Virus record (IMG/VR): IMGVR_UViG_3300005663_000053
Location: 1-55,616 of that record
Length of the DNA: 55,616 bases
Source of the DNA: a virus
Direction: 5' to 3' (one strand)
The first letter of the stretch is position 1; each line of letters opens with the position of its first letter. A model generated the notes under the pieces. The model saw nothing but the letters and a program-made list of their open reading frames with translations, ran no database searches and was not told the origin of the DNA. The position numbers and the translations under genes are program-made. Shown here piece after piece: positions 1 to 55,616 of the stretch.

Positions 1-77
1 CCTGTACGGATTCTCCTTTCTGGCTCTGGGTATGGTGTACCCTCGTGTCACGCTCTCCACCCTCCCTCGGCAAACGC
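1..77. repeat. Left copy of 77-bp terminal direct repeat
   Basis: Bases 1-77 are identical to 55540-55616. A short exact end overlap of this size is typical of a circular contig that was not trimmed. It is probably not a biological terminal repeat, because it lies inside one open reading frame that continues across the join. Confidence 0.95.
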
Positions 78-403
78 ACCCCCATCCCTAACTGAATCAC
101 GTTGTTTCCCGCCATTTTCTCAAGTTCGATCCCCGCCCGCTTCTGCACGAGAAAGCCGTTTTCTTCGACGAAGAATCCCCGCAACAAAGCGACTTCCTTC
201 CGCCATCCCTTCGTCCTTTCTATGCCAGAGAGGCGCGCTATGGTTCGGTCGACCGCCGGGATCTTATTGCCGTGCTCGTAGGATCCTTTCACCAAAAGCC
301 GCAGATATTTCCACCGCAGATCATCGATTCGGTCGTCCGGCAGGAGAGCCGTCGCGGCCTCGAAGTCGTCGAAGTACACCTTGATGTAGGCGAGCTTGGG
401 CAT
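1..403 (-). CDS. Replication protein (DnaT/O-like), N-terminal part; continues at 55310-55539
   Basis: The frame starts at ATG 403, one base after the TGA of the DnaA-like gene, and stays open to base 1. It then continues in the same frame on the other side of the circular junction, giving about 210 residues in all. The N-terminal part (start MPKLAYIKVYFDDF) resembles the winged-helix region of phage replication proteins of the DUF1376/YdaU kind. The C-terminal part resembles the helicase-loader-like tail of such proteins. The DnaA domain IV gene just upstream supports a role in starting phage replication. The family assignment is by eye. The continuity of the frame is read directly. Confidence 0.7.
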   Translation of the reverse strand, partial: MPKLAYIKVYFDDFEAATALLPDDRIDDLRWKYLRLLVKGSYEHGNKIPAVDRTIARLSGIERTKGWRKEVALLRGFFVEENGFLVQKRAGIELEKMAGNNVIQLGMGVRLPREGGERDTRVHHTQSQKGESVQ

Positions 404-404
404 G

Positions 405-704
405 TCACTTGACGGTCTTGGCTACTGCCTCCGCCGCAGCGTTAATTCTTCGCTTGAAGTCCGGATCGCGCTGATGGAAGTGCCGCACTCGGTCGACACC
501 GTACATGATGGTCGCGTGGTCGCGCCCAAAGCATCGGGCCACGACGGGGAAGCTCTTGTTGGTCAGGCACCGAGCCAAATACATGGCCGCGTGTCGGGCG
601 CGGGTAAGGTCGCGGGTAGCCCCTCGCTCCGTCATGGCATCCAAGGGCACATCGAAGGCGATCGCCGTCTCGCGCTGGATACAGCGGATGGTGGGGCCGT
701 TCAT
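405..704 (-). CDS. Stand-alone DnaA domain IV-like DNA-binding protein
   Basis: This 99-residue protein matches only the C-terminal DNA-binding domain of the bacterial initiator DnaA. The signature GRDHATIMYGVDRV lies at residues 60-73, preceded by the basic stretch TRARHAAMYLAR. There is no AAA+ ATPase part. Its ATG overlaps the stop of the upstream methyltransferase gene (ATGA at 701-704), and the replication protein starts one base after its stop. A translationally coupled replication operon is therefore likely. By family knowledge it should bind DnaA boxes. Whether it recruits or blocks host replication proteins cannot be told. Confidence 0.85.
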   Translation of the reverse strand: MNGPTIRCIQRETAIAFDVPLDAMTERGATRDLTRARHAAMYLARCLTNKSFPVVARCFGRDHATIMYGVDRVRHFHQRDPDFKRRINAAAEAVAKTVK

Positions 705-1339
705 GGGCGCGGCTCCGTGAACAGATCCGCCCCTTTGACTGGATTGAGCCAGTGGAGCGTCGGCGGTCCACGGTGGCCGTGGTCCCACACGAACCAAGCG
801 AATGCCACGGCGCCGCCCTTGGCCTCGATCCCTTGCCCACCAGGCGGCATCGAGACCCGCCGCGCGAAGACATGGACCCGGGCAAGCGGGGTCTCCGCGA
901 ACAGCCGGACCCGGGCCTGGCCCTCAAGGAAGGCAAGGCGCAGCAACAACGCCACCTTGGATCGGGCGAGCTTGAGCCCCTGGCGGACAAAGGGTTCGGC
1001 TAATTTGAACGGTGGGTTGCAGATGATGTGGTCGGTGCGTTCCATCCCCCTGGTGTCGAGGGCCGGGAAGTCCCATCCTACTCCCGTTATCCCATAGCCG
1101 TGGTCGATGGGATCAGTAGCGATGACCGACAGATAACCCCGCGCCTCCAGTACCTTCGGGATCGTGCCTTCGCCACATGCCGGATCCCATATTCGTCCTG
1201 CAAACCCCTCAACGTCGAGTAGAGCTTCAACCGCCCACGCGGGCTCAACGTAGAAATCGCACTCAGCGCGATCGCGCTGAGTGCGGCGGTAATCTATGCC
1301 CTGGTGGGGGCGCGGCAATGTCGGCGTCGTCGGGTCCAT
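701..1339 (-). CDS. DNA N6-adenine methyltransferase-like protein
   Basis: This 212-residue protein carries an S-adenosylmethionine-binding motif DPACGEGTI at residues 52-60 and the catalytic NPPF motif at 108-111, the hallmarks of N6-adenine DNA methyltransferases. It opens the operon with the DnaA-like and replication genes. Its early codons contain a 28-bp perfect palindrome (1258-1285) centred on GCGATCGC. A terminator-like hairpin lies only 19 bases before the ATG, so expression may be attenuated or read-through dependent. The target sequence is unknown. Protection from host restriction or marking of the phage origin are both possible. Confidence 0.85.
   Translation of the reverse strand: MDPTTPTLPRPHQGIDYRRTQRDRAECDFYVEPAWAVEALLDVEGFAGRIWDPACGEGTIPKVLEARGYLSVIATDPIDHGYGITGVGWDFPALDTRGMERTDHIICNPPFKLAEPFVRQGLKLARSKVALLLRLAFLEGQARVRLFAETPLARVHVFARRVSMPPGGQGIEAKGGAVAFAWFVWDHGHRGPPTLHWLNPVKGADLFTEPRP
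1258..1285. repeat. 28-bp perfect palindrome inside the methyltransferase 5' end
   Basis: Every base from 1258 to 1285 pairs with its mirror partner. The centre is GCGATCGC, containing a GATC. It falls on codons about 19-27 of the N6-adenine methyltransferase. It could be an autoregulatory operator or an RNA hairpin at the start of the message. It may also follow simply from the residues encoded there. Confidence 0.9.
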
Positions 1340-1357
1340 CAGGCGCTTAGCACGGAG

Positions 1358-1376
1358 AAAAAGGCCGGGGCCGGCC
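1358..1376 (-). terminator. Rho-independent terminator or attenuator
   Basis: On the minus strand the bases read GGCCGGCCCCGGCCTTTTT: a five-bp GC stem with a four-base loop and a run of five T. It lies 19 bases before the start of the N6-adenine methyltransferase, leaving no room for a separate promoter. Confidence 0.6.
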
Positions 1377-1462
1377 GCCTCCGGTTGCCTCGGGCATAGC
1401 CCGTTACCATGACTCTATTGCGGCGAGTCGCCATGTCCGAACCCCGGCAAGTCAAGGGTAGT

Positions 1463-1502
1463 CCCCCTCTCGGGGGTCTTACGGGAGGGAACACCCCGTA
1501 AG
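1463..1502. other. Two adjacent hairpins, possible structured RNA
   Basis: CCCCC/GGGGG with a four-base loop (1463-1476) is followed after one base by CTTACGGG/CCCGTAAG with a nine-base loop (1478-1502). Neither has a T-run, so they look like RNA folds or protein-binding hairpins rather than terminators. Confidence 0.5.
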
Positions 1503-1697
1503 CTCTTGTGCTCCTCGATCCGCATGAACAGCGTCGAATCCCCTGCGGCTTTCAGATGGCGGCGCCGATTAGGAAGCCGAGGATGAGACCGATAAACAAG
1601 CCAGCCCGGTGCCGCCGTCGGCCCCACCATCTGAATCGCTCTCCTGGATCAACCGGCACCCACATCTCAGGCCGCCTCGCCCATTGCAGCGCGCCTA

Positions 1698-1719
1698 TAG
1701 TGCGCCAGATGGCGCACTA
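1698..1719. repeat. Inverted repeat, copy 1 (AGTGCGCCA / TGGCGCACT)
   Basis: The arms are TAGTGCGCCA and TGGCGCACTA around a 2-bp centre. The same 9-bp arms recur at 1907-1926, 208 bp away. On the minus strand TATAGG follows at 1699-1694, so the site could be an operator over a promoter. Confidence 0.75.
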
Positions 1720-1869
1720 ATCGATCCGGTGATTTTCGGGAATGGGCGCTAAGCCCTTGAAAAGATTGGAGTGCCCGAGAGGGTTTAAGCCTTCCCCCTC
1801 CGTCCCGACGGCACGGGGACCAGCACCCGCATCGTATGATTTTCAACGACTTGGCTGATCGAGGAATCA

Positions 1870-2937
1870 TCATTTTTCCGCCGAGTTCGATTCCTGTTCA
1901 CGGATTAGTGCGCCACATGGCGCACTCTCATCGAGGGCTGCGGCCGCATCCCTCAAGTAGTCCGGTTTGAACTTCCGATAGATTCTGTAGACCGTCGCCG
2001 GACTGATGGTGAGGAAGTCGGCGATCTCGTCGAGCGGGCGCCCCTTCATCGCCAGCATCGAAGCGCATGTGTGGCGCATGACGTGCGGCGTCACGCCCAC
2101 GAGCCCAGCTTGCTGGCAGGCTCGCGCAAACGCCTGTCTGATGTCCTTGACCGGCTTCCCGTTCCACTCGATGACATAGGTGGTTTGGGCGAGCACGCGG
2201 GCGCGTAGTAGTTCCTCGCGCACCACATTCGGCATCGGGATCGTGGCGCGGCGCTTCTTGGTCTCGGGTCGGTCGGGGTCGACATAGGTGAGCAGTCCGG
2301 TGTCAAAGTCTACCGCGGGCCACTGGAGCCCAAGGATCGCTCCCTTGCGCGCCCCGGTATAGAGCCCGAGGATGATGAAGGTGCGGACGTGCGGCGCCCT
2401 GGCGCCATCGATAAGCCGCTGGCGCTCACCCGTGTCGAGCCAGCGATCGCGGGGCGGCGGCATCGGCCCGAGCGGCACCTCCGGAGCTTGTCGATACCAG
2501 CCGGCCCGCTCTCCCCATCTGAGGGCTGCCCGCAAGGTCTGTTTCTCCTTGCGGAGCGTCCACGGGCTCAGATGTCCGCGCGCCCGGTCGTACCGAGCGA
2601 TAGAAGCTGGCGTGATTTCGTCCGGGACCATGGCGCCGAAATGGCGTTTGAGCGGCTTGGTTGCTTCTACAAGCCGCTGGTAGGCAAGCACTCCAGCAAG
2701 GCGCCGCTCCTCAAGGTATCCATCGAGCACCTGGGTCACGGTGCGGGCCTTTGGGCCGGGAAGGGCGTTACGTTGCCGGAGCCATCCAGACATCCAGGCG
2801 CGGGCCTCGGTCCAGTCTTCCTCGCCCGTCGATACTTTCTTCGATCGGCGGCGCTCGGACCAAACGATGTGCCAGTATCGGCGTCCGGGGATGCGCTTGA
2901 GCCTGAATTCCGGCTCGGGTCGGGCGCGGCGGGACAA
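1870..2937 (-). CDS. int: Tyrosine recombinase / phage integrase
   Basis: This 355-residue site-specific recombinase would insert the phage at attB and, with Xis, excise it. The N-terminal part (1-60) looks like an arm-binding domain, 65-150 like a SAM-like core-binding domain, and the catalytic domain follows. Arg197 lies in GLYTGARKGAI and His285-x-x-Arg288 in HVMRHT. Tyr320 is the likely nucleophile, in VYRIYRKF; Tyr317 is an alternative. The usual GH(S/T) histidine box is replaced by LTISPAT. A tRNA-like att core candidate and an inverted repeat lie within its last codons. The Xis-like gene overlaps its start by about 200 bp. Confidence 0.95.
   Translation of the reverse strand: MSRRARPEPEFRLKRIPGRRYWHIVWSERRRSKKVSTGEEDWTEARAWMSGWLRQRNALPGPKARTVTQVLDGYLEERRLAGVLAYQRLVEATKPLKRHFGAMVPDEITPASIARYDRARGHLSPWTLRKEKQTLRAALRWGERAGWYRQAPEVPLGPMPPPRDRWLDTGERQRLIDGARAPHVRTFIILGLYTGARKGAILGLQWPAVDFDTGLLTYVDPDRPETKKRRATIPMPNVVREELLRARVLAQTTYVIEWNGKPVKDIRQAFARACQQAGLVGVTPHVMRHTCASMLAMKGRPLDEIADFLTISPATVYRIYRKFKPDYLRDAAAALDESAPCGALIREQESNSAEK
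1885..1904. other. Candidate attP core (tRNA-Asn 3'-end-like)
   Basis: GTTCGATTCCTGTTCACGGA reads like the T-loop, T-stem 3' arm and acceptor 3' arm of a tRNA whose 5' end would be TCCGTGA, as in asparagine tRNAs. The 5' half of a tRNA is absent, as expected for an attP core copied from a tRNA 3' end. It lies in the integrase 3' coding end beside an inverted repeat. This is an inference. Confidence 0.35.
1907..1926. repeat. Inverted repeat, copy 2 (AGTGCGCCA / TGGCGCACT)
   Basis: This has the same nine-base arms as 1698-1719 with centre CA, inside the last codons of the integrase gene and next to the att core candidate. A pair of identical sites here suggests binding by Xis or by another dimeric DNA-binding protein. 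Confidence 0.7.
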
Positions 2938-3107
2938 AGGTTTGCCTTCTCGTATGCCTTGACGGCAGCGACGGGGATGCGGGTCGAGGACTCGATCTTG
3001 AGATGCGCGATTCGCCGTTTCTTTATCATGCGCCTGATCGTCTCCTCGTCAACAGCCCAATGCGCCGCGAGAGATTTGACGGTGTAGTGGCGGGAAGGCT
3101 CAGCCAT
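2736..3107 (-). CDS. Excisionase-like helix-turn-helix protein
   Basis: This 123-residue frame has a MerR/excisionase-type winged HTH at residues 8-52 (TVKSLAAHWAVDEETIRRMI then a strand ending STRIPVAAV). It would bind DNA as a recombination directionality factor or local regulator. The C-terminal 65 or so residues are low-complexity and read in a different frame over the integrase start (202-bp overlap). That tail may be unconstrained. The start overlaps the end of the winged-helix gene by 8 bp. The position directly before int supports a Xis role. No function beyond that can be shown. Confidence 0.65.
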   Translation of the reverse strand: MAEPSRHYTVKSLAAHWAVDEETIRRMIKKRRIAHLKIESSTRIPVAAVKAYEKANLCPAAPDPSRNSGSSASPDADTGTSFGPSAADRRKYRRARKTGPRPAPGCLDGSGNVTPFPAQRPAP

Positions 3108-3423
3108 CGCGCGCCCTCCACACCGCCGCCTGCCGTCCGTTCGGATTGCGTCTCCGCTCGCCCGAATCGATCACCAGGCCGGCGTGCTTCAGATCGGCGA
3201 TTCTCCGGGCGACCTCGTGGTAGGAAAGCTCGGTGCGGGCGGCGATCTCGAGCGAGGTCAGGCCAGCGCCCTTGATCGGGCGATTTTCGGCGAGTAATCG
3301 GTAGATGATGCCGCAGTGGCCGCCCGTGAATTTCCTCGCGTGCAGCGCCGCCGCAACTGAGGTGGACGGATCGACCCGGTGCGCGTGAGTCTCGGCCCAG
3401 GTGAGGAGGTCGGGCTCAGTCAT
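3100..3423 (-). CDS. Winged-helix DNA-binding protein
   Basis: The protein has 107 residues. Residues 35-90 look like a winged helix (GIIYRLLAENRPIKGAGLTS, then EIAARTELSYHEVARRIADL, then a wing with GLVIDSGERRRNPNGR). Proteins of this type in phages are usually annotated only as winged helix proteins. Its ATG overlaps the stop of the C5 methyltransferase (3420-3423), and its end overlaps the Xis-like gene. It belongs to the leftward lysogeny operon, so a regulatory role in integration or repression is plausible. Confidence 0.6.
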   Translation of the reverse strand: MTEPDLLTWAETHAHRVDPSTSVAAALHARKFTGGHCGIIYRLLAENRPIKGAGLTSLEIAARTELSYHEVARRIADLKHAGLVIDSGERRRNPNGRQAAVWRARDG

Positions 3424-4166
3424 GCGGCCCTCGCATCGGTGGAAATCGCGCGCCGCACGGCTTTCGCCACGGCGCGGCCCATCGGCAGCGGGACGCCGTT
3501 GCCGATGGCGTTGATCTTGCCGGCCACCGTGAACGGCGCATCGTCGAGGAATCCGTCGGGTAGCCCTTGCAAGCGGGAGTGATCGGCGAGCGTCCGCGCG
3601 GACAGATACCCTCGGTTATTCAGCCGCCCACGGTCCTTGCGCTTCCCCGAACCCCCGACTGCGACTGGCCGCTCCCGCATCCCGCCGGCGGCCAATGCCG
3701 ACACCTCGCCCTGGGGGTGCAGCGCCAGCGTGTCCAGGGCGAGGCGCATGCCGTCGCGCGTACCGAACGAGAACCGCCTGAGCCGCTGCGTCAGACCGCC
3801 GGCCCAGACATCCCGAAGTAGCTGGGCATCGACTTCATAACCGTCCACCCGGGCCACTGGCCCGTCGGGCACCATCTCCATCAGGAACCATTCGGGCTGT
3901 GCCTCGGCAACGCAGCGTTCGAATTCCGGTATCAAATCTTCGGCGATCTTGTAGCCGTTATGCTCGACGATGTACCGCAGCCGCGAATGGGCTTGGCACG
4001 GCGGCCCGCCGATCACGCCGTCGAAGACACCGGCCGGCGGATGGAAGCTCTTGATATCTCCGCCCCATAGGAGATCGGGCCCGCGCACCACGCAAAAGCC
4101 CTCTTCCTCGAAGGCCATGTCGAGAAGCCCGATGCCCGGGAACAGCGACAGCACCAAGTCGGTCAC
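3420..4166 (-). CDS. DNA C5-cytosine methyltransferase
   Basis: This 248-residue protein methylates cytosine C5 by family. Motif I is LSLFPGIGLLDMAFE at residues 7-20. Motif IV is GGPPCQAHSRL with catalytic Cys57. Motif X-like GNGVPLPMGRAVA is near residue 222. The usual ENV motif VI reads EMV (97-99), an unusual change next to the active site. The protein is shorter than most of its family and has a small target-recognition region. It overlaps both neighbours by ATGA junctions and is read with the integrase block, so it would be available early or in the lysogen. Anti-restriction is the likely role. Confidence 0.85.
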   Translation of the reverse strand: MTDLVLSLFPGIGLLDMAFEEEGFCVVRGPDLLWGGDIKSFHPPAGVFDGVIGGPPCQAHSRLRYIVEHNGYKIAEDLIPEFERCVAEAQPEWFLMEMVPDGPVARVDGYEVDAQLLRDVWAGGLTQRLRRFSFGTRDGMRLALDTLALHPQGEVSALAAGGMRERPVAVGGSGKRKDRGRLNNRGYLSARTLADHSRLQGLPDGFLDDAPFTVAGKINAIGNGVPLPMGRAVAKAVRRAISTDARAA

Positions 4167-4552
4167 TTCTTGACCACCTTCAACTGCGCCGCCGTCTCGG
4201 CGTCCTCGAGCACGCCGCGGAGCTGCGGGATCAGGAGCCGGAGCGCCTTTAGCAATTCACCGGACTCGATGATTTCGAGATCGCTCGCCTTGATGCACAC
4301 CACGCCGGTCGGCCTGAGTACCTCGGAAGCAAACTCGGGCCCGAAATGCGCGACCATCTTCTGGAACGCATCCAGGCCCGGCGTCGTCTTGGCGTAGAAG
4401 TAGGACTCGAAGGTGTCGGGCAGGATGTCGAGCGCATCGGCCTGCTCGTCGATCCACTGCCTGCGGTGTGGCGCTTTGGATGCCGCCCGCTTGAGCGCGG
4501 CCGAGACGCGCTCCGCCGAAAACCCCTTGGTGATCTCCGCTGGGGCAAGCAT
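4163..4552 (-). CDS. Putative HTH regulator, CII-like
   Basis: This 129-residue protein has a probable helix-turn-helix between residues 30 and 75 (EQADALDILPDTFESYFYAK then AFQKMVAHFGPEF). That pattern recurs in alphaproteobacterial phage regulators. The remainder is acidic and helical. It is the first gene of the leftward operon C5 methyltransferase, winged helix, Xis, int, and it overlaps the methyltransferase start. A CII-like or lysogeny-control role is possible but unproven. Confidence 0.5.
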   Translation of the reverse strand: MLAPAEITKGFSAERVSAALKRAASKAPHRRQWIDEQADALDILPDTFESYFYAKTTPGLDAFQKMVAHFGPEFASEVLRPTGVVCIKASDLEIIESGELLKALRLLIPQLRGVLEDAETAAQLKVVKK

Positions 4553-4588
4553 TGCTACCGGAGCCCGGTAGTGAAAGGCGGGAGAATG

Positions 4589-4597
4589 TGTGGATAA
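4589..4597 (-). promoter_or_regulatory. DnaA box (TTATCCACA)
   Basis: The minus strand reads TTATCCACA, the consensus DnaA nonamer. A near-consensus TTATCCCCA is at 55500-55508, inside the replication gene. With a phage DnaA domain IV protein encoded nearby, the match may be functional, but a single box does not make an origin. Confidence 0.5.
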
Positions 4598-4685
4598 CTA
4601 GCAGGCATGGAAGCCGGCTTCCCCTTAACTACCCTCGGCCGGCGTCGCTCCTCCCAAGATCGGCGCCGGTCCTTTATCAATTAAC

Positions 4686-4705
4686 GGCCTGGTGGCACCC
4701 AGGCC
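4686..4705. other. Hairpin GGCCTGG / CCAGGCC
   Basis: Seven-bp arms surround a six-base loop. On the plus strand a pyrimidine-rich but not T-rich tract follows, so it is at best a weak terminator. Confidence 0.4.
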
Positions 4706-4817
4706 CTAATGCTTCTCTCTCTCAGCAAGGACGTCTAATCAGCTAAGCCCTGGTCCCTCATAATCTCCTATGTTCGTGCTGCGCTGCGCGCCTGCCAACA
4801 GGCGAGGTGCGCCCGCG

Positions 4818-5018
4818 TCATGCCGCTTTCTCATCGTCGAGAAAGTCGTCTGCGGAGACTGCGCCCTTGGTAGCCTTAACGATCCGCTCGAGCACATCCC
4901 AGTCAGGACGCCGCTCGCGATTGATGTAGCGCCGCACGGCCTCGTGCGAGACGCCGATTCGCTTCGCGAACTCAGCAATGCTGACCTTCCGGCCAGCTAG
5001 ATAATCCTTCAACTTCAT
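4818..5018 (-). CDS. Short XRE-family repressor (CI-like)
   Basis: This 66-residue protein is little more than a Cro/CI helix-turn-helix (AEFAKRIGVSHEAVRRYINR, then DWDVLERIVKATKG). I place the start at ATG 5018. The alternative GTG/ATG 18 bases upstream falls inside operator 1 and the promoter. A -35 TTGACG at 5055-5050 would start the transcript near 5020, so the message would be nearly leaderless, as lambda cI is from PRM. It is divergent from the HTH gene at 5114 and probably binds the CCACCA-N3-TGGTGG operators. Its lack of a dimerisation or cleavage domain is unusual for a CI protein. Confidence 0.7.
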   Translation of the reverse strand: MKLKDYLAGRKVSIAEFAKRIGVSHEAVRRYINRERRPDWDVLERIVKATKGAVSADDFLDDEKAA

Positions 5019-5026
5019 CGCAGCGC

Positions 5027-5055
5027 ACTCCACCACATTGGTGGAGCCACGTCAA
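5027..5055 (-). promoter_or_regulatory. Candidate promoter of the repressor gene
   Basis: TTGACG (5055-5050), a 17-bp spacer and a weak TGGAGT (5032-5027) give a transcript start about 2 bases before ATG 5018. Operator 1 fills the spacer, so the repressor could control itself. Confidence 0.45.
5028..5046. promoter_or_regulatory. Operator 1 (CCACCA N3 TGGTGG)
   Basis: The core CCACCACATTGGTGG (5030-5044) is flanked by CT/AG, giving a 19-bp palindrome. It lies between the divergent HTH genes and overlaps the probable repressor promoter. The centre-to-centre distance to operator 2 is 34 bp. Confidence 0.85.
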
Positions 5056-5063
5056 GGGGCTAT

Positions 5064-5078
5064 CCACCGTCTTGGTGG
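5064..5078. promoter_or_regulatory. Operator 2 (CCACCG N3 TGGTGG)
   Basis: CCACCGTCTTGGTGG has the same half-sites as operators 1, 3 and 4. A weak rightward promoter (TTGGTG 5038-5043, 17 bp, TATCCA 5061-5066) would have its -35 in operator 1 and its -10 touching operator 2. Confidence 0.8.
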
Positions 5079-5113
5079 TTGCCTTGCGGGGGCGGATTGG
5101 TGAGGACTAGGCC

Positions 5114-5434
5114 ATGGCGAGTGAGGGAGAATTGCTAAAGCATTACCGTGAACTTCGCGGGCTTTCCCAGCAGAAGCTCGCCGAATTCGTCGGCACATCG
5201 AATCAGCAAATCAGCCGTCTCGAACTCGGCGACCGGCGCTTGGGCGAAAAATGGCGAGAGCGTCTAGCTCCTCCTCTCACCATCACGCCCGATGATCTCA
5301 AGGCCAACGCCGTAGTAAGATGCCCCGTTCACCAAGCTGCGGTGGATCTGATCGAAGGCATGAACAAGGAGCAAGTGGAACGTGTCCTGCCCCTACTTGA
5401 TGCGTCAACGAAACTCGTGAAAGCGAGCGGCTGA
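5114..5434 (+). CDS. XRE-family HTH regulator (Cro- or second repressor-like)
   Basis: The protein has 106 residues. A Cro/CI-type HTH is at residues 7-60 (LLKHYRELRGLSQQKLAEFV, then SNQQISRLELGDRRLGEKW). It is followed by a short acidic helical tail that could dimerise (KEQVERVLPLLDASTKL). A good ribosome site GAGGA (5102-5106) lies 7 bases before the ATG. It is divergent from the 66-residue repressor with two operators in between. The pair therefore forms a genetic switch, but which protein maintains lysogeny cannot be decided from sequence. The exported-protein gene follows one base after its stop. Confidence 0.8.
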   Translation: MASEGELLKHYRELRGLSQQKLAEFVGTSNQQISRLELGDRRLGEKWRERLAPPLTITPDDLKANAVVRCPVHQAAVDLIEGMNKEQVERVLPLLDASTKLVKASG

Positions 5435-5435
5435 C

Positions 5436-5732
5436 ATGAAACCGATCTTTCTGTTTGCGGGCTTGGTGCTCATTGCGATGAGCGCGCCGCCGGCCCATGC
5501 CCAATCGGTATATCAAGGGGAGTATGCGGCACCGTACTCGAGCTGCGGCGTGCTGTGCGAGAGTTATGACGATGCGCGCACCCGTCGCGCCATTGAGGAA
5601 GCGACACAGCAACGGGACCAGCGCGAGATGCGATCATGGTCCCAGCCCGGGTCGCAGGATTTGGCCCCTCTGGAACCGCTGACACCGAACCCCAACGACT
5701 ACGGCTACGATCAGGCGCCGGCCTACCAGTAG
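5436..5732 (+). CDS. Small exported protein, possible lysogenic conversion factor
   Basis: The 98-residue protein has a signal peptide (MKPIFLFAGLVLIAMSAPPAHA, cleavage after AHA near residue 22). A short acidic and Gln-rich mature part follows, with a pair of cysteines in SSCGVLCESYDD. The C-terminus has PNPNDYGYDQ. Another exported protein on the minus strand (52647-52901) ends in a similar DPYDYGYR. It is co-transcribed with the HTH regulator before the early promoter, so it may be expressed in the lysogen. Function is not recognised. Confidence 0.7.
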   Translation: MKPIFLFAGLVLIAMSAPPAHAQSVYQGEYAAPYSSCGVLCESYDDARTRRAIEEATQQRDQREMRSWSQPGSQDLAPLEPLTPNPNDYGYDQAPAYQ

Positions 5733-5762
5733 CTTGGCCACCTATATTTTTTTGCCCGCGCC

Positions 5763-5777
5763 CCACCGAAATGGTGG
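5763..5777. promoter_or_regulatory. Operator 3 (CCACCG N3 TGGTGG)
   Basis: CCACCGAAATGGTGG lies just upstream of the -35 of the early promoter. Its centre is 33 bp from operator 4, matching the 34-bp spacing of operators 1 and 2. Confidence 0.85.
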
Positions 5778-5786
5778 ATTTTTTTC

Positions 5787-5815
5787 TTGACCGTTCCACC
5801 AAACTGGTGGACAAT
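5787..5815 (+). promoter_or_regulatory. Early rightward promoter
   Basis: TTGACC (5787-5792), a 17-bp spacer and GACAAT (5810-5815) form a good sigma-70-type promoter. Operator 4 fills the spacer, which explains repression in the lysogen. The start of transcription would be near 5822. Confidence 0.75.
5796..5810. promoter_or_regulatory. Operator 4 (CCACCA N3 TGGTGG)
   Basis: CCACCAAACTGGTGG lies between the -35 and -10 of the early promoter, so a bound repressor would exclude RNA polymerase. Confidence 0.85.
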
Positions 5816-5850
5816 GCCCCATGACCGATGAGTTCATGGGGAGATTCGAT

Positions 5851-6249
5851 GTGACTGATAACCTCGCCTGCCACAACGCGCTCATCGCCCTCGAGCGCCG
5901 CTACAACGGCCCGATCCCGCCCTGGGAGCGGGAGGCCGCGATCAGGGGGGCCCGCACCGAGCGGGAAAACCTCGAGCATGATTTAGGCATCGCCCGCTTC
6001 TGCCTGATGCGCCGCTCCGACAAGCTCCGCGAGTACGCCCATGAAGTGATGCGGCGGCACAAGGCGGTGCGCAAGTCGCAGTCGACGCCGGACTGGAGTG
6101 AGGCGTTCAGGCATTGGGCCGCCGGACGCAAAGACCTTCAATTCTACCTCGACGCTTTCAAAGCACAGCGCGAGTTGGTGCGCGGGTTGGAAGTCCGGCT
6201 GGCCGCGCTGGGATGTGCCGACCCGATCAACGTGAGCCAAGCGCCATGA
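5851..6249 (+). CDS. Early protein of unknown function
   Basis: This is the first gene of the early operon, 132 residues, mostly helical and charged. The frame is open from ATG 5821. However, the promoter would start the message at about 5822, and a strong ribosome site GGGGAG (5839-5844) stands 6 bases before GTG 5851, so I choose the GTG. Helices such as EAFRHWAAGRKDLQFYLDAF and the absence of membrane segments suggest a small soluble protein. No family was recognised. Confidence 0.7.
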   Translation: MTDNLACHNALIALERRYNGPIPPWEREAAIRGARTERENLEHDLGIARFCLMRRSDKLREYAHEVMRRHKAVRKSQSTPDWSEAFRHWAAGRKDLQFYLDAFKAQRELVRGLEVRLAALGCADPINVSQAP

Positions 6250-6431
6250 CCCTGCTCATCATCACGATAATATGGCTAGGTCTCTCCCCGCCCTATGCGG
6301 TCCAGGACCACATAACCTTTGTGCTCGAGACGACCCAAGCGGAGTGCGAGGAGATGCGCCGTGAGGCAGAAGCCGCTTGGGCGGACAATCCAGTAGGAAT
6401 ACGAACGTGGGCATGGTGTGTCAAGCCATGA
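6246..6431 (+). CDS. Small membrane or exported protein
   Basis: This 61-residue protein starts with a hydrophobic segment (MTLLIITIIWLGLSPPYAV), which could be a signal peptide or a membrane anchor. An acidic region with two cysteines follows (ECEEMRREAEAAW ... AWCVKP). Its ATG overlaps the previous stop (ATGA), so it is translated by coupling. Function unknown. Confidence 0.6.
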   Translation: MTLLIITIIWLGLSPPYAVQDHITFVLETTQAECEEMRREAEAAWADNPVGIRTWAWCVKP

Positions 6432-6754
6432 CCAAAGATACACCAAAGCATAAAACACCAGTGTTTGCATTTGATCCCGATTCAGGGCGCGGCATCGACC
6501 CAAAAATCCTAGATCGTTTCACGCTCATCCCCAGGAATCCACAAACCGGAGTTCAAGCCATGACCAAGCTATTTAGGATGTATGTCGGGACCGATGGCCG
6601 TGTGCAGATCGAGATTACCGCCGGAGACGCGACAGTGAGCGCAGTCGTCCCAGCGCATTACTTGATTAAGGTGCTCAACGGCAGAGAGATTACAGAGAGC
6701 GTTCCCGGCGGGGTGGAAGTGTATGCGCCCAAGGCCAAGGAGCCTACGCCATGA
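6428..6754 (+). CDS. Early protein of unknown function
   Basis: The protein has 108 residues, with its start ATG overlapping the preceding TGA. Strand-rich segments follow residue 45 (LFRMYVGTDGRVQIEITAGD, then VSAVVPAHYLIKVLNG). It may be a small beta-structured protein. No family was recognised. It sits in the chain of coupled early genes. Confidence 0.6.
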   Translation: MTKDTPKHKTPVFAFDPDSGRGIDPKILDRFTLIPRNPQTGVQAMTKLFRMYVGTDGRVQIEITAGDATVSAVVPAHYLIKVLNGREITESVPGGVEVYAPKAKEPTP

Positions 6755-6960
6755 CCGAGACCGATCTCCATGAAATCCCTGAATTTCTCCGCCGCAGGCC
6801 GATCACCCTGCCTCAATTCGCCCAGCGGTCTTTCCTCGGCCAGTTGTGGCACCGCCTCGCAAGCGTGCTGCCGCGCCTATGGCCCAAGCTCCCCCCGCCG
6901 CTGAGATCCTGGCGAGCTGGCCGGTATCTGATAATCGAGATGGAGGACGATACGCCATGA
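6751..6960 (+). CDS. Small basic early protein
   Basis: This 69-residue protein is joined to both neighbours by ATGA overlaps. The middle is rich in Leu, Pro and Trp (LWHRLASVLPRLWPKLPPPL) and may be an amphipathic or membrane-associated helix. No family was recognised. Confidence 0.55.
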   Translation: MTETDLHEIPEFLRRRPITLPQFAQRSFLGQLWHRLASVLPRLWPKLPPPLRSWRAGRYLIIEMEDDTP

Positions 6961-7046
6961 TCCGCCGCCTCATCCGCTGTCTGTTCTCCCGCCGGCACGC
7001 GCCCGCGACCCTCATCACCAACGTCCGCTATGCCCTCTCGGAGTGA
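6957..7046 (+). CDS. Very small basic protein (29 residues)
   Basis: A 29-residue frame starts at ATG 6957, overlaps the previous stop by ATGA, and ends just before the next gene. It is Arg-rich (MIRRLIRCLFSRRHAP). The perfect overlap pattern, shared with its neighbours, is the main argument that it is translated. Confidence 0.4.
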   Translation: MIRRLIRCLFSRRHAPATLITNVRYALSE

Positions 7047-7050
7047 GCGC

Positions 7051-7395
7051 ATGGACGAGCCAGCCCGCACAATCATCCGTATGACCGCCGCCGTCGATCT
7101 CATGCGCGATGTCGACGTCGGGCTCGAACGCTATATCCCGGAGCATTGCCGGGACGGTTTCAGGGGCTACATCGGGCGCGGTGCGCCGGTCGGGGATTTC
7201 CTCCGCGCCGTGCTGGCCAACGACTTCTCTATGGCCCTAGCCCACGCCGACGACACCAACCTCTCGTCCCTGCACGACTACATGCTGTTCCTCTACTACC
7301 ACGTGCCGCACCACTGTTGGGGGTCGCGGCGGAAATACGCCTCATGGCGCCTAGTCGGAGGACTAGCCGGGCTATGCAAGGAGAAGGTGACATGA
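7051..7395 (+). CDS. Early protein of unknown function
   Basis: The protein has 114 residues. The start is ATG 7051, preceded by GGAG within the end of the small gene; an in-frame ATG at 7030 is less well placed. The sequence is acidic in the first half (RDVDVGLERYIPEHCRDGF). The second half is aromatic-rich with a His cluster (HDYMLFLYYHVPHHCWGSRR). Its end overlaps the HNH gene by ATGA. No family was recognised. Confidence 0.6.
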   Translation: MDEPARTIIRMTAAVDLMRDVDVGLERYIPEHCRDGFRGYIGRGAPVGDFLRAVLANDFSMALAHADDTNLSSLHDYMLFLYYHVPHHCWGSRRKYASWRLVGGLAGLCKEKVT

Positions 7396-7742
7396 CCGCG
7401 CGCGATGAAGCCCTTGCCATTCTTGCCCGCCAAGACGGCATCTGCCCTTGGTGCGGCAATATGATCTCGCGCTACGAGAGATTCGAGATCGACCATACCT
7501 GGGCGAAAGCGCGCGGCGGGCCCGACACCGACGACAACAAGCGCGCCCTCCACAAGATCTGCCACACGGAAAAGACCAAGGGTGACGTCGCCGCGATCGC
7601 CAAGACGAAGCGCCAGCGTCAGAAGCAGGATGAACACGACTATGCCATGTCAACCCGCACCCGCCGGCCCAACGCCAAGGAGCGGGCCCGGGCGCGCATG
7701 GAAGAACGCCGCCTTCTGCCGCTGGCCCCGAGGCAGGAATGA
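7392..7742 (+). CDS. HNH endonuclease
   Basis: This 116-residue protein has an HNH fold: a CPWCG zinc knuckle near residue 20, the catalytic core EIDHTWAKARGGPDTDDNKRA, and KICHTEKTKGD closing the zinc site. Its tail is basic. By family it cuts DNA. In a phage early operon it may act in recombination, packaging or homing. Its ATG overlaps the previous stop, so it is built into the operon rather than inserted as a free-standing homing gene. Confidence 0.85.
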   Translation: MTARDEALAILARQDGICPWCGNMISRYERFEIDHTWAKARGGPDTDDNKRALHKICHTEKTKGDVAAIAKTKRQRQKQDEHDYAMSTRTRRPNAKERARARMEERRLLPLAPRQE

Positions 7743-7753
7743 ACCGGAGAAGA

Positions 7754-8044
7754 ATGATGAAAAAAGACATTACTGAACGCGAACTTGCCTTTCTTCAAGC
7801 CCTCGCTGCTGGAGATACAGACCCAAAAGTTCAAACAAAGAGGGGTCTCCGCAGTACCGCTGTTGGCTATCGTTGCCGCGTTAAGGAACTCGCTGAATTT
7901 CTGTGGGAATTCGAAGATGGAGAGATCGGCGCGGCGCGGGATGCTTACCATTCATATCAAGAAGGCCACCGTCCAATGCGGATTATTGGACAGCAACTCA
8001 CGGATGCAGGACGCCATGCATTATTGGTCGCCAGACCGTATTGA
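7754..8044 (+). CDS. Early protein of unknown function
   Basis: The start is chosen at ATG 7754, a few bases after GGAGAAG (7746-7752). ATG 7757 and the ATGA-overlapping ATG 7739 are alternatives. The product has about 96 residues, is acidic and helical, and has a possible N-terminal HTH-like stretch (TERELAFLQALAAGD, then RGLRSTAVGYRCRVKELAEF). A second frame ends at 8087, overlapping the next start, and could carry a short peptide from ATG 8006. Confidence 0.5.
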   Translation: MMKKDITERELAFLQALAAGDTDPKVQTKRGLRSTAVGYRCRVKELAEFLWEFEDGEIGAARDAYHSYQEGHRPMRIIGQQLTDAGRHALLVARPY

Positions 8045-8083
8045 GGCGCGCCGCCGCGAGGGCCTGATAGCAGAGAGGCAGGA

Positions 8084-8551
8084 ATGACTCTGCCCTATGC
8101 CAGCGCCAGCAGCGGCATCAAAGCGCGCGATGAGATCCTACGCATCCTTAAGCGTTTCGGGTGCGAGAGCGTCGGCTTCATGGACGAGTTCGACACCCAC
8201 ACCCTCTTGCTCGCCTTCCGCTGGGGGGAGCGCAACATACAGCTTCGCGCCAGCGCGCAAGGCTGGGCCAATGCCTATCTGCGCGAGAACCCATGGACAT
8301 ATCGGAAGCATTCAACCAAGCGCGATTGGGAACAATGGGCGCTCGACCAAGGCATGATCGCCGTCAACTCGATCCTGCGCGATTGGGTCAAGGGACAGGT
8401 CACCGCGATCGAGACGGGAATCCTGACGTTCGAGCACGTCTTTCTGCCCTTCATGCTGACGAAGGATGGCCGCACCGTGGCCGAGCACGCGACCAAACTG
8501 TTGGCGGGGCCGAAACAGAAACCGGCCCTTGTCGAAGATGAAGCGCCATGA
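8084..8551 (+). CDS. Conserved-looking phage protein of unknown function
   Basis: The protein has 155 residues, soluble, with mixed helices and strands (ILRILKRFGCESVGFMDEFD, LLLAFRWGERNIQLRASAQG). A region with several Trp residues follows. The layout resembles uncharacterised alphaproteobacterial phage proteins. Ribosome site AGAGAGG lies before the ATG, and its end overlaps the next gene by ATGA. No domain was recognised. Confidence 0.65.
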   Translation: MTLPYASASSGIKARDEILRILKRFGCESVGFMDEFDTHTLLLAFRWGERNIQLRASAQGWANAYLRENPWTYRKHSTKRDWEQWALDQGMIAVNSILRDWVKGQVTAIETGILTFEHVFLPFMLTKDGRTVAEHATKLLAGPKQKPALVEDEAP

Positions 8552-8880
8552 CCGCCGACGCGCCGCGTGAGGGTTACTACCTCATGTACCGGGTGCGGAA
8601 CGGCCCGCTGGTTCCCGTGCGCATCTACAGCGGCGTCACACCGGATCCCGACTTCCCCGACAACCCCCAGGACCGCTCGCCTGTTTTGTGTGCGCTCTGC
8701 GACGGCAAAGGGGTTGATGTTGACTCGGTCTGGCCGTGGTGTGCCCGCCGCCCCATCACAGAAGCCGAGTATCGCTATCGGCTCGAGGCCGCCGCATGGG
8801 ATCGCCGCCACGACCCAGCCTCGCCTGGGGCAAACCCGGATGAGCCGATTGATCTGAATCGCACAAGGCCAGTTTTCTAG
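8548..8880 (+). CDS. Conserved-looking phage protein of unknown function
   Basis: The protein has 110 residues. It begins with a strand-rich part that looks compact (GYYLMYRVRNGPLVPVRIYS). A CALCDGKG motif, half of a zinc knuckle, follows near residue 48, and CARRPITEAEYRYRLEAA near residue 65. It may bind a metal. The start overlaps the previous stop by ATGA. Function is not known. Confidence 0.6.
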   Translation: MTADAPREGYYLMYRVRNGPLVPVRIYSGVTPDPDFPDNPQDRSPVLCALCDGKGVDVDSVWPWCARRPITEAEYRYRLEAAAWDRRHDPASPGANPDEPIDLNRTRPVF

Positions 8881-8892
8881 GGAGTGAGGAAT

Positions 8893-9693
8893 ATGAGAGA
8901 CACGAGTGCCATACCTGAGTCGGCGCCGGCGGGTCCGGGCGACAACTTGCCGCCCAGCGCAGTCGAGATGTTGCGGGACGATCTAGCCGAGCGCTACCGC
9001 GGGCTGACTGCCCGCCATGACGAGCTGCTCGCGGCCGGCGTCCGGACGCCATCCTCGGTCGACGACGATGAGACAGCCGGTAAGTTTGGCGACTTCATCA
9101 AACAGGTCACCGGCGCGATTAAGAGCGCCGAAGCTGCCCGCATCGACGAGAAGGAACCCTATCTCGAGGGTGGTCGCGCCGTCGACGGTTTCTTCAAGAA
9201 GATCATTGAGCCGCTGGCGAAGCTCAAGAAGGCCGTTGAGGAACGGCTCAACATTTATCAGCGGCGCAAGGCCGATGAGGAGCGCCGCGCCCGCGAGGAG
9301 ATTGCGAGCAAGGCCCGCGAGGAAGCCGAGGTGGCAGCACGCGAGGCCGCGGAACGTGCCAAGGCCCTCAAGACGCCGAGCGATATGGATCCTGCCCTCG
9401 CGGCTGAAAGCACCGCCACCAGGGCAGCGGAGGATGCGGCCGTAGCCAAGAAGGCAGCAGCCGCCAAGGCCGCTGATCTGAGCCGGACCCGGGGCGACTT
9501 AGGCTCGGTTGCCTCGCTGCGCACGGACTGGACCGGAGAGCTTGAGGATCGGGCGCTCCTCGAGCTTGAACCGCTGCGCGAACATCTGACCCAAGACTGC
9601 CTCGACAAGGCCATCCGCGCCTATGCCAAGGCCGGGGGCCGGCAGCTCACAGGCGCGCGCATCTGGCAGCGCCAACAGACCGTAGTGAGGTGA
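8893..9693 (+). CDS. Coiled-coil protein partnering the ERF annealase
   Basis: The protein has about 266 residues. The start is ATG 8893 with GGAG at 8881-8884; GTG 8884 is an alternative. A long Ala/Glu/Lys-rich coiled coil spans residues 85-200. A conserved C-terminal module follows (SVASLRTDWTGELEDRALLE, then IRAYAKAGGRQLTGARIW). That module is common in phage proteins encoded directly before ERF or RecT recombinases. It presumably works in single-strand annealing recombination, though its biochemical role is undefined. Confidence 0.65.
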   Translation: MRDTSAIPESAPAGPGDNLPPSAVEMLRDDLAERYRGLTARHDELLAAGVRTPSSVDDDETAGKFGDFIKQVTGAIKSAEAARIDEKEPYLEGGRAVDGFFKKIIEPLAKLKKAVEERLNIYQRRKADEERRAREEIASKAREEAEVAAREAAERAKALKTPSDMDPALAAESTATRAAEDAAVAKKAAAAKAADLSRTRGDLGSVASLRTDWTGELEDRALLELEPLREHLTQDCLDKAIRAYAKAGGRQLTGARIWQRQQTVVR

Positions 9694-9697
9694 GGCC

Positions 9698-9868
9698 ATG
9701 ACCGAGCATAAACCGGAGCCACGGGACGAGGCGGTGCTGATTACCGGCTGGGTGGACCCAACAATCAAGGCTGCCGCTGTTCTCCTAGCGAAGGAAGGCG
9801 GGCACCCCGAGGAAAGCTGGCCGTTTTACTATGCGGTCGCCAAGGCCAAACAGAAGGATAAGCCATGA
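9698..9868 (+). CDS. Small protein between coiled-coil and ERF genes
   Basis: A 56-residue frame runs from ATG 9698, with GTGAGG just before it, to the TGA that overlaps the ERF start (ATGA 9865-9868). It is acidic at the N-terminus, with VLITGWVDPTIKAAAVLLAK and a C-terminal Lys-rich stretch. The tight packing in the recombination operon supports it. Function unknown. Confidence 0.6.
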   Translation: MTEHKPEPRDEAVLITGWVDPTIKAAAVLLAKEGGHPEESWPFYYAVAKAKQKDKP

Positions 9869-10512
9869 CCGACCATGACGACAAACAGGGAATGCCGATC
9901 ATCGAATCCGAACTCCGCACCAGCCGGGAGATCGGGAAGCTCGCCAAGGCGCTCGCCCGGGCCCAGGCCAAAATCCAGAACCCGCCCAAGAACCGGGAGG
10001 TCACGGTCCATGGCCGCAACAAACACGGCGGCCCGGTCACTTACGAGTTCGAGTACGCGACCATTGATGAGGTCTTGAACGCGGCTCGCCCCGCGCTCAG
10101 CGCACATGGACTCTCGTTCGTCCAGGTGCCGACCGAGACGAGCCGTGGCCCCGTTCTCTTTACCCGGCTCATGCACAAATCCGGCCAGTGGATCGAATCG
10201 AGCATATCCATCGGACCCTTCGAGGACATGCAGGGCTTCGGCGCCACGGTGACCTACCTCAAGCGCTACGCGCTTTGCGCCATGTGCGGGATCGCGGCCG
10301 AGGATGATCAGGACGTTGGTGATGTCGCCGACGTCGCCGAGCGTATGGTCGGCCCGCTGACCAAGGCCGTGCTCAGGGAAATCCGCGCCGGGGCGCCGGC
10401 GCGCCCAACACGCCGCGACTACAAGGATTCCGCCGAGCGTGCCACCCATATCGCTGATCAGGAAGGCGTCTCCCCGGATGAGGCGCTGAGCCGCGCGCGG
10501 GCGGAGGAATAA
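9865..10512 (+). CDS. erf: ERF-family single-strand DNA annealing protein
   Basis: This 215-residue protein shows the ERF (PF04404) pattern. It has YEFEYATIDEVLNAARPALS at about 52-71, and LFTRLMHKSGQWIESSISIG. The hallmark GFGATVTYLKRYALCAMCGI is followed by the acidic AAEDDQD. ERF proteins anneal complementary single strands and circularise or recombine phage DNA. The C-terminal third is less conserved, as usual for this family. It is coupled to the small gene upstream and follows the coiled-coil partner, forming a recombination module. Confidence 0.9.
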   Translation: MTDHDDKQGMPIIESELRTSREIGKLAKALARAQAKIQNPPKNREVTVHGRNKHGGPVTYEFEYATIDEVLNAARPALSAHGLSFVQVPTETSRGPVLFTRLMHKSGQWIESSISIGPFEDMQGFGATVTYLKRYALCAMCGIAAEDDQDVGDVADVAERMVGPLTKAVLREIRAGAPARPTRRDYKDSAERATHIADQEGVSPDEALSRARAEE

Positions 10513-10636
10513 GCAATTTATGGCCCCTGTGGCGCTGCTGGTCCCCACTCTACTGACAGCGCCGGCGCGTTTCGCGGCTGGATAGCCTCGTCCCAAGCGG
10601 TCGCTCGCGCGTGTCCGTATACCCAGTCGGCCAGGG

Positions 10637-10656
10637 GCCGCCCGATCTAGGAGGAT
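10637..10656 (+). repeat. 20-bp Shine-Dalgarno repeat, copy 1
   Basis: GCCGCCCGATCTAGGAGGAT occurs here and again exactly at 10996-11015. It carries a perfect AGGAGG ribosome site, in each case just before a gene start (10665 and 11020). The gene and its leader region may have been duplicated or exchanged as a cassette. Confidence 0.85.
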
Positions 10657-10664
10657 AAAGAGAC

Positions 10665-10916
10665 ATGTATTTAGACATCTTTAGGGTAGGGATCGGCGAC
10701 AAAATCGCTCTGTGCGCTCTTACAGAGAAACACACTATGCGGGTTCCGGGAAACATCTCTGGTAATAGGGCCAAGCGGCTAATTGCTCTTGGCTTTGCGT
10801 GCCCCAGCAAGTGCCGCAAGATGGAATGGCGAGGGCTATCGTTCTCGGAAATCCGCATCACGAAAACGGGACAACAAGCAAATGTCGAACTCAATATCCT
10901 AAGAGTTCGCGCGTGA
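10665..10916 (+). CDS. Early protein of unknown function
   Basis: The protein has 83 residues. The ATG follows the repeated AGGAGG module by about ten bases. The sequence is basic with three cysteines (ALTEKHTMRVPGNISGNRAK, then CPSKCRKMEWRGLSF). It looks like a small beta-structured protein. Lower GC and separate leaders suggest it was acquired independently of the upstream operon. No family was recognised. Confidence 0.6.
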   Translation: MYLDIFRVGIGDKIALCALTEKHTMRVPGNISGNRAKRLIALGFACPSKCRKMEWRGLSFSEIRITKTGQQANVELNILRVRA

Positions 10917-10995
10917 CCCAGCCCAATCTCCTCACTTGGATTGAATGGAGAGCATCCTGCAACCGCCGATCCACAGCGCAGATACGCCGTCACAT

Positions 10996-11015
10996 GCCGC
11001 CCGATCTAGGAGGAT
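10996..11015 (+). repeat. 20-bp Shine-Dalgarno repeat, copy 2
   Basis: Exact second copy of the 10637-10656 module, placed so that AGGAGG lies before ATG 11020. Confidence 0.85.
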
Positions 11016-11019
11016 GAAT

Positions 11020-11292
11020 ATGAAAAAATGGATCACACTTGTTGCCGTCCTTATTTTGCTTGCTGCTCCCGCCCTCGCTCAAGATACCGGGCTAACCATT
11101 AAGCCACAGCTTGAAAACGCAGGTCTGTTGCACTTCGTTCACGAGGGAGTAACGGTTGTCTCGATCGACCTGCGCGATGGCAGCGTGGAATACGGCGAGG
11201 GCTACGCTGCGGATGAAGCCGCCAGGGTCTTTTGGGAGGCGGTAGGGCAACTCCTTCCTATAGGCACTTGCCCAGACAAGCCCGATGAATAG
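11020..11292 (+). CDS. Small exported protein
   Basis: The 90-residue protein has a clear Sec signal peptide (MKKWITLVAVLILLAAPALA, cut after ALA). A short mature domain follows, with GLLHFVHEGVTVVSIDLRDG and one cysteine near the end. The start is fixed by the AGGAGG of the repeated leader module. It may act in the periplasm during infection or lysogeny. Function is not recognised. Confidence 0.65.
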   Translation: MKKWITLVAVLILLAAPALAQDTGLTIKPQLENAGLLHFVHEGVTVVSIDLRDGSVEYGEGYAADEAARVFWEAVGQLLPIGTCPDKPDE

Positions 11293-11665
11293 AGAGGCGC
11301 TTGAGGCTGGACAAGTCCTTGAGGTCGTCCACCCGTTCACATGGGACAAGGCAACGGTCTACGACGAGAAGGCGGACGCCACAAAGGAAATCAAAACATG
11401 GCGGCCTGGTCTGCGGTTCGAATTGGAAGATCAGGCGTCGCCGGATGGCGGGAGAGGCATCGCGGTTGCCGAAGCCGAGGGTCTGCAAATCTTCACTATC
11501 GTCAGCCTCCACAAGCCGGGCCGGTATCCTGAGCGCGTCTTTTACACCCGAGAATGGCAAGACCCCGATGGGAAGCGGTTTGGCAAGCTGCATCTTCGCG
11601 TGACGACGACGGTGGCGCTGCGTCGAAGGATCAACGGCTACGCATACGAATACGAAGTGGCGTGA
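11285..11665 (+). CDS. Early protein of unknown function
   Basis: The protein has 126 residues, overlapping the previous gene by 8 bp and the next by one base (TGATG). It is strand-rich (VLEVVHPFTWDKATVYDEKA, LRFELEDQASPDGGRG, GLQIFTIVSLHKPGRYPERV). The pattern resembles uncharacterised phage proteins that accompany Gp37/Gp68 genes. No function can be given. Confidence 0.6.
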   Translation: MNREALEAGQVLEVVHPFTWDKATVYDEKADATKEIKTWRPGLRFELEDQASPDGGRGIAVAEAEGLQIFTIVSLHKPGRYPERVFYTREWQDPDGKRFGKLHLRVTTTVALRRRINGYAYEYEVA

Positions 11666-12696
11666 TGGGTGAGAGCTCCAAGATCGAGTGGACGGACGCG
11701 ACCTGGAATCCGGTCACGGGCTGTTCCGTCGTCTCCCCAGGCTGCACCAACTGCTACGCGATGCGGCTCGCCGGCGGGCGGCTCCGCGATCACCCCTCGC
11801 GCGCTGGCCTCACGCAGCCTTCCAAAGCCGGTCCGGTATGGACAGGAGAGATCCGGTTCAACGAGCAATGGCTCGACCAGCCGCTGCGCTGGAGGAGGCC
11901 GCGCCAGATCTTCGTCTGCGCCCATGGCGACCTGTTCCATGAGGACGTGCCGGACGAGTGGATCGACCGCATCTTCGCCATCATGGCGCTCGCCCCGCAG
12001 CACACCTTCCAGGTGCTCACGAAGCGACCGGAGCGGATTCAAGCATATGGCGCGCATCCTGATCGCGCTTATTTCGTCGGGCAACAGGCGGCGAAAATCT
12101 TGAATCGTCCCGCCTTTGGTTTGGACTGGCCCCTGCCGAACGTCTGGCTCGGCACCTCTGTCGAGGATCAGAGGCGCGCCGACGAGCGCATCCCGCACTT
12201 GCTGGCGACGGCGGCGGCGGTGCGGTTCGTCTCGGCCGAACCATTGCTGGGCTCAATTTACTTTGGACCAACTGGCCCGCTCGGACAGCCACCGGGTCCG
12301 AGCGACGATCCTTGGCTACGGGATCCCTGGCCGCAAAGTCCGCAAGCCAATCGGGGAAAACTCGACTGGATCATCGTCGGCGGCGAGTCGGGCGCCGCCG
12401 CCCGGCCCATGCACCCCGATTGGGTGCGCTCGATCCGGGATCAATGCCAAGCCGCCAGCGTGCCGTTTTTCTTCAAACAGTGGGGAGAGTGGGGACCCGT
12501 AGTTTCGACAGGCGACGATCCCGATCCACAAGGCCGGTCGGTCATGGCTTTGCCCGACGGCACGCTGACCGACACGGAATGGAACGGCGGGCCAGGGCCG
12601 CATCTTATTGATGCTCAACCAATGTATCGCGTCGGCAAGAAGGCCGCCGGGCGGGCGCTCAACGGCCGGACCTGGAACGAGTACCCCGATGGCTGA
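11665..12696 (+). CDS. Phage Gp37/Gp68 family protein (radical-SAM-like)
   Basis: This 343-residue protein starts with the typical KIEWTDATWNPVTGCSVVSPG. Cys20, Cys27 and Cys30 form the cluster motif of the Gp37_Gp68 family (PF07505). The middle has WLGTSVEDQRRADERIPHLL, and the C-terminal half has IIVGGESGAAARPMHP and SVPFFFKQWGEWGP, all family hallmarks. The fold is related to radical SAM enzymes, but no reaction is established. The ATG overlaps the preceding stop by one base. Confidence 0.9.
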   Translation: MGESSKIEWTDATWNPVTGCSVVSPGCTNCYAMRLAGGRLRDHPSRAGLTQPSKAGPVWTGEIRFNEQWLDQPLRWRRPRQIFVCAHGDLFHEDVPDEWIDRIFAIMALAPQHTFQVLTKRPERIQAYGAHPDRAYFVGQQAAKILNRPAFGLDWPLPNVWLGTSVEDQRRADERIPHLLATAAAVRFVSAEPLLGSIYFGPTGPLGQPPGPSDDPWLRDPWPQSPQANRGKLDWIIVGGESGAAARPMHPDWVRSIRDQCQAASVPFFFKQWGEWGPVVSTGDDPDPQGRSVMALPDGTLTDTEWNGGPGPHLIDAQPMYRVGKKAAGRALNGRTWNEYPDG

Positions 12697-12813
12697 CCGC
12701 CTCGCCCCTACGTCTCCCAGGCTTCCCTCCCAAACATCCTGACGGCACCATCCGCCCGCCCACCTGATTTCCCAAACCACGATTTTCTGCTAACCTATTG
12801 CCCTGCTTGACTT

Positions 12814-13332
12814 TTGGGGGGGCGATGGTTGTTCTGGACGGCGAAGCGAGTCGAGGCTTGGCTGGTCGCCGCGGTTGATGTGCTGCAGCGATTGCCGGAT
12901 TTGGAGGCGCGCTACCTGCGCAACCCGCTCAGATCGCGCTTTCCGGAGGTCGTCGAGACGTGGTCGACCGCCTTTGTGGCGGCATTGGGCGCGATCGAGG
13001 TCGATGGCGTGCCGCCTGGGTCCGAGATGAAGCCGACCTCGCCCTCGCCGCAGGAAATCGATGAGATGGAGGCCGCGATTTTCGGCCTTTCCAAGCCCAG
13101 GCTTGGTCTCTCGGGCACGACTCCGTGGCTCAACTGGCTCGGCCGCAAGCGGCGCCGCATGGTCTGGCGGCGTCTGGCCGGCGGCCGCGATGGCGACCGG
13201 ATGACATGGACGGGCGTGGCCGCCCTCGAGGACCGCAGTGGGCAGGCTCGGCCCAGCGAGGCGACCTGCCGGCGTTGGTACTGGCAAGCGATGCAGTGTA
13301 TCGCCGACGAGCTGACGACGGAAAATGGGTAG
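12814..13332 (+). CDS. DUF6362-like regulator
   Basis: About 172 residues. The pattern AKRVEAWLVAAVDVLQRLPD, then PSPQEIDEMEAAI, then a tail with two Trp-rich helices and a possible HTH (SEATCRRWYWQAMQCIADEL) resembles the DUF6362 proteins of alphaproteobacterial phages, found before terminase genes. No ATG is available in frame near the start. The frame can begin at TTG 12814, or at a later TTG or GTG, so the N-terminus is uncertain. A late-gene regulatory role is plausible from position only. Confidence 0.6.
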   Translation: MGGRWLFWTAKRVEAWLVAAVDVLQRLPDLEARYLRNPLRSRFPEVVETWSTAFVAALGAIEVDGVPPGSEMKPTSPSPQEIDEMEAAIFGLSKPRLGLSGTTPWLNWLGRKRRRMVWRRLAGGRDGDRMTWTGVAALEDRSGQARPSEATCRRWYWQAMQCIADELTTENG

Positions 13333-13699
13333 ATTCGGCCTTTTCGCCGGTTTGCTGAAACGCCGTGGCGCATCTCGGCCTAAATCTGGTATAGGCGAAG
13401 ATAGCGTGGCCGGGTTGTCGCCTGGCCCCACCCTTCTCCCCACAAATCCCCCCCAAGAATGCCATGGCGTAGCTACCGTGTTGCCCTCGGAGATCGTCAC
13501 CCGGCTCTGCCGGCGCCGCCATGCGCTCCATCTCAACCAGGCCGAACTTGCGGCCCGCATCGGTGTCAGCGATTCGGCCTTGAGCCGCTGGGAGCGGCAT
13601 AAGGCATCCCCATCTCTCGCTGATTTCTGCGCCTGGACGGAGGAACTCGCCGTCGAGATCACCCTAACCGATCGAGAACCCCCCCATGTTTCGCCGTAA
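13325..13699 (+). CDS. XRE-family HTH protein
   Basis: A Cro/CI-type HTH occupies residues 58-105 (IVTRLCRRRHALHLNQAELA, then SDSALSRWERHKASPSLAD). The first 50 residues are low-complexity. The start may instead be GTG 13478, giving about 73 residues. The ATG at 13325 overlaps the preceding stop, and the end overlaps the next gene. As a third XRE protein, it sits between the early and late modules and may time late expression. Confidence 0.65.
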   Translation: MGRFGLFAGLLKRRGASRPKSGIGEDSVAGLSPGPTLLPTNPPQECHGVATVLPSEIVTRLCRRRHALHLNQAELAARIGVSDSALSRWERHKASPSLADFCAWTEELAVEITLTDREPPHVSP

Positions 13700-13997
13700 C
13701 GTCCCAGCCGCGCCGGATACCCTAGCTCCGCCTGAGCTTGCCGACGAGTTACTTGATCTGAAGGCGGCGGTGGCCGAGCTGACCGTGCGCGAGCGCGAAT
13801 TGAAGGACGCGCTCATCGCCTCGGGGATCACGGAAGTCGAGGGTGAACGTGCCCGCGCCACCGTGTCCACACACGAGCGCACGACGCTCGACGTCGAGGC
13901 GGCCAAGGAGAAGCTCGGGCCCGCTTGGTGCCGGCGCCACTCGACCACAAAAGAGCAAACCGTGGTGCGGGTAAGCGCCCGCAAGCGCGTCGACTAG
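13686..13997 (+). CDS. Conserved-looking phage protein of unknown function
   Basis: The 103-residue protein has an acidic helical start (LADELLDLKAAVAELTVRER) and then ITEVEGERARATVSTHERTT. This resembles small phage proteins described as Gp157-like or similar, whose role is undefined. It overlaps the upstream HTH gene by 14 bp and ends 11 bp before terS. Confidence 0.55.
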   Translation: MFRRNVPAAPDTLAPPELADELLDLKAAVAELTVRERELKDALIASGITEVEGERARATVSTHERTTLDVEAAKEKLGPAWCRRHSTTKEQTVVRVSARKRVD

Positions 13998-14008
13998 CCC
14001 TAAATCCC

Positions 14009-14530
14009 ATGGCCAAGAAGCGTGCGCCCAAGAAGCGCGCGGACAAAAAGCGCGGCCGGCCGACCCTCTATTCGGATGCCCTTGCAGCAACGATTTGCAA
14101 GCGGCTGGCGAAAGGCGATTCGCTGCGCCGCATATGCCAAACACCTGGCATGCCGCATGTCGACACTGTGATGGGGTGGTTGTTCGATACCCATCCCAAG
14201 GATGATCCGCGTACCGAATTTTCCTTACGGTACGCGCACGCGCGCAAGGCCCAGGCCGAGCTCTATGCGGACGACATCATAGAGATTGCCGACGACGAAA
14301 AAGACGATGACGTCGGCGACTTGGCGATGAGTTCGGCGCGGCTCGCCCGCCACCGTCTGCGCATCGACGCGCGCAAGTGGATCGTCTCCCGGCTCCTCCC
14401 GCGCTACGCCGATAAGATCGTCCATGAGGGCGGCGAGAAGCCGATCCCGATCAAGCTCGAGGGCCGCCAGCTCGCCCGTGGGATCGCGCTCATTTTGAAC
14501 CGGGCCGACCCGAAGAAAGGCAAGGAGTAA
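14009..14530 (+). CDS. terS: Terminase small subunit
   Basis: This 173-residue protein has a basic, Lys-rich N-terminus and GRPTLYSDALAATICKRLAK. A HTH-like segment follows (SLRRICQTPGMPHVDTVMGW), then the helical YAHARKAQAELYADDIIEIA. This is the pattern of phage terminase small subunits, which recognise the packaging site. The large subunit is 20 kb away at 34478, an unusual separation. The start is chosen at the first ATG after the previous stop. Confidence 0.85.
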   Translation: MAKKRAPKKRADKKRGRPTLYSDALAATICKRLAKGDSLRRICQTPGMPHVDTVMGWLFDTHPKDDPRTEFSLRYAHARKAQAELYADDIIEIADDEKDDDVGDLAMSSARLARHRLRIDARKWIVSRLLPRYADKIVHEGGEKPIPIKLEGRQLARGIALILNRADPKKGKE

Positions 14531-14531
14531 A

Positions 14532-14879
14532 ATGGCAGACAAGCATGAGCATCCAGAGGGCACAGCCCCGCACGGCCACATGGGGAAACATTACGGTGGG
14601 TCGTCGCATAAGCCGACCGGGCCGAAGAAGAGCGATCCGTTCCCGCCTAATCCAGGTCAGGAACATCACTCACACGCTCCTCAGACAGCGCCCAGAGCAA
14701 CCCTGTTGGCGCATTACGGAATAGGTAAGGCAGCAGCCGCCCAGCCAAGCAAGCCAAAGAGGCAGCGCGTCGCTCCTCTCGGCGGTAAGGCGCGCGCTGG
14801 TGTGCCTCCAGTTGGGGGCGGGCCTGGAAAATACCGCGTTGCCGGCACTACTGGGCGCCGGCGCCGCACCCTCGGTTGA
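14532..14879 (+). CDS. Low-complexity His/Pro-rich protein
   Basis: The 115-residue protein is rich in His, Pro, Gly and Lys, especially in the first 50 residues (HEHPEGTAPHGHMGKHYGGS), and ends basic. Likely disordered. It starts two bases after terS and may be structural or a packaging accessory. Function is not recognised. Confidence 0.55.
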   Translation: MADKHEHPEGTAPHGHMGKHYGGSSHKPTGPKKSDPFPPNPGQEHHSHAPQTAPRATLLAHYGIGKAAAAQPSKPKRQRVAPLGGKARAGVPPVGGGPGKYRVAGTTGRRRRTLG

Positions 14880-14904
14880 AGTCCTCTAGGAGCGGATCCC
14901 TCTG

Positions 14905-15075
14905 ATGCCGATGTTAAGCGAGGCCATGCGCGGGGCCATGCACGCCGCCGCCGCTGGCCGAGGACGCCTTGGGATCCCGATCAAGGTGGCGAAGGAATAT
15001 GTCGCCGAGGACAAGGGCGGCAAGCTGCCCAAGCGGAAGCGCAAGCGCCACCGCACCATCCTGGAGTCCCGCTGA
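14905..15075 (+). CDS. Small basic protein
   Basis: A 56-residue frame starts at ATG 14905, with AGGAG at 14888-14892 and a second ATG six bases on. It reads AMRGAMHAAAAGRGRLGIPI and then VAKEYVAEDKGGKLPKRKRK. It overlaps the next small gene (TGATG). The basic C-terminus suggests nucleic-acid or capsid interior contact. The family is unknown. Confidence 0.6.
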   Translation: MPMLSEAMRGAMHAAAAGRGRLGIPIKVAKEYVAEDKGGKLPKRKRKRHRTILESR

Positions 15076-15242
15076 TGCCCAGCGAATATACCGGCCGGGA
15101 CGGTTTCAATTTCCGCCCCCACAATCGTCTCCGCGCCGCTAAGCGCGGGGCCACCCCTGGTCCTGGTGGGCGAAGGATTGAGACTGAAGATGCGACTCCG
15201 ATTGAGACCGAGGAAGGCACTGAACTGGAGACAGAGGGATGA
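15075..15242 (+). CDS. Small protein, acidic C-terminus
   Basis: A 55-residue frame is joined to the previous gene by TGATG and to the fibre gene by ATGA. It is basic at the start (FNFRPHNRLRAAKRG) and acidic with repeated IETE motifs at the end. No family was recognised. The packing is the main support. Confidence 0.55.
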   Translation: MPSEYTGRDGFNFRPHNRLRAAKRGATPGPGGRRIETEDATPIETEEGTELETEG

Positions 15243-17521
15243 TCGACTGGCTTAAACGCAACAAGCTGTGGGTCGGGGTGGCGGGACTCGTCCTTGTGCC
15301 TGCCGTCGCCTATGCGATCACCATCTCCGCGCTGACAGCAATCACCGGGGTCAACACGGCGGCTGGCGATCATTTCGTGATCGTCGACGTTTCGGAACCC
15401 GCGGCGGCGGATCGCACCAAGCGCATCACGCGCGACGAACTTGCGGTTGCCATGGCGGCGGGCTTTACCGCCGACGCAATAACCGGCAGCGCCGTGACGG
15501 CGGCGACCGCGACGGCGGAAGGCGTGGCCGAATTGGCGACCGACGCGGAGACGGTCACGGGGACAGCCACCGACCGAGTGACGACCCCCGCCAACATCAC
15601 CGCGAAGATGTCTGCTCCGGGCGCCATCGGCGACACGACGGGCGCAACCGTTGGACTTTCCGACGGGTCGGTGTCGTCTCCGTCACTCTATTTCCCCAGC
15701 GACCCCGACACCGGCTTTTACTGGGAGGGGTCTGGTGACTTCCGCGCAGCGATCAACGGTGCGATACGGTTCATTTTTAGCAACGGCGGTTTTAACGTTA
15801 ATCCTGGCGGCGATATTAGGGCCGTCAACCCGAGCGCCACAACTCCGACATTCATTCCTAACGGCAACGACACTGACACCGGCATCGGGACCGCTGGGGA
15901 TGACGAACTCTCCCTCATCGCCGGGGGCCGCGAGGGCATCCGCGTCACGAGCACCGATGTCCACATCGTCCACACGGCCGCAGAAGCTGACAACCACGCG
16001 GTTGAGATCGTCGCGGACGCGGCCGGCTTCGGCGACGTCAAGGCGCTGGACATCGACTATATCACTGGCGCGATCTCTACCGGGGAGGACGAGGCGGTAA
16101 TACTCGTCAACATCGACGAGATAGCGGCTACAGGCGGGGAGGTGTTTGGCCTTGAGGTTCTCGCCACGGATGGTGGGGCGGACGCTATCTACGGGTTGAA
16201 GGTGGGTGCGGTCGTCGGGGCAGTCCTTCAAGACGCTGGCTCGTTCGCGAATCCAACGACTGGCACGAACAACACCACCTCGACCGATGTCGCCGCCATG
16301 ATCGACGGCTCTAACGGCACGAACACCACGATATTCGTCTCGGACGACGACTACATCTTGATCGGGGCCGCCGCTGCGTTCACCGAGATCGAGTTCATCA
16401 TCGAGACGGCCGCACCGAACCCCGGCGTTCAGCCGACCTTCGGGTACTCCACCGCCGGGTCGCACCTGTTCACGGCGTTCACCCCCGTTGACGGGACCAA
16501 CGGGTTCAGGAACACCGGCGTCGTGGCGTGGGACGCGGTCGACCTGACCTCGCACGCCGTGAACACCGACACCGGAACCTTCGACATAAAGGTAACTAGG
16601 ACTCACGCAAGCTCCGGGTCAGTCTCTCTGTTCTACGCGAAGACCGCCGCCACCGTCGTCTACGCATGGGACAGCAGCGGCAACCTGTCGGTGGCTGGGC
16701 TGACTGCTACCTCCGGCGCAACGGACCTGCTCGACATGAGCGGTACAGACGCCTCCACGGACACAGAGGGGCTGATCCTGCCTCAGCACGCGACTTCTGC
16801 CGCTCCGGGAGGAGTGGCGGAGGGCCAGGTGTTCTGGGAGGCTGACGCGAACATTCTCCACGTCGGGGACGGCGCTGCGGTCCAGAACTTCCCGCCGGCC
16901 TCTGCGTTCAGCGGCGACGCGACGGTCTCTGCGACGGGCACGGTCGCGGTCCTGACGGGCGACACGGCCACCGCCTTCTTCAGCGCGGGGACGATCGAGC
17001 ACGAGCGCGGCGGATTAGAGTTCGATGCCTCCGGGGTCGTTGACACCGACTTTGTCGTTGGAACCGGAACTGGCACGTTTGGACTCGAGAGTGGGGCCAC
17101 AGCGCGGACCTCGCTTGGCCTTGGTACGGCGGCGCTACTGGCCCTCGCTCAAGCAGATCAGGCTGCCCTCGAGGCCGAGACTAACGAGGACACCTACGCT
17201 CCGCCTGATCTTCTCAAGCATAGTCCCGGCGTCGCCAAGGGCTGGGTTCAGGCGGATATCGCTGGTAGCATTATCGTCAGCCACAACGTCACGTCAGTTG
17301 CCGACACCGGTACTGGCCGAATGACCATTACCTGGGCCACGGATTTCAGCGGTGCAGACTACGTTGTTGTGGCGACCGCTGAAGGAACGAACAGATACGC
17401 GGCTGTGGACAATGCTAATCCGCCAGCGGCTGGTACGACGGAGATAACTTGCTTCAACGACTCCGGCACCAAGGCCGACCCGGATACGAGCTACCACGTT
17501 GTTGCGTTCGGGGATCAGTAG
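15239..17521 (+). CDS. Large tail-fibre-like protein with N-terminal hydrophobic segment
   Basis: This 760-residue protein is rich in Ala, Thr, Gly and Asp and has many short strands (SPSLYFPSDPDTGFYWEG, and repeated TGT/ATG motifs). This is the composition of phage fibres and bacterial surface adhesins. Residues 1-26 form a signal-peptide-like segment (KRNKLWVGVAGLVLVPAVAYA), which is odd for a virion protein assembled in the cytoplasm. It is followed by a second exported-looking protein. It could be a receptor-binding fibre or a surface protein made by the infected cell. Confidence 0.7.
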   Translation: MIDWLKRNKLWVGVAGLVLVPAVAYAITISALTAITGVNTAAGDHFVIVDVSEPAAADRTKRITRDELAVAMAAGFTADAITGSAVTAATATAEGVAELATDAETVTGTATDRVTTPANITAKMSAPGAIGDTTGATVGLSDGSVSSPSLYFPSDPDTGFYWEGSGDFRAAINGAIRFIFSNGGFNVNPGGDIRAVNPSATTPTFIPNGNDTDTGIGTAGDDELSLIAGGREGIRVTSTDVHIVHTAAEADNHAVEIVADAAGFGDVKALDIDYITGAISTGEDEAVILVNIDEIAATGGEVFGLEVLATDGGADAIYGLKVGAVVGAVLQDAGSFANPTTGTNNTTSTDVAAMIDGSNGTNTTIFVSDDDYILIGAAAAFTEIEFIIETAAPNPGVQPTFGYSTAGSHLFTAFTPVDGTNGFRNTGVVAWDAVDLTSHAVNTDTGTFDIKVTRTHASSGSVSLFYAKTAATVVYAWDSSGNLSVAGLTATSGATDLLDMSGTDASTDTEGLILPQHATSAAPGGVAEGQVFWEADANILHVGDGAAVQNFPPASAFSGDATVSATGTVAVLTGDTATAFFSAGTIEHERGGLEFDASGVVDTDFVVGTGTGTFGLESGATARTSLGLGTAALLALAQADQAALEAETNEDTYAPPDLLKHSPGVAKGWVQADIAGSIIVSHNVTSVADTGTGRMTITWATDFSGADYVVVATAEGTNRYAAVDNANPPAAGTTEITCFNDSGTKADPDTSYHVVAFGDQ

Positions 17522-18079
17522 ATGAAAATGAAGCACCTCATTTCTGTTGCAGTTTTTGTTCTCATCCTAGTTGTCTCAGCCACGGCTGCTTGGGCGGACC
17601 ACCTAAAGATTGTCTACACGCGGCCTGATGGTGGAGTCACCGTTGTTGGCCCCGCGCCGGAGTTTGTCGCCACGTTTCCTACTGAGGTCGAGGCTCTCGC
17701 GGTCATACAGGCTGAGGACGTCCCAGTCGACGCCGCAGATGTGGAGGTCGTTGACAGATCCACCATCCCGACCGACCGCTGGTTTCGAGATGCCTGGACG
17801 CGTCCGGTGGGCGGCGGCTTGATCGGCGTCGATATGGCGAAGGCGCGGGTGATCCAAGCCGGTAAGATTCAAGGCGCTCGCCGAAGCCAGATCAACCGCC
17901 TGCTGATCGACGAGGACAGAGCGCGACTGGAGGGGCGGACTGTCGCCGCCAACCAACACGCCGCCGACCGCGCGTCTCTGGGGGGGATGGATCTCGCGGC
18001 CGTGGCGGCCAGCATCGCCGGCGCCGCCAACCCAACCGCTCTCAAAGCCATATGGCCGGCCGGGCTGCCGCCCCAGTAG
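17522..18079 (+). CDS. Exported or fibre-associated protein
   Basis: The 185-residue protein has a clear signal peptide (HLISVAVFVLILVVSATAAWA). The mature part has an unclassified domain, then IPTDRWFRDAWTRPVGGGLI and VDMAKARVIQAGKIQGARRS. That last pattern also occurs in phage tail-fibre-associated proteins. It starts immediately after the stop of the fibre gene. Role unknown. Two signal-peptide genes in a row within a virion region is unusual. Confidence 0.6.
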   Translation: MKMKHLISVAVFVLILVVSATAAWADHLKIVYTRPDGGVTVVGPAPEFVATFPTEVEALAVIQAEDVPVDAADVEVVDRSTIPTDRWFRDAWTRPVGGGLIGVDMAKARVIQAGKIQGARRSQINRLLIDEDRARLEGRTVAANQHAADRASLGGMDLAAVAASIAGAANPTALKAIWPAGLPPQ

Positions 18080-18109
18080 GCCGATTCACCAGACTGACGG
18101 AGAATAACC

Positions 18110-18454
18110 ATGCCCAGCCGCTTCCAGCTTCCCTTCCACCCGATTGCCTCGACAGCGCCGAGCTTCGAGGCAACCTTCGATAACACCTCCACCAGCCTTG
18201 CGCTGCAATCGACGAGTCTGCGCGAGTGGGCTGGTCCGACAAACCGCTCCGTCCGCTTGGCGACCCGCACGGCCGATGACTATCTCGTCGCCTTCGGCAC
18301 CAGCGACATCACCCTCGGCGGCTCGTCCGATGCGATGCTTGTGCTGGGCGGGACCGTCGAGGTCTTCCACCCCATCCTTCCCAGCCACACCCATATCGCC
18401 ATGCAGTCGTCGACCGACGTCACAGCCAACGTGACGCTCGGCTACGGCGCGTAG
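18110..18454 (+). CDS. Small beta-rich structural-like protein
   Basis: The 114-residue protein is beta-rich (AFGTSDITLGGSSDAMLVLG, then HIAMQSSTDVTANVTLGYGA), like small phage decoration or tail proteins. An ATG with GGAG upstream begins the frame. It lies among fibre-region genes. Function cannot be assigned. Confidence 0.6.
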   Translation: MPSRFQLPFHPIASTAPSFEATFDNTSTSLALQSTSLREWAGPTNRSVRLATRTADDYLVAFGTSDITLGGSSDAMLVLGGTVEVFHPILPSHTHIAMQSSTDVTANVTLGYGA

Positions 18455-18468
18455 GGAGGAGACGCACC

Positions 18469-19050
18469 ATGCCTGCCCCAAGGCGTCCAGCAATGGAGGT
18501 TCCGGCTTCCGTGCTGATCGAGATCGCCAAAGAGCCCAAGCGCTATGAGGAGATAATCGCCGAGATCACCGGCGCTCAAGAGAAGGCGCGCGAGGACGAG
18601 GCGAAGGCGCGCGCGGCCGAGGCCGCAGCACTAAAGGCTCAGGAAGAGTCGGCTGCCGCTCTCGCCAAACATGAAAGCGCGATGGATGAGGCAACGCTGA
18701 AGTCGAAAGAAGCCCAGACGCGCCACAGGGAGGAAATGACGAAGCTCGGGCAGGTTCGTGCGAAAGAGGGCGAGCGGCTGGAGAACAAGGAAAAGCGGTT
18801 GACGCAGGAGACCGCCGGCCAAGCCGAGTTCGCCGCTAAGCTCGCCGCCGATGAGAAACGGCTAGGCGAGGAGCGCGACGAAGTGCAAGCCACCACTGAT
18901 CGCCTCAAGAAGCAAGCCGCAGGACTGGACGACAGAACCGTCGAGATGAACGACCGCCAGACGGCCTTGAAAGCCCGCGAGAATGCGCTATCGGTTCGCG
19001 AGACCACCTTCCAGAACCGGCTCAGCCGGTTCAACGAAGGCCTCGACTAG
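18469..19050 (+). CDS. Long coiled-coil protein
   Basis: This 193-residue protein is almost entirely coiled coil from residue 20 (AREDEAKARAAEAAALKAQE, and on to the end). The last residues, RENALSVRETTFQNRLSRFN, resemble the end of the next protein (19079-19333), so the two share a C-terminal module. A ribosome site GGAGGAG precedes the ATG. Function unknown, possibly a chaperone or virion spacer. Confidence 0.6.
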   Translation: MPAPRRPAMEVPASVLIEIAKEPKRYEEIIAEITGAQEKAREDEAKARAAEAAALKAQEESAAALAKHESAMDEATLKSKEAQTRHREEMTKLGQVRAKEGERLENKEKRLTQETAGQAEFAAKLAADEKRLGEERDEVQATTDRLKKQAAGLDDRTVEMNDRQTALKARENALSVRETTFQNRLSRFNEGLD

Positions 19051-19078
19051 ATCTACCCGATGAGCCGAAATCAGCGCC

Positions 19079-19333
19079 ATGTCGTTCGCTGTATTTCTGG
19101 AGCGCCTTGTCGAACGCTCCGCCCAACTAGACAGAGCCCAGGCGGCGATAGAGGCGCTCGATGTCGGGCTCAAGTTCGAGGCCAGGACACTTGCCAAGAG
19201 GCGCGCCGATCTGGATATGCGCGAGGTCATCATCAAGATGCGTGAGGATTCCTTTTTCGCCCGTGAGGCCAAATTCGCTAACCGTCTCAGGCGGTTCAAC
19301 GAAGTCCTCGATGACTTCAACGATGCTGCATGA
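19079..19333 (+). CDS. Helical protein sharing a C-terminal module with its neighbour
   Basis: This 84-residue protein is all helical. Its end (REDSFFAREAKFANRLRRFN) matches the end of the preceding coiled-coil protein in pattern and partly in sequence. It overlaps the next gene by ATGA. Function unknown. Confidence 0.55.
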   Translation: MSFAVFLERLVERSAQLDRAQAAIEALDVGLKFEARTLAKRRADLDMREVIIKMREDSFFAREAKFANRLRRFNEVLDDFNDAA

Positions 19334-19572
19334 AGCCTTCATCGGCTGACATCGAACAGCGGGTGGCCCAAGCCCAAAAGGCAGCGGAGGCGCTTGATTT
19401 CGGTCACCAGGTTCGGGCCATGCTTCAACCACCCAAACCGATACGGTGGATAATGGATCGCCTTGATCGCCAGATCCCGATCTATCGGGACACACATCAC
19501 ATCGTGAAGGAAGAGGAACGCCAGCGGCGCCGGAAGCGGCGCGAAAAAGCGGGGCGCTACGTCTGGCCATGA
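19330..19572 (+). CDS. Small basic helical protein
   Basis: The protein has 80 residues. Its start overlaps the previous stop, and its stop overlaps the nucleotidyltransferase start (ATGA at 19569). The C-terminus is strongly basic (EERQRRRKRREKAGRYVWP). This gene ties the coiled-coil genes and the sugar island into one transcript. No family was recognised. Confidence 0.55.
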   Translation: MKPSSADIEQRVAQAQKAAEALDFGHQVRAMLQPPKPIRWIMDRLDRQIPIYRDTHHIVKEEERQRRRKRREKAGRYVWP

Positions 19573-20255
19573 CGCCTGTGATTCTCATGGCTGGTGGCCG
19601 AGGCTTGCGTCTCCATCCGCTCACCGAGAAACACCCCAAGTCCTTGTTGAAGGTCGGTGGCAAGCCGATCCTCGAGCAGATCATCGATGGGTTCGCGCGC
19701 CAAGGCTTCCGCCGCTTCTGGCTATGCGTCAACTACAAGGCGGACCTCATCAAGGATTACTTCGGCGACGGCGGGGTGCGAGGCCTCAAGATCAAGTACA
19801 TCCACGAGACGGAGCCATTGGGCACCGGCGGGGCGCTCAGGCTGCTTCCTGCCTTCGATGTGCCCTTCATTCTCTGCAACGCCGATGTGCTCGCCAAGAT
19901 CGAATACGGCGATCTCATGGAATACCACGCCCGGGCGAACGTCCAGGCGACGGTCTGCGCGGCTTTGTCCCAGCGCCAAGGCCCCTACGGCGTCCTCGAT
20001 GTCGAGCCAGCCCCAGGCTCCACCGCGATACGGTTGATCTCCCTGCGCGAAAAGCCGATCGAGGGCACGCTGGTCAACGCCGGCGTCTATGTGCTAGACC
20101 CGAAGGCGCTGGACCTAGCGCCCGAGGGACACTTCGACATGCCTGAGCTGATTGACCGGCTGGACCGGGTTGCGGCCTACCCGATCGAGGGATATTGGGT
20201 GGATGTCGGCAGCTTTATCGACTTGGCGATGGCGAACACAGAGTGGGCAGCGTGA
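19569..20255 (+). CDS. Sugar-1-phosphate nucleotidyltransferase (PtmE-like)
   Basis: This 228-residue protein begins VILMAGGRGLRLHPLTEKHP, the nucleotide-binding signature of the family. KSLLKVGGKPIL, the EPLGTGGALRLL segment, a CNADVL metal site and the closing GYWVDVGSFIDL follow. In Campylobacter, PtmE makes GDP-GlcNAc (from glucosamine-1-phosphate precursors) for legionaminic acid. This protein lacks the CBS-domain region seen in some PtmE proteins. The presence of LegB, C, G, H, I and F homologues downstream supports the same role, but the nucleotide used (GDP, UDP or another) is not visible in the sequence. Confidence 0.8.
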   Translation: MTPVILMAGGRGLRLHPLTEKHPKSLLKVGGKPILEQIIDGFARQGFRRFWLCVNYKADLIKDYFGDGGVRGLKIKYIHETEPLGTGGALRLLPAFDVPFILCNADVLAKIEYGDLMEYHARANVQATVCAALSQRQGPYGVLDVEPAPGSTAIRLISLREKPIEGTLVNAGVYVLDPKALDLAPEGHFDMPELIDRLDRVAAYPIEGYWVDVGSFIDLAMANTEWAA

Positions 20256-20259
20256 TCAT

Positions 20260-20355
20260 ATGAATCGCTTAATCAGCACCTTGACGTTGCCTATCTTGAC
20301 CGCTAGCGTGTTATACGCGCTTTACAAAATGGCTGAAAGCGCAGGCACGTTATGA
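20260..20355 (+). CDS. Very small membrane protein (31 residues)
   Basis: A 31-residue frame starts at ATG 20260 and ends with the TGA that overlaps the next start (ATGA 20352-20355). It is hydrophobic throughout (LISTLTLPILTASVLYALYK). The ATGA linkage shared with neighbouring genes supports translation. Function unknown. Confidence 0.4.
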   Translation: MNRLISTLTLPILTASVLYALYKMAESAGTL

Positions 20356-20672
20356 CCGTCTGGATTGTTCGCTTCATGCCTCTCGAAGGAACCGTGCCGA
20401 CCGATGGCCGGTTCCGCACCGAGGAAAGCGCCCGAAAGGTTTGGAATGAGGCTGGGGCGTGGGACACGGGCAAGGGCAAGTTCACCTTCAGGGACGATTT
20501 CGGCGCCGACATCAGGATTGATTTGAAGAAATGCCTTGAGGTTTTCACTGACACCGACAGTTCCGCAGCTTCCCAGTACGCGCTCAACGAGGCTAACCAC
20601 GAGGCGGCGCGCGCTCACAACCTTCCTCCACCCAGCAAGGGTAAGGTCCACCCGGGGTCGACGACGCATTGA
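20352..20672 (+). CDS. Unknown protein within the sugar island
   Basis: This 106-residue protein has strand-rich ends (WIVRFMPLEGTVPTDGRFRT, GKFTFRDDFGADIRIDLKKC) and a hydrophilic C-terminus. It resembles no known legionaminic pathway member. It overlaps the small upstream gene and the TTG-initiated CMP-sugar synthetase gene, so it is in the same operon. Confidence 0.5.
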   Translation: MTVWIVRFMPLEGTVPTDGRFRTEESARKVWNEAGAWDTGKGKFTFRDDFGADIRIDLKKCLEVFTDTDSSAASQYALNEANHEAARAHNLPPPSKGKVHPGSTTH

Positions 20673-21295
20673 ATGTCCTCGGCTTGATCCCGGCGCGCGG
20701 CGGCTCGCGGCGCGTTAAGGGGAAGAATCTGCGCTTGCTCGGCGGCCACCCGCTGATCGGCTGGACCATCGAAGCGGCCAAGATGACGCATAGCCTCGAC
20801 CGTCTGGTCGTCTCGTCCGAAGACCCGAAGATCCTCCAGGTGGCGCACGAATGCGGCGCCGAGGCGCTGGTGCGGCCAGCGGAGATGGCGACCGACGAGG
20901 CTTCCTCCTATCCGCTGATGCTCCACGCGCTCGACAGCCTCGATGAGCCGTTCGACTATCTGTGCTTGCTTCAGCCGACCTCGCCGTTCCGCCGGCCGAT
21001 CGACATCGACAACTGCATCGGTGCGGCGCGGCAAATGGACTTGGCGGCGGTGATTTCAGTCAGGGAGAAGGAAACCGCAGGCAATGGGGCGATCTATGTG
21101 GGCCGCACGGATTGGCTCCGCGATCGCCTGGCCGCCGGCGATGCCGCACCTTTCGATGGGCCGGCGCCGGAGTTCTATCCCATGGCGCGGGATTGCTCGC
21201 TCGACATCGATACCGAGGAGGATTTCGTCCGGGCCGAGGCGATGGCATCCTTCTTGATGTGGGATGACGCGCTGGGAGAGGACATGAGGAAATGA
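20669..21295 (+). CDS. CMP-nonulosonate (sialic/legionaminic acid) synthetase, LegF/NeuA-like
   Basis: This 208-residue protein starts LGLIPARGGSRRVKGKNLRL, the CTP-binding loop of CMP-acylneuraminate synthetases. QPTSPFRRPIDID in the middle and RDCSLDIDTEEDFVRAE at the end are the usual metal-binding segments. It activates a nonulosonic acid with CMP for transfer. The start is TTG 20669, overlapping the previous stop (TTGA). A weak start may tune its level. With the synthase LegI at 27779, it gives the last step of the pathway. Confidence 0.85.
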   Translation: MNVLGLIPARGGSRRVKGKNLRLLGGHPLIGWTIEAAKMTHSLDRLVVSSEDPKILQVAHECGAEALVRPAEMATDEASSYPLMLHALDSLDEPFDYLCLLQPTSPFRRPIDIDNCIGAARQMDLAAVISVREKETAGNGAIYVGRTDWLRDRLAAGDAAPFDGPAPEFYPMARDCSLDIDTEEDFVRAEAMASFLMWDDALGEDMRK

Positions 21296-22260
21296 ATCCC
21301 TTCCAGCCGCTCTACGACGCCTGCAACCAGGGCGACTCGGCGACCAAGTATGCGAACCTGCCGGAGTTTCCCACCCACATAGACGTCGAGCTCACCAGCG
21401 CGTGCAACTTCCGCTGCGTATTCTGTCCAACTGGACTCCACGGGCTCAATCGGGCAGCGGTCAACATGACGTCCGAGACATACGCCAATATCATCGCGCA
21501 GTGCTCCCCGCGCGGCACGCCGTTGCGCTTCATCGGGTGGGGAGAGCCATTGCTGCATCCCAAGGTGGTGGCTTTTGTCCAGATCGCTACCACGGAAGAA
21601 ATCGACACGCATATCAACACCAACGGGTCGAAGCTGAATGCGAGGATGGCCGCTGGACTGGTCCGGGCCGGACTCAAGTCGCTCAAATTCTCATTCCAAG
21701 GCGTTGATCGCGACTCCTTTGCCGAGGCGCGGCAGATCGACTTCTTCGAGGGCATGATCGAAGCCATTAAGACGCTGCGTGCAGCGCGGGGCGATCGGGA
21801 TGACCCCTACATCGCGGCATCGACATCGATCACTGGCGAAAGCCCGGAAATGGTGGAGGTGTTCCGGCGGCGCCTGGAACCGCTGGTAGACCAGCTTTCG
21901 GTGGGACGGACGATCTTTGACTTCCTCGATTCCCGAGCGGTGCGCGCGGCGACGCCGAAGCAGCGCGAGGCATTGGAGAAATTGAAGGCGGCTGATTCAG
22001 CTCCGAAGGTTCACCCCGCGCCCTGCCCGGAAGTTTATGACAAACTGTCCATCCATGCGGACGGCAGCGTGCGCATCTGCTGCAACGATTTCTCAGGCGT
22101 GACCAATTTAGGGAACGTCAACGAACACCGCATCGATGATATTTGGCGGCATGGCGTGATTGAACAGTATCGCAAACGGCTTGCGGCGAAGAAATATGAG
22201 GGCCCGCTTTGCTCCGTATGCTATGATTATCAAGGACTATCGCAGGGCGCGAAACAATGA
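21292..22260 (+). CDS. Radical SAM enzyme with C-terminal cysteine (SPASM-like) cluster
   Basis: This 322-residue protein has the radical SAM signature CNFRCVFC (Cys38, Cys42, Cys45) followed by a TIM-barrel pattern with FIGWGEPLLHPKV. Extra cysteines near the end (CPEVYDKL, RICCN, LCSVCYD) resemble a SPASM or twitch cluster. It would use a 5'-deoxyadenosyl radical, with the substrate unknown. Its place between LegF and the amidotransferase suggests a modification of the sugar or of an acceptor. It is linked to both neighbours by ATGA overlaps. Confidence 0.8.
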   Translation: MNPFQPLYDACNQGDSATKYANLPEFPTHIDVELTSACNFRCVFCPTGLHGLNRAAVNMTSETYANIIAQCSPRGTPLRFIGWGEPLLHPKVVAFVQIATTEEIDTHINTNGSKLNARMAAGLVRAGLKSLKFSFQGVDRDSFAEARQIDFFEGMIEAIKTLRAARGDRDDPYIAASTSITGESPEMVEVFRRRLEPLVDQLSVGRTIFDFLDSRAVRAATPKQREALEKLKAADSAPKVHPAPCPEVYDKLSIHADGSVRICCNDFSGVTNLGNVNEHRIDDIWRHGVIEQYRKRLAAKKYEGPLCSVCYDYQGLSQGAKQ

Positions 22261-22703
22261 CGTTCGCAGTCACTCAAACACCGGAGCAACGCTTCTTCGC
22301 GAAAATCCAGCCTGAGCCAAATTCCGGTTGCTGGCTTTGGGACGCAACGATTGCTCGCGGCGGTTATGGGCATTTCTGGGTCGAGGGACGGTTGGTCTAT
22401 GCTCATCGATTCTCCTATGAATTGGTGCATGGGCCGATTCCTCCAGGCGCAGCCTTGGATCATCTCTGTTCGGTGCCCTCATGCGTAAATCCAGATCATT
22501 TGGAAGCGGTGACGCCACAGGAAAACGCCCAGCGGACGGTGGACCGGGGCCGCTGGCATAATCGACACGCCGCCAAGACACATTGCCCTTATGGGCATCC
22601 TTACTCGGGCGATAATCTCTATTTCGAGAGCGGCTATCGCCGTTGCCGTGCATGTTCCCGCCGAAAAGCGGCAGACCAAAGGCGCAAGCGCAGGGCGGCA
22701 TGA
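22257..22703 (+). CDS. HNH homing-type endonuclease
   Basis: The 148-residue protein has GCWLWDATIARGGYGHFWVE and YAHRFSYELVHGPIPPG. The catalytic region is LDHLCSVPSCVNPDHLEAVT, then a CPYGHPYSGDNLY and CRACSRRKA zinc-binding tail, the usual architecture of phage HNH homing enzymes. It interrupts the sugar genes but is fitted in with ATGA overlaps at both ends, so it has not disrupted a gene. It is not expected to work in the sugar pathway. Confidence 0.85.
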   Translation: MTFAVTQTPEQRFFAKIQPEPNSGCWLWDATIARGGYGHFWVEGRLVYAHRFSYELVHGPIPPGAALDHLCSVPSCVNPDHLEAVTPQENAQRTVDRGRWHNRHAAKTHCPYGHPYSGDNLYFESGYRRCRACSRRKAADQRRKRRAA

Positions 22704-24046
22704 CTTTCCCGCCGCTGTGGTCCGCCGAGGTCGAGGCCCGGGTCCGCGCCGAGGCGCGCAATCTCGATAGCCAGGAAAGGCCCCAAGAAGTCCGTTTCTG
22801 TACGCGCTGCGTCGTCTCCAACCAGCGCCCGCGGATACGCTTCGACGACTACGGGGTTTGCTCTGCCTGCCAATACGCGGAGCGGAAGAAGTATGGCCGG
22901 AAGCACACCGATGGAAAACGGTGGGGGATCGACTGGGCGGCACGCGAGGCCGAACTCAAGGCGCTCCTCGACAAGCACCGACGGTCATCCGGATACGATG
23001 TGATCGTGCCCTGCTCGGGCGGCAAGGACTCGAGCATGATCGCGTACCGCTTGAAGCACGAATACGGGATGCACCCGCTGTGCGTTCGCTTCGCGCCGTT
23101 CATGGAAACGGAGATCGGGCGCAAGAATTGGGAGAGCCTTGGCGAGGAGTTTGATCGCCTGGACTTCGGCCCCGCAGGAAACCTGCACCGCAAGCTCGCC
23201 CGTCTCGCCTTCGAGTTCTACGGCGACCCGTTCCAGCCGTTCGTCTACGGCCAGCTCGCCTGGCCGATGTGGGCAGCCGTCGACCGCGACGTCGGCCTAG
23301 TGATGTACGGCGAGAATGGCGAGGCCGAGTATGGTGGTGACCCGGCAGCGAACGACAAGCCATGCTGGGATACCAAGGACTGGGATCGCGTCTACAGCAA
23401 GGGCGCGGGAATCGAGGCGCTATTAGCCGAAGGGGTACATATCGGCGCCATCATGGAAGAGGAGTCGCGCGCGGCCAGCGAGTTCTATCGGATGCCATCG
23501 TTGGACCCGGACGTTGAAGTTGTTCTGCGGCCAGGGACCGTCGCATACACTGACGTAGCCGCTCAATTCCACTGGTTCGGCTACTACCGCCGCTGGCACC
23601 CGCAGGAGAATTACTACTACGCCTCTGAGCACACCGGCTTTGAGGCGAACGAGGAGAGATCGGAGGGCACCTACTCCAAGTACGCCTCGCTCGACGACAA
23701 GCTCGACGGGTTCCATTACTTCATGGCGTTTGTGAAATTCGGGATCGGGCGGGCAACCTCCGACGCCGCCCATGAGGTAAGGGACGGCGACATCACGCGC
23801 GAGGAAGCGATCGCGCTGGTGAAGCGCTACGACGGTGAGTTCCCGGGGCGTCACTTGGACGAGTGCCTAGACTACTTGGGGATGGACCGACAGCAGCTTG
23901 AGCACGTCATTGACCGCTTTCGCGCCCCGCATGTTTGGGATTGTACCGGTATAGTGTCTGGCGCTGATGGCACTACAATTTTTCCTGTGAGCCGCATCTG
24001 GCAGCTCAAGCACGCCGTCTACGACAAGGAGACAGTGGCGGCGTGA
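22700..24046 (+). CDS. N-acetyl sugar amidotransferase (PtmG/PseA/WbpG-like)
   Basis: This 448-residue PP-loop ATPase-type enzyme has the motif CSGGKDS at 105-111 and a zinc-type CTRCV ... GVCSAC cluster (Cys34, 37, 54, 57). Later segments GENGEAEYGGDPAAN and FHYFMAFVKFGIGRATSDA match the N-acetyl sugar amidotransferase family. Family members convert an acetamido group to an acetamidino group in pseudaminic and legionaminic acid derivatives, usually with HisH and HisF partners supplying nitrogen. Here HisF is present and HisH is not. Confidence 0.85.
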   Translation: MTFPPLWSAEVEARVRAEARNLDSQERPQEVRFCTRCVVSNQRPRIRFDDYGVCSACQYAERKKYGRKHTDGKRWGIDWAAREAELKALLDKHRRSSGYDVIVPCSGGKDSSMIAYRLKHEYGMHPLCVRFAPFMETEIGRKNWESLGEEFDRLDFGPAGNLHRKLARLAFEFYGDPFQPFVYGQLAWPMWAAVDRDVGLVMYGENGEAEYGGDPAANDKPCWDTKDWDRVYSKGAGIEALLAEGVHIGAIMEEESRAASEFYRMPSLDPDVEVVLRPGTVAYTDVAAQFHWFGYYRRWHPQENYYYASEHTGFEANEERSEGTYSKYASLDDKLDGFHYFMAFVKFGIGRATSDAAHEVRDGDITREEAIALVKRYDGEFPGRHLDECLDYLGMDRQQLEHVIDRFRAPHVWDCTGIVSGADGTTIFPVSRIWQLKHAVYDKETVAA

Positions 24047-24198
24047 CTGGCAAGATCATACCCAATGAGGTTAGGACGATCGAGGATCTGGTGCGCTGGA
24101 TCATTGATATGGAGCGCGACGTTGTCGCGTTCCAAGAGGCCTACCTCGGGCGCAAGCGGGAACTGCCTTCCAAGAAATGCCCCTCGCCTTCCGGCTGA
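24043..24198 (+). CDS. Small protein between amidotransferase and HisF genes
   Basis: A 51-residue frame starts at GTG 24043, overlapping the amidotransferase stop (GTGA), and ends inside the HisF start (24177). It reads NEVRTIEDLVRWIIDMERDV and then RKRELPSKKCPSP. Support is the overlap pattern. The function is unknown. It is too short to be HisH. Confidence 0.45.
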   Translation: MTGKIIPNEVRTIEDLVRWIIDMERDVVAFQEAYLGRKRELPSKKCPSPSG

Positions 24199-24938
24199 TA
24201 GCGCGCCTCGACATCAAGGCTCCGAACCTGATCAAGACCGTGCGCCTCGAGGGCGTGCGGGTGGTCGGCGATCCGCAGGAATACGCCAAGCGCTATGACC
24301 AAGAAGGCATCGACGAGATCCTCTACATCGATGTCGTCGCCAGCCTCTACCAACGCAACAGTCTCGCCTCGCTTGTCGAGTGGACCAGCGAGCATGCCTT
24401 CGTTCCTGTTACTGTTGGCGGCGGCGTTCGATCGACCATTGATGCTCGCGCCCTTCTTAGGGCAGGGGCGGACAAGCTGGCACTCAATACAGCGGCGGTC
24501 GAGCGGCCCGGACTGATCACGGAAATCGCCGAGAAATTCGGCTCCTCAACGATAGCGGTGCAGATCGATGCGAAACGCAAAGCGTCATCGTGGGAAGCGT
24601 ACTCGGACGGCGGCCGGCAGCCGACCGGAAAAGACGTTGTCGTTTGGGCGCAGGATGCGGTTGAACAAGGCGCTGGCGAGGTTCTACTCACCTCTATCGA
24701 TCATGAAGGAACCGGACAAGGCTTCGATCTCGAGCTGATCCGCGCCGTCGCCGGGGCTGTGCCTGTTCCGGTCGTCGCCTCGGGCGGATTCGGTGAGTCC
24801 AGCCATGCCGTTTCCGCCGCCCTGGCGGGCGCATCAGGCGTCGCCATTGCCGGAGCACTCCACTATCGCCGGGTGCCTTTGAGCGCAATGAGGGAGGCAC
24901 TCAGCGCCGCAGACGTACCCGTGAGGAGAGCGGCATGA
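24177..24938 (+). CDS. HisF-like cyclase/ammonia-using subunit
   Basis: This 253-residue (beta/alpha)8 protein follows HisF, with Asp12 and Asp131 in the positions of the catalytic aspartates (RLDIK and VQIDAKR) and phosphate-binding glycines (VTVGGGVRSTIDA, VASGGFGESS). In nonulosonic acid clusters HisF-like proteins (with HisH) supply ammonia to the PtmG-type enzyme. No HisH glutaminase is seen here, so free ammonia or host HisH may serve. It overlaps LegB by ATGA. Confidence 0.85.
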   Translation: MPLAFRLIARLDIKAPNLIKTVRLEGVRVVGDPQEYAKRYDQEGIDEILYIDVVASLYQRNSLASLVEWTSEHAFVPVTVGGGVRSTIDARALLRAGADKLALNTAAVERPGLITEIAEKFGSSTIAVQIDAKRKASSWEAYSDGGRQPTGKDVVVWAQDAVEQGAGEVLLTSIDHEGTGQGFDLELIRAVAGAVPVPVVASGGFGESSHAVSAALAGASGVAIAGALHYRRVPLSAMREALSAADVPVRRAA

Positions 24939-25900
24939 CAAAAGCCTTCGTTACCGGCGCCGATGGCTTCATAGGCTCCCATCTCTGCGAGGCGCTGCGC
25001 GATCAAGGCGACGAGGTGACCGGCCTCGCCCTCTACAACAGCTTCGATTCCTTCGGCTGGCTCAATGAGGTGGAAGGAGTCGAGAAGGTCCGCGGCGATG
25101 TGCGCGATGCCGACCAGATGCGATATCTGATCGGCAACAGGTCGACCGACATCGTGTTCCATCTCGCAGCGCTGGTCTCGGTGCCATACAGTTTCGAGGC
25201 ACCGCAGAGCTTCATCGACACGAACGTCACGGGGACACTAAACGTGCTTCTGGCGGCGGGGCACATCGGCGCAAAAGTCATCCACACCTCGACCTCGGAG
25301 GTTTACGGCTCGGTCCCCGACAAGGCGATAAACGAGGACATGCCGCTCGCTCCGCAGTCTCCTTACGCGGCCTCCAAGGTGGCGGCGGATGCCCTTGTGC
25401 GCTCGTTCTACCGGAGCTACGGGCTGCCGGCGGTAATCCTGCGGCCGTTCAACACCTATGGCCCGCGGCAGTCGGAAAGAGCCGTGGTGGCGACCATCAT
25501 CCGCCAAGCACTCGACCCGGAATGCCGACGGATCGAACTCGGCAATCTCCATGCTACCCGCGACCTCACCTACGTTGACGATATGGTGAGGGCGTTCCTT
25601 GCCGTGGCCGGGATCAACGCGTATGGCGTCTACAACGCTGGCGGCGGCGTGATTATTAACGTCCGCGATCTCGGCGAGCTGATAAAGGCATTGACCGGGT
25701 GCGACAAGTCAATCCTCTCTGGGATGGCTGACCGCATACGGCCTGAGGCGAGCGAGGTGGTGGCCCTCAAGGCAGACGCGACACGATTGACCAAGCGCAC
25801 TGGCTGGAGGCCGAAAGTGCCGCCCGGCGAAGGGATGAAGCGCACCATCGACTGGTGGCGCTCTCGCCCGTTCCGCAAGGACCAGGTCTATCTGACGTGA
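24935..25900 (+). CDS. NDP-sugar 4,6-dehydratase (LegB-like, SDR family)
   Basis: This 321-residue extended short-chain dehydrogenase has FVTGADGFIGSH (NAD-binding GxxGxxG at residues 8-14). The active-site segment is STSEVYG at about 119-125. Tyr144 and Lys148 form YxxxK in SPYAASKVAADAL, followed by RPFNTYGPRQSERAV. It closely follows the GDP-GlcNAc 4,6-dehydratase LegB family, with an ALYNSFDSFGWL segment also typical of these. It makes the 4-keto intermediate for the aminotransferase. It overlaps HisF by ATGA and the aminotransferase by GTGA. Confidence 0.85.
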   Translation: MTKAFVTGADGFIGSHLCEALRDQGDEVTGLALYNSFDSFGWLNEVEGVEKVRGDVRDADQMRYLIGNRSTDIVFHLAALVSVPYSFEAPQSFIDTNVTGTLNVLLAAGHIGAKVIHTSTSEVYGSVPDKAINEDMPLAPQSPYAASKVAADALVRSFYRSYGLPAVILRPFNTYGPRQSERAVVATIIRQALDPECRRIELGNLHATRDLTYVDDMVRAFLAVAGINAYGVYNAGGGVIINVRDLGELIKALTGCDKSILSGMADRIRPEASEVVALKADATRLTKRTGWRPKVPPGEGMKRTIDWWRSRPFRKDQVYLT

Positions 25901-26826
25901 TCCCGCTCGCCGAGCCCAACTTGGCCGGCAACGAATCCAGATACGTCCGCCAGGCTATTGCCTCGGGCTGGATCTCCGGCGGCGGCCCGTTCGTCGAGCG
26001 CTTCGAGGAGATGGTGGCGAAGGCCTGCGGCCGGCGATGGTGCGTCGCCACCCTGACCGGAACTGACGCGATCCATCTCGCGCAAACCGCATGCGGTTTG
26101 CGGCGGGATATGCGCGTCGATATGCCCTCGATGGCCTACATCGGGGCGGCGAACGCCGTGAAGGCCGCGGGCGGCACAATCCACTTTCGCGACATCACCG
26201 ATGGCTGGACCTATGATCGGACGGTGCTGGGCGGGGTGGTCGATGCAGCCCCCGCCGTCGGGATCAGGCAAGAGGGCTTGGTTATCTGCCTCTCGTTCAA
26301 CGGCAACAAGACGATCACCACGGGCCAGGGCGGCGCCGTCCTCGGCAACGAGCTGGAGTTTGGCAGTCTTGTGCGCCATCTGGGGACAATGGCCAAGACG
26401 GGGCCATACGAGTACGACGCCGCTGGCTTCAACTACCCCATGACGAACCTCACTGCAGCCATGGGGTGCGCGCAGATGGAGCGGCTCAAGCCAGCCCTCT
26501 CTCGGAAGCGGGATATCTGGCGGCGCTACCGCGAGGCACTGCGACCAGCCTTTCCCGGCGTCCGATCACAGTCGTGCTGGATGGCGACCCTGCGGACGGA
26601 GAAGCGCGGCGCGATGCTCGCGCATCTTCGCAAGTTGGGTATCGACGCGCGGCCTTTCTGGACGCCGCTGCATATGCTGGCACCATATCGGAACTGCCAC
26701 CGCGATCCTCTGCCCATCACCGAGGCGATCTGGGACAAACTGGTCTGCCTGCCATGTTCGACCGGACTCACGGAAGGGGATCAGGACAAGGTGATAGCTG
26801 CATGCGCCGCATTCTTGTCGTCGTAA
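25897..26826 (+). CDS. PLP-dependent sugar aminotransferase (LegC-like, DegT family)
   Basis: This 309-residue protein starts IPLAEPNLAGNESRYVRQAI and has GTDAIHLA near residue 55. The Schiff-base lysine Lys138 sits in SFNGNKTITTGQGG, the variant common in LegC proteins. HLGTMAKTG and GFNYPMTNLTAAMG follow. It adds an amino group at C4 of the keto sugar. It is shorter than the usual 370-390 residues, with much of the segment between the substrate loop and the Lys missing. It may be compact but active. GTG 25897 overlaps the previous stop. Confidence 0.8.
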   Translation: MIPLAEPNLAGNESRYVRQAIASGWISGGGPFVERFEEMVAKACGRRWCVATLTGTDAIHLAQTACGLRRDMRVDMPSMAYIGAANAVKAAGGTIHFRDITDGWTYDRTVLGGVVDAAPAVGIRQEGLVICLSFNGNKTITTGQGGAVLGNELEFGSLVRHLGTMAKTGPYEYDAAGFNYPMTNLTAAMGCAQMERLKPALSRKRDIWRRYREALRPAFPGVRSQSCWMATLRTEKRGAMLAHLRKLGIDARPFWTPLHMLAPYRNCHRDPLPITEAIWDKLVCLPCSTGLTEGDQDKVIAACAAFLSS

Positions 26827-27791
26827 GCGGGCGGGCGGACGCGAGCCCTATGACTCCGGTCATCACCGCCCTTGCGGTGCGCGGTTTCTCGGTCCCGATC
26901 AGCGAGCCCGTCACCGGCGAGTACGCCCCGACCAACCCCGCCGTGCGCATGGCTGGGCAGCTTCGCTGGGTCACCCAAGACATCGAGGAGCACCTGCCCG
27001 ACATCGTGCTCTTGCTTGGGGACCGCTATGAGACGTTGGCCGCCGCCGCGGCCGCGACCTTGGCGCGGGTGCCCATCGCCCATATTCACGGCGGGGAGGC
27101 CTCCTTCGGCTCGTTCGACAATCAGATCCGGGACGCGGTCACGAAGCTCGCTCATATCCACCTTGTCGCGGCCGAGCCGTTTCGCGAGCGGCTGATGGCC
27201 ATTGGCGAGGATCCGGTGCACATCTACACGGTGGGGGCACCCGGGCTGGACAATTTCCCAAACCTGCCCAAACGCACCCTGGGAAAGTATTTCCTGGTCA
27301 CCTACCACCCGCCGACATTGGCCGAAACCGGCGGAATCAAGGCACTGCTCAAGGCGCTCGACTTTTTCCCAGATTACCGGGTGATCTGGACCGGCTCGAA
27401 CGCCGATCCGGGCGGCCAAGAGATCGAGAACGCGGTCATCGCCTGGGGCAAGGCCGATCGATGGACGTTCCTTGCCCTGGACGCCTATCTGAAACTCGCC
27501 CGCAACGCGGCGGCCATAATCGGCAATTCCTCGGCCGGCATCATCGAGGCGCCGGCGCTCGAGGTTCCCACGGTCAACGTCGGGCCACGCCAGGACGGAA
27601 GGCTTAAAGGGCCTTCGGTGATGGACTGCAGGGAACACCATGCTGAAATTGGGGCGGCGATACATCGGGCCTTGGCGTTTGTGGGCCCGTTCGACAATCC
27701 CTACGGCGGGCCTGGGGCCTCGGCCAAGATCGCGGACGTGCTGGCCGACATCGATCTCGACGGGATTCTGGTGAAGCGATGGTCTTCGTAA
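26802..27791 (+). CDS. NDP-sugar 2-epimerase/hydrolase (LegG/NeuC-like)
   Basis: This 329-residue GT-B-fold enzyme has ILVVVSGRADASPMTPVITA, LLGDRYETLAAA, AHIHGGEASFGSFDNQIRDA and, near the end, GNSSAGIIEAPALEVPTVNV with PRQDGRL. This is the pattern of UDP-GlcNAc 2-epimerase and hydrolysing NeuC/LegG/PseG-type epimerases. It releases the free 2-epimerised sugar used by the synthase. It begins 25 bp inside the aminotransferase gene and overlaps the synthase gene by 13 bp. Confidence 0.85.
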   Translation: MRRILVVVSGRADASPMTPVITALAVRGFSVPISEPVTGEYAPTNPAVRMAGQLRWVTQDIEEHLPDIVLLLGDRYETLAAAAAATLARVPIAHIHGGEASFGSFDNQIRDAVTKLAHIHLVAAEPFRERLMAIGEDPVHIYTVGAPGLDNFPNLPKRTLGKYFLVTYHPPTLAETGGIKALLKALDFFPDYRVIWTGSNADPGGQEIENAVIAWGKADRWTFLALDAYLKLARNAAAIIGNSSAGIIEAPALEVPTVNVGPRQDGRLKGPSVMDCREHHAEIGAAIHRALAFVGPFDNPYGGPGASAKIADVLADIDLDGILVKRWSS

Positions 27792-28585
27792 TTGCCGAGG
27801 CCGGCGTCAACCACAATGGCGACGTCGACATCGCGCACAAGCTGGTCGAGGCGGCTGCAAGCGCCGGCGCCGACGCGGTCAAGTTCCAGACCTTCGATGC
27901 GGAGAGATTGGATCCGCCGGGCGCGCGCCGGGAGATGCTGGCCAAGCTCCAGCTCTCGCACGAGGCGCATTTCGCCTTGAAGAAGCAGGCCATGGATCTC
28001 GGCATCGAGTTCATGTCCACGCCGTTCGACCTCGACTCCCTGCGTTTCCTGGTCGAAGATGTCATGGTCGGGACGCTTAAGATCGGCTCCGGCCAGCTCG
28101 ACAACGCCCCGCTGCTTGAGGCCGCACGAATGTCCCCATGCCACCTGATCGTCTCGACTGGCATGGCCACGATGGAGGACGTTGGGCGGGCGCGCGGGGA
28201 GCTCCGGCGCGGCATCATGCTGCACTGCACGAGCGCCTACCCGGCGCCGCCGGCTGACATCAACCTGCGGGCGATGGTAGCTATGCGCGAGAAGCTGGGC
28301 TGCCCCGTCGGGCTTTCCGACCACACCGACAGCACGGCCATCCCGATTGCGGCGGTGGCGCTCGGCGCCGAGGTCATCGAGAAGCACCTGACGCTTGATC
28401 CCTGGATGCGGGGCCCGGACCATGCGGCCTCGCTCGATCCCCATCGCTTTTCTGCGATGGTCACTGGCATCCGCAGTGTCGAACTAGCCCTGGGCGACGG
28501 GGTGAAGCGGCCCCAGGCGAGCGAGGCCGGGGCCATCGAGATCGCCGCCGAGCGGCGCGCTTGGAGGGAAAAGAATGCAAGTTGA
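27779..28585 (+). CDS. Nonulosonic acid synthase (LegI/NeuB-like), SAF domain missing
   Basis: The 268-residue barrel of NeuB is present: IAEAGVNHNGDVDIAHKLVE, KFQTFD, STPFD, KIGSGQLDNAPLLE, VSTGMAT, LHCTSAYPAPPADINL, GLSDHT and EKHLTL. It condenses a 6-deoxy amino hexose with phosphoenolpyruvate to make the nonulosonic acid. The C-terminal SAF (antifreeze-like) domain, about 60-70 residues in typical synthases and contributing to the active site in dimers, is absent. The frame ends after EIAAERRAWREKNAS, overlapping the next gene. Activity without SAF needs proof. Confidence 0.85.
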   Translation: MVFVIAEAGVNHNGDVDIAHKLVEAAASAGADAVKFQTFDAERLDPPGARREMLAKLQLSHEAHFALKKQAMDLGIEFMSTPFDLDSLRFLVEDVMVGTLKIGSGQLDNAPLLEAARMSPCHLIVSTGMATMEDVGRARGELRRGIMLHCTSAYPAPPADINLRAMVAMREKLGCPVGLSDHTDSTAIPIAAVALGAEVIEKHLTLDPWMRGPDHAASLDPHRFSAMVTGIRSVELALGDGVKRPQASEAGAIEIAAERRAWREKNAS

Positions 28586-28799
28586 CAGTGCAGACGCCAG
28601 ACCAGATCCACCGGAGGAGTGCGGCAGTTGCGGCCAGGAGGGTGTCGAACTCCATCGGACCTCTTCTTATGGTCCCGGCCATCAGGTCACATGGCATTGT
28701 GATTTCTGTTTTAACTTCATGGATCCCGGCAGCGCCCTCAGCCACAACCTCGCCAAAATGGGGCACATGCTGCTCAAGGCAATTCGCGATAGAGGGTAA
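28575..28799 (+). CDS. Small zinc-ribbon-like protein
   Basis: This 74-residue protein has two CxxC pairs (CGSCGQEG and CDFCFN) and two His residues near the end, giving a zinc-ribbon-like layout. It overlaps the synthase end by 11 bp and the acetyltransferase start by one base (TAATG). It could be an accessory to the pathway or an unrelated small phage protein. No family was recognised. Confidence 0.55.
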   Translation: MQVDSADARPDPPEECGSCGQEGVELHRTSSYGPGHQVTWHCDFCFNFMDPGSALSHNLAKMGHMLLKAIRDRG

Positions 28800-29344
28800 T
28801 GTCTCGCATCGTGATTCTCGGCACCGGCGGCCATGCGCGAACGCTACAGGCGCTTATGGGCTATCCGGCCGACTCCTGTATTTTGACTGATGATGACGAC
28901 GAAGTCCGACCTGATGATTCCGTTCTTATTGGTGTCGGCGACGTGGTGAAGCGCCGGTCGCTTTTTAAGAAATTCCGTTCGCAAGTGCAGGAGATGCGCG
29001 CATCTCGAACCTTCGTTCATACGTCGGTGAAAGTCGGGCGCGGCATCCAGATGATCATGGGCGCGATGATCATGCCAAATTGCCGAATCGGCGACAATGT
29101 GCTGATCAACACCGGTGCCCAGATCGACCACGACTGCAATATTTCGTCACATTGCGTCATCAGCCCCGGTGCGATCCTATGCGGCAACGTGACGCTCGGT
29201 GAGGCATGCTTTATCGGTGCCGGCGCGATCATCGTGCAAGAGGTGACCCTTGAACCCGAGACCTTCATTCCGGCGGGAACGCTCGTGGTAGGACCAGATG
29301 ATCTCCGCCATCCATTGCGGGATGTCGTCTTACCGTCGCAGTAG
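28799..29344 (+). CDS. Sugar N-acetyltransferase (LegH/PglD-like)
   Basis: This 181-residue protein has an N-terminal Rossmann-like part (IVILGTGGHARTLQALMGYP). A left-handed beta-helix of hexapeptide repeats follows (IMGAMIMPNCRIGDNVLINT, then ISPGAILCGNVTLGEACFIG), the layout of PglD/NeuD/LegH acetyltransferases. The likely His base lies in AQIDHDCNI. It would acetylate the amino group made by LegC using acetyl-CoA. The gene starts on the last base of the previous stop. Confidence 0.8.
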   Translation: MSRIVILGTGGHARTLQALMGYPADSCILTDDDDEVRPDDSVLIGVGDVVKRRSLFKKFRSQVQEMRASRTFVHTSVKVGRGIQMIMGAMIMPNCRIGDNVLINTGAQIDHDCNISSHCVISPGAILCGNVTLGEACFIGAGAIIVQEVTLEPETFIPAGTLVVGPDDLRHPLRDVVLPSQ

Positions 29345-29348
29345 ACCA

Positions 29349-30851
29349 ATGGACATCTGTCTCGTCATCCCGCCATCGACCTTTTTGATGGACGAGCGGG
29401 TATTCCCGAGCCTGGGCGTGTTGAAGATCGCCGCTGTCCTCGAGGCTGCGGGCAAGGATGTCGGCGTTCTGGATCTATCGGGGGTCGAGAACTATCTGGA
29501 CGCGCTCGATGTGTTCCTCGCCGGGTTCACTGGCCGCCACATCGGCATCACTGCGACGACGCCGCAGATGCCGGCCGCGCACCTGATCGCCAAGCGTATC
29601 CGGGAAGTTGCCACCGGTAAGCGCATTATCCTCGGCGGGCCCCACGTCACGCTGGTCCATGCGGCAGCGCGAAAGGAAAAGGAACGCTCGAAATACAGCC
29701 GGGGCAGAAGGGCTCTGGACCAACTCTGCGATCTCTATGAAGTGCTCTCGGTCGGTGATGGCGAGGCGGCGATCTTCGAGGCGATAGGGCCTTGCCGACC
29801 ACCCAAGATTATCGACGCCGACGATCGCAAAGGTCCGCTGTTCCAGACGCGGGACCAGTACGCAGCATCGCCGTTCCCCGCGCGCCACCTGATCGACCTG
29901 GACAGCTACTCCTATGAGATCGAGGGGCATCGGGCGACCAGCCTGATCTCCCAGTTGGGCTGCCCCTTCAACTGCGGCTTCTGCGGCGGCCGGAACTCCT
30001 CGATGCTCAGGGTGATCCGCACCCGACCCGTGGCCACGGTGATCGACGAGCTCACCGAAATCCATGAGGCCTATGGCTACACCGGCTTCATGTTCTACGA
30101 CGACGAGTTGAACGTGAACGAGGCCAGCTTCCTCGAGTTGCTGGATCGGCTCACAGCCCTGCAAGCGCGCCTCGGGACCGAGTTCCGCCTACGAGGCTTT
30201 ATCAAGGCGGAGCTATTCAACGAGGCCCAGGCACGCGCGATGTATGCGGCCGGGTTCCGGTGGCTGCTCTGCGGCTTCGAGGGCGCCGACGACCGGATCC
30301 TGACCAACATCAACAAGAGGGCGACGATCGAGGACAACACGGCTGTGATCAAGGTCGCGCACAAGCACGGCCTGAAGGTCAAGGCGTTGATGTCGATCGG
30401 GCACCCAGGCGAGTCCCGCGCCTCCGTGCTGGCGGTCCGCGACTGGCTGATCGCACAAGAGGCGGACGATTTCGACGTCACCATCATCACGCCCTATCCG
30501 GGCTCGCCTTACCATGACGAGGCGGTGGAGCAAGCCGACGGGTCGTTCACATACGTCCAGCCCGTGACCGGCGATCGCCTCCATATGCGGGAGGTCGACT
30601 ACAATGAGCACGCCGATTACTACAAGGGGATGCCCGGTGAGTACGTTTCGCTGGTCCATACCGACGGCCTGAGCGAAGCGGAGCTGGTGGCGTTGCGCGA
30701 CCAGGTGGAGGCCGAGGTGCGTGAAGCACTGGGGATTCCATTCAGCGCCGTCAACAGGGCCACCAAGTACGAGCACTCGATGGGACAGGGCTTGTCAGAT
30801 CATCTGTTGCGGTCTACTCCAGAGGAATGGGCGCGATCTCAAACCGCCTGA
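29349..30851 (+). CDS. B12-binding radical SAM enzyme
   Basis: This 500-residue protein has a cobalamin-binding-like domain in residues 1-170 (DICLVIPPSTFLMDERVFPS, GITATTPQMPAAHLIAKRI, ILGGPHVTLV). A radical SAM domain follows with LGCPFNCGFCGG (Cys205, 209, 212) and a barrel with GFMFYDDELNVNE and GFEGADDRILTNINK. Members of this superfamily methylate, epimerise or rearrange unreactive carbons. Its substrate is not known. Position in the sugar operon suggests it modifies a sugar or a glycan carrier. ATG 29349 follows the acetyltransferase stop by four bases. Confidence 0.8.
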   Translation: MDICLVIPPSTFLMDERVFPSLGVLKIAAVLEAAGKDVGVLDLSGVENYLDALDVFLAGFTGRHIGITATTPQMPAAHLIAKRIREVATGKRIILGGPHVTLVHAAARKEKERSKYSRGRRALDQLCDLYEVLSVGDGEAAIFEAIGPCRPPKIIDADDRKGPLFQTRDQYAASPFPARHLIDLDSYSYEIEGHRATSLISQLGCPFNCGFCGGRNSSMLRVIRTRPVATVIDELTEIHEAYGYTGFMFYDDELNVNEASFLELLDRLTALQARLGTEFRLRGFIKAELFNEAQARAMYAAGFRWLLCGFEGADDRILTNINKRATIEDNTAVIKVAHKHGLKVKALMSIGHPGESRASVLAVRDWLIAQEADDFDVTIITPYPGSPYHDEAVEQADGSFTYVQPVTGDRLHMREVDYNEHADYYKGMPGEYVSLVHTDGLSEAELVALRDQVEAEVREALGIPFSAVNRATKYEHSMGQGLSDHLLRSTPEEWARSQTA

Positions 30852-31732
30852 TCTCAGGCACCTGGGCCGCATGGTACGCGGCGACCGAGCCGGTGAGACT
30901 TCGATGGGCCCGCCAGAAGCATGGGGGTGACTATGATGGCCTCAACGATCCGCGGTTTCATGCGCCGCAGAAAAACGCAGACGGTTCATTCACGATCTAC
31001 GGAAGTTCGGACCCGCCGATCAATCCACTGGTCACGGTCTACATCCCGACGCACAACCGGGTCGATCTGTTGATGGAGCGCGCCCTGCCGAGCGTGCTGG
31101 CCCAGACCTATCGCAATATTGAGATTATCGTCGCGGCGCACGGGTGTACTGACGGGACGGCAAGTCGCGTTTGCGGACTCGGCAGACCTAAAACATGTGT
31201 GCTCGGCGTACCGCGCCGGCGCACCTACCCGCCCACGGTAGAGAACCACTGGTTCGCAAAAGAGGTAGCCCCGGCAAATGCCGCTTTGCGGGCGGCGGGC
31301 GGCGCATGGATCGCCCGCCTTGATGACGACGACATCTGGACCCCGGATCACGTCGAGAAGCTGCTGCGCTTCGCCCAGAAAGGCGACTTCGAGTTCGTCT
31401 CAGCGGCCTATGAGCGGGAGCGCGATGGTGTTCGCGAGGTCGTGCCCCATTTTGGATCGGACATAATCGAAGCCCCGTACATCGGCGGTCACCAGACCTG
31501 GCTATATCGCTCGTACCTTCGGTTCATGCGGTACAATCAGGAATGCTGGCGGAAGCGATGGAACCGGGTCAACGACACCGATCTCGCTGATCGATTCTGG
31601 AAAGCGGGCGTGCGCATTGGCTGGCTCGATGAAGTCCTGGCCTACGTTATTCCACGGCCAGGCGAAACGACGGTAGGTTTGGAGGCCTACCGCCGTAACG
31701 CGGTGAACATTGAGCGCGAACTAGCGTTCTGA
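30827..31732 (+). CDS. Family 2 glycosyltransferase
   Basis: This 301-residue protein has the GT-A core PLVTVYIPTHNRVDLLMERA, IEIIVAAHGCTDGT and the metal-binding DDDD in WIARLDDDDIWTP. A C-terminal acceptor region contains several Trp residues. It would transfer a sugar from a nucleotide donor, not necessarily a CMP-nonulosonate, since GT2 enzymes usually use UDP or GDP sugars. It overlaps the radical SAM gene by 25 bp and is the last gene of the sugar island. A minus-strand gene faces it. Confidence 0.8.
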   Translation: MGAISNRLISGTWAAWYAATEPVRLRWARQKHGGDYDGLNDPRFHAPQKNADGSFTIYGSSDPPINPLVTVYIPTHNRVDLLMERALPSVLAQTYRNIEIIVAAHGCTDGTASRVCGLGRPKTCVLGVPRRRTYPPTVENHWFAKEVAPANAALRAAGGAWIARLDDDDIWTPDHVEKLLRFAQKGDFEFVSAAYERERDGVREVVPHFGSDIIEAPYIGGHQTWLYRSYLRFMRYNQECWRKRWNRVNDTDLADRFWKAGVRIGWLDEVLAYVIPRPGETTVGLEAYRRNAVNIERELAF

Positions 31733-31740
31733 TCTGAAAG

Positions 31741-32001
31741 TCAGGCGTGGGCCGACATCCCGCCGTCACCTTTGCGGGCTCGCCTCATCTTCCCCAGCGC
31801 AACGCCTTTGGGTGGCCGACCGAGTCGCTTGGTGCGGGTCGGCGCCTTGGCTCGCTTGGCCGTCTTGCGCGCTACGCGTTTCGTTGGATGAGCGGCAGCA
31901 AACTTTTTGCCCGACATGATGTCGTCGATCAAACTGGAAAGGAAAGCATCGATGCTGGCGCGACCTTTGAGCCAGATCGAATCTGGAACGATGAGTTTCA
32001 T
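31741..32001 (-). CDS. Small basic protein with AT-hook-like motif
   Basis: The protein has 86 residues on the minus strand, opposite to its neighbours. The C-terminal half is strongly basic (KRVARKTAKRAKAPTRTKRL) with an AT-hook-like GRPPKG. A ribosome site GGGAG precedes the ATG. It could bind DNA. The reverse orientation and convergent end with the glycosyltransferase suggest an independently expressed (moron-like) gene. Confidence 0.55.
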   Translation of the reverse strand: MKLIVPDSIWLKGRASIDAFLSSLIDDIMSGKKFAAAHPTKRVARKTAKRAKAPTRTKRLGRPPKGVALGKMRRARKGDGGMSAHA

Positions 32002-32076
32002 GTGGGATCTCCCTAGAGTTAAAGTGATCGCACCCTAACCAGCCTGGGCCGCCGGCACAACGGCCCATCTCAGCAG

Positions 32077-32102
32077 CCGTCCCGCTTGGGGCGGTTTTTC
32101 TT
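32077..32102 (+). terminator. Rho-independent terminator
   Basis: CCGTCCC / GGGGCGG pair around a four-base loop (one G-U pair), followed by TTTTTCTT. It would stop rightward transcription from the sugar island before the gene at 32134. Confidence 0.7.
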
Positions 32103-32133
32103 ATCCAGCAACAGCACCAGCAAGGAGAACGTC

Positions 32134-32649
32134 ATGACCTTCAATCCTGTTCAGCAAACGTCCATCCATGGGCGCCGGCTCGGTCTTGGCAGCACGGGTG
32201 CCATCCTGCAAGGGAGCAGCGACGGCACAAAATACGCGGCCCTCATCAGAAGCACGGCCGATATGCTTCAAAACTCGACCGCTCTGTTGGCTTCACAGTG
32301 GGGCCTCAACGCACAGAGCGTGGTGCCAAGTTCCGTAGGCTCGACGCTCACGAACTACGGCCTTGAGAGCCTGTCGTCGGCCTCGGCGACATTGGTCACC
32401 GGCCATCAGCTCGGAACTCCGGTCGTTGGCGTCATCAAGACGATCCACCTCGATTGCAGTGGTTCGGAGATCATCTTCGGCGGCACTTCGACCGCCATGG
32501 TGTTCCGGCCCGCGATCGCGGGTGCCGGCTCGAGCTTGTCCATTGTTCAGCTCCCCTTGGCGGGCACCGTGATCACCCTCATGGGATTCGCCTCCAGCGA
32601 ATGGACGTTGATCTCGGTTGGTTCGTCAGCAGCAGTCGTCATCGGGTAG
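32134..32649 (+). CDS. Fibre or decoration-like protein with duplicated C-terminal domain
   Basis: This 171-residue beta-rich protein is closely related over its last 105 or so residues to the end of the putative fibre at 52948-53649. Shared runs are SSVGSTLTN, FGGTSTA and ITL.G, and both end in VVxIG. The first 60 residues are unrelated to that fibre. A good ribosome site (AAGGAGAA) precedes ATG 32134. It probably forms part of a tail appendage or capsid decoration. It lies between the sugar island and the two GT42-like genes. Confidence 0.6.
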   Translation: MTFNPVQQTSIHGRRLGLGSTGAILQGSSDGTKYAALIRSTADMLQNSTALLASQWGLNAQSVVPSSVGSTLTNYGLESLSSASATLVTGHQLGTPVVGVIKTIHLDCSGSEIIFGGTSTAMVFRPAIAGAGSSLSIVQLPLAGTVITLMGFASSEWTLISVGSSAAVVIG

Positions 32650-32655
32650 GTGCCA

Positions 32656-33519
32656 ATGGCAGTAAAAAAGATCGCCATCATCGGGACGAGTCCGTCCTGC
32701 AAAAAGGCACCTTATGGTGACCGTTCGTGGGAAATCTGGAGCTTTAACCGGACATGCTTCGATCTCAAGCGGTGGGATCGACTCTTCGAGATACACCAAA
32801 AATGGGATTATGAACCCGACCCCAAGGCGTATCTCGACCGTCTCAAGAAGGTGAAGCCGCCCAAGAAAGTCATGTCGATCATCCCACTTGGCGGACCAGC
32901 GAACATCGTGATCGACCGCGAGGCGCTGTTCAAGAAATACGGCGCAATCTGGATTTCCTCGTCCATCACCTATGCAATCGCTTGTGCCCTAGAAGAGAAG
33001 CCCACCGACATCGGCCTATGGGGCATCGACATGGAGTCCCGCGAGGAATACGTGGTGCAGTTCGCGGGGTGCCGGCATTTCATCGACATGGCGAAGGTCT
33101 TGGGCATCAAAATCCATCTGCCCCATGATTGCCTTCTTCGCCGGGATCCCCACCCCTATGCGGACCGCTTCGAGACGACCCTCGCGCTGACCCTCGAAAG
33201 CAAGGCGAAATATATTGAGAAGCTGATCGATAGGGTCGAATGCCAGCTCAGTGCAGCCGAGGCGGGAATGAACCAGCGGTTGGGCCGCATCCGGGAAATG
33301 TATCTGCACGCTGATCTCCCGTATGAGGACGTCGATAAGCAAGAAGCCAAGGCCGCCGAGGACAAGTGGTACGTCGAAAAGCTGACGGCCTCCCTCAACC
33401 GCCTTCGGGGCGAACTCATAGCCACCCAGCACTACAAGCGCCTCTTCGTCTGGAACGTGCTTCCGCCGGAATTTGGCGAGGAGACTACGACGGACATCGA
33501 AGATTGCGGTCCAATCTGA
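32656..33519 (+). CDS. Putative transferase, tandem paralogue 1 (GT42/DUF115-like core)
   Basis: This 287-residue protein starts KKIAIIGTSPSCKKAPYGDR, a Rossmann-type loop. A central segment ISSSITYAIACALEEKPTDI is followed by GLWGIDM. Spacing and residues resemble the GNGPSL and TSGVYMCAVAIALGYKEIYL / SGID motifs of GT42 sialyltransferases and Maf/DUF115 proteins. A helical C-terminal part follows. It overlaps its paralogue at 33519. Similar proteins are widespread in phages without known function. The assignment as transferase is by eye only. In this genome a nonulosonic acid donor is available. Confidence 0.5.
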   Translation: MAVKKIAIIGTSPSCKKAPYGDRSWEIWSFNRTCFDLKRWDRLFEIHQKWDYEPDPKAYLDRLKKVKPPKKVMSIIPLGGPANIVIDREALFKKYGAIWISSSITYAIACALEEKPTDIGLWGIDMESREEYVVQFAGCRHFIDMAKVLGIKIHLPHDCLLRRDPHPYADRFETTLALTLESKAKYIEKLIDRVECQLSAAEAGMNQRLGRIREMYLHADLPYEDVDKQEAKAAEDKWYVEKLTASLNRLRGELIATQHYKRLFVWNVLPPEFGEETTTDIEDCGPI

Positions 33520-34478
33520 TGAGCCAAAGAAAGACGAAAGCGGCGAAGAAAGCGGCCCCGAAAGGGGCCAAAATCTTGAAGTCCCCCGAACGCAAGATCG
33601 CCATCTTCGGCACCACGCCCTCGCGCGGGCTGGGGCCATATGCCGATGGTTCGGGCTGGGAGCGATGGACGATCGGCCCCGGCGGCAAGGATGCCCACAA
33701 CTGGGAGCGGCTGTTCGAGGTACACGGACTCTGGCCTGCGGACTTCAAGGGTTATCTGAACGATCTCTCCCTGATCAAGCCGCCCCAACAGGTCGTCACG
33801 CTTCCGCAGCCCGACCGCCCAGCCGAGACTTGGGCCGAGGCCATCGCGAACTGGAAGGCCACCCATGGGCTGCCCGACGACGTGCTCAAAGGCGACTGGT
33901 CGGGGCAAGTGACTTACCCGCGCGAGACCATCCTCGAAAAATTCGGCCGGCGGATGTGGTTCTCGTCGTCGATTTCCTGGTGCATCGCGCTCGCCATCCA
34001 CGAGAAGCCCACCGACATCGGCCTGTGGGGCATCGACCTGGAAGCGGGTGAGGAATACATCAGCCAATTCGTCGGCTGCGCCCACTTCCTCGATCTCGCC
34101 CGCCTTTGCGGGATCAACATTCACCTACCCAAGGACTGCGGCCTCCTCCGCGACCCGGCGCCCTACCCGGATCGCTGGGAAACCCATCTCGCGCTCACAC
34201 TGGAAAAGAAAGCCAAGTGGATCGACGAGATGATTCAGAAGCAGCAGCCGGAGTACGACGCCTTGAGCGCCGAAGTACACCGCCAGGAAGGCAAGCTCTT
34301 GACCATGCGCGCCTATGAAGCCGAGGCCAAGGACATCGAGGAGGGCGAGCGCGTGCTCATCGCGAACAACGCCCGGCTCGGCCAAATCGCGGCAAACATC
34401 AACCAGCTCAAGGGCGAACTCAGCGCTACCCAGTTTTATCGCCGGATGTACGTCTGGGGCATGGTGGAGCCGTATTAG
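33519..34478 (+). CDS. Putative transferase, tandem paralogue 2 (GT42/DUF115-like core)
   Basis: The 319-residue protein has a Lys-rich N-terminus (QRKTKAAKKAAPKGAKIL). It then has the same plan as paralogue 1: RKIAIFGTTPSRGLGPYADG, SSSISWCIALAIHEKPTDIG and LWGIDLEAGEEYISQFVGCA. An insert near residues 100-145 distinguishes it from paralogue 1. The C-terminal 90 residues are coiled-coil-like. It starts on the last base of the previous stop (TGATG) and overlaps terL by one base (TAGTG). The duplication suggests different acceptors or a heterodimer. Confidence 0.5.
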   Translation: MSQRKTKAAKKAAPKGAKILKSPERKIAIFGTTPSRGLGPYADGSGWERWTIGPGGKDAHNWERLFEVHGLWPADFKGYLNDLSLIKPPQQVVTLPQPDRPAETWAEAIANWKATHGLPDDVLKGDWSGQVTYPRETILEKFGRRMWFSSSISWCIALAIHEKPTDIGLWGIDLEAGEEYISQFVGCAHFLDLARLCGINIHLPKDCGLLRDPAPYPDRWETHLALTLEKKAKWIDEMIQKQQPEYDALSAEVHRQEGKLLTMRAYEAEAKDIEEGERVLIANNARLGQIAANINQLKGELSATQFYRRMYVWGMVEPY

Positions 34479-36067
34479 TGAACCTGCTCACCGAGATCGT
34501 CGAGCGCGTTGCCGCCGTCGATGAGAAAACCCAGGCGAAACTCAACGACGATGTTGTAGCCGCGGCTGGCAATATCATTGATCTTGCCGACGGCGTCTGG
34601 CTCCCGAATCCAGGCTCGCAAACCGAGGCGTATTTCTGCGAGGCCGATGAGATCGGCTATGGCGGCGAGGCGGGCCCGGGCAAGACCGACCTCCTCATTG
34701 GCCTGTCGCTCACGGCGCATCACCGCTCGCTGATCCTGCGCCGAACCAACAAGGAGGCGGGCAAACTCGTCGAGCGCTACTTCGAGATCCTCGGCCACCG
34801 CCGGGGCCTGAATACCGTCAAGGGCACCTGGGAGTTGCCCAGCCGCCTGATCGAATGTGGCGGCGTCCAGCACGAGGACGATAAGCAGAAGTACAAGGGC
34901 ACGCCGCGCGACCTGATCGGCTGGGATGAAGTCGTCGACTTCACGCGCTCGCAGTATCTGTTCGTCAACCAGTGGAACCGAACGACCGACCCGAACCAGC
35001 GCTGCCGGGTTGTGGCCACATTCAACCCGCCGATTAGGCCTGTGGGCCTGTGGGTGATCGAGCATTGGGGACCATGGCTCGATCCCAAGCACCCCAACCC
35101 GGCCAAGTCAGGCGAGATTCGCTGGTTCACCGCCATCAACGGGCGCGACACGGAAGTCGACGGCCGAGGCCCGCATATCGTCGATGGCGAGCCGATCATG
35201 GCCAAGAGCCGCACCTTCATCCGCGGCTATCTGCACGAGAACCCGGACCTGGCCGAAACCGGATACGACGCCACCAGGGCAGCGGCGCCGAAGGGCCTCC
35301 GGGAGATCTACCGAGCCGGGGACTTCGAGGCCGCACTTGCTGATGTGCCGAACCAGCTCATCCCGATGGCCTGGGTCCGCGCCGCGCAGGCCCGCTGGAC
35401 CGACAGCCCGCCGCTGCACGCGCCGATGTGCTCCATGGGAGTCGACGCCTCTGGCGGCGGCGATGATCCGATGATGATCGCCATGCGCTACGACGGCTGG
35501 TACGCGCCCTTAATAGAGGTGCCCGGGGCCGAGCTGAAGGTGGCGCGCATGGGCTCGATGTCGGCCGGCATCGTCGTCTCGCACCGCAGGAATAACGCCG
35601 TTGTCGTGGTTGATCTCGGCGGCGGTTACGGCGGTGCGCTCTACGAGAAGCTGCACGAGAACAACATCGAGTGCGTGGGCTTCAAGGGCGCGGAGGGATC
35701 GAACAAGCGCACCCAAGATCGCAGGCATCTCTTCGTCAACACGCGGACGGCAGCCTATTACGGCTTTCGCGAGGCGCTCGATCCGGACCAGCCGAACGGC
35801 TCGCCGATCGCGCTGCCCGATGACCCCCGCCTCGTCGGCGATCTCACCTCGGCCACTTTCGAGGTGACGCCGAACGGCATCAAGCTCGAGCCAAAGGAGA
35901 AGGTGGTCGAGCGCCTGGGCCGGTCGACCGATTCAGGCGACGCTGTTGTCATGGCCTGGTGGGCGGGAGCGACCGTGGCCACCCACGGCACCATCTGGCG
36001 CAAAGCATTGAGAAACCAGCATCGGCCCGCAGTCCATCGCGGGCATGACGCGCAACGCAGGAAATAG
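34478..36067 (+). CDS. terL: Terminase large subunit
   Basis: This 529-residue packaging motor has an ATPase domain with Walker A GGEAGPGKT (62-70) and Walker B LIGWDE (146-151). The C-terminal RNase H-like nuclease has MGVDASGGGDDPMM near residue 325 and VVVDLGGGYGGALYEKL. It cuts and pumps DNA into the head with TerS. The GTG start at 34478 overlaps the previous stop. The 20-kb gap from terS is filled by fibre and sugar genes. In most tailed phages the two are neighbours. Confidence 0.95.
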   Translation: MNLLTEIVERVAAVDEKTQAKLNDDVVAAAGNIIDLADGVWLPNPGSQTEAYFCEADEIGYGGEAGPGKTDLLIGLSLTAHHRSLILRRTNKEAGKLVERYFEILGHRRGLNTVKGTWELPSRLIECGGVQHEDDKQKYKGTPRDLIGWDEVVDFTRSQYLFVNQWNRTTDPNQRCRVVATFNPPIRPVGLWVIEHWGPWLDPKHPNPAKSGEIRWFTAINGRDTEVDGRGPHIVDGEPIMAKSRTFIRGYLHENPDLAETGYDATRAAAPKGLREIYRAGDFEAALADVPNQLIPMAWVRAAQARWTDSPPLHAPMCSMGVDASGGGDDPMMIAMRYDGWYAPLIEVPGAELKVARMGSMSAGIVVSHRRNNAVVVVDLGGGYGGALYEKLHENNIECVGFKGAEGSNKRTQDRRHLFVNTRTAAYYGFREALDPDQPNGSPIALPDDPRLVGDLTSATFEVTPNGIKLEPKEKVVERLGRSTDSGDAVVMAWWAGATVATHGTIWRKALRNQHRPAVHRGHDAQRRK

Positions 36068-36077
36068 GAGAGACATC

Positions 36078-36284
36078 ATGGGCGCACTTTTCGGCGGAGC
36101 CCCCAAACCGCCTCCGCCTCCACCACCACCTCCACCGCCGCCATCGCCGGCCCCTCTGCCCGATCCAGAGAACGTGGCGCTGCGTCAGCGCAAGCGCCGC
36201 CTCGCTGCCACGGCCACGAAACGATCGGGATTTCAGTCGACCATCCTTTCCGAACGCGGCGGCATAGAGAAGCTCGGTGCGTGA
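36078..36284 (+). CDS. Small protein with polyproline run
   Basis: The 68-residue protein is Gly-rich at the start, then carries a run of about 12 prolines (residues 11-22) and a basic end (RQRKRRLAATATKRSG). GGAGAG precedes the ATG. The pattern MGALFGG-PKPP occurs in small phage proteins near the head genes, role unknown. The proline run would stall ribosomes without EF-P, so host EF-P may influence it. Confidence 0.65.
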   Translation: MGALFGGAPKPPPPPPPPPPPPSPAPLPDPENVALRQRKRRLAATATKRSGFQSTILSERGGIEKLGA

Positions 36285-36498
36285 TTCGCCTTGCCTCCCG
36301 AAGTCATACGGCAGGCCAGGTGAATCGCTGCGTATCGCTGCCTGACCTGCGCTCACGAATGGCTTCAGAAGCTAGGCCCTAGCCAAGGTTGGAAGCGAAT
36401 ATACCGGGGAGGGAAATGGTGCGAGTTGTTCCTTCAGCCCCATCCCCCTCCGTTCGGATGTCCCAGATGTGGACATATCTACATGAAGTGGATGAACT
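36285..36498. other. Non-coding gap with an imperfect hairpin
   Basis: Seen here are a hairpin GCAGGCCAG / CTGACCTGC around a 22-base loop that includes the repeat ATCGCTGC twice (about 36331-36366), and the ribosome site region of the next gene. No clear promoter or gene was found. Confidence 0.45.
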
Positions 36499-36807
36499 AT
36501 GCCGACCTTGACTGAAAACGATCCAGGAAGGCGACGCGCAGTCACCGAGGCCCTCTGGACAACGCTGACGCTCGCCTACCGCGACCCTGGTGATCGTTCC
36601 GGCCAACCAGTGGCGATACCAATAAACGAGGCGGTTGGCGCACTCCTCACATGCGTCGTCAACCTAGTGGCGGAAGTGCCGGACGCGGCGGCGCGCGGGA
36701 AACTGATCACCTTGATCCCGCCTCTGATTGACCGCGGTGTGCGCGCCGCGCGCAACCAACCCGGCTTCAAGTTACAGCCGGTGAGCGGAATCATCCTACC
36801 AAACTGA
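36499..36807 (+). CDS. Unknown protein upstream of the portal
   Basis: This 102-residue helical protein (WTTLTLAYRDPGDRSGQPVA, then ALLTCVVNLVAEVPDAAARG) has no membrane segment of convincing length. It starts with ATG 36499 and is followed eight bases after its stop by the portal gene. It may be a head accessory. The family is not recognised. Confidence 0.6.
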   Translation: MPTLTENDPGRRRAVTEALWTTLTLAYRDPGDRSGQPVAIPINEAVGALLTCVVNLVAEVPDAAARGKLITLIPPLIDRGVRAARNQPGFKLQPVSGIILPN

Positions 36808-36814
36808 GCGACAC

Positions 36815-38503
36815 ATGGATGAGCGACACAGAAAGCTCCTGAAAGACGGCGACCGGCTGTTCTCCGAGCGCAAGGATCTCGACTCGTTTTGGCAGGAGGT
36901 CGCGCTCAACTTCTATCCAGAAGTCGCCACCTTCACGACCACGCGCTCTATAGGCGAGGAGTTCGCCGACCACCTGACCACGTCCTACCCCTTGATCGCG
37001 CGCCGAACCCTCGGCGATGCCTTTTCGGCACTCCTGCGTCCCGTCAATCTGGATACGACCTCGCCCGGGGTGTGGTTCTCCATTATCACGACCCGCGAGG
37101 AGCGCGAGGACATGCAAGCCAAGCGCTGGCTCGAGTGGGCGACCACCATCATGCGCCGGGCCATGTATGATCGCGCCGCCAATTTTGTGCGGGCCACCAA
37201 GGAAGGCGACCACGCCTTCGCGACTTTCGGCCAGTGCGTACTCACCATCGAGCTCAACCGCGCAAGGGATACCCTTCTTTATCGGTCGTGGCATTTGCGG
37301 GATGTGGCTTGGGTGGAGAACGCCGAGGGCGAGATCGACACGGTTCATCGCAAGTGGAAGCCCACGGCCAGCCAGCTCGTTGCCACCTTTGGCTCACACG
37401 TCTCGGACAAGGTCAAGGAGGCGCTCAAGGACAATCCCTACACGAAGTTCGAGTGCCGCCACATCGTGATCGCCGCCGACAACTACGAGCAGAGGGATCC
37501 GGCCGGCAAACGCTACCGCACTCCTTGGGTCTCGGTCTGGATCGATGTGACCAATGACTATCTCATGGAGGAGATCGGCTCGTTCTCGCGCATCTACTTG
37601 ATCCCGCGCTGGGTCACCGTGCCCGGCTCGCAATACGCCTCCTCCCCTGCGGTTACCGCAGCCCTGCCCGATGCGAGGCTGATCCAGGCGATGACGCTGA
37701 CGCTCTTGGAGGCGGGCGAGAAATTTGCCGACCCGCCGATGATCGCGACGCAAGAGGCGATCCGAACGGACATCCAGCTCTTTGCCGGCGGGGTGACTTG
37801 GGTCGACGCCGAGTATGACGAGAAGCTCGGCGAGGCGTTGCACCCCCTTTACCACCCGGCTGGCGGCCAAGGGGTGAGCATCGGCCTCAATATGCGCGCC
37901 GATGTGCGCGAGGCGCTCACCGAGGCGTTCTTCCTCAACTCCCTCTCGCTGCCGCCCGCTGACGTGCGTGACATGACCGCCTTCGAGACGGCCCAGCGCA
38001 TCTCGGAATGGATTCGTCAGGCCATGCCGATCTTTGAGCCGGTGGAGTTCGAGTACAACGGCGGCACATGCGAGGATACCTTCGACCTCCTCATGCGCAA
38101 CGGGGCGTTCGGCTCCCCCGCCGACATCCCGGAGACACTCCGCGGCGCCGACCTCCAGTTCAAGTTCGAGAGCCCGCTGCACGAGTCCGCCTCGCGCCGT
38201 AAGGGCCAGAAGTTCCTCGAGGCCAAGGCTGCGCTCGTTGAGGCCGTCGAGCTGGATCCTGATGCGGCCCCCATGCTCAAGGCGGTCGACGCGCTCCGCG
38301 ACGTGCTCGACGGCATCGGCGTGCCGGCCGACTGGACCCGCGACGAGCGCGAACTCGAGGAAAAGAACGAGGCCAGGCGCCAAGCAGAGGCACTCCCAGC
38401 CATGATCGGGACTGCTGGCGCCGCGGCGGGCGTCGCCAAGGATGTGGGGAGCGCGGTCAAGGACTTCGCTGGGGCGCAAGGCACCGGACAGCCAGCGGGC
38501 TGA
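36815..38503 (+). CDS. Portal (head-to-tail connecting) protein
   Basis: This 562-residue protein fits the podovirus head-tail connector family (PF12236). It has an N-terminal helical region with FWQEVALNFYPEVATFTTTR, DHLTTSYPLIARRTLGDAFS and TPWVSVWIDV. The middle segment has IPRWVTVPGSQYASSPAVTA, ALPDARLIQAMTLTLLEAGE and ADVRDMTAFETAQRISEWIR. It is the ring at the capsid vertex through which DNA passes. It ends in an acidic and Ala/Gly-rich tail. It supports the podovirus assignment of the phage. Confidence 0.9.
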   Translation: MDERHRKLLKDGDRLFSERKDLDSFWQEVALNFYPEVATFTTTRSIGEEFADHLTTSYPLIARRTLGDAFSALLRPVNLDTTSPGVWFSIITTREEREDMQAKRWLEWATTIMRRAMYDRAANFVRATKEGDHAFATFGQCVLTIELNRARDTLLYRSWHLRDVAWVENAEGEIDTVHRKWKPTASQLVATFGSHVSDKVKEALKDNPYTKFECRHIVIAADNYEQRDPAGKRYRTPWVSVWIDVTNDYLMEEIGSFSRIYLIPRWVTVPGSQYASSPAVTAALPDARLIQAMTLTLLEAGEKFADPPMIATQEAIRTDIQLFAGGVTWVDAEYDEKLGEALHPLYHPAGGQGVSIGLNMRADVREALTEAFFLNSLSLPPADVRDMTAFETAQRISEWIRQAMPIFEPVEFEYNGGTCEDTFDLLMRNGAFGSPADIPETLRGADLQFKFESPLHESASRRKGQKFLEAKAALVEAVELDPDAAPMLKAVDALRDVLDGIGVPADWTRDERELEEKNEARRQAEALPAMIGTAGAAAGVAKDVGSAVKDFAGAQGTGQPAG

Positions 38504-38611
38504 TCTGGGGAAAACTGGGATAAATCTCGTTTCCAGTTATCGCGCGAAAACAAGGGCTTAGGCTAAGATCCCGCGAAAACTGGAATCTATCTGGGGACAA
38601 TTGGGTAAATC
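38504..38611. repeat. Compact repeat element between portal and Bbp19-like genes
   Basis: Two direct repeats start TCTGGGGA (38504-38526 and 38590-38611, about 18 of 22 bases alike). Between them are two inverted 15-mers (38530-38544 and 38572-38586, two mismatches) around a small CTTAG/CTAAG hairpin. No gene fits. It could be a regulatory site or an RNA fold. Confidence 0.6.
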
Positions 38612-38612
38612 A

Positions 38613-38930
38613 ATGGCTCGCAAAGCTCCGGCCGGCGCCCCATGGGCACCCGCTCCCTATCAGCTCGCCGACATAGGGGCCATCCAGGCGATGGCCAAGG
38701 GCGAGGCTGAACCCCACCAGCAAGTCCGCGCCTTGAAATGGATAGTTGAGGACGTGTGCCGAACCTACGACTTGTCGTTCCGGCCCGACTCCGAGCGCGA
38801 CACCGCGTTCGCCGAGGGCCTACGTCACGCTGGCCTGCAAATCGTCAAGGCCACCAAGATCAACACGAAACTATTGAGGAAAGATCATGCCCCCAGACCC
38901 AAACCCAGCACCGAACAACCCGGAACCTGA
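38613..38930 (+). CDS. Bbp19-like phage protein
   Basis: This 105-residue protein has the core LKWIVEDVCRTYDLSFRPDS, then AEGLRHAGLQIVKATKI, which resembles Bbp19-type proteins of podoviruses, found between portal and scaffold. Function is undetermined. Its last 44 bases overlap the scaffold gene. The ATG follows the direct-repeat element immediately. Confidence 0.6.
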   Translation: MARKAPAGAPWAPAPYQLADIGAIQAMAKGEAEPHQQVRALKWIVEDVCRTYDLSFRPDSERDTAFAEGLRHAGLQIVKATKINTKLLRKDHAPRPKPSTEQPGT

Positions 38931-39909
38931 TTCCCCCCCAGCGGGAGACCCATCGCCGCCATCGCCGGACAGCCCGCCCGAACCTCCCACGGGGGGCGAA
39001 GGGCCCGATCCGAGTCCAGCCCCGGACCAGCCCCCTGGGGATGGCGGCGATCCCACCTTGGCCGAGGGCGGCGGTGAGGGAGAAGACGAACCCCAGCCGA
39101 CGCCCACCATCTTTCCCGACAACTGGCGCGCGCTCGCCTCGGGCGGTGATCCGAAGACCGAGCAGTACCTTGGCCGCTATGCGAGTTTCGGAAACGTCGT
39201 CAAAGCACTCATGGCCTTCCGGCAGAAGATGTCGGCTGGCGAATTGCAGGCCACGAAGCCAGACGGCACCGATGAGGAGGTGCTCAACGAATGGCGTGCC
39301 CAGGCTGGCATTCCTGCGGAACCCGAGGGCTATCTCGAAAGACTGCCTGAGGGGCTGATCATCGGCGAGAGCGACCAGCCGCTGGTCGCTTCGTACCTCA
39401 CCGCCATGCACGCGGCCGATGCGCCGCCAGCCTACGTCCATGAAGGGCTCAAATGGTACTACGCCAACGAGGAGCGCTTGCTCACCGAGCAGACCGAGGC
39501 CGACAAGACAAACCGAGCCCAGAATGAGGACGAGCTCAGGGCCGAATGGGGCCCGGAATACCGCCCCAACTTGAACGGCGTCCATGGGCTTTTCGACAGC
39601 CACGGCGTCAAAGGACTCAAAGAGAAGTTCTTCGCGGCCAGGCTCAACGACGGCACGCCCTTCGGTGATGACCCTGACATCCTCCGTTTCCTGGCCTGGG
39701 CTGCTCGCGAGATCAACCCACACGGCACCGTGACTCCAGCGCCCGGAGAGACGCCGCTGCAAACCATTCAGGCCGAGAAGACACCACTCGAAGCCCTCAT
39801 GTCAGACAAGAACTCCGAATACTGGAAGGGTCCGAAGGCCTCGGGTTTGCAGGCGCGCTGGCGTGAGCTGGACGAGATGGAGCAGCGGCATAAGTCCAGG
39901 GCGACGTAG
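38887..39909 (+). CDS. Scaffolding-like capsid assembly protein
   Basis: This 340-residue protein has a long Pro/Gly/Glu-rich disordered N-terminus (1-75), then FPDNWRALASGGDPKTEQYL, LMAFRQKMSAGELQATKP and a helical, acidic central part. This resembles podovirus scaffolding proteins placed between portal and major capsid. The C-terminus has SDKNSEYWKGPKASGLQARW, a probable capsid-binding helix. The radical SAM gene follows with no spacing (GTG at 39910). Confidence 0.75.
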   Translation: MPPDPNPAPNNPEPDSPPAGDPSPPSPDSPPEPPTGGEGPDPSPAPDQPPGDGGDPTLAEGGGEGEDEPQPTPTIFPDNWRALASGGDPKTEQYLGRYASFGNVVKALMAFRQKMSAGELQATKPDGTDEEVLNEWRAQAGIPAEPEGYLERLPEGLIIGESDQPLVASYLTAMHAADAPPAYVHEGLKWYYANEERLLTEQTEADKTNRAQNEDELRAEWGPEYRPNLNGVHGLFDSHGVKGLKEKFFAARLNDGTPFGDDPDILRFLAWAAREINPHGTVTPAPGETPLQTIQAEKTPLEALMSDKNSEYWKGPKASGLQARWRELDEMEQRHKSRAT

Positions 39910-40794
39910 GTGCGCCCGATCTACGACAACACCGTCATCCACATCGAGGTCGTGGTCGGGGCCTGTCACCTATCGTGCGCCAACTGCACGCGGATGATCG
40001 GTCACCACCGCAAGCCCATGTTCATGGACCTGGACATGATCCGAAAGGCGATCGCCTCATTGGAAGGCTTCCCTGGACGGATTGGAATGATGGGCGGGGA
40101 ACCCGCGCTGCATCCGAAGTTCCGGGAAATTCTGGCATTATTCCGGGAGAAAATCCCCGACAAGGGGCGCCGCGAGTTCTGGACCAGCGGGTTCAAGTGG
40201 GAGGTATACGAATCCGATATTTTGGAGACCTTTTACAAGAAGCGCATCTCCTACAACGACCACACCCAAACGACGGGGCGCCACCACCCGCTCCTGGTCG
40301 CCATCGAGGAAGTCGTTGAAGACCCGGAACTTCGCCGGATCATGATCGAGAACTGCCCCTTCCAGGCCCGGTGGAGCGCCTCCATCACCCCGAAGGGCGC
40401 GTTCTTCTGCGAGATCGCCGCCGCTCAGGACTGGCTCTTTGACGGGCCAGGCGGCTACCCAGTCGAGCCCGGCTGGTGGCAGAAGATCCCAGCCGAGTTT
40501 CAGGATCAAGTGGATCGCTACTGCGGCAAATGCTCTGGGGCGCTGCCGCTTACGCCCCATTCCGACAATCGCGGCGGGCGGGATGGGCTGTCGGTGGACT
40601 TGGTATCGCCCGGCAATCTTGAACGGTTGAAGGCGGCCGGATCACCACGGGTCGCCAAAGGCGGCTATAAGGTGATCAACCAAGCGGCCTATAGTCAGAT
40701 CGCGGTCGACGTCGCACACTGGAAGCCGCGCGAGTTCCGCGACTTCGAGGCGCACACGCCGGAGGATGTGAAAGAGGCTCTCAGCAACGCATGA
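39910..40794 (+). CDS. Radical SAM enzyme inside the head module
   Basis: This 294-residue protein begins with GTG 39910, right after the scaffold stop. ACHLSCANC holds the cluster cysteines Cys19, Cys23 and Cys26. IGMMGGEPALHPKF follows, and more cysteines occur in RIMIENCPF, FFCEIAAAQ and RYCGKCSG. It resembles enzymes of the SPASM-type group. Sitting between scaffold and major capsid genes, it could modify a virion protein or a host component. It overlaps the next gene by ATGA. No substrate can be named. Confidence 0.8.
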   Translation: MRPIYDNTVIHIEVVVGACHLSCANCTRMIGHHRKPMFMDLDMIRKAIASLEGFPGRIGMMGGEPALHPKFREILALFREKIPDKGRREFWTSGFKWEVYESDILETFYKKRISYNDHTQTTGRHHPLLVAIEEVVEDPELRRIMIENCPFQARWSASITPKGAFFCEIAAAQDWLFDGPGGYPVEPGWWQKIPAEFQDQVDRYCGKCSGALPLTPHSDNRGGRDGLSVDLVSPGNLERLKAAGSPRVAKGGYKVINQAAYSQIAVDVAHWKPREFRDFEAHTPEDVKEALSNA

Positions 40795-41174
40795 CCCCGC
40801 TCACCCGCCGCATGGCCCTGCGCGCTTTCGCAGCCGCCTTCGTCTCGGCACCCGTCGTTGCCGAGGCGCAGAAGCGCGCCATGGTGCTGGCGCCCGGGAT
40901 CAGCAATGAAGGGATCGAGCCTCCTTCTTCGGACAATGAAAGGCTCACTTTTACCGATTACGCGAGCTGGTTCTCGCGCGTCGGTCATGCGGAAATCACG
41001 CGGCAAGCATCCTACATCCATGGCTTCGACGGCGACATTATCGACTTCCACCTGCCGATGGTGACCAAGGTTCGCATGCAGCGCGCACGCAATTACGAAC
41101 GCATTCTGGCGGAACGCAAACGCTGGTTCGTCAAGAAAATCGGCCTTAAGGGATTCGTCAATTGGTGGGAGTAG
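40791..41174 (+). CDS. Small protein with Tat-like signal sequence
   Basis: The 127-residue protein starts LTRRMALRAFAAAFVSAPVV, with an Arg-Arg and hydrophobic stretch ending AEA. That is compatible with a Tat signal, although the motif is not perfect. The mature part is hydrophilic, rich in Arg (RMQRARNYERILAERKRW). It is coupled to the radical SAM gene and may be its partner. Function is not recognised. Confidence 0.6.
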   Translation: MTPLTRRMALRAFAAAFVSAPVVAEAQKRAMVLAPGISNEGIEPPSSDNERLTFTDYASWFSRVGHAEITRQASYIHGFDGDIIDFHLPMVTKVRMQRARNYERILAERKRWFVKKIGLKGFVNWWE

Positions 41175-41480
41175 GCGGCGAATTGGCCGGATAAGGCTGA
41201 CGACACTGGACATGAGGGATTTCGACATTTAGGCTTCTTTTGAAAGAAGCAAAGCCGCAGGGCGGACACCCGCGCTTCCGCGTCCCGCCCCGCGCACGAG
41301 CAACCGAGGGCAACGCCCTGCTAGGTTGAGCGACGGCCCCGCCGGCCGGCAATAAGCAATAAGCAATTTTTCGGCGGACACCCCCTAGCACACACAAGCA
41401 GACACCCTGCGCCACGGTTTCCGGCAACCCCAGGCCCGTCTCGCTCAGTGCGAGCGCGATGGGCATGTTGGAGACCCATC
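41175..41480. other. 306-bp non-coding gap before the major capsid gene
   Basis: It contains several hairpins (described at 41231-41400), the repeated sequence GGCGGACACCC, and CAATAAG twice in tandem. No promoter-like pair is clear, but the gap must hold the leader of the capsid gene. Confidence 0.5.
41231..41400. ncRNA. Candidate structured RNA element
   Basis: Successive helices are visible. GCTTCTTT/AAAGAAGC (41233-41250) is followed by GGGCGG/CCGCCC enclosing CGCG/CGCG (about 41260-41290), and CAACC/GGTTG enclosing AGGGC/GCCCT (about 41301-41330). A GC-rich stretch and a short A/T-rich tail with two CAATAAG units follow. The density of pairing with no gene points to an RNA or a mobile repeat-like element. 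The family is unknown. Confidence 0.4.
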
Positions 41481-42335
41481 ATGGCTGACACTGCCTTCCA
41501 ACGTCAGTATCGGCAGGAGTTCATCGCCGCCTTCGAGGACCGCCAAACGATTCTGCGCGCGACCTGTGTGCAGGAGGCGGTTATCTCAGGCAACGAGGCG
41601 GTATTCCTGGTCGCCGGCTCAGGCTCCGCGAGCGCCGTCACACGCGGCGTCAACGGCCTGATCCCGGCACGCGCTGACGCCTTGGATCAGAACACCGCAA
41701 CGCTCCGGGAATATCACGACCTGGTGCGCAAGACCAACTTCAACATCTTCGCTTCTCAGGGTGATCAGCGCCGGATCATGCAGATGACCTCGATGAGTGT
41801 CATCAACCGGCAGATCGACGACTTGATCATCGCTCAGCTCGACACCTCGACCAACAACACCGGCACGGCGGCCATCGCATCCTTGGACGTGGTCGTGTGG
41901 GCAATGACGATCCTTGGCAACAACTTCGTCGACATCACCGACGAGGACAACCTGTACGCCTTGGTCAGTCCCGCCTTCCACGGCTACATGATGCAGGTGC
42001 CAGAGTACGCTTCGGCCGACTACGTCGAGGTCAAGCCGTTCACTGGCCCGGCGCGGCGCTTCCGCCGCTGGGCTGGCTTCAACTGGATGGTCCACCCGCG
42101 GCTCACCAACTCGGTGGGCGCCGGCGGCAGTGGCTCATCCGAACAGTGCTTTTTCTATCACCGCGATGCCATTGGCTGCGCGATCGATAGGGATGGCATC
42201 GACATGGCTGTGGGCTACGATGAGGAGCAGGCATATTCGTATGCCCGCGAATCAATCCACATGGGCGCGGTCCTCTTGCAGAACTCTGGAGTCGTCCAAG
42301 CACTTCACGACGCCTCCGGCTACGCAGCGACATAA
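41481..42335 (+). CDS. Major capsid protein
   Basis: This 284-residue protein is located after the scaffold in the head module. Strands and helices include RQYRQEFIAAFEDRQTILRA, NVITQ-free REYHDLVRKTNFNIFASQGD, RIMQMTSMSVINRQIDDLII and FNWMVHPRLTNSVG. This resembles podovirus capsid proteins annotated as phage capsid proteins. A small decoration-like gene and a terminator follow, consistent with high expression. The start at ATG 41481 is preceded by GTTGGAGA. Confidence 0.75.
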   Translation: MADTAFQRQYRQEFIAAFEDRQTILRATCVQEAVISGNEAVFLVAGSGSASAVTRGVNGLIPARADALDQNTATLREYHDLVRKTNFNIFASQGDQRRIMQMTSMSVINRQIDDLIIAQLDTSTNNTGTAAIASLDVVVWAMTILGNNFVDITDEDNLYALVSPAFHGYMMQVPEYASADYVEVKPFTGPARRFRRWAGFNWMVHPRLTNSVGAGGSGSSEQCFFYHRDAIGCAIDRDGIDMAVGYDEEQAYSYARESIHMGAVLLQNSGVVQALHDASGYAAT

Positions 42336-42345
42336 GGAGGGAATC

Positions 42346-42684
42346 ATGGCTTACGCATCTTCTACGGAAGGTTCCAGCGCCAATGTCCCTCTGCTAATCG
42401 CTCAGGGCATTGCGTCAACTGGATTGGGGTCGTCACTCCCCTCGACGGGGGCCGCAGGCTCGTGGTCACCGCCGAACACGTGGGGTTACAAGTCCACGCA
42501 CGACTCCTCCGACATAGCCGAGGCTGGCTTCTTCACCGATGGCCAACAGCTCGGCATGTCGCTCGGCGATTGTCTGATCGCTTCGAGGTCAACGACCTAC
42601 ATAATCTCGAATCACGTGATCAACGCAGTCACGAGCACGGGCGTTACGGTTTCCGCCGGTCTCATCGTGAGTTCGGCTTCGTAA
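42346..42684 (+). CDS. Small capsid-associated (decoration or head fibre-like) protein
   Basis: This 112-residue protein with a strong ribosome site (AAGGAGGG) follows the capsid gene by ten bases. It is rich in Ser, Thr, Gly and Ala (SSTEGSSANVPLLIAQGIAS). The end is beta-rich with STGVTVSAGLIVSSAS. Position and composition suggest a head decoration or fibre protein. No family was recognised. Confidence 0.55.
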   Translation: MAYASSTEGSSANVPLLIAQGIASTGLGSSLPSTGAAGSWSPPNTWGYKSTHDSSDIAEAGFFTDGQQLGMSLGDCLIASRSTTYIISNHVINAVTSTGVTVSAGLIVSSAS

Positions 42685-42707
42685 CCACCTCTCTTAACTC
42701 AACCCTT

Positions 42708-42736
42708 GGGGCGACCTTCTTGGTCGCCCCTTCTCT
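42708..42736 (+). terminator. Rho-independent terminator after the capsid genes
   Basis: GGGGCGACC and GGTCGCCCC form a nine-bp stem with a five-base loop, followed by a pyrimidine tract TTCTCT. The weak T-run suggests partial read-through into the tail genes. Confidence 0.7.
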
Positions 42737-42749
42737 ATGAGGAGAGATC

Positions 42750-43385
42750 ATGCAAGAGACAAAAACTGCGGCGGTTCCCGAGGATCCAGGCGGTCCAGGA
42801 TCCGAAGGTATCGAGACGGCGGTCAAAGGCGACCCAGAAGGTGTCGAGACCCATGCCGAGCCGCCACACGCTGCTACGGTGAAACCCGGATCTCCACCGC
42901 CAGAGCCTCAGCCGCAGCCTCCAGCCCCGGCCCAAGTGGCTCCGGTCCCGGTCCAAGCGGCGCGGCTGCATTTCGGCCGGCTCAAGGAGGCCGAGCACGC
43001 GCGCCGCACCTTGTTCGCCGACATTCCGGCCGGGACAGAAATCGCCACCATTCTCGAGCCCGGCTATTGGGCGCACCACACCGCCTCAATCCGGCCCATG
43101 GACCTGATCGAGGCGTTCTGCGAGGACGGCTCATGGGAGGCGCTTCTACGCGTCATGTTCGTCGGTCGGGTGGAGGTCCGGGTATCACCGATCCATGTGG
43201 TCCAACATGAACAGGCCGATGTCGCCGACCTCACGTCCGATCTGTACGTGGTCAAATGGAGAGGCCCAGGCGCTAAGTGGGGGGTGTTGAACCGCGACAC
43301 CGGCGAGGTGATCAAGGATCGCTTCTACCCCAAGTCCCAGGCCGTCGCCTACCTGCGCGACCATCTGAGGAAAATGAAGACCTGA
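42750..43385 (+). CDS. Head-completion or tail accessory protein
   Basis: The 211-residue protein has an acidic and Pro-rich disordered N-terminus (1-75) and then a folded part with LFADIPAGTEIATILEPGYW, SIRPMDLIEAFCEDGSWEAL and KWGVLNRDTGEVIKDRFYPK. It lies between the capsid and tail genes. GAGGAGAG precedes the ATG. Function is inferred from position only. Confidence 0.5.
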   Translation: MQETKTAAVPEDPGGPGSEGIETAVKGDPEGVETHAEPPHAATVKPGSPPPEPQPQPPAPAQVAPVPVQAARLHFGRLKEAEHARRTLFADIPAGTEIATILEPGYWAHHTASIRPMDLIEAFCEDGSWEALLRVMFVGRVEVRVSPIHVVQHEQADVADLTSDLYVVKWRGPGAKWGVLNRDTGEVIKDRFYPKSQAVAYLRDHLRKMKT

Positions 43386-43388
43386 GCC

Positions 43389-44039
43389 ATGGCCACCGAC
43401 CAACTCGCGCTTTACAACATCGCCTTGGCCGCGGTCGGCGAACGCTCGATTGCTTCTCTTACCGAGGGACGCGAGCCGCGGCGCTTACTCGATGAAATCT
43501 GGAATCGCGGTGCCGGAGCGATCGAGTATTTCCTTGAGCAGGGCTACTGGAATTTCGCCATCCGCACGGTACAGATCGACCGCTCGACGTCCGTGTCGAC
43601 CTCCTTCGGATTCACCTATGTCTTCGATATACCCACGGACTACATCCGCTTGGTCCAGCTTTCGGCGGGCGAATATTTCGATGATCCGCTTGTCCGCTAT
43701 GAACCCGAGCAGGCCTTCATCTACGCCGACGTCGACCCGATCTATATGCGCTACATCTCGGACGACGCGAGCTTCGGCAACGATCTCACCCTGTGGCCGG
43801 AGACCTTCACACTATGGGCGGGCCATTGGCTTGCGACACAGATCGGCGCGCGCTTCCTGAACGACGCCGACTACAAGGAACTTCAGTTGAAGACGAAAAG
43901 GTATCTCATCGACGCCCGCTCCAAGGACGCCGCCCAGGAGCCGCCGCGGTGGCCGCCGTTATCTTCTTGGGCGAGGGCGCGGTTCGGCCGCTCTACCGGG
44001 CGCCGCGACCGTGGCTCAAGGGGCCAGTTGATCGGGTAA
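43389..44039 (+). CDS. Tail tubular protein A-like protein
   Basis: This 216-residue protein has the pattern LALYNIALAAVGERSIASLT, EGREPRRLLDEIWNRGA, EYFLEQGYWNFAIRTVQIDR and FDIPTDYIRLVQLSAGEY, which fits the tail tubular protein A (gatekeeper) family of T7-like phages. It connects portal and nozzle. Its C-terminal part is basic (RARFGRSTGRRDRGSRGQLIG minus the last residues), as in relatives. Confidence 0.75.
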   Translation: MATDQLALYNIALAAVGERSIASLTEGREPRRLLDEIWNRGAGAIEYFLEQGYWNFAIRTVQIDRSTSVSTSFGFTYVFDIPTDYIRLVQLSAGEYFDDPLVRYEPEQAFIYADVDPIYMRYISDDASFGNDLTLWPETFTLWAGHWLATQIGARFLNDADYKELQLKTKRYLIDARSKDAAQEPPRWPPLSSWARARFGRSTGRRDRGSRGQLIG

Positions 44040-44207
44040 AGGAAGGGTGCGGGCAGGGTTTCCCGCCCTGCTACCGAGCCACCTGTCTGGTATTTCACCG
44101 GACCAAGCTCTCTGACAGACCGCACTAACAGGCGCAGCCTCACCCCGACGCTGTCACGCCGCCGCACGCTCGAATTGTAATGCCATCATAATCGGATTGT
44201 AAGTCGC

Positions 44208-46940
44208 ATGGCTCGCACGAACGCCCCGTTGGTCGTGTTCAACCGCGGAAGAATCTCGGCCCTCGGCCTAGCCCGCGTCGACCTCGACCGCACCAGGCTC
44301 TCCGCCGAGGTGCAGACCAACTTCATGCCGCGCACCCTCGGCTCGATGATGCTCCGGCCCGGACTCGAGTACATCGGCACGATCCGCAACTCATCGACCG
44401 CGGTCCTACTGCCCTTCATCTTCTCGGCCACCGACACCGCGCTCATCGAGCTGACCTCGACGGCGATGCGGGTGTGGCGCAGCGATGCCGTCATCACCCG
44501 TGCCGCCTCGACTGCGGCGATCACCGGAGGCACCTTTACCTCTACCTCGCTCGCTGGCTGGACAGACGCCGACGAGTCGGGCTCGACCTCGGGGTGGTTC
44601 ACCGGCAACTACATGAGCTTGGTCGGCTCCCGATACGCCCAGGCGATCCGTCGTCAAACCATTACATCGACATCGACATCTATCACGCAAGGACTCACCA
44701 CGGTCATCGCACGCGGCCGGGTCAACTTGAGGATCGGGTCTTCCGCCGGGGCCGATGATTATTTCCGTGAAGCGAGCCTGAGACCAGGCACCTACTCGCT
44801 CGCCATTGCCTCAACCGGGAACTTTTACATCGAGTTCTCGGCCAACACCTACTATCGGAGCCTCGTCGAGTCGATCGCGGTCGAATCGTCCGGCGACATG
44901 GTAATCGGCACGACTTGGGCCGGTGCCGATCTTAGCCGGCTCAGATGGGATCCATCGGCCGATGTCATATTCGTCGCCAACTCCAGCTATCAGCAGAAGC
45001 GCATTGAGCGCTACGGGGCGGAGTCCTGGGGCATGGCGGATTACGAGCCCCAAGACGGCCCGTTCCGCAATCCGAATATCACTGCCAAACGGCTCACTCC
45101 CTCGGCGCTTCAGGGCAACATCACGCTGGAGTGCGACAAGCCGCTGTTCGACCCGAATCATATCGGGGCCCTGTTCCGCATAACTTCGGTAGGCCAGGAA
45201 GTGTCGATCACGCTTTCCGGGGCGGACCAATGGTCAGATCCGATTCGGGTCACTGGCGTCGATTTGGGCAGCGATGGCACCACGGACCACACTCGCACTT
45301 TCGATATTTCCATTACGGCGAGCTCTACATTCACGGCGACTGTCAGACTGCAACGGTCACAAGGTTCGACAGATGATTGGGGAGACATCAGGTCACCGTC
45401 GCTGATATGGACCAACACGACAGCCACGAAATCATTTGATGATCAAAAGGACAATGAAATCATCTTCTACCGCATCGGCGTTGGCTCGACTTACACTTCG
45501 GGTTCGCCGGTATGTGCTTTGAGCATTCCGTCTGGCGGAATCACAGGAATCGTGCGCATCACCTCGGTTGCCGCCGCGACAGAAAGCTCGGCTTCTGTGC
45601 TCGTCGCGCTCGGCTCGACCAGGCCGACCGAGTTGTGGCAAGAGGGCGAGTGGAGTGACTTCCGGGGCTGGCCATCCGCCGTATCGTTCCACGAGGGGCG
45701 TCTGTATTGGGCGGGCAAGGCGAAGATTTGGGGCTCAATCTCCGACGCCTATGAATCCTTCGATCCCGATGTCGAAGGCGATTCAGGCGTAATCAATCGC
45801 TCAATAGCTTTCGGAGCGGTCGACAACATTGAGTGGCTCGCCTCCTTAGGCCGGCTCATTATCGGCACCGGGATGCGCGAGCTGCAGGCCAAGACCGGAT
45901 CCTTGGATGAACCCATCACCCCCTCGAACTTCAACTTGCGCGACATCTCGAACCAGGGATCGGGCAACGTCCAAGCGGTCAAGGTCGATAAGCGCCTGCT
46001 GAGCGTCCAACAGGGCGGCGTGCGCGTCATGGAGACTGGCTACTCGGGCGAATCGCTCGACTATGAGACCGCCGACCGGACGGTCCTCGTCCCGGAGATG
46101 GGCGAGCCGTCGATTGCTAGGATGGCGGTACAGCGCCAGCCGGACACGCGAATCCATTGCGTGCGCGGGGCCACCGACGGCACGGTCGCCGTGCTGGTCT
46201 CCGACCCCGCCGAGGATGTGACGGCCTGGATAGACATCGAGACTGGCGACGCCGATGGGATAAACGGCGTGATCGAGGAGGTCGCGGTGCTCCCCGATTC
46301 GGTCGAGGATGCGGTCTATTACATCGTGCGCCGTGAGATCAACGGATCGACCGTCCGCTATCTTGAAAAGTGGGCGCAGGAAGCGCAGGGGCGCGGCGGC
46401 TCCTCGAACCGGCTCGCCGATTCATTCACGGTCTACGATGGCACCGCTGCAACGTTAATCCCGAGCACGCACCTCGTGGGCTCGAGCGTGATCGCGTGGG
46501 GCTCGACCGCCGATCTCGGCAGCTACACCGTCGATTCAACCGGCGGCGTTACCATCTCTCAGGCATCGACCACGGTGTGCATTGGCCTGCCGTACACCGG
46601 GTTCTACCGAACGGCCAAGCTCGCCTATGCGGTTCCTTCTTCGCTGGGCACCGCATTGACGCAGAGAAAGCGGGTCAACCATATCGGCTTGGTGTTGGCC
46701 GACGCCCACGCCCAAGGCCTTGAGTATGGACCATCGACCGACACTCTCGATCCTCTACCACTCATGTCGGCCGGGGCCACCATCTCGACCGACGCCGTGA
46801 ACGCCACCTTCGATGAAGAGTCCATCGAGTTTCCCGGTGAGTGGGACACGGATTCCAGGATCGTGCTGCGCGCGACGGCACCCCGGCCAGTGACCGTGCT
46901 CGGCATGGTGATCCAGATCGAAACGAAAGAGAAGACATGA
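44208..46940 (+). CDS. Tail nozzle (tail tubular protein B-like) protein
   Basis: This 910-residue protein begins with APLVVFNRGRISALGLARVD, LSAEVQTNFMPRTLGSMMLR and PGLEYIGTIRNSSTAVLLPF, a typical start of podovirus nozzle/tail tubular B proteins. The centre contains ESFDPDVEGDSGVINRSIAF and VDNIEWLASLGRLIIGTGMR, and the C-terminus is beta-rich. The gap before it (44040-44207) holds a hairpin GCAGGG/CCCTGC (44053-44071) but no clear terminator. It supports the podovirus morphology. Confidence 0.85.
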   Translation: MARTNAPLVVFNRGRISALGLARVDLDRTRLSAEVQTNFMPRTLGSMMLRPGLEYIGTIRNSSTAVLLPFIFSATDTALIELTSTAMRVWRSDAVITRAASTAAITGGTFTSTSLAGWTDADESGSTSGWFTGNYMSLVGSRYAQAIRRQTITSTSTSITQGLTTVIARGRVNLRIGSSAGADDYFREASLRPGTYSLAIASTGNFYIEFSANTYYRSLVESIAVESSGDMVIGTTWAGADLSRLRWDPSADVIFVANSSYQQKRIERYGAESWGMADYEPQDGPFRNPNITAKRLTPSALQGNITLECDKPLFDPNHIGALFRITSVGQEVSITLSGADQWSDPIRVTGVDLGSDGTTDHTRTFDISITASSTFTATVRLQRSQGSTDDWGDIRSPSLIWTNTTATKSFDDQKDNEIIFYRIGVGSTYTSGSPVCALSIPSGGITGIVRITSVAAATESSASVLVALGSTRPTELWQEGEWSDFRGWPSAVSFHEGRLYWAGKAKIWGSISDAYESFDPDVEGDSGVINRSIAFGAVDNIEWLASLGRLIIGTGMRELQAKTGSLDEPITPSNFNLRDISNQGSGNVQAVKVDKRLLSVQQGGVRVMETGYSGESLDYETADRTVLVPEMGEPSIARMAVQRQPDTRIHCVRGATDGTVAVLVSDPAEDVTAWIDIETGDADGINGVIEEVAVLPDSVEDAVYYIVRREINGSTVRYLEKWAQEAQGRGGSSNRLADSFTVYDGTAATLIPSTHLVGSSVIAWGSTADLGSYTVDSTGGVTISQASTTVCIGLPYTGFYRTAKLAYAVPSSLGTALTQRKRVNHIGLVLADAHAQGLEYGPSTDTLDPLPLMSAGATISTDAVNATFDEESIEFPGEWDTDSRIVLRATAPRPVTVLGMVIQIETKEKT

Positions 46941-47266
46941 TCACGGTCCGCCCGGCGACCCGCGCCGACTTCGTCGATTTCTATGGAACAGCCCCGCCGA
47001 TGACGGTGCGCGCCCTCGCCGCCGAATCGACGGCCGGAGAGGTTCTAGGCATCGGCGGCTATTACTTGAGCGACGGCGTGGTACTGGCTTTCACCGATTA
47101 TCACGAGGCCATGAGTAAGCGCGATCGGGTCAAGGGGGCCCACGCGCTGGTCGCCATGCTGAGGGAACTCGGAATCGAGGTGGTCGCGCACATGGGCGAG
47201 GATGGCGCGACGGCGCTCAAGCATTTTGGCTTCGAGGCTTGGGGCATGTTCTGGAGAATGAAATGA
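46937..47266 (+). CDS. Acetyltransferase-like small protein
   Basis: This 109-residue protein resembles a shortened GNAT fold: MITVRPATRADFVDFYG at the start, GIGGYYLSDGVVLAFTDYHE in the middle and HFGFEAWGMFWRMK at the end. Small GNAT-like proteins in this position occur in podovirus tail modules with no known substrate. ATGA overlaps join it to the nozzle gene and to the internal virion protein gene. Confidence 0.65.
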   Translation: MITVRPATRADFVDFYGTAPPMTVRALAAESTAGEVLGIGGYYLSDGVVLAFTDYHEAMSKRDRVKGAHALVAMLRELGIEVVAHMGEDGATALKHFGFEAWGMFWRMK

Positions 47267-47919
47267 CTGGCATCGAGACGGGTATCATGCTCGGCACCTA
47301 CGCCGTCACCGCAGGCGACGTGATGATGGTGGCCTCCACCCTCATTGGTGTCGTCGGCCAAATGCAGCAGGCCTCGGCGCAACAGGCGGCGGGCCAAGCG
47401 CAAGCCGCCGCCGCTGCCCATCGGGCGGCGATCGCCAACCGCCAAGCCCAAGTCATGGAGCAGCAGGCGGGCCAGGAGCGCGCGGTTTCCCAGCGCGCGG
47501 CACAAGAGGAAAGGCGGCGCGGTAGGTTTGTCTCCTCCCGGGTTCAGGCGCTCTCGGCGGCCTCGGGAGCCGGCGCACTCGATCCCACCATCGTCGGCAT
47601 CCTTGGCGACATCGGCACCGAGGAAGAAACCCGGGCCTTGACCGCGCTCTATGAGGGCGAGGAGAGGGCCAGGGGTCTTGAATACGGTGCCACGCTCGAG
47701 CGTGCGGGCGGGGCCGGGGCGCTCTTTGCTGGACAAGCGGCGCGGCGCGCCGGCCGGTCTGCGGCGGCGCGGTCCCGGCTCTCCGCCGCCGGTACACTTC
47801 TCGAAGGCGGCTCCTCTCTATTCGCCAAGTACAGCCCCGAATCTCCGACAGGCGGAGGCTCCACTTACTACACCCGGCGATCGTCTCGCGGCGGCGTTCG
47901 CCGATATTCCTACGGGTAA
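47263..47919 (+). CDS. Internal virion protein (gp14-like)
   Basis: This 218-residue protein has an N-terminal hydrophobic segment (DVMMVASTLIGVVGQMQQAS) followed by a long Ala/Gln-rich helix (QAAGQAQAAAAAHRAAIANR) and a Gly/Ser/Arg-rich end. This plan is that of T7 gp14-like internal core proteins, which form part of the ejection channel. It overlaps the GNAT-like gene by ATGA. Confidence 0.65.
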   Translation: MTGIETGIMLGTYAVTAGDVMMVASTLIGVVGQMQQASAQQAAGQAQAAAAAHRAAIANRQAQVMEQQAGQERAVSQRAAQEERRRGRFVSSRVQALSAASGAGALDPTIVGILGDIGTEEETRALTALYEGEERARGLEYGATLERAGGAGALFAGQAARRAGRSAAARSRLSAAGTLLEGGSSLFAKYSPESPTGGGSTYYTRRSSRGGVRRYSYG

Positions 47920-47922
47920 ACC

Positions 47923-49758
47923 ATGCCAAAACTTCCAGATGTAACGGCCCTCGGAGGCCGTCCCACCCCGCGCGCGACGCGGGGCGTACAAGATGTGGCC
48001 GTGGCCGGCCGCGGGGTGCAGGCCGCTGCCGATATTTTCTCTCGAGAAGCGGCGCAAACAGGAACCGAGCTGGGCGCGCTCGCGCAGAGTCTGGGCGAAG
48101 CCGGGGATATATTCGCCCAAGCAGAAGCCCGCATTAGGAAAAGAGAAGATCTGATAGCGGTTACAAAGGCGGAAGCCGCCTATGATCAAGGCATGCGAGA
48201 AAGGTTCAATGCGATCTCGACCGAACAGGACTGGGCACTGATCAAAACGGGCACCGAATATCGGGACTTCTCCTCTCAATCCAGGCAAAACGCGCTCACC
48301 GGTTTCTCGGGCTCGGTCGATGCTCGCGCCGCCTTCGAAGCCAGCCTTTATAAGAGACACAACTCCTGGATGGGCAAAGCGGCAGCGGAAACGCTGGGCG
48401 CGCAAAACGCCTTCTTCCTTGGCCAGATCGAGGAGGGCGCCGCCGATCTGCAAAGGCGTGCATTCGAAAATCCGAGCGCCGCTCTATCTTTGTTAGTCGA
48501 AGCCGATGCCTTGGTCGACAAGCACGCCCCTGGTCTCAAGCCGGAGCAAGAACGGTTCACCAGAGCCGATACATACTCACGGATCATCACCGGCGCGGTG
48601 GATAGACTAATCGCCCAAGGCGAGATCGACGATGCCGAGGAGATCGTGCTCGATCCCGCAGTGCGTGGCGTCCTCGGAACTGAGTCTCAAGGCGACCTCT
48701 TCCGGCGCCTCACCAACGCGAGGATAGAAATTGCCAATCGCGGCCTTACGGGCGCGGCCGCGGGTGCAGCCACGATTGAAGAAGCGACTGCCATTCTTGG
48801 GCGCGAGCCCGGACCAGGGGAGCGTATTCAATTAGCTGGGTTCGAAGAAGTGGTGCCGGTGCGACCGGATGTACTTGATGAAACTGGCGCAATCAAACGT
48901 GATGCTTCGGCGGAGATTCGTCGGCAAGCCGTACAACTTCTCGGTGGTAGCGAAACAACGGCGCTGCCCGCAGATGTAGCCCGTGCCGCCCAGGAACTTG
49001 GCGCCGAGACCGAAAAAATCCTTGAGGCGGGAGAGGAAGATAGTATCGGCCAGGCCGTGGCGTTGGCCACAAAACGGGTTGATTTGCCCGAAGCACTTTC
49101 CTTCCCTGAGATCGCAGACCGAGGCATAGCGGCAATCGAGCAAGAAACGGCCGAGGGTCCGACAGAAGCCGAGTTGGCCAGCGCCGAGCAAAAACTTCGG
49201 GTGCAGGACGCGACTGGTGCGGTGTCCGCCTTCATTGACTTCTTCGGCAACAGGATCGTCGGCCAAATCGATCCCTCATATGTTGACCCGGACATCGTTA
49301 CCGCACGTCAACGCTTGGCGCTTCTTGAGACCGAGTTTGTCGTGGCATTCAGGCGCAGCCCTCGACTTCCGGTTTGGGAGCAGGTGAAGTTGTCGCGGAT
49401 CTTCCAGGGGCCAGCGATTCTCAGATCACCCGAGGCCGTCCGGGTAGAGCTTCAAACGATAGAACAGTTGCTTACCGACCATATCGAGATCAATCGCAGG
49501 CTCTTAGAGGCCCCTCTGCCGATAGAAATGAAATCAGAAGCCCTTGGCGAGATTATGAGCCTCGCTGGCTTCCGGGCGCGCATCAGGAACTTTGAACTTA
49601 ACCCGGCGTTCCCTGAGTTCCGCACGGTGGAAGATGTCGGTGCAGGATCGATAGAGGAGTTGAGGGCCTTCGTCGAAAGAACGCCGGAGGAAGAGCTAAA
49701 CCTCCTTCCGCCAGAGGTGGTCGACCTCATGGCCGACAGATTGACGAAGGGGCAATAA
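47923..49758 (+). CDS. Internal virion protein (gp15-like)
   Basis: This 611-residue protein is helical with many charged residues (EAGDIFAQAEARIRKREDLI, NALTGFSGSVDARAAFEASL, AFENPSAALSLLVEADALVD). It lies between the gp14-like and the very large protein, as T7 gp15-like proteins do. Exact family assignment is by size, order and composition. It starts four bases after the previous stop. Confidence 0.6.
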   Translation: MPKLPDVTALGGRPTPRATRGVQDVAVAGRGVQAAADIFSREAAQTGTELGALAQSLGEAGDIFAQAEARIRKREDLIAVTKAEAAYDQGMRERFNAISTEQDWALIKTGTEYRDFSSQSRQNALTGFSGSVDARAAFEASLYKRHNSWMGKAAAETLGAQNAFFLGQIEEGAADLQRRAFENPSAALSLLVEADALVDKHAPGLKPEQERFTRADTYSRIITGAVDRLIAQGEIDDAEEIVLDPAVRGVLGTESQGDLFRRLTNARIEIANRGLTGAAAGAATIEEATAILGREPGPGERIQLAGFEEVVPVRPDVLDETGAIKRDASAEIRRQAVQLLGGSETTALPADVARAAQELGAETEKILEAGEEDSIGQAVALATKRVDLPEALSFPEIADRGIAAIEQETAEGPTEAELASAEQKLRVQDATGAVSAFIDFFGNRIVGQIDPSYVDPDIVTARQRLALLETEFVVAFRRSPRLPVWEQVKLSRIFQGPAILRSPEAVRVELQTIEQLLTDHIEINRRLLEAPLPIEMKSEALGEIMSLAGFRARIRNFELNPAFPEFRTVEDVGAGSIEELRAFVERTPEEELNLLPPEVVDLMADRLTKGQ

Positions 49759-49761
49759 GGC

Positions 49762-52638
49762 ATGCCCGAGCTCCCCGGAAAATCCGAGAGGACCACAGCC
49801 GTTTCTGTCCTGCCAGAGACCACAATGGCGGAAGAAGGTGAATCGCCTCAAGGCGGCGCGGCGCTCAAGGCGTTGGTGCAACCCAAGGCAGATCCAGAGC
49901 TTTCATTGGGGGGGCCCTCCCGGCTGCAACAGACATCGCCTGGGCTTTTGGCCCCAGAAGAACGATCGGCCGGAGCCAACCTGAAAGCATTGGCCGGTCG
50001 GGGCACATGGCAGGAGTACATATGGGGCATCAACACGGCGATCGCCGACACTCTGGATTTCGCGCCGGATGCCTTCGCGGAGTTGTTTCGAAGGTTCGGC
50101 ATCAGCGCATCAAAAGGCACAGTGCGCGACGTCTTCGCAGGCTTTGGCTGGACTCCGCCGAGAGGGCAGGAGCCGGATACCAGGGCATTCTCCGCCGGGC
50201 ACATGCACGGGGTGGCCGCCATGTTGGCACTCCCGGTGCCGAAGGCGGCTGGGCTTCGTCCGCTAGGAGTCCGCCCGACAGCGCTCCCAACCGGAGGGCC
50301 GAGGGAAGCCATTGTCCGTGGCGTTAAAGAGATAGGCGAGACCGCAGTGCGCCAGCCAGAAAGATTTGCGGCCATTGAATCCGTGTCCGCCGCGGCGGCC
50401 GGAGTCGGTATCTACGAGGCGCGGAAACGCTTCCCTGATTCGCCTGCGGCCGAAGCCCTTGGCGCAATCTTGTTTGGCCTGACACCGGCAGGACTTATTG
50501 CCGCGCCAGGGGCCATAGTTCGAGGAACGCTTGCTGTTGGCAGGCATTTGCCGGTCTCGGGAACCGTCATACGAATCGCGTCCAATATCCTTCAACGGGC
50601 CAGGGAATTTTTCACTGTAAGCGGCGCAACCGCGCGGGCTCGGGCGCGTATGACCCGTGCCGTCGAGGAGCCAGAGGCGGCATTAGCCCGTATGGAAGAG
50701 CCGGGGGTGCTCCCGGAGGCGAAATTGACGCCCGCCCAGCAAACCGGCGAACCTGGGGTGCTGGCTTTGGAGCGGTCCGTCATGGAGAGTAGCGATACGG
50801 CTGTTTTCCAGGCGGATGAGCAGATTGCCGAACTCAACGCCACGATAATACAATCCCTGGAAGCCCCGAGGGGTCAGGTCGCAGTAACCAAGGAGCATTT
50901 CGAAGCCGCGCAAGCCTACCTCCTGTCTTTGCTTGATGGGCGACTCCGCATCGCGGCCCTGGAAGCGGACAGGCGCATCGCAGCTCTTACATCGGGGAAA
51001 ACCCCCAAAGAAGCCAACACGATAGCGGCGCAGGAACTGGATAAGGCGCATGTAGCGGCCCGGGCAACCGAGGAGGAGCTTTACGCGGTTCTGCCCATTG
51101 ATCTCGAGGTTCTGCCAACCACTACGAGAAGCACCCTCAAAATAGAGCTGATGTGGCGCGGGCGGACGGCCGACCCGGAGGACATCCCGGTCTTCGTGAC
51201 CGAGTTCCTGGGCGGGCTGAACAGAAAGGGCAAGTTCGTCGGCGGCACGCTCGCCAAGGGCGCCACGTTTGAGGAGATGCGCGTTTTCAGGAGCCGGGTT
51301 CTCGGTGAGATACGCGCCGAACGGGCCAAGCTACGCACGGGAACGGGAAGTCGGAACAAGGTGCGGATTCTCGAGGATATTCAAGAAGCCATCTTGGCAG
51401 ATCTCGGAGCCCTGAGGGGCCAAGTCTCTGGCGAGGCTGGCCAAGATCTGCGTATCGCGCTGGACTTCTCATACTCTCTCAATGAGAGATTTACCCGCGG
51501 CCCCGTGGGGCGGCTCCTCGGCGCGGAAAGGCGTGGGGGGCCGGCAGTACCGGAGGCATTGACGCTTGAGACGACATTGGGAATAAGGGGCGCGAAGGCG
51601 GGGGAGAACGCGCGCGCCATGATCAAGGCTGTCCAGGACAATCCCGATGAACTTCTGGGCGCGGCCGAGGACTTCATCAAGGCCCGGTTCGTCAAGGACG
51701 CCATCAGGAATCAGCGGATCGACCAAGGTAAGGCGGAGGCGTTCCTGCGCAACAATAAGGAGCTCCTGGATGAATTCCCAGGCGTCCGGTCGGACATAGA
51801 GGCCGCGATCCAGAATGACAGTGCCTTGCTGGTCGCCGAGCGGCGGGCCGAAAGCATCGGCTCCAAGCTTGCGAACCCGCGCATTTCCAAGGCGGCGCTG
51901 TTTATCCGCTCCGATCCCCAAAAGGCTTTCGAGGCTGTGAGAACCATGCGCGATCCCGGGGTGGAAATGCAGAACCTCGTCAATCTCGCGGCGCGCGACG
52001 CAACCGGCGAGGCGACTGAGGGGCTACAGGCGGCATATCTGGACTGGCTTCTGACTCGTGCGATGATCGCGCAAACCGATATCGCCGGCCGTCCTTATGT
52101 GTCCGGGATGAGGCTCCGCAACGCCTTGCAAGACGAAGCCACGCAAGCGATGTCGGCGCGCGTGTTGACGGCGGAGCAGCAAGAACGCTTGGGTCAAACT
52201 CTCGAAACGGCCTTGCGTTTTGACATGATTCGGAGGGCGCGGCCGGCGCGCGAGGGAATCATCGGCGATATTCCCAACATCATGATCGAGTCGATGGCGC
52301 GTATCGGTATCTTGCGGGCCATATCACGGATTGGCGGCGGGTTCGGCACGATCCAGGTTCCAGGCATGATCTCGGCAAGAGTGCGCAGCATGATTCAATC
52401 GCATGTCAAAGACCCGGCGACGCGGCTCATCATTGATGCGGTGATGACCGAAGATCCCGCGCTCATGAAGGCGCTTCTCATGGATTTGAGTAAACCGGAA
52501 AACGTGAAGTTTGTTCGCCGACAGCTTCACGCTTGGATAGCTGGTTTATTGTGGGAGGTCGGGGGCGCGGAGCGTGAAGAGGCTGGCCCCCCGCCAAACG
52601 TTCAACAACAAGCCATCAGCCGCGGCAGCTTCCTATAA
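49762..52638 (+). CDS. Large internal virion protein (gp16-like position)
   Basis: This 958-residue protein is mainly helical, with an unstructured N-terminus, a hydrophobic segment about residues 225-260 (ALGAILFGLTPAGLIAAPGA) and a long coiled-coil region. By position it corresponds to the largest ejection protein of podoviruses. No peptidoglycan-hydrolase motif was recognised, unlike T7 gp16. It is followed by a convergent minus-strand gene. Confidence 0.6.
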   Translation: MPELPGKSERTTAVSVLPETTMAEEGESPQGGAALKALVQPKADPELSLGGPSRLQQTSPGLLAPEERSAGANLKALAGRGTWQEYIWGINTAIADTLDFAPDAFAELFRRFGISASKGTVRDVFAGFGWTPPRGQEPDTRAFSAGHMHGVAAMLALPVPKAAGLRPLGVRPTALPTGGPREAIVRGVKEIGETAVRQPERFAAIESVSAAAAGVGIYEARKRFPDSPAAEALGAILFGLTPAGLIAAPGAIVRGTLAVGRHLPVSGTVIRIASNILQRAREFFTVSGATARARARMTRAVEEPEAALARMEEPGVLPEAKLTPAQQTGEPGVLALERSVMESSDTAVFQADEQIAELNATIIQSLEAPRGQVAVTKEHFEAAQAYLLSLLDGRLRIAALEADRRIAALTSGKTPKEANTIAAQELDKAHVAARATEEELYAVLPIDLEVLPTTTRSTLKIELMWRGRTADPEDIPVFVTEFLGGLNRKGKFVGGTLAKGATFEEMRVFRSRVLGEIRAERAKLRTGTGSRNKVRILEDIQEAILADLGALRGQVSGEAGQDLRIALDFSYSLNERFTRGPVGRLLGAERRGGPAVPEALTLETTLGIRGAKAGENARAMIKAVQDNPDELLGAAEDFIKARFVKDAIRNQRIDQGKAEAFLRNNKELLDEFPGVRSDIEAAIQNDSALLVAERRAESIGSKLANPRISKAALFIRSDPQKAFEAVRTMRDPGVEMQNLVNLAARDATGEATEGLQAAYLDWLLTRAMIAQTDIAGRPYVSGMRLRNALQDEATQAMSARVLTAEQQERLGQTLETALRFDMIRRARPAREGIIGDIPNIMIESMARIGILRAISRIGGGFGTIQVPGMISARVRSMIQSHVKDPATRLIIDAVMTEDPALMKALLMDLSKPENVKFVRRQLHAWIAGLLWEVGGAEREEAGPPPNVQQQAISRGSFL

Positions 52639-52646
52639 GCAGCCGC

Positions 52647-52901
52647 TCATCTGTAGCCGTAATCGTAGGGATCACGGGTCAACTCTTCTTGTGAGCCTAC
52701 GCCAAAGCCTGTCTCGCCTGATCTGAGACCATCATAAGGATCAGCATAGGGCTGCGGCTGTAACCGCTCGAATATCCGGTCACCCTCTTGTTGGTCCAAC
52801 CACCGCTCGGTGCCATAGGCCTCCCACGACGGCAGGTTGTGCATCGATGCATGCGCCGGAGCGACGGACGCGAACGCGAAGATTGCGAGGATTATCCACA
52901 T
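52647..52901 (-). CDS. Small exported protein on the minus strand
   Basis: The 84-residue protein has the signal peptide MWIILAIFAFASVAPAHA. The ribosome site AGGAGG is eight bases before ATG 52901. A -35-like TTGACG lies upstream, inside the next plus-strand gene. The end reads TRDPYDYGYR, similar to the tail of the exported protein at 5436. Opposite orientation within the late region marks a moron-type gene that may be expressed in the lysogen. Confidence 0.65.
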   Translation of the reverse strand: MWIILAIFAFASVAPAHASMHNLPSWEAYGTERWLDQQEGDRIFERLQPQPYADPYDGLRSGETGFGVGSQEELTRDPYDYGYR

Positions 52902-52947
52902 GACCGCTTCCTCCTGATTGGGCTGCACACTTTGTGAGGTTTTCTAA

Positions 52948-53649
52948 ATGCCGTCAACCATAACCGACAGGCTCCGCGGCTTGACCACCTCGGTCGCCGT
53001 CAAGGCACCTGTGCTCCTCGCCTCGACTGGCAACATCCCGCTCGCCTCGACCGGGGACATCGACGGTGTCACGCCCTCGACCGGAATCCGCGCGCTGTTC
53101 AAGGATCAGACGACCGACACCGAGAACGGCATTTATTCGTTCAACGGCTCGACCTGGGGCCGGGAGGCCGACTTCGACGGCCAGCGCGATTCGGTGCGCG
53201 GCACCCTGGTGTATGTCTCGACCGGACTGTTGAACGCTGAAGCCTGGTTCGTCGTCACCTCGACCGGCGTTCCCGGATCGACGGTTGCCGTCACCTTCGC
53301 GCGAGCAAATTTCCCGGTAGCCGTGGGCGCGGTTGCCAGCAGCGTTGGCTCGACGTTGACCAATGCGGGGTTCACCAGCCTGTCGTCATCGTCCTCAACG
53401 GCCCTCACATTTGAGATCGCGGCGCCGGCGATTGGTGTGCGAAAGGAAATCCACATTGATACCAGCGCCTCCGAGATCTCGTTCGGTGGCACCTCAACCG
53501 CGATCATCTTCAAGGGAACTGCCGGCGGGGCTGGATCAACCCTGTTCCTTTCAGGGGTGAATCTCGCGGGCGCGACGATCACGCTTAGGGGCATGTCCAC
53601 TGCCCAGTGGGCGAACATCGGCTCCACCGCGGTGGTCACTATTGGATGA
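52948..53649 (+). CDS. Tail fibre-like protein
   Basis: This 233-residue protein starts STITDRLRGLTTSVAVKAPV, with LASTGNIPLASTGDIDGVTP and AEAWFVVTSTGVPG, as in small phage tail-fibre or head-binding proteins. The last 105 or so residues are homologous to the protein at 32134-32649 (both with SSVGSTLTN, FGGTSTA and a terminal VVxIG). It lies after the internal virion genes and before lysis, the usual place for fibres. Confidence 0.65.
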   Translation: MPSTITDRLRGLTTSVAVKAPVLLASTGNIPLASTGDIDGVTPSTGIRALFKDQTTDTENGIYSFNGSTWGREADFDGQRDSVRGTLVYVSTGLLNAEAWFVVTSTGVPGSTVAVTFARANFPVAVGAVASSVGSTLTNAGFTSLSSSSSTALTFEIAAPAIGVRKEIHIDTSASEISFGGTSTAIIFKGTAGGAGSTLFLSGVNLAGATITLRGMSTAQWANIGSTAVVTIG

Positions 53650-53677
53650 TGCGCCGGAACCAAGGAGAAGCGAAACC

Positions 53678-54067
53678 ATGATAAATCGTCATTCCTTTTT
53701 GCTGATTGCCGCGCTTGTCGCGGCTTTTTTATGGCCGATGCCCGTCCTGGCTCATGCCCCTGCGATCGGCGAGGAACGCCCGGCCTTTAGCGTCTGCAAC
53801 AAGAAGGCCGCGGACGACATCTTCGCGGTGGCCAAGGAGCGCGGCGTGGGCGCGACGTCGCTCCCGGCATTTAAGTACGAGCGCACGAGAGATTGTCGTG
53901 TTTTCGGCGGCGCTCCGGTGCTGGTCCACGCGATCGCGGTGTCGGAACCCACCTACACGCCAGACAACTACATCGTCTACATGATCCAGGTGGAGCCGGT
54001 GGAAGGCACCCTTCCCAGCGGCTCGTGGTTCGCTTTCCACAGGCACAAGGCCGAGGACGAGATATGA
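53678..54067 (+). CDS. Exported protein in the lysis module
   Basis: The 129-residue protein has a signal peptide (SFLLIAALVAAFLWPMPVLA) and a mature domain with two cysteines (FSVCNKKAADDIFAVAKERG and RTRDCRVFGG). A ribosome site AAGGAG precedes ATG 53678. It overlaps the next gene by ATGA. It may act in the periplasm in lysis or as a superinfection factor. Not recognised. Confidence 0.6.
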   Translation: MINRHSFLLIAALVAAFLWPMPVLAHAPAIGEERPAFSVCNKKAADDIFAVAKERGVGATSLPAFKYERTRDCRVFGGAPVLVHAIAVSEPTYTPDNYIVYMIQVEPVEGTLPSGSWFAFHRHKAEDEI

Positions 54068-54261
54068 CCGTTCGTGTTTTCATAGAGCGATGCCTTGCTC
54101 CCTTGGCCGCGGCCGTTGTCATACTGCTCGCCGCCAACGCCTTCGTCTCTTGGCGCACGCTCGCCGTGGTGGAGAACGATGTCGCGCATCTTACGGCCAG
54201 CATCGAGCGGATCGAGGCCAAGGTGGACCGGCTGTTGTGGCAGGGCGGGCCCAAGCAATGA
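54064..54261 (+). CDS. Small membrane protein with coiled coil (lysis accessory)
   Basis: The 65-residue protein has one membrane helix (LAPLAAAVVILLAANAFVSW) and then a helical domain (VENDVAHLTASIERIEAKVD). That topology is seen in small phage spanin-like or pinholin-like proteins. It overlaps the endolysin gene by ATGA, so it belongs to the lysis cassette. Confidence 0.55.
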   Translation: MTVRVFIERCLAPLAAAVVILLAANAFVSWRTLAVVENDVAHLTASIERIEAKVDRLLWQGGPKQ

Positions 54262-54683
54262 GCATGATCCTGCTCGAGGACGTGTTGATCCTTGCCCGGA
54301 CGGTCTACGGCGAGGCGCGCGGGGAAGACGATGAGGGCCGCCGCGCGGTAGCGCACACGCCCATCAACCGCTGGAAATCGAGAAGCGGCCAATTCGCTCG
54401 CGATGACACCCTGGCCACGGCCTGCCTACGCCACCGGCAATTCTCCGCCTGGGATGCCGGGACGCCGGCCCAAGCCCGCAATCTCGACAGGATGCTTACG
54501 GTCACGCTCAACGATCCGGTGTTCCGTGCCTGCTTGGCCGCCGCCCTCAAGGCTCTCAACGAACCAGACTTCACCGGCAGCGCGAAGCACTACCACGCGC
54601 TGTCGATCTCGCCAGCTTGGGCGAAGGGGCATAAGCCCTGCTTCGTCACCGGCAACCACGCTTTCTACAACGACGTGAAATGA
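54258..54683 (+). CDS. Endolysin, cell wall hydrolase SleB-like
   Basis: This 141-residue protein matches the Hydrolase_2/SleB family (PF07486): LARTVYGEARGEDDEGRRAV with the catalytic Glu in GEARGE, a central INRW and CLRHRQFSAWDAGTP, and HYHALSISPAWAKGHKPCFV near the end. It cleaves peptidoglycan in lysis. No signal peptide is seen, so it depends on the holin-like protein at 54698 for export. Confidence 0.85.
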   Translation: MSMILLEDVLILARTVYGEARGEDDEGRRAVAHTPINRWKSRSGQFARDDTLATACLRHRQFSAWDAGTPAQARNLDRMLTVTLNDPVFRACLAAALKALNEPDFTGSAKHYHALSISPAWAKGHKPCFVTGNHAFYNDVK

Positions 54684-54697
54684 AGGAGTGACCCATC

Positions 54698-54883
54698 ATG
54701 GAATGGTTTGTTGAAAACTGGCCGCTGATCGTCGCGGCCTGGGGTGCGCTGCACGTTTTTGCCTCGACCATCACGGCCCTGACGCCGACGCCGCGCGACG
54801 ACGCTGCCCTTGCCAAGCTCTACAAGTTCATCGAGCGTGTGGCGCTGGTAGTAGGCAAGGCGAAGCGGGAGGCGCCGAAATGA
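54698..54883 (+). CDS. Putative holin
   Basis: The 61-residue protein has one clear membrane helix (WPLIVAAWGALHVFASTITA). A short charged region follows (DDAALAKLYKFIERVALVVG, then KAKREAPK), a pattern common in small phage holins adjacent to SleB-type endolysins. AAGGAG precedes the ATG. It overlaps the lipoprotein gene by ATGA. Confidence 0.65.
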   Translation: MEWFVENWPLIVAAWGALHVFASTITALTPTPRDDAALAKLYKFIERVALVVGKAKREAPK

Positions 54884-55239
54884 TCCGCCTATTCGCTTGC
54901 GGCATCTTCGCCACTCTAATCCTCACTGGCTGCATCGGGCTTGAGCCTTGGAACCCCCAGAACAACGCCGGCATCACCAACGTCACGATCGAGTGGTGCG
55001 AGTCCGCCAAGGAAGATACTGACAATTATCTCTGCAAGGTCAGTTGGATCGATGGCAAGGAGAAGGCGGACGTTAGCATAAGCTGGGGCGATAACTTCAC
55101 GTACTCGGCCAATGATGTCTCCGCCTTCCGGGGCCAGGAAATCAGAGCGGCCGTAGAGGAAGCGCTCGCCGAGGCTCAAGTGGAGGTCACCACGGCGATC
55201 GTCGACAGGATCGTCGGCGCGATTGCGGGCGGGCTCTAA
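54880..55239 (+). CDS. Small lipoprotein, possible outer-membrane spanin-like factor
   Basis: The 119-residue protein has a lipoprotein signal (LFACGIFATLILTGC, lipobox LTGC). The mature part is acidic and has a helical end (EEALAEAQVEVTTAIVDRIV). Its place after the holin suggests a lysis-related or o-spanin-like role, but the length and lack of a Pro-rich linker do not fit a classic spanin. It converges on the replication gene after a 70-bp gap. Confidence 0.6.
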   Translation: MIRLFACGIFATLILTGCIGLEPWNPQNNAGITNVTIEWCESAKEDTDNYLCKVSWIDGKEKADVSISWGDNFTYSANDVSAFRGQEIRAAVEEALAEAQVEVTTAIVDRIVGAIAGGL

Positions 55240-55309
55240 ATAGGATTAGCCAGTTCCAGCAGCGCGCCGCCGCGCCCAGAGAACATGACGACGTGCTTAG
55301 AGGCGCGTT

Positions 55310-55616
55310 TCACGCCCGGTCCTTTCTCTGATCGATTGCGCAGAAGGCAAGGAACGCCTTTCTAGGTCTCAGCACCGGTTCGCCCTTTTCCCGACTCCAA
55401 ACCCTCCATCGATGCTCCGCATCTTCGATGTCGAGTTCAGGATGAAGTTTTCTCGCCTCCTCCCTCACTTCATCACTAATCCGCGGACCCCCCCCAAAGT
55501 TATCCCCACCTTCCACACCTACCCCTACGATCTGCCGAGCCTGTACGGATTCTCCTTTCTGGCTCTGGGTATGGTGTACCCTCGTGTCACGCTCTCCACC
55601 CTCCCTCGGCAAACGC
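55310..55616 (-). CDS. Replication protein (DnaT/O-like), C-terminal part; N-terminal part at 1-403
   Basis: This is the second half of the gene starting at ATG 403. Bases 55540-55616 repeat 1-77 and are the assembly overlap, so the gene really ends the read at 55310 after passing base 1. The C-terminal segment (ISDEVREEARKLHPELDIED, then PRKAFLAFCAIDQRK) resembles the helicase-loader tail of DUF1376-type replication proteins. A near-consensus DnaA box (55500-55508) lies in this part. Length is 210 residues. Confidence 0.7.
   Translation of the reverse strand, partial: RLPREGGERDTRVHHTQSQKGESVQARQIVGVGVEGGDNFGGGPRISDEVREEARKLHPELDIEDAEHRWRVWSREKGEPVLRPRKAFLAFCAIDQRKDRA
55540..55616. repeat. 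Right copy of 77-bp terminal direct repeat
   Basis: Identical to bases 1-77. The length of 77 is a common k-mer size in short-read assemblers, which supports an untrimmed circular contig with a true length of 55,539 bp. Confidence 0.95.

Follow-up and report, generated by a model that had tools for sequence, protein, structure and literature searches.

A near-complete legionaminic-type nonulosonate pathway in a temperate podovirus suggests that the virus decorates its own particle

Nonulosonic acids are known on bacterial, archaeal and animal surfaces. The locus described here raises the question of why a bacterial virus should encode the synthesis of such a sugar, and to which surface the sugar would be attached. 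The window, meaning the whole stretch of DNA analysed (55,616 nucleotides, positions 1 to 55,616 of IMG/VR record IMGVR_UViG_3300005663_000053), has identical ends of 77 bp, and DRFF01000121.1 (55,684 bp), an independent assembly of the same phage, has identical ends of 145 bp at a different break point, and the genome must therefore form a complete 55,539-bp circle. An assembly chimera or a host fragment was ruled out, since the circle closes in both assemblies and the island is common to related viruses. The gene set is that of a podovirus, with portal, MCP, tail tubes A and B, and a TerL related to that of BPP-1. The phage is temperate and encodes a tyrosine integrase. A weak lead to the host is the binning of the contig in an Aurantimonas coralicida MAG. 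In BPP-1 and AP1, TerS adjoins TerL, whereas here about 20 kb separate them; the nonulosonate island lies within this interval, in the orientation of the late genes and away from the integrase. The small terminase and the features of the island are as follows.

13925..14530, plus strand: small terminase, Sf6-type (PF20901, 3e-32)
19569..20255, plus strand: PtmE/LegX-like sugar-1-phosphate nucleotidyltransferase (NTP_transferase PF00483, 1.5e-29)
20669..21295, plus strand: CMP-nonulosonate synthetase, LegF/NeuA-like, TTG start (CTP_transf_3 PF02348, 2.9e-21)
21292..22260, plus strand: radical SAM/SPASM enzyme (PF04055, PF13186)
22257..22703, plus strand: HNH-type endonuclease-like ORF (homologues in L016, L086, L012 and L085)
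22700..24046, plus strand: WbuX/PseA/PtmG-type N-acetyl sugar amidotransferase, acetamidino group (TIGR03573, 289 bits, cut-off 203)
24177..24938, plus strand: WbuZ/HisF-like partner of the amidotransferase (TIGR03572, 249 bits)
24935..25900, plus strand: LegB-type NAD-dependent 4,6-dehydratase (TIGR04180, 1.9e-98)
25897..26826, plus strand: LegC-type PLP aminotransferase (TIGR04181, 2.2e-68, two stretches)
26802..27791, plus strand: LegG/NeuC-type hydrolysing 2-epimerase, compact (TIGR03568, 8.4e-76, above the curated cut-off)
27779..28585, plus strand: LegI/NeuB-type nonulosonate synthase, no SAF domain (TIGR03569, 1.7e-92, 310 bits)
28575..28799, plus strand: 74-aa ORF with paired CxxC motifs (translation; overlaps NeuB and NeuD)
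28799..29344, plus strand: LegH/NeuD/PglD-type sugar N-acetyltransferase (TIGR03570, 4.8e-37; PDB PerB/PglD)
29349..30851, plus strand: B12-binding radical SAM enzyme (PF04055 and PF02310; AprD4/BchE-like)
30827..31732, plus strand: GT2 glycosyltransferase (PF00535, 8.6e-18; one in nearly every related island)
32075..32096, plus strand: terminator-like hairpin and T-tract, at the boundary between the biosynthesis genes and the Dec-Maf-TerL cassette

All seven ORFs that the earlier note had named as enzymes of the route are open from the starts it gave, and their profiles are those of LegB, LegC, NeuC/LegG, NeuB/LegI, NeuD/LegH, a CMP synthetase and a PtmE-like protein; profile matches were likewise obtained for the amidotransferase, the HisF-like protein, the two radical SAM enzymes and the GT2 that it had placed in the island. 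Its description of the genes as translationally coupled holds for most junctions, 10 of 13 overlapping by 4-47 bases, and the gap before 28799 is taken up by the 74-aa ORF, which overlaps both neighbours, but real gaps of 96 bp (before 20352) and 130 bp (before 24177) interrupt the series. All six Leg steps are encoded together, namely 4,6-dehydratase, aminotransferase, acetyltransferase, hydrolysing 2-epimerase, synthase and CMP-transferase. The E-values, together with the conservation seen in related viruses, rule out chance. Curated NCBIfam equivalog cut-offs are passed by NeuC and WbuX, whereas LegB (329 vs 475 bits), LegC (231 vs 420), NeuB (310 vs 400) and NeuD (128 vs 161) fall below them, partly because the proteins are shorter, and for this reason the exact sugar is not filed as Leg. 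It is well supported by sequence that the phage encodes a near-complete, legionaminic-type CMP-nonulosonate pathway. The product would be an activated sialic-acid-like sugar, most like legionaminic acid; the intermediates may be linked to GDP, as in the route named by the earlier note, or to UDP, and the activities of the enzymes are those predicted from their families.

The residues expected of active enzymes are largely in place. LegB retains its [TS]SE and YxxxK residues, and LegC, although some 45-60 internal residues shorter than its cellular relatives, keeps the PLP Asp and the Schiff-base Lys. In the NeuB barrel the metal, PEP and Lys residues (E, N, H, K, K, S, H, H, D) are retained, while the position that we take to correspond to E134 of meningococcal NeuB varies in phages. 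The synthase scores 310 bits as NeuB-type vs 193 bits as PseI. The SAF (antifreeze-like) domain that both cellular relatives and phage PseI possess was found nowhere in the genome; separate encoding in the 28585-28799 gap was ruled out, as that gap holds the CxxC ORF. The closest PDB match of 26802 is 5xvs, a GDP/UDP-diNAcBac 2-epimerase (6.5e-51). The nearest PDB chains to 20669 are CMP-Neu5Ac synthetases, headed by the CMP-NeuNAc synthetase 6ifd (3.4e-21), in comparison with 7e-6 or weaker for Kdo enzymes. The nucleotidyltransferase 19569 has no N-terminal CBS domain, whereas a cellular relative beside NeuB comprises CBS and NTP_transferase (360 aa).

Regarding tailoring of the sugar, the SGGKD loop and four Cys of the amidotransferase 22700 are conserved in 11 relatives. 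No HisH-type glutaminase was found in the phage (PF00117 absent); the amidotransferase would have to draw on the HisH of the host or on free ammonia. The CxxxCxxC and SPASM cysteines of 21292 are invariant in 10 relatives; its PADLOC pVip matches reflect generic radical SAM similarity, and a defence role was dismissed. The B12-binding enzyme 29349 is present in this phage only and absent in relatives. The HNH-like ORF, near the same place in some relatives, is probably a mobile element.

The phage has the same enzyme families as the Campylobacter jejuni CMP-legionaminic pathway (LegB, C, H, G, I and F, PtmE and a PtmG-type amidotransferase), but in shortened form (NeuB without SAF, nucleotidyltransferase without CBS, shorter LegC and NeuC), without the early steps (GlmS/PtmF-type, mutase) and with added radical SAM and HisF-like genes. 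Alphaproteobacterial chromosomal clusters such as locus L283 likewise group LegB, LegC, NeuD, NeuB, NeuC, WbuX, WbuZ and a CMP synthetase; in the six that were read, however, the enzymes are full-length, and radical SAM, GT2 and Maf-like genes of the kind seen in the phage are missing.

The island recurs, whole or in part, in 12 or more further viral contigs, where it is almost always located just ahead of the terminase. This recurrence, together with the profile matches and catalytic residues, bears out the earlier note's proposal of such a pathway in a podovirus. Its remark that phages normally carry at most isolated sugar genes was too low an estimate, as NeuB relatives are encoded by 263 viral contigs. 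Only three annotated phage records contain one, at 30-34% identity, and one of these, a contig from Moritella viscosa, clearly represents capsule DNA of a bacterium. Searches of the open-access literature turned up no description of nonulosonate on virions or of a phage encoding the whole pathway. In a quick tree, the podovirus NeuB proteins form a single virus-specific, SAF-free clade (SH-aLRT 98).

The most informative genes lie beyond the coordinates considered earlier, in the segment leading to TerL. Two of them, 32650 and 33516, were previously unannotated and had been overlooked by the earlier note.

32134..32649, plus strand: "Dec", Ser/Thr-rich (25%), with a predicted gp9/gp10-like virion-adaptor beta domain
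32650..33519, plus strand: probable Maf/GT42-like transferase, copy 1 (43% identical to 33516)
33516..34478, plus strand: probable Maf/GT42-like transferase, copy 2 (predicted fold; co-occurrence)
34478..36067, plus strand: large terminase, anchor of the conserved cassette
52948..53649, plus strand: virion structural protein (26% Ser/Thr), its C-terminal part the same domain as Dec

Maf enzymes use CMP-nonulosonates to O-glycosylate Ser/Thr and have a CstII-like central domain (PMC11339370). In the AF2 model of 33516 (pLDDT 83.8), residues 25-213 align with Maf 5mu5 (Z 10.4, 151 residues, rmsd 2.9) and with the GT42 sialyltransferases Cst-I/II (Z 9.1-9.8), and a helical C-terminal part is also Maf-like. 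CstII is the top PDB match in Foldseek, and GT42 enzymes rank first in a weak sequence search (E 0.14-0.26). PDB matches to residues 218-320 were set aside as long-helix look-alikes. By sequence, PF01973 (Maf) gave no match at E<=10 in 16 records, nor among 14 aligned members, the same model matching in 9 control genomes, and a PF06002 (GT42) search of both proteins was empty, as was its control. The D of GID and the Y of EEY are invariant in the family, whereas the GT42 general-base His and Arg are not clearly conserved; E68, H70, D174 and Y181 are invariant putative active-site positions. In a survey based on TerL, association of the Maf-like gene with nonulosonate genes was 11/11 vs 0/22 contigs, and 6/6 vs 0/22 when contigs known beforehand were removed, counts that are not phylogenetically independent. 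Against this, the DNA fetched for 27 of 40 Maf-like contigs from distant virus families contains no nonulosonate gene. From predicted fold and genomic association, 32650 and 33516 are the probable sugar-attaching enzymes at the end of the pathway.

The neighbour of these genes is constant, and it is virion-like rather than a flagellin. Immediately before the Maf-like gene stands Dec in 29/29 Maf-positive loci; of 51 Maf-negative loci, 47 have no Dec, and the other four give only weak, longer matches. Among 40 proteins measured, Dec and 52948 have the highest Ser/Thr content (25-26% vs a median of 9.7%). Residues 58-165 of the Dec model (pLDDT 72.8 overall) resemble proteins of phage tails and virions (9f4a, Z 11.5; TSP4, Z 10.7; T4 gp9, Z 9.1) with a beta-sandwich adaptor fold (7rfo, Z 10.7; 1qex, Z 9.1; 5iv5, Z 8.6). 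Dec is thus the most likely candidate for the sugar acceptor.

The position of the island next to a likely transferase and a Ser/Thr-rich virion protein suggests self-decoration of the virus particles. We give a probability of about 0.58 to the reading that the phage makes a CMP-legionaminic-type sugar and O-glycosylates its own virion through the Maf/GT42-like protein or proteins; the order of steps, the transfer onto Dec and the benefit to the virus are what we infer. During infection, the phage would make its own CMP-activated nonulosonic acid. Host glucosamine-1-phosphate would be charged with a nucleotide by 19569, after which LegB would dehydrate the nucleotide sugar, LegC would aminate C4 and NeuD/LegH would acetylate. 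NeuC/LegG would then remove the nucleotide with 2-epimerisation, NeuB/LegI would carry out the condensation with phosphoenolpyruvate, and activation of the nonulosonate would fall to the CMP synthetase. WbuX/WbuZ would probably convert N-acetyl to acetamidino, and the radical SAM enzymes may contribute further tailoring. Finally, one or both of 32650 and 33516 would transfer it onto Ser/Thr of a virion protein, most likely Dec and its paralogue domain in 52948, and the particle would end up with a sialic-acid-like coat. A point against this reading is the hairpin at 32075-32096, which may split the biosynthesis genes off from the late cassette, the count of terminator-like sites in the region being not above chance.

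The main rival to virion glycosylation is modification of the host surface after lysogeny, with nonulosonate placed on LPS, capsule or flagellin via the GT2 and/or the Maf-like proteins, blocking superinfection or altering the surface. Host modification is possible since the phage is temperate, as its integrase also indicates, a GT2 accompanies nearly every island, and the hairpin could set the biosynthesis genes apart as their own unit. Acinetobacter prophage genes, epaA/epaB (PMC12053666) and atr O-acetyltransferases (PMC6586298), also act on nonulosonates; they modify a capsule sugar made by the host, however, with no full synthesis, whereas a near-complete synthesis set is present here. 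The placement between TerS and TerL on the late-gene strand rather than beside the integrase argues against a host target, as does the constant neighbour of the Maf-like gene, a virion-fold rather than a membrane protein; O-unit polymerase, flippase and acceptor-sugar genes were not found. On balance, we consider host modification unlikely.

Less likely again is a working pathway in which 32650 and 33516 are not transferases, being for example MptE-like or other Rossmann enzymes, and the GT2 or host enzymes attach the sugar elsewhere. The resemblance of 33516 to MptE-like HPPK (8sd5, Z 9.5) and SteA (Z 8.5), at similar Z, would fit this, as would the missing Pfam match and the poorly conserved catalytic His; yet the alignments to Maf and GT42 enzymes are the longest and best (151-168 residues), and co-occurrence with nonulosonate genes is perfect among the TerL relatives, including a lineage with a different synthase. 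Ordinary O-antigen dideoxysugar genes, host contamination or decaying cargo would be a very improbable account, for although LegB, LegC and NeuD have relatives among the dTDP/GDP-dideoxysugar enzymes and the proteins are shorter than cellular ones, NeuB, NeuC and the CMP synthetase are nonulosonate enzymes and rule out a dideoxysugar cluster (the outcome that the earlier note had named as counting against its reading), the circular genome is complete in two assemblies, and the reading frames, like the catalytic residues, have persisted in viruses that are 35-65% identical, with the shortening common to relatives.

If virion self-glycosylation is correct, a bacterial virus synthesising nonulosonic acid for its own particle would represent a novel type of viral coat, which might affect adsorption, competition between phages, evasion of defences and stability. 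Glycosyltransferases encoded by mycobacteriophage Che8 and relatives modify virion proteins, as cited in PMC11256854; in contrast, the present phage carries a de novo pathway for a nine-carbon acidic sugar, and the transferase family differs. A family of orphan genes that immediately precede the terminase in dozens of viral contigs acquires a functional hypothesis, Dec is proposed as a testable virion acceptor, and the compact nonulosonate enzymes would be of use for chemoenzymatic work. A broader proposal stands at even odds: a widespread virus-specific system in which streamlined enzymes of temperate podoviruses would make a CMP-legionaminic- or pseudaminic-type sugar and a new Maf/GT42-fold transferase family would attach it to a dedicated Ser/Thr-rich adaptor, the synthase being swapped between lineages while the Dec-transferase-terminase cassette is kept. 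A second lineage carries the same Dec-Maf-TerL cassette with a pseudaminic acid synthase (above cut-off), which was acquired separately. Counting against virion self-glycosylation, NeuB is missing from the close relatives L083, L085, L093 and L096, in which WbuX and the GT2 are kept.

The window, an IMG/VR virus record of 55,616 bp, has ends (1-77 and 55540-55616) that are identical over 77 bp. The same phage is present as public MAG contig DRFF01000121.1 (55,684 bp, from the Aurantimonas coralicida HyVt-316 bin), the ends of which are identical over 145 bp with a different break point; the 77-bp repeat is an assembly overlap. Both assemblies close to one 55,539-bp circle, indicating that the genome is complete. 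From PHROG and Pfam placement, the phage is a temperate podovirus that also encodes an ERF recombinase, with the following landmarks:

1870-2937 (-), tyrosine integrase
13925, TerS, Sf6-type
34478, TerL
36815, portal
41448, major head protein
43389 and 44208, tail tube proteins

TerL is related (~40%) to those of Acidovorax phage AP1 and Bordetella phage BPP-1, in which TerS adjoins TerL, whereas about 20 kb including the sugar island separates the two genes here. A short C5-cytosine DNA methyltransferase (248 aa, 3420-4166 (-)), with a Pfam match spanning only 53 residues, lies near the integrase; a DUF5131/phrog_2045 protein is strongly matched at 11554-12696 (E 8e-97), and a third radical SAM-like protein (39910-40794; relatives 57-67% identical) lies after the portal gene and before that for the major head protein.

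All seven enzymes that the earlier note had named in a legionaminic-acid-type island were found, each matching its expected family. NCBIfam curated cut-offs were exceeded by NeuC (26802) and the WbuX amidotransferase (22700); LegB, LegC, NeuB (27779) and NeuD (28799) gave clear matches under the cut-offs, a shortfall due largely to the small size of the phage proteins. The nearest PDB relatives were a GDP/UDP-diacetylbacillosamine hydrolysing 2-epimerase for NeuC, CMP-Neu5Ac synthetases for the CMP synthetase, with Kdo enzymes matching weakly, and PerB/PglD N-acetyltransferases for NeuD, while the synthase scored 310 bits as NeuB-type versus 193 bits as PseI-type. Legionaminic acid is a better fit to this enzyme set than either pseudaminic or neuraminic acid, the product itself and the choice of GDP or UDP being undecidable from sequence; UDP-linked precursors are used by B. 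subtilis (PMC7439481). No HisH glutaminase was found in the phage genome, nor genes for the steps preceding the nucleotidyltransferase, all of which would be supplied by the host. A B12-binding radical SAM enzyme (AprD4/BchE-like, 29349-30851), absent from all related islands, may tailor a sugar or a lipid in a step specific to the present phage.

In IMG/VR scans, with L002/L082 counted as one contig, the island was recovered whole or in part from at least 12 further viral contigs, nearly always directly upstream of TerL. At its most complete, the locus runs nucleotidyltransferase, CMP synthetase, radical SAM, (HNH), WbuX, WbuZ, LegB, LegC, NeuC, NeuB, NeuD, GT2, Dec, Maf-like gene, TerL and portal. 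Reading frames remain open and catalytic residues conserved at protein identities of mostly 35-65%. In a quick tree, the podovirus NeuBs form one clade (SH-aLRT 98; 11 rows including fragment L014), implying that the viral gene set is old and not freshly captured. Four related podoviruses (L083, L085, L093, L096) retain WbuX, GT2 and the Maf-like gene, usually with the nucleotidyltransferase and CMP synthetase, and have no NeuB on the contig; a host sugar or a different CMP sugar may be used there.

The two Maf-like genes (32650-33519 (+) and 33516-34478 (+)) encode predicted transferases with no match in Pfam, PHROG or PADLOC. A 14-member profile searched against PDB sequences placed GT42 sialyltransferases on top, weakly (E 0.14-0.26). 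Over residues 25-213, the AlphaFold2 model of 33516 (pLDDT 83.8) aligned 151 residues with the Maf flagellin glycosyltransferase 5mu5 at Z 10.4 and 157-168 residues with GT42 enzymes at Z 9.1-9.8, and CstII was the best Foldseek match (E 3e-3). MptE-like HPPK and SteA have this fold too, with Z values close to these or a little lower, so the fold alone is insufficient proof of function. Independent support for a transferase role comes from genomic co-occurrence. With TerL as the only seed and contigs having at least 6 kb of upstream sequence, the Maf-like gene and nonulosonate genes occurred together in 11 contigs, neither in 22 and one alone in 0 (Fisher 5e-9), or 6 versus 22 (2.7e-6) minus contigs known from earlier scans, p-values that exaggerate independence since the contigs are kin. 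L182, L185 and others make up a second lineage, in which the same Maf-like gene adjoins TerL and the synthase is PseI-type, for pseudaminic acid, above the curated cut-off and outside the podovirus NeuB clade in the quick tree. In more distant virus families, nonulosonate genes lie near the Maf-like gene in just 13 of 40 contigs (at least 10 kb); distant relatives of the gene (L113-L171) are thus also found in other families with no nonulosonate gene close by.

Dec (32134-32649 (+)), a small Ser/Thr-rich protein, is encoded immediately before the Maf-like gene; it was present in 29/29 Maf-positive TerL loci and absent from 47 of the 51 Maf-negative ones, the other four giving only a weak, longer match. 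The top structural matches of its C-terminal beta domain are phage virion proteins, namely a baseplate protein of a Klebsiella phage (Z 11.5), the CBA120 tailspike TSP4 (10.7), T4 gp9 (9.1) and T4 gp10 (8.6), and the domain recurs at the end of the structural protein at 52948-53649 (+). These two proteins have the highest Ser/Thr content among 40 phage proteins measured (25-26% versus a median of 9.7%). Since Maf enzymes use CMP-nonulosonates to glycosylate Ser/Thr residues at surfaces (PMC11339370), Dec is the natural candidate, and probably the acceptor, to whose Ser/Thr residues the Maf-like protein would transfer the nonulosonate. Alternatively, the sugar could modify the host surface and not the virion, a less probable reading that is allowed by the temperate nature of the phage, by known prophage genes that alter host nonulosonates (PMC12053666, PMC6586298) and by a terminator-like hairpin at 32075-32096, which could set the late cassette apart from the biosynthesis genes. 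There are precedents for single phage genes that modify nonulosonates, for glycosylation of phage virions and for Leg pathways in cells; in the open-access papers searched, no report was found of a viral de novo pathway combined with a virion protein and a novel family of transferases.

The viral enzymes are consistently shorter than their alphaproteobacterial relatives, with median ORF lengths, counted from the first start codon, of 272 versus 351 for NeuB, 327 versus 396 for NeuC, 333 versus 396 for LegC, 223 versus 360 for the nucleotidyltransferase and 175 versus 209 for NeuD. Among the parts lost are the SAF domain in NeuB and the CBS domain in the nucleotidyltransferase. At the position taken to correspond to E134 of meningococcal NeuB, most members of the viral NeuB clade have lost the Asp/Glu (replaced by Q, D, G, A, H, N or C). 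PEP and metal residues are kept despite both changes; substrate recognition may be altered. Alphaproteobacterial clusters such as L283, with nearly the gene set of the phage island, are a plausible source of the viral genes. NeuB relatives are encoded by 263 viral contigs across many virus lineages, and phage nonulosonate synthases look widespread, not rare in viruses, and mostly unstudied.
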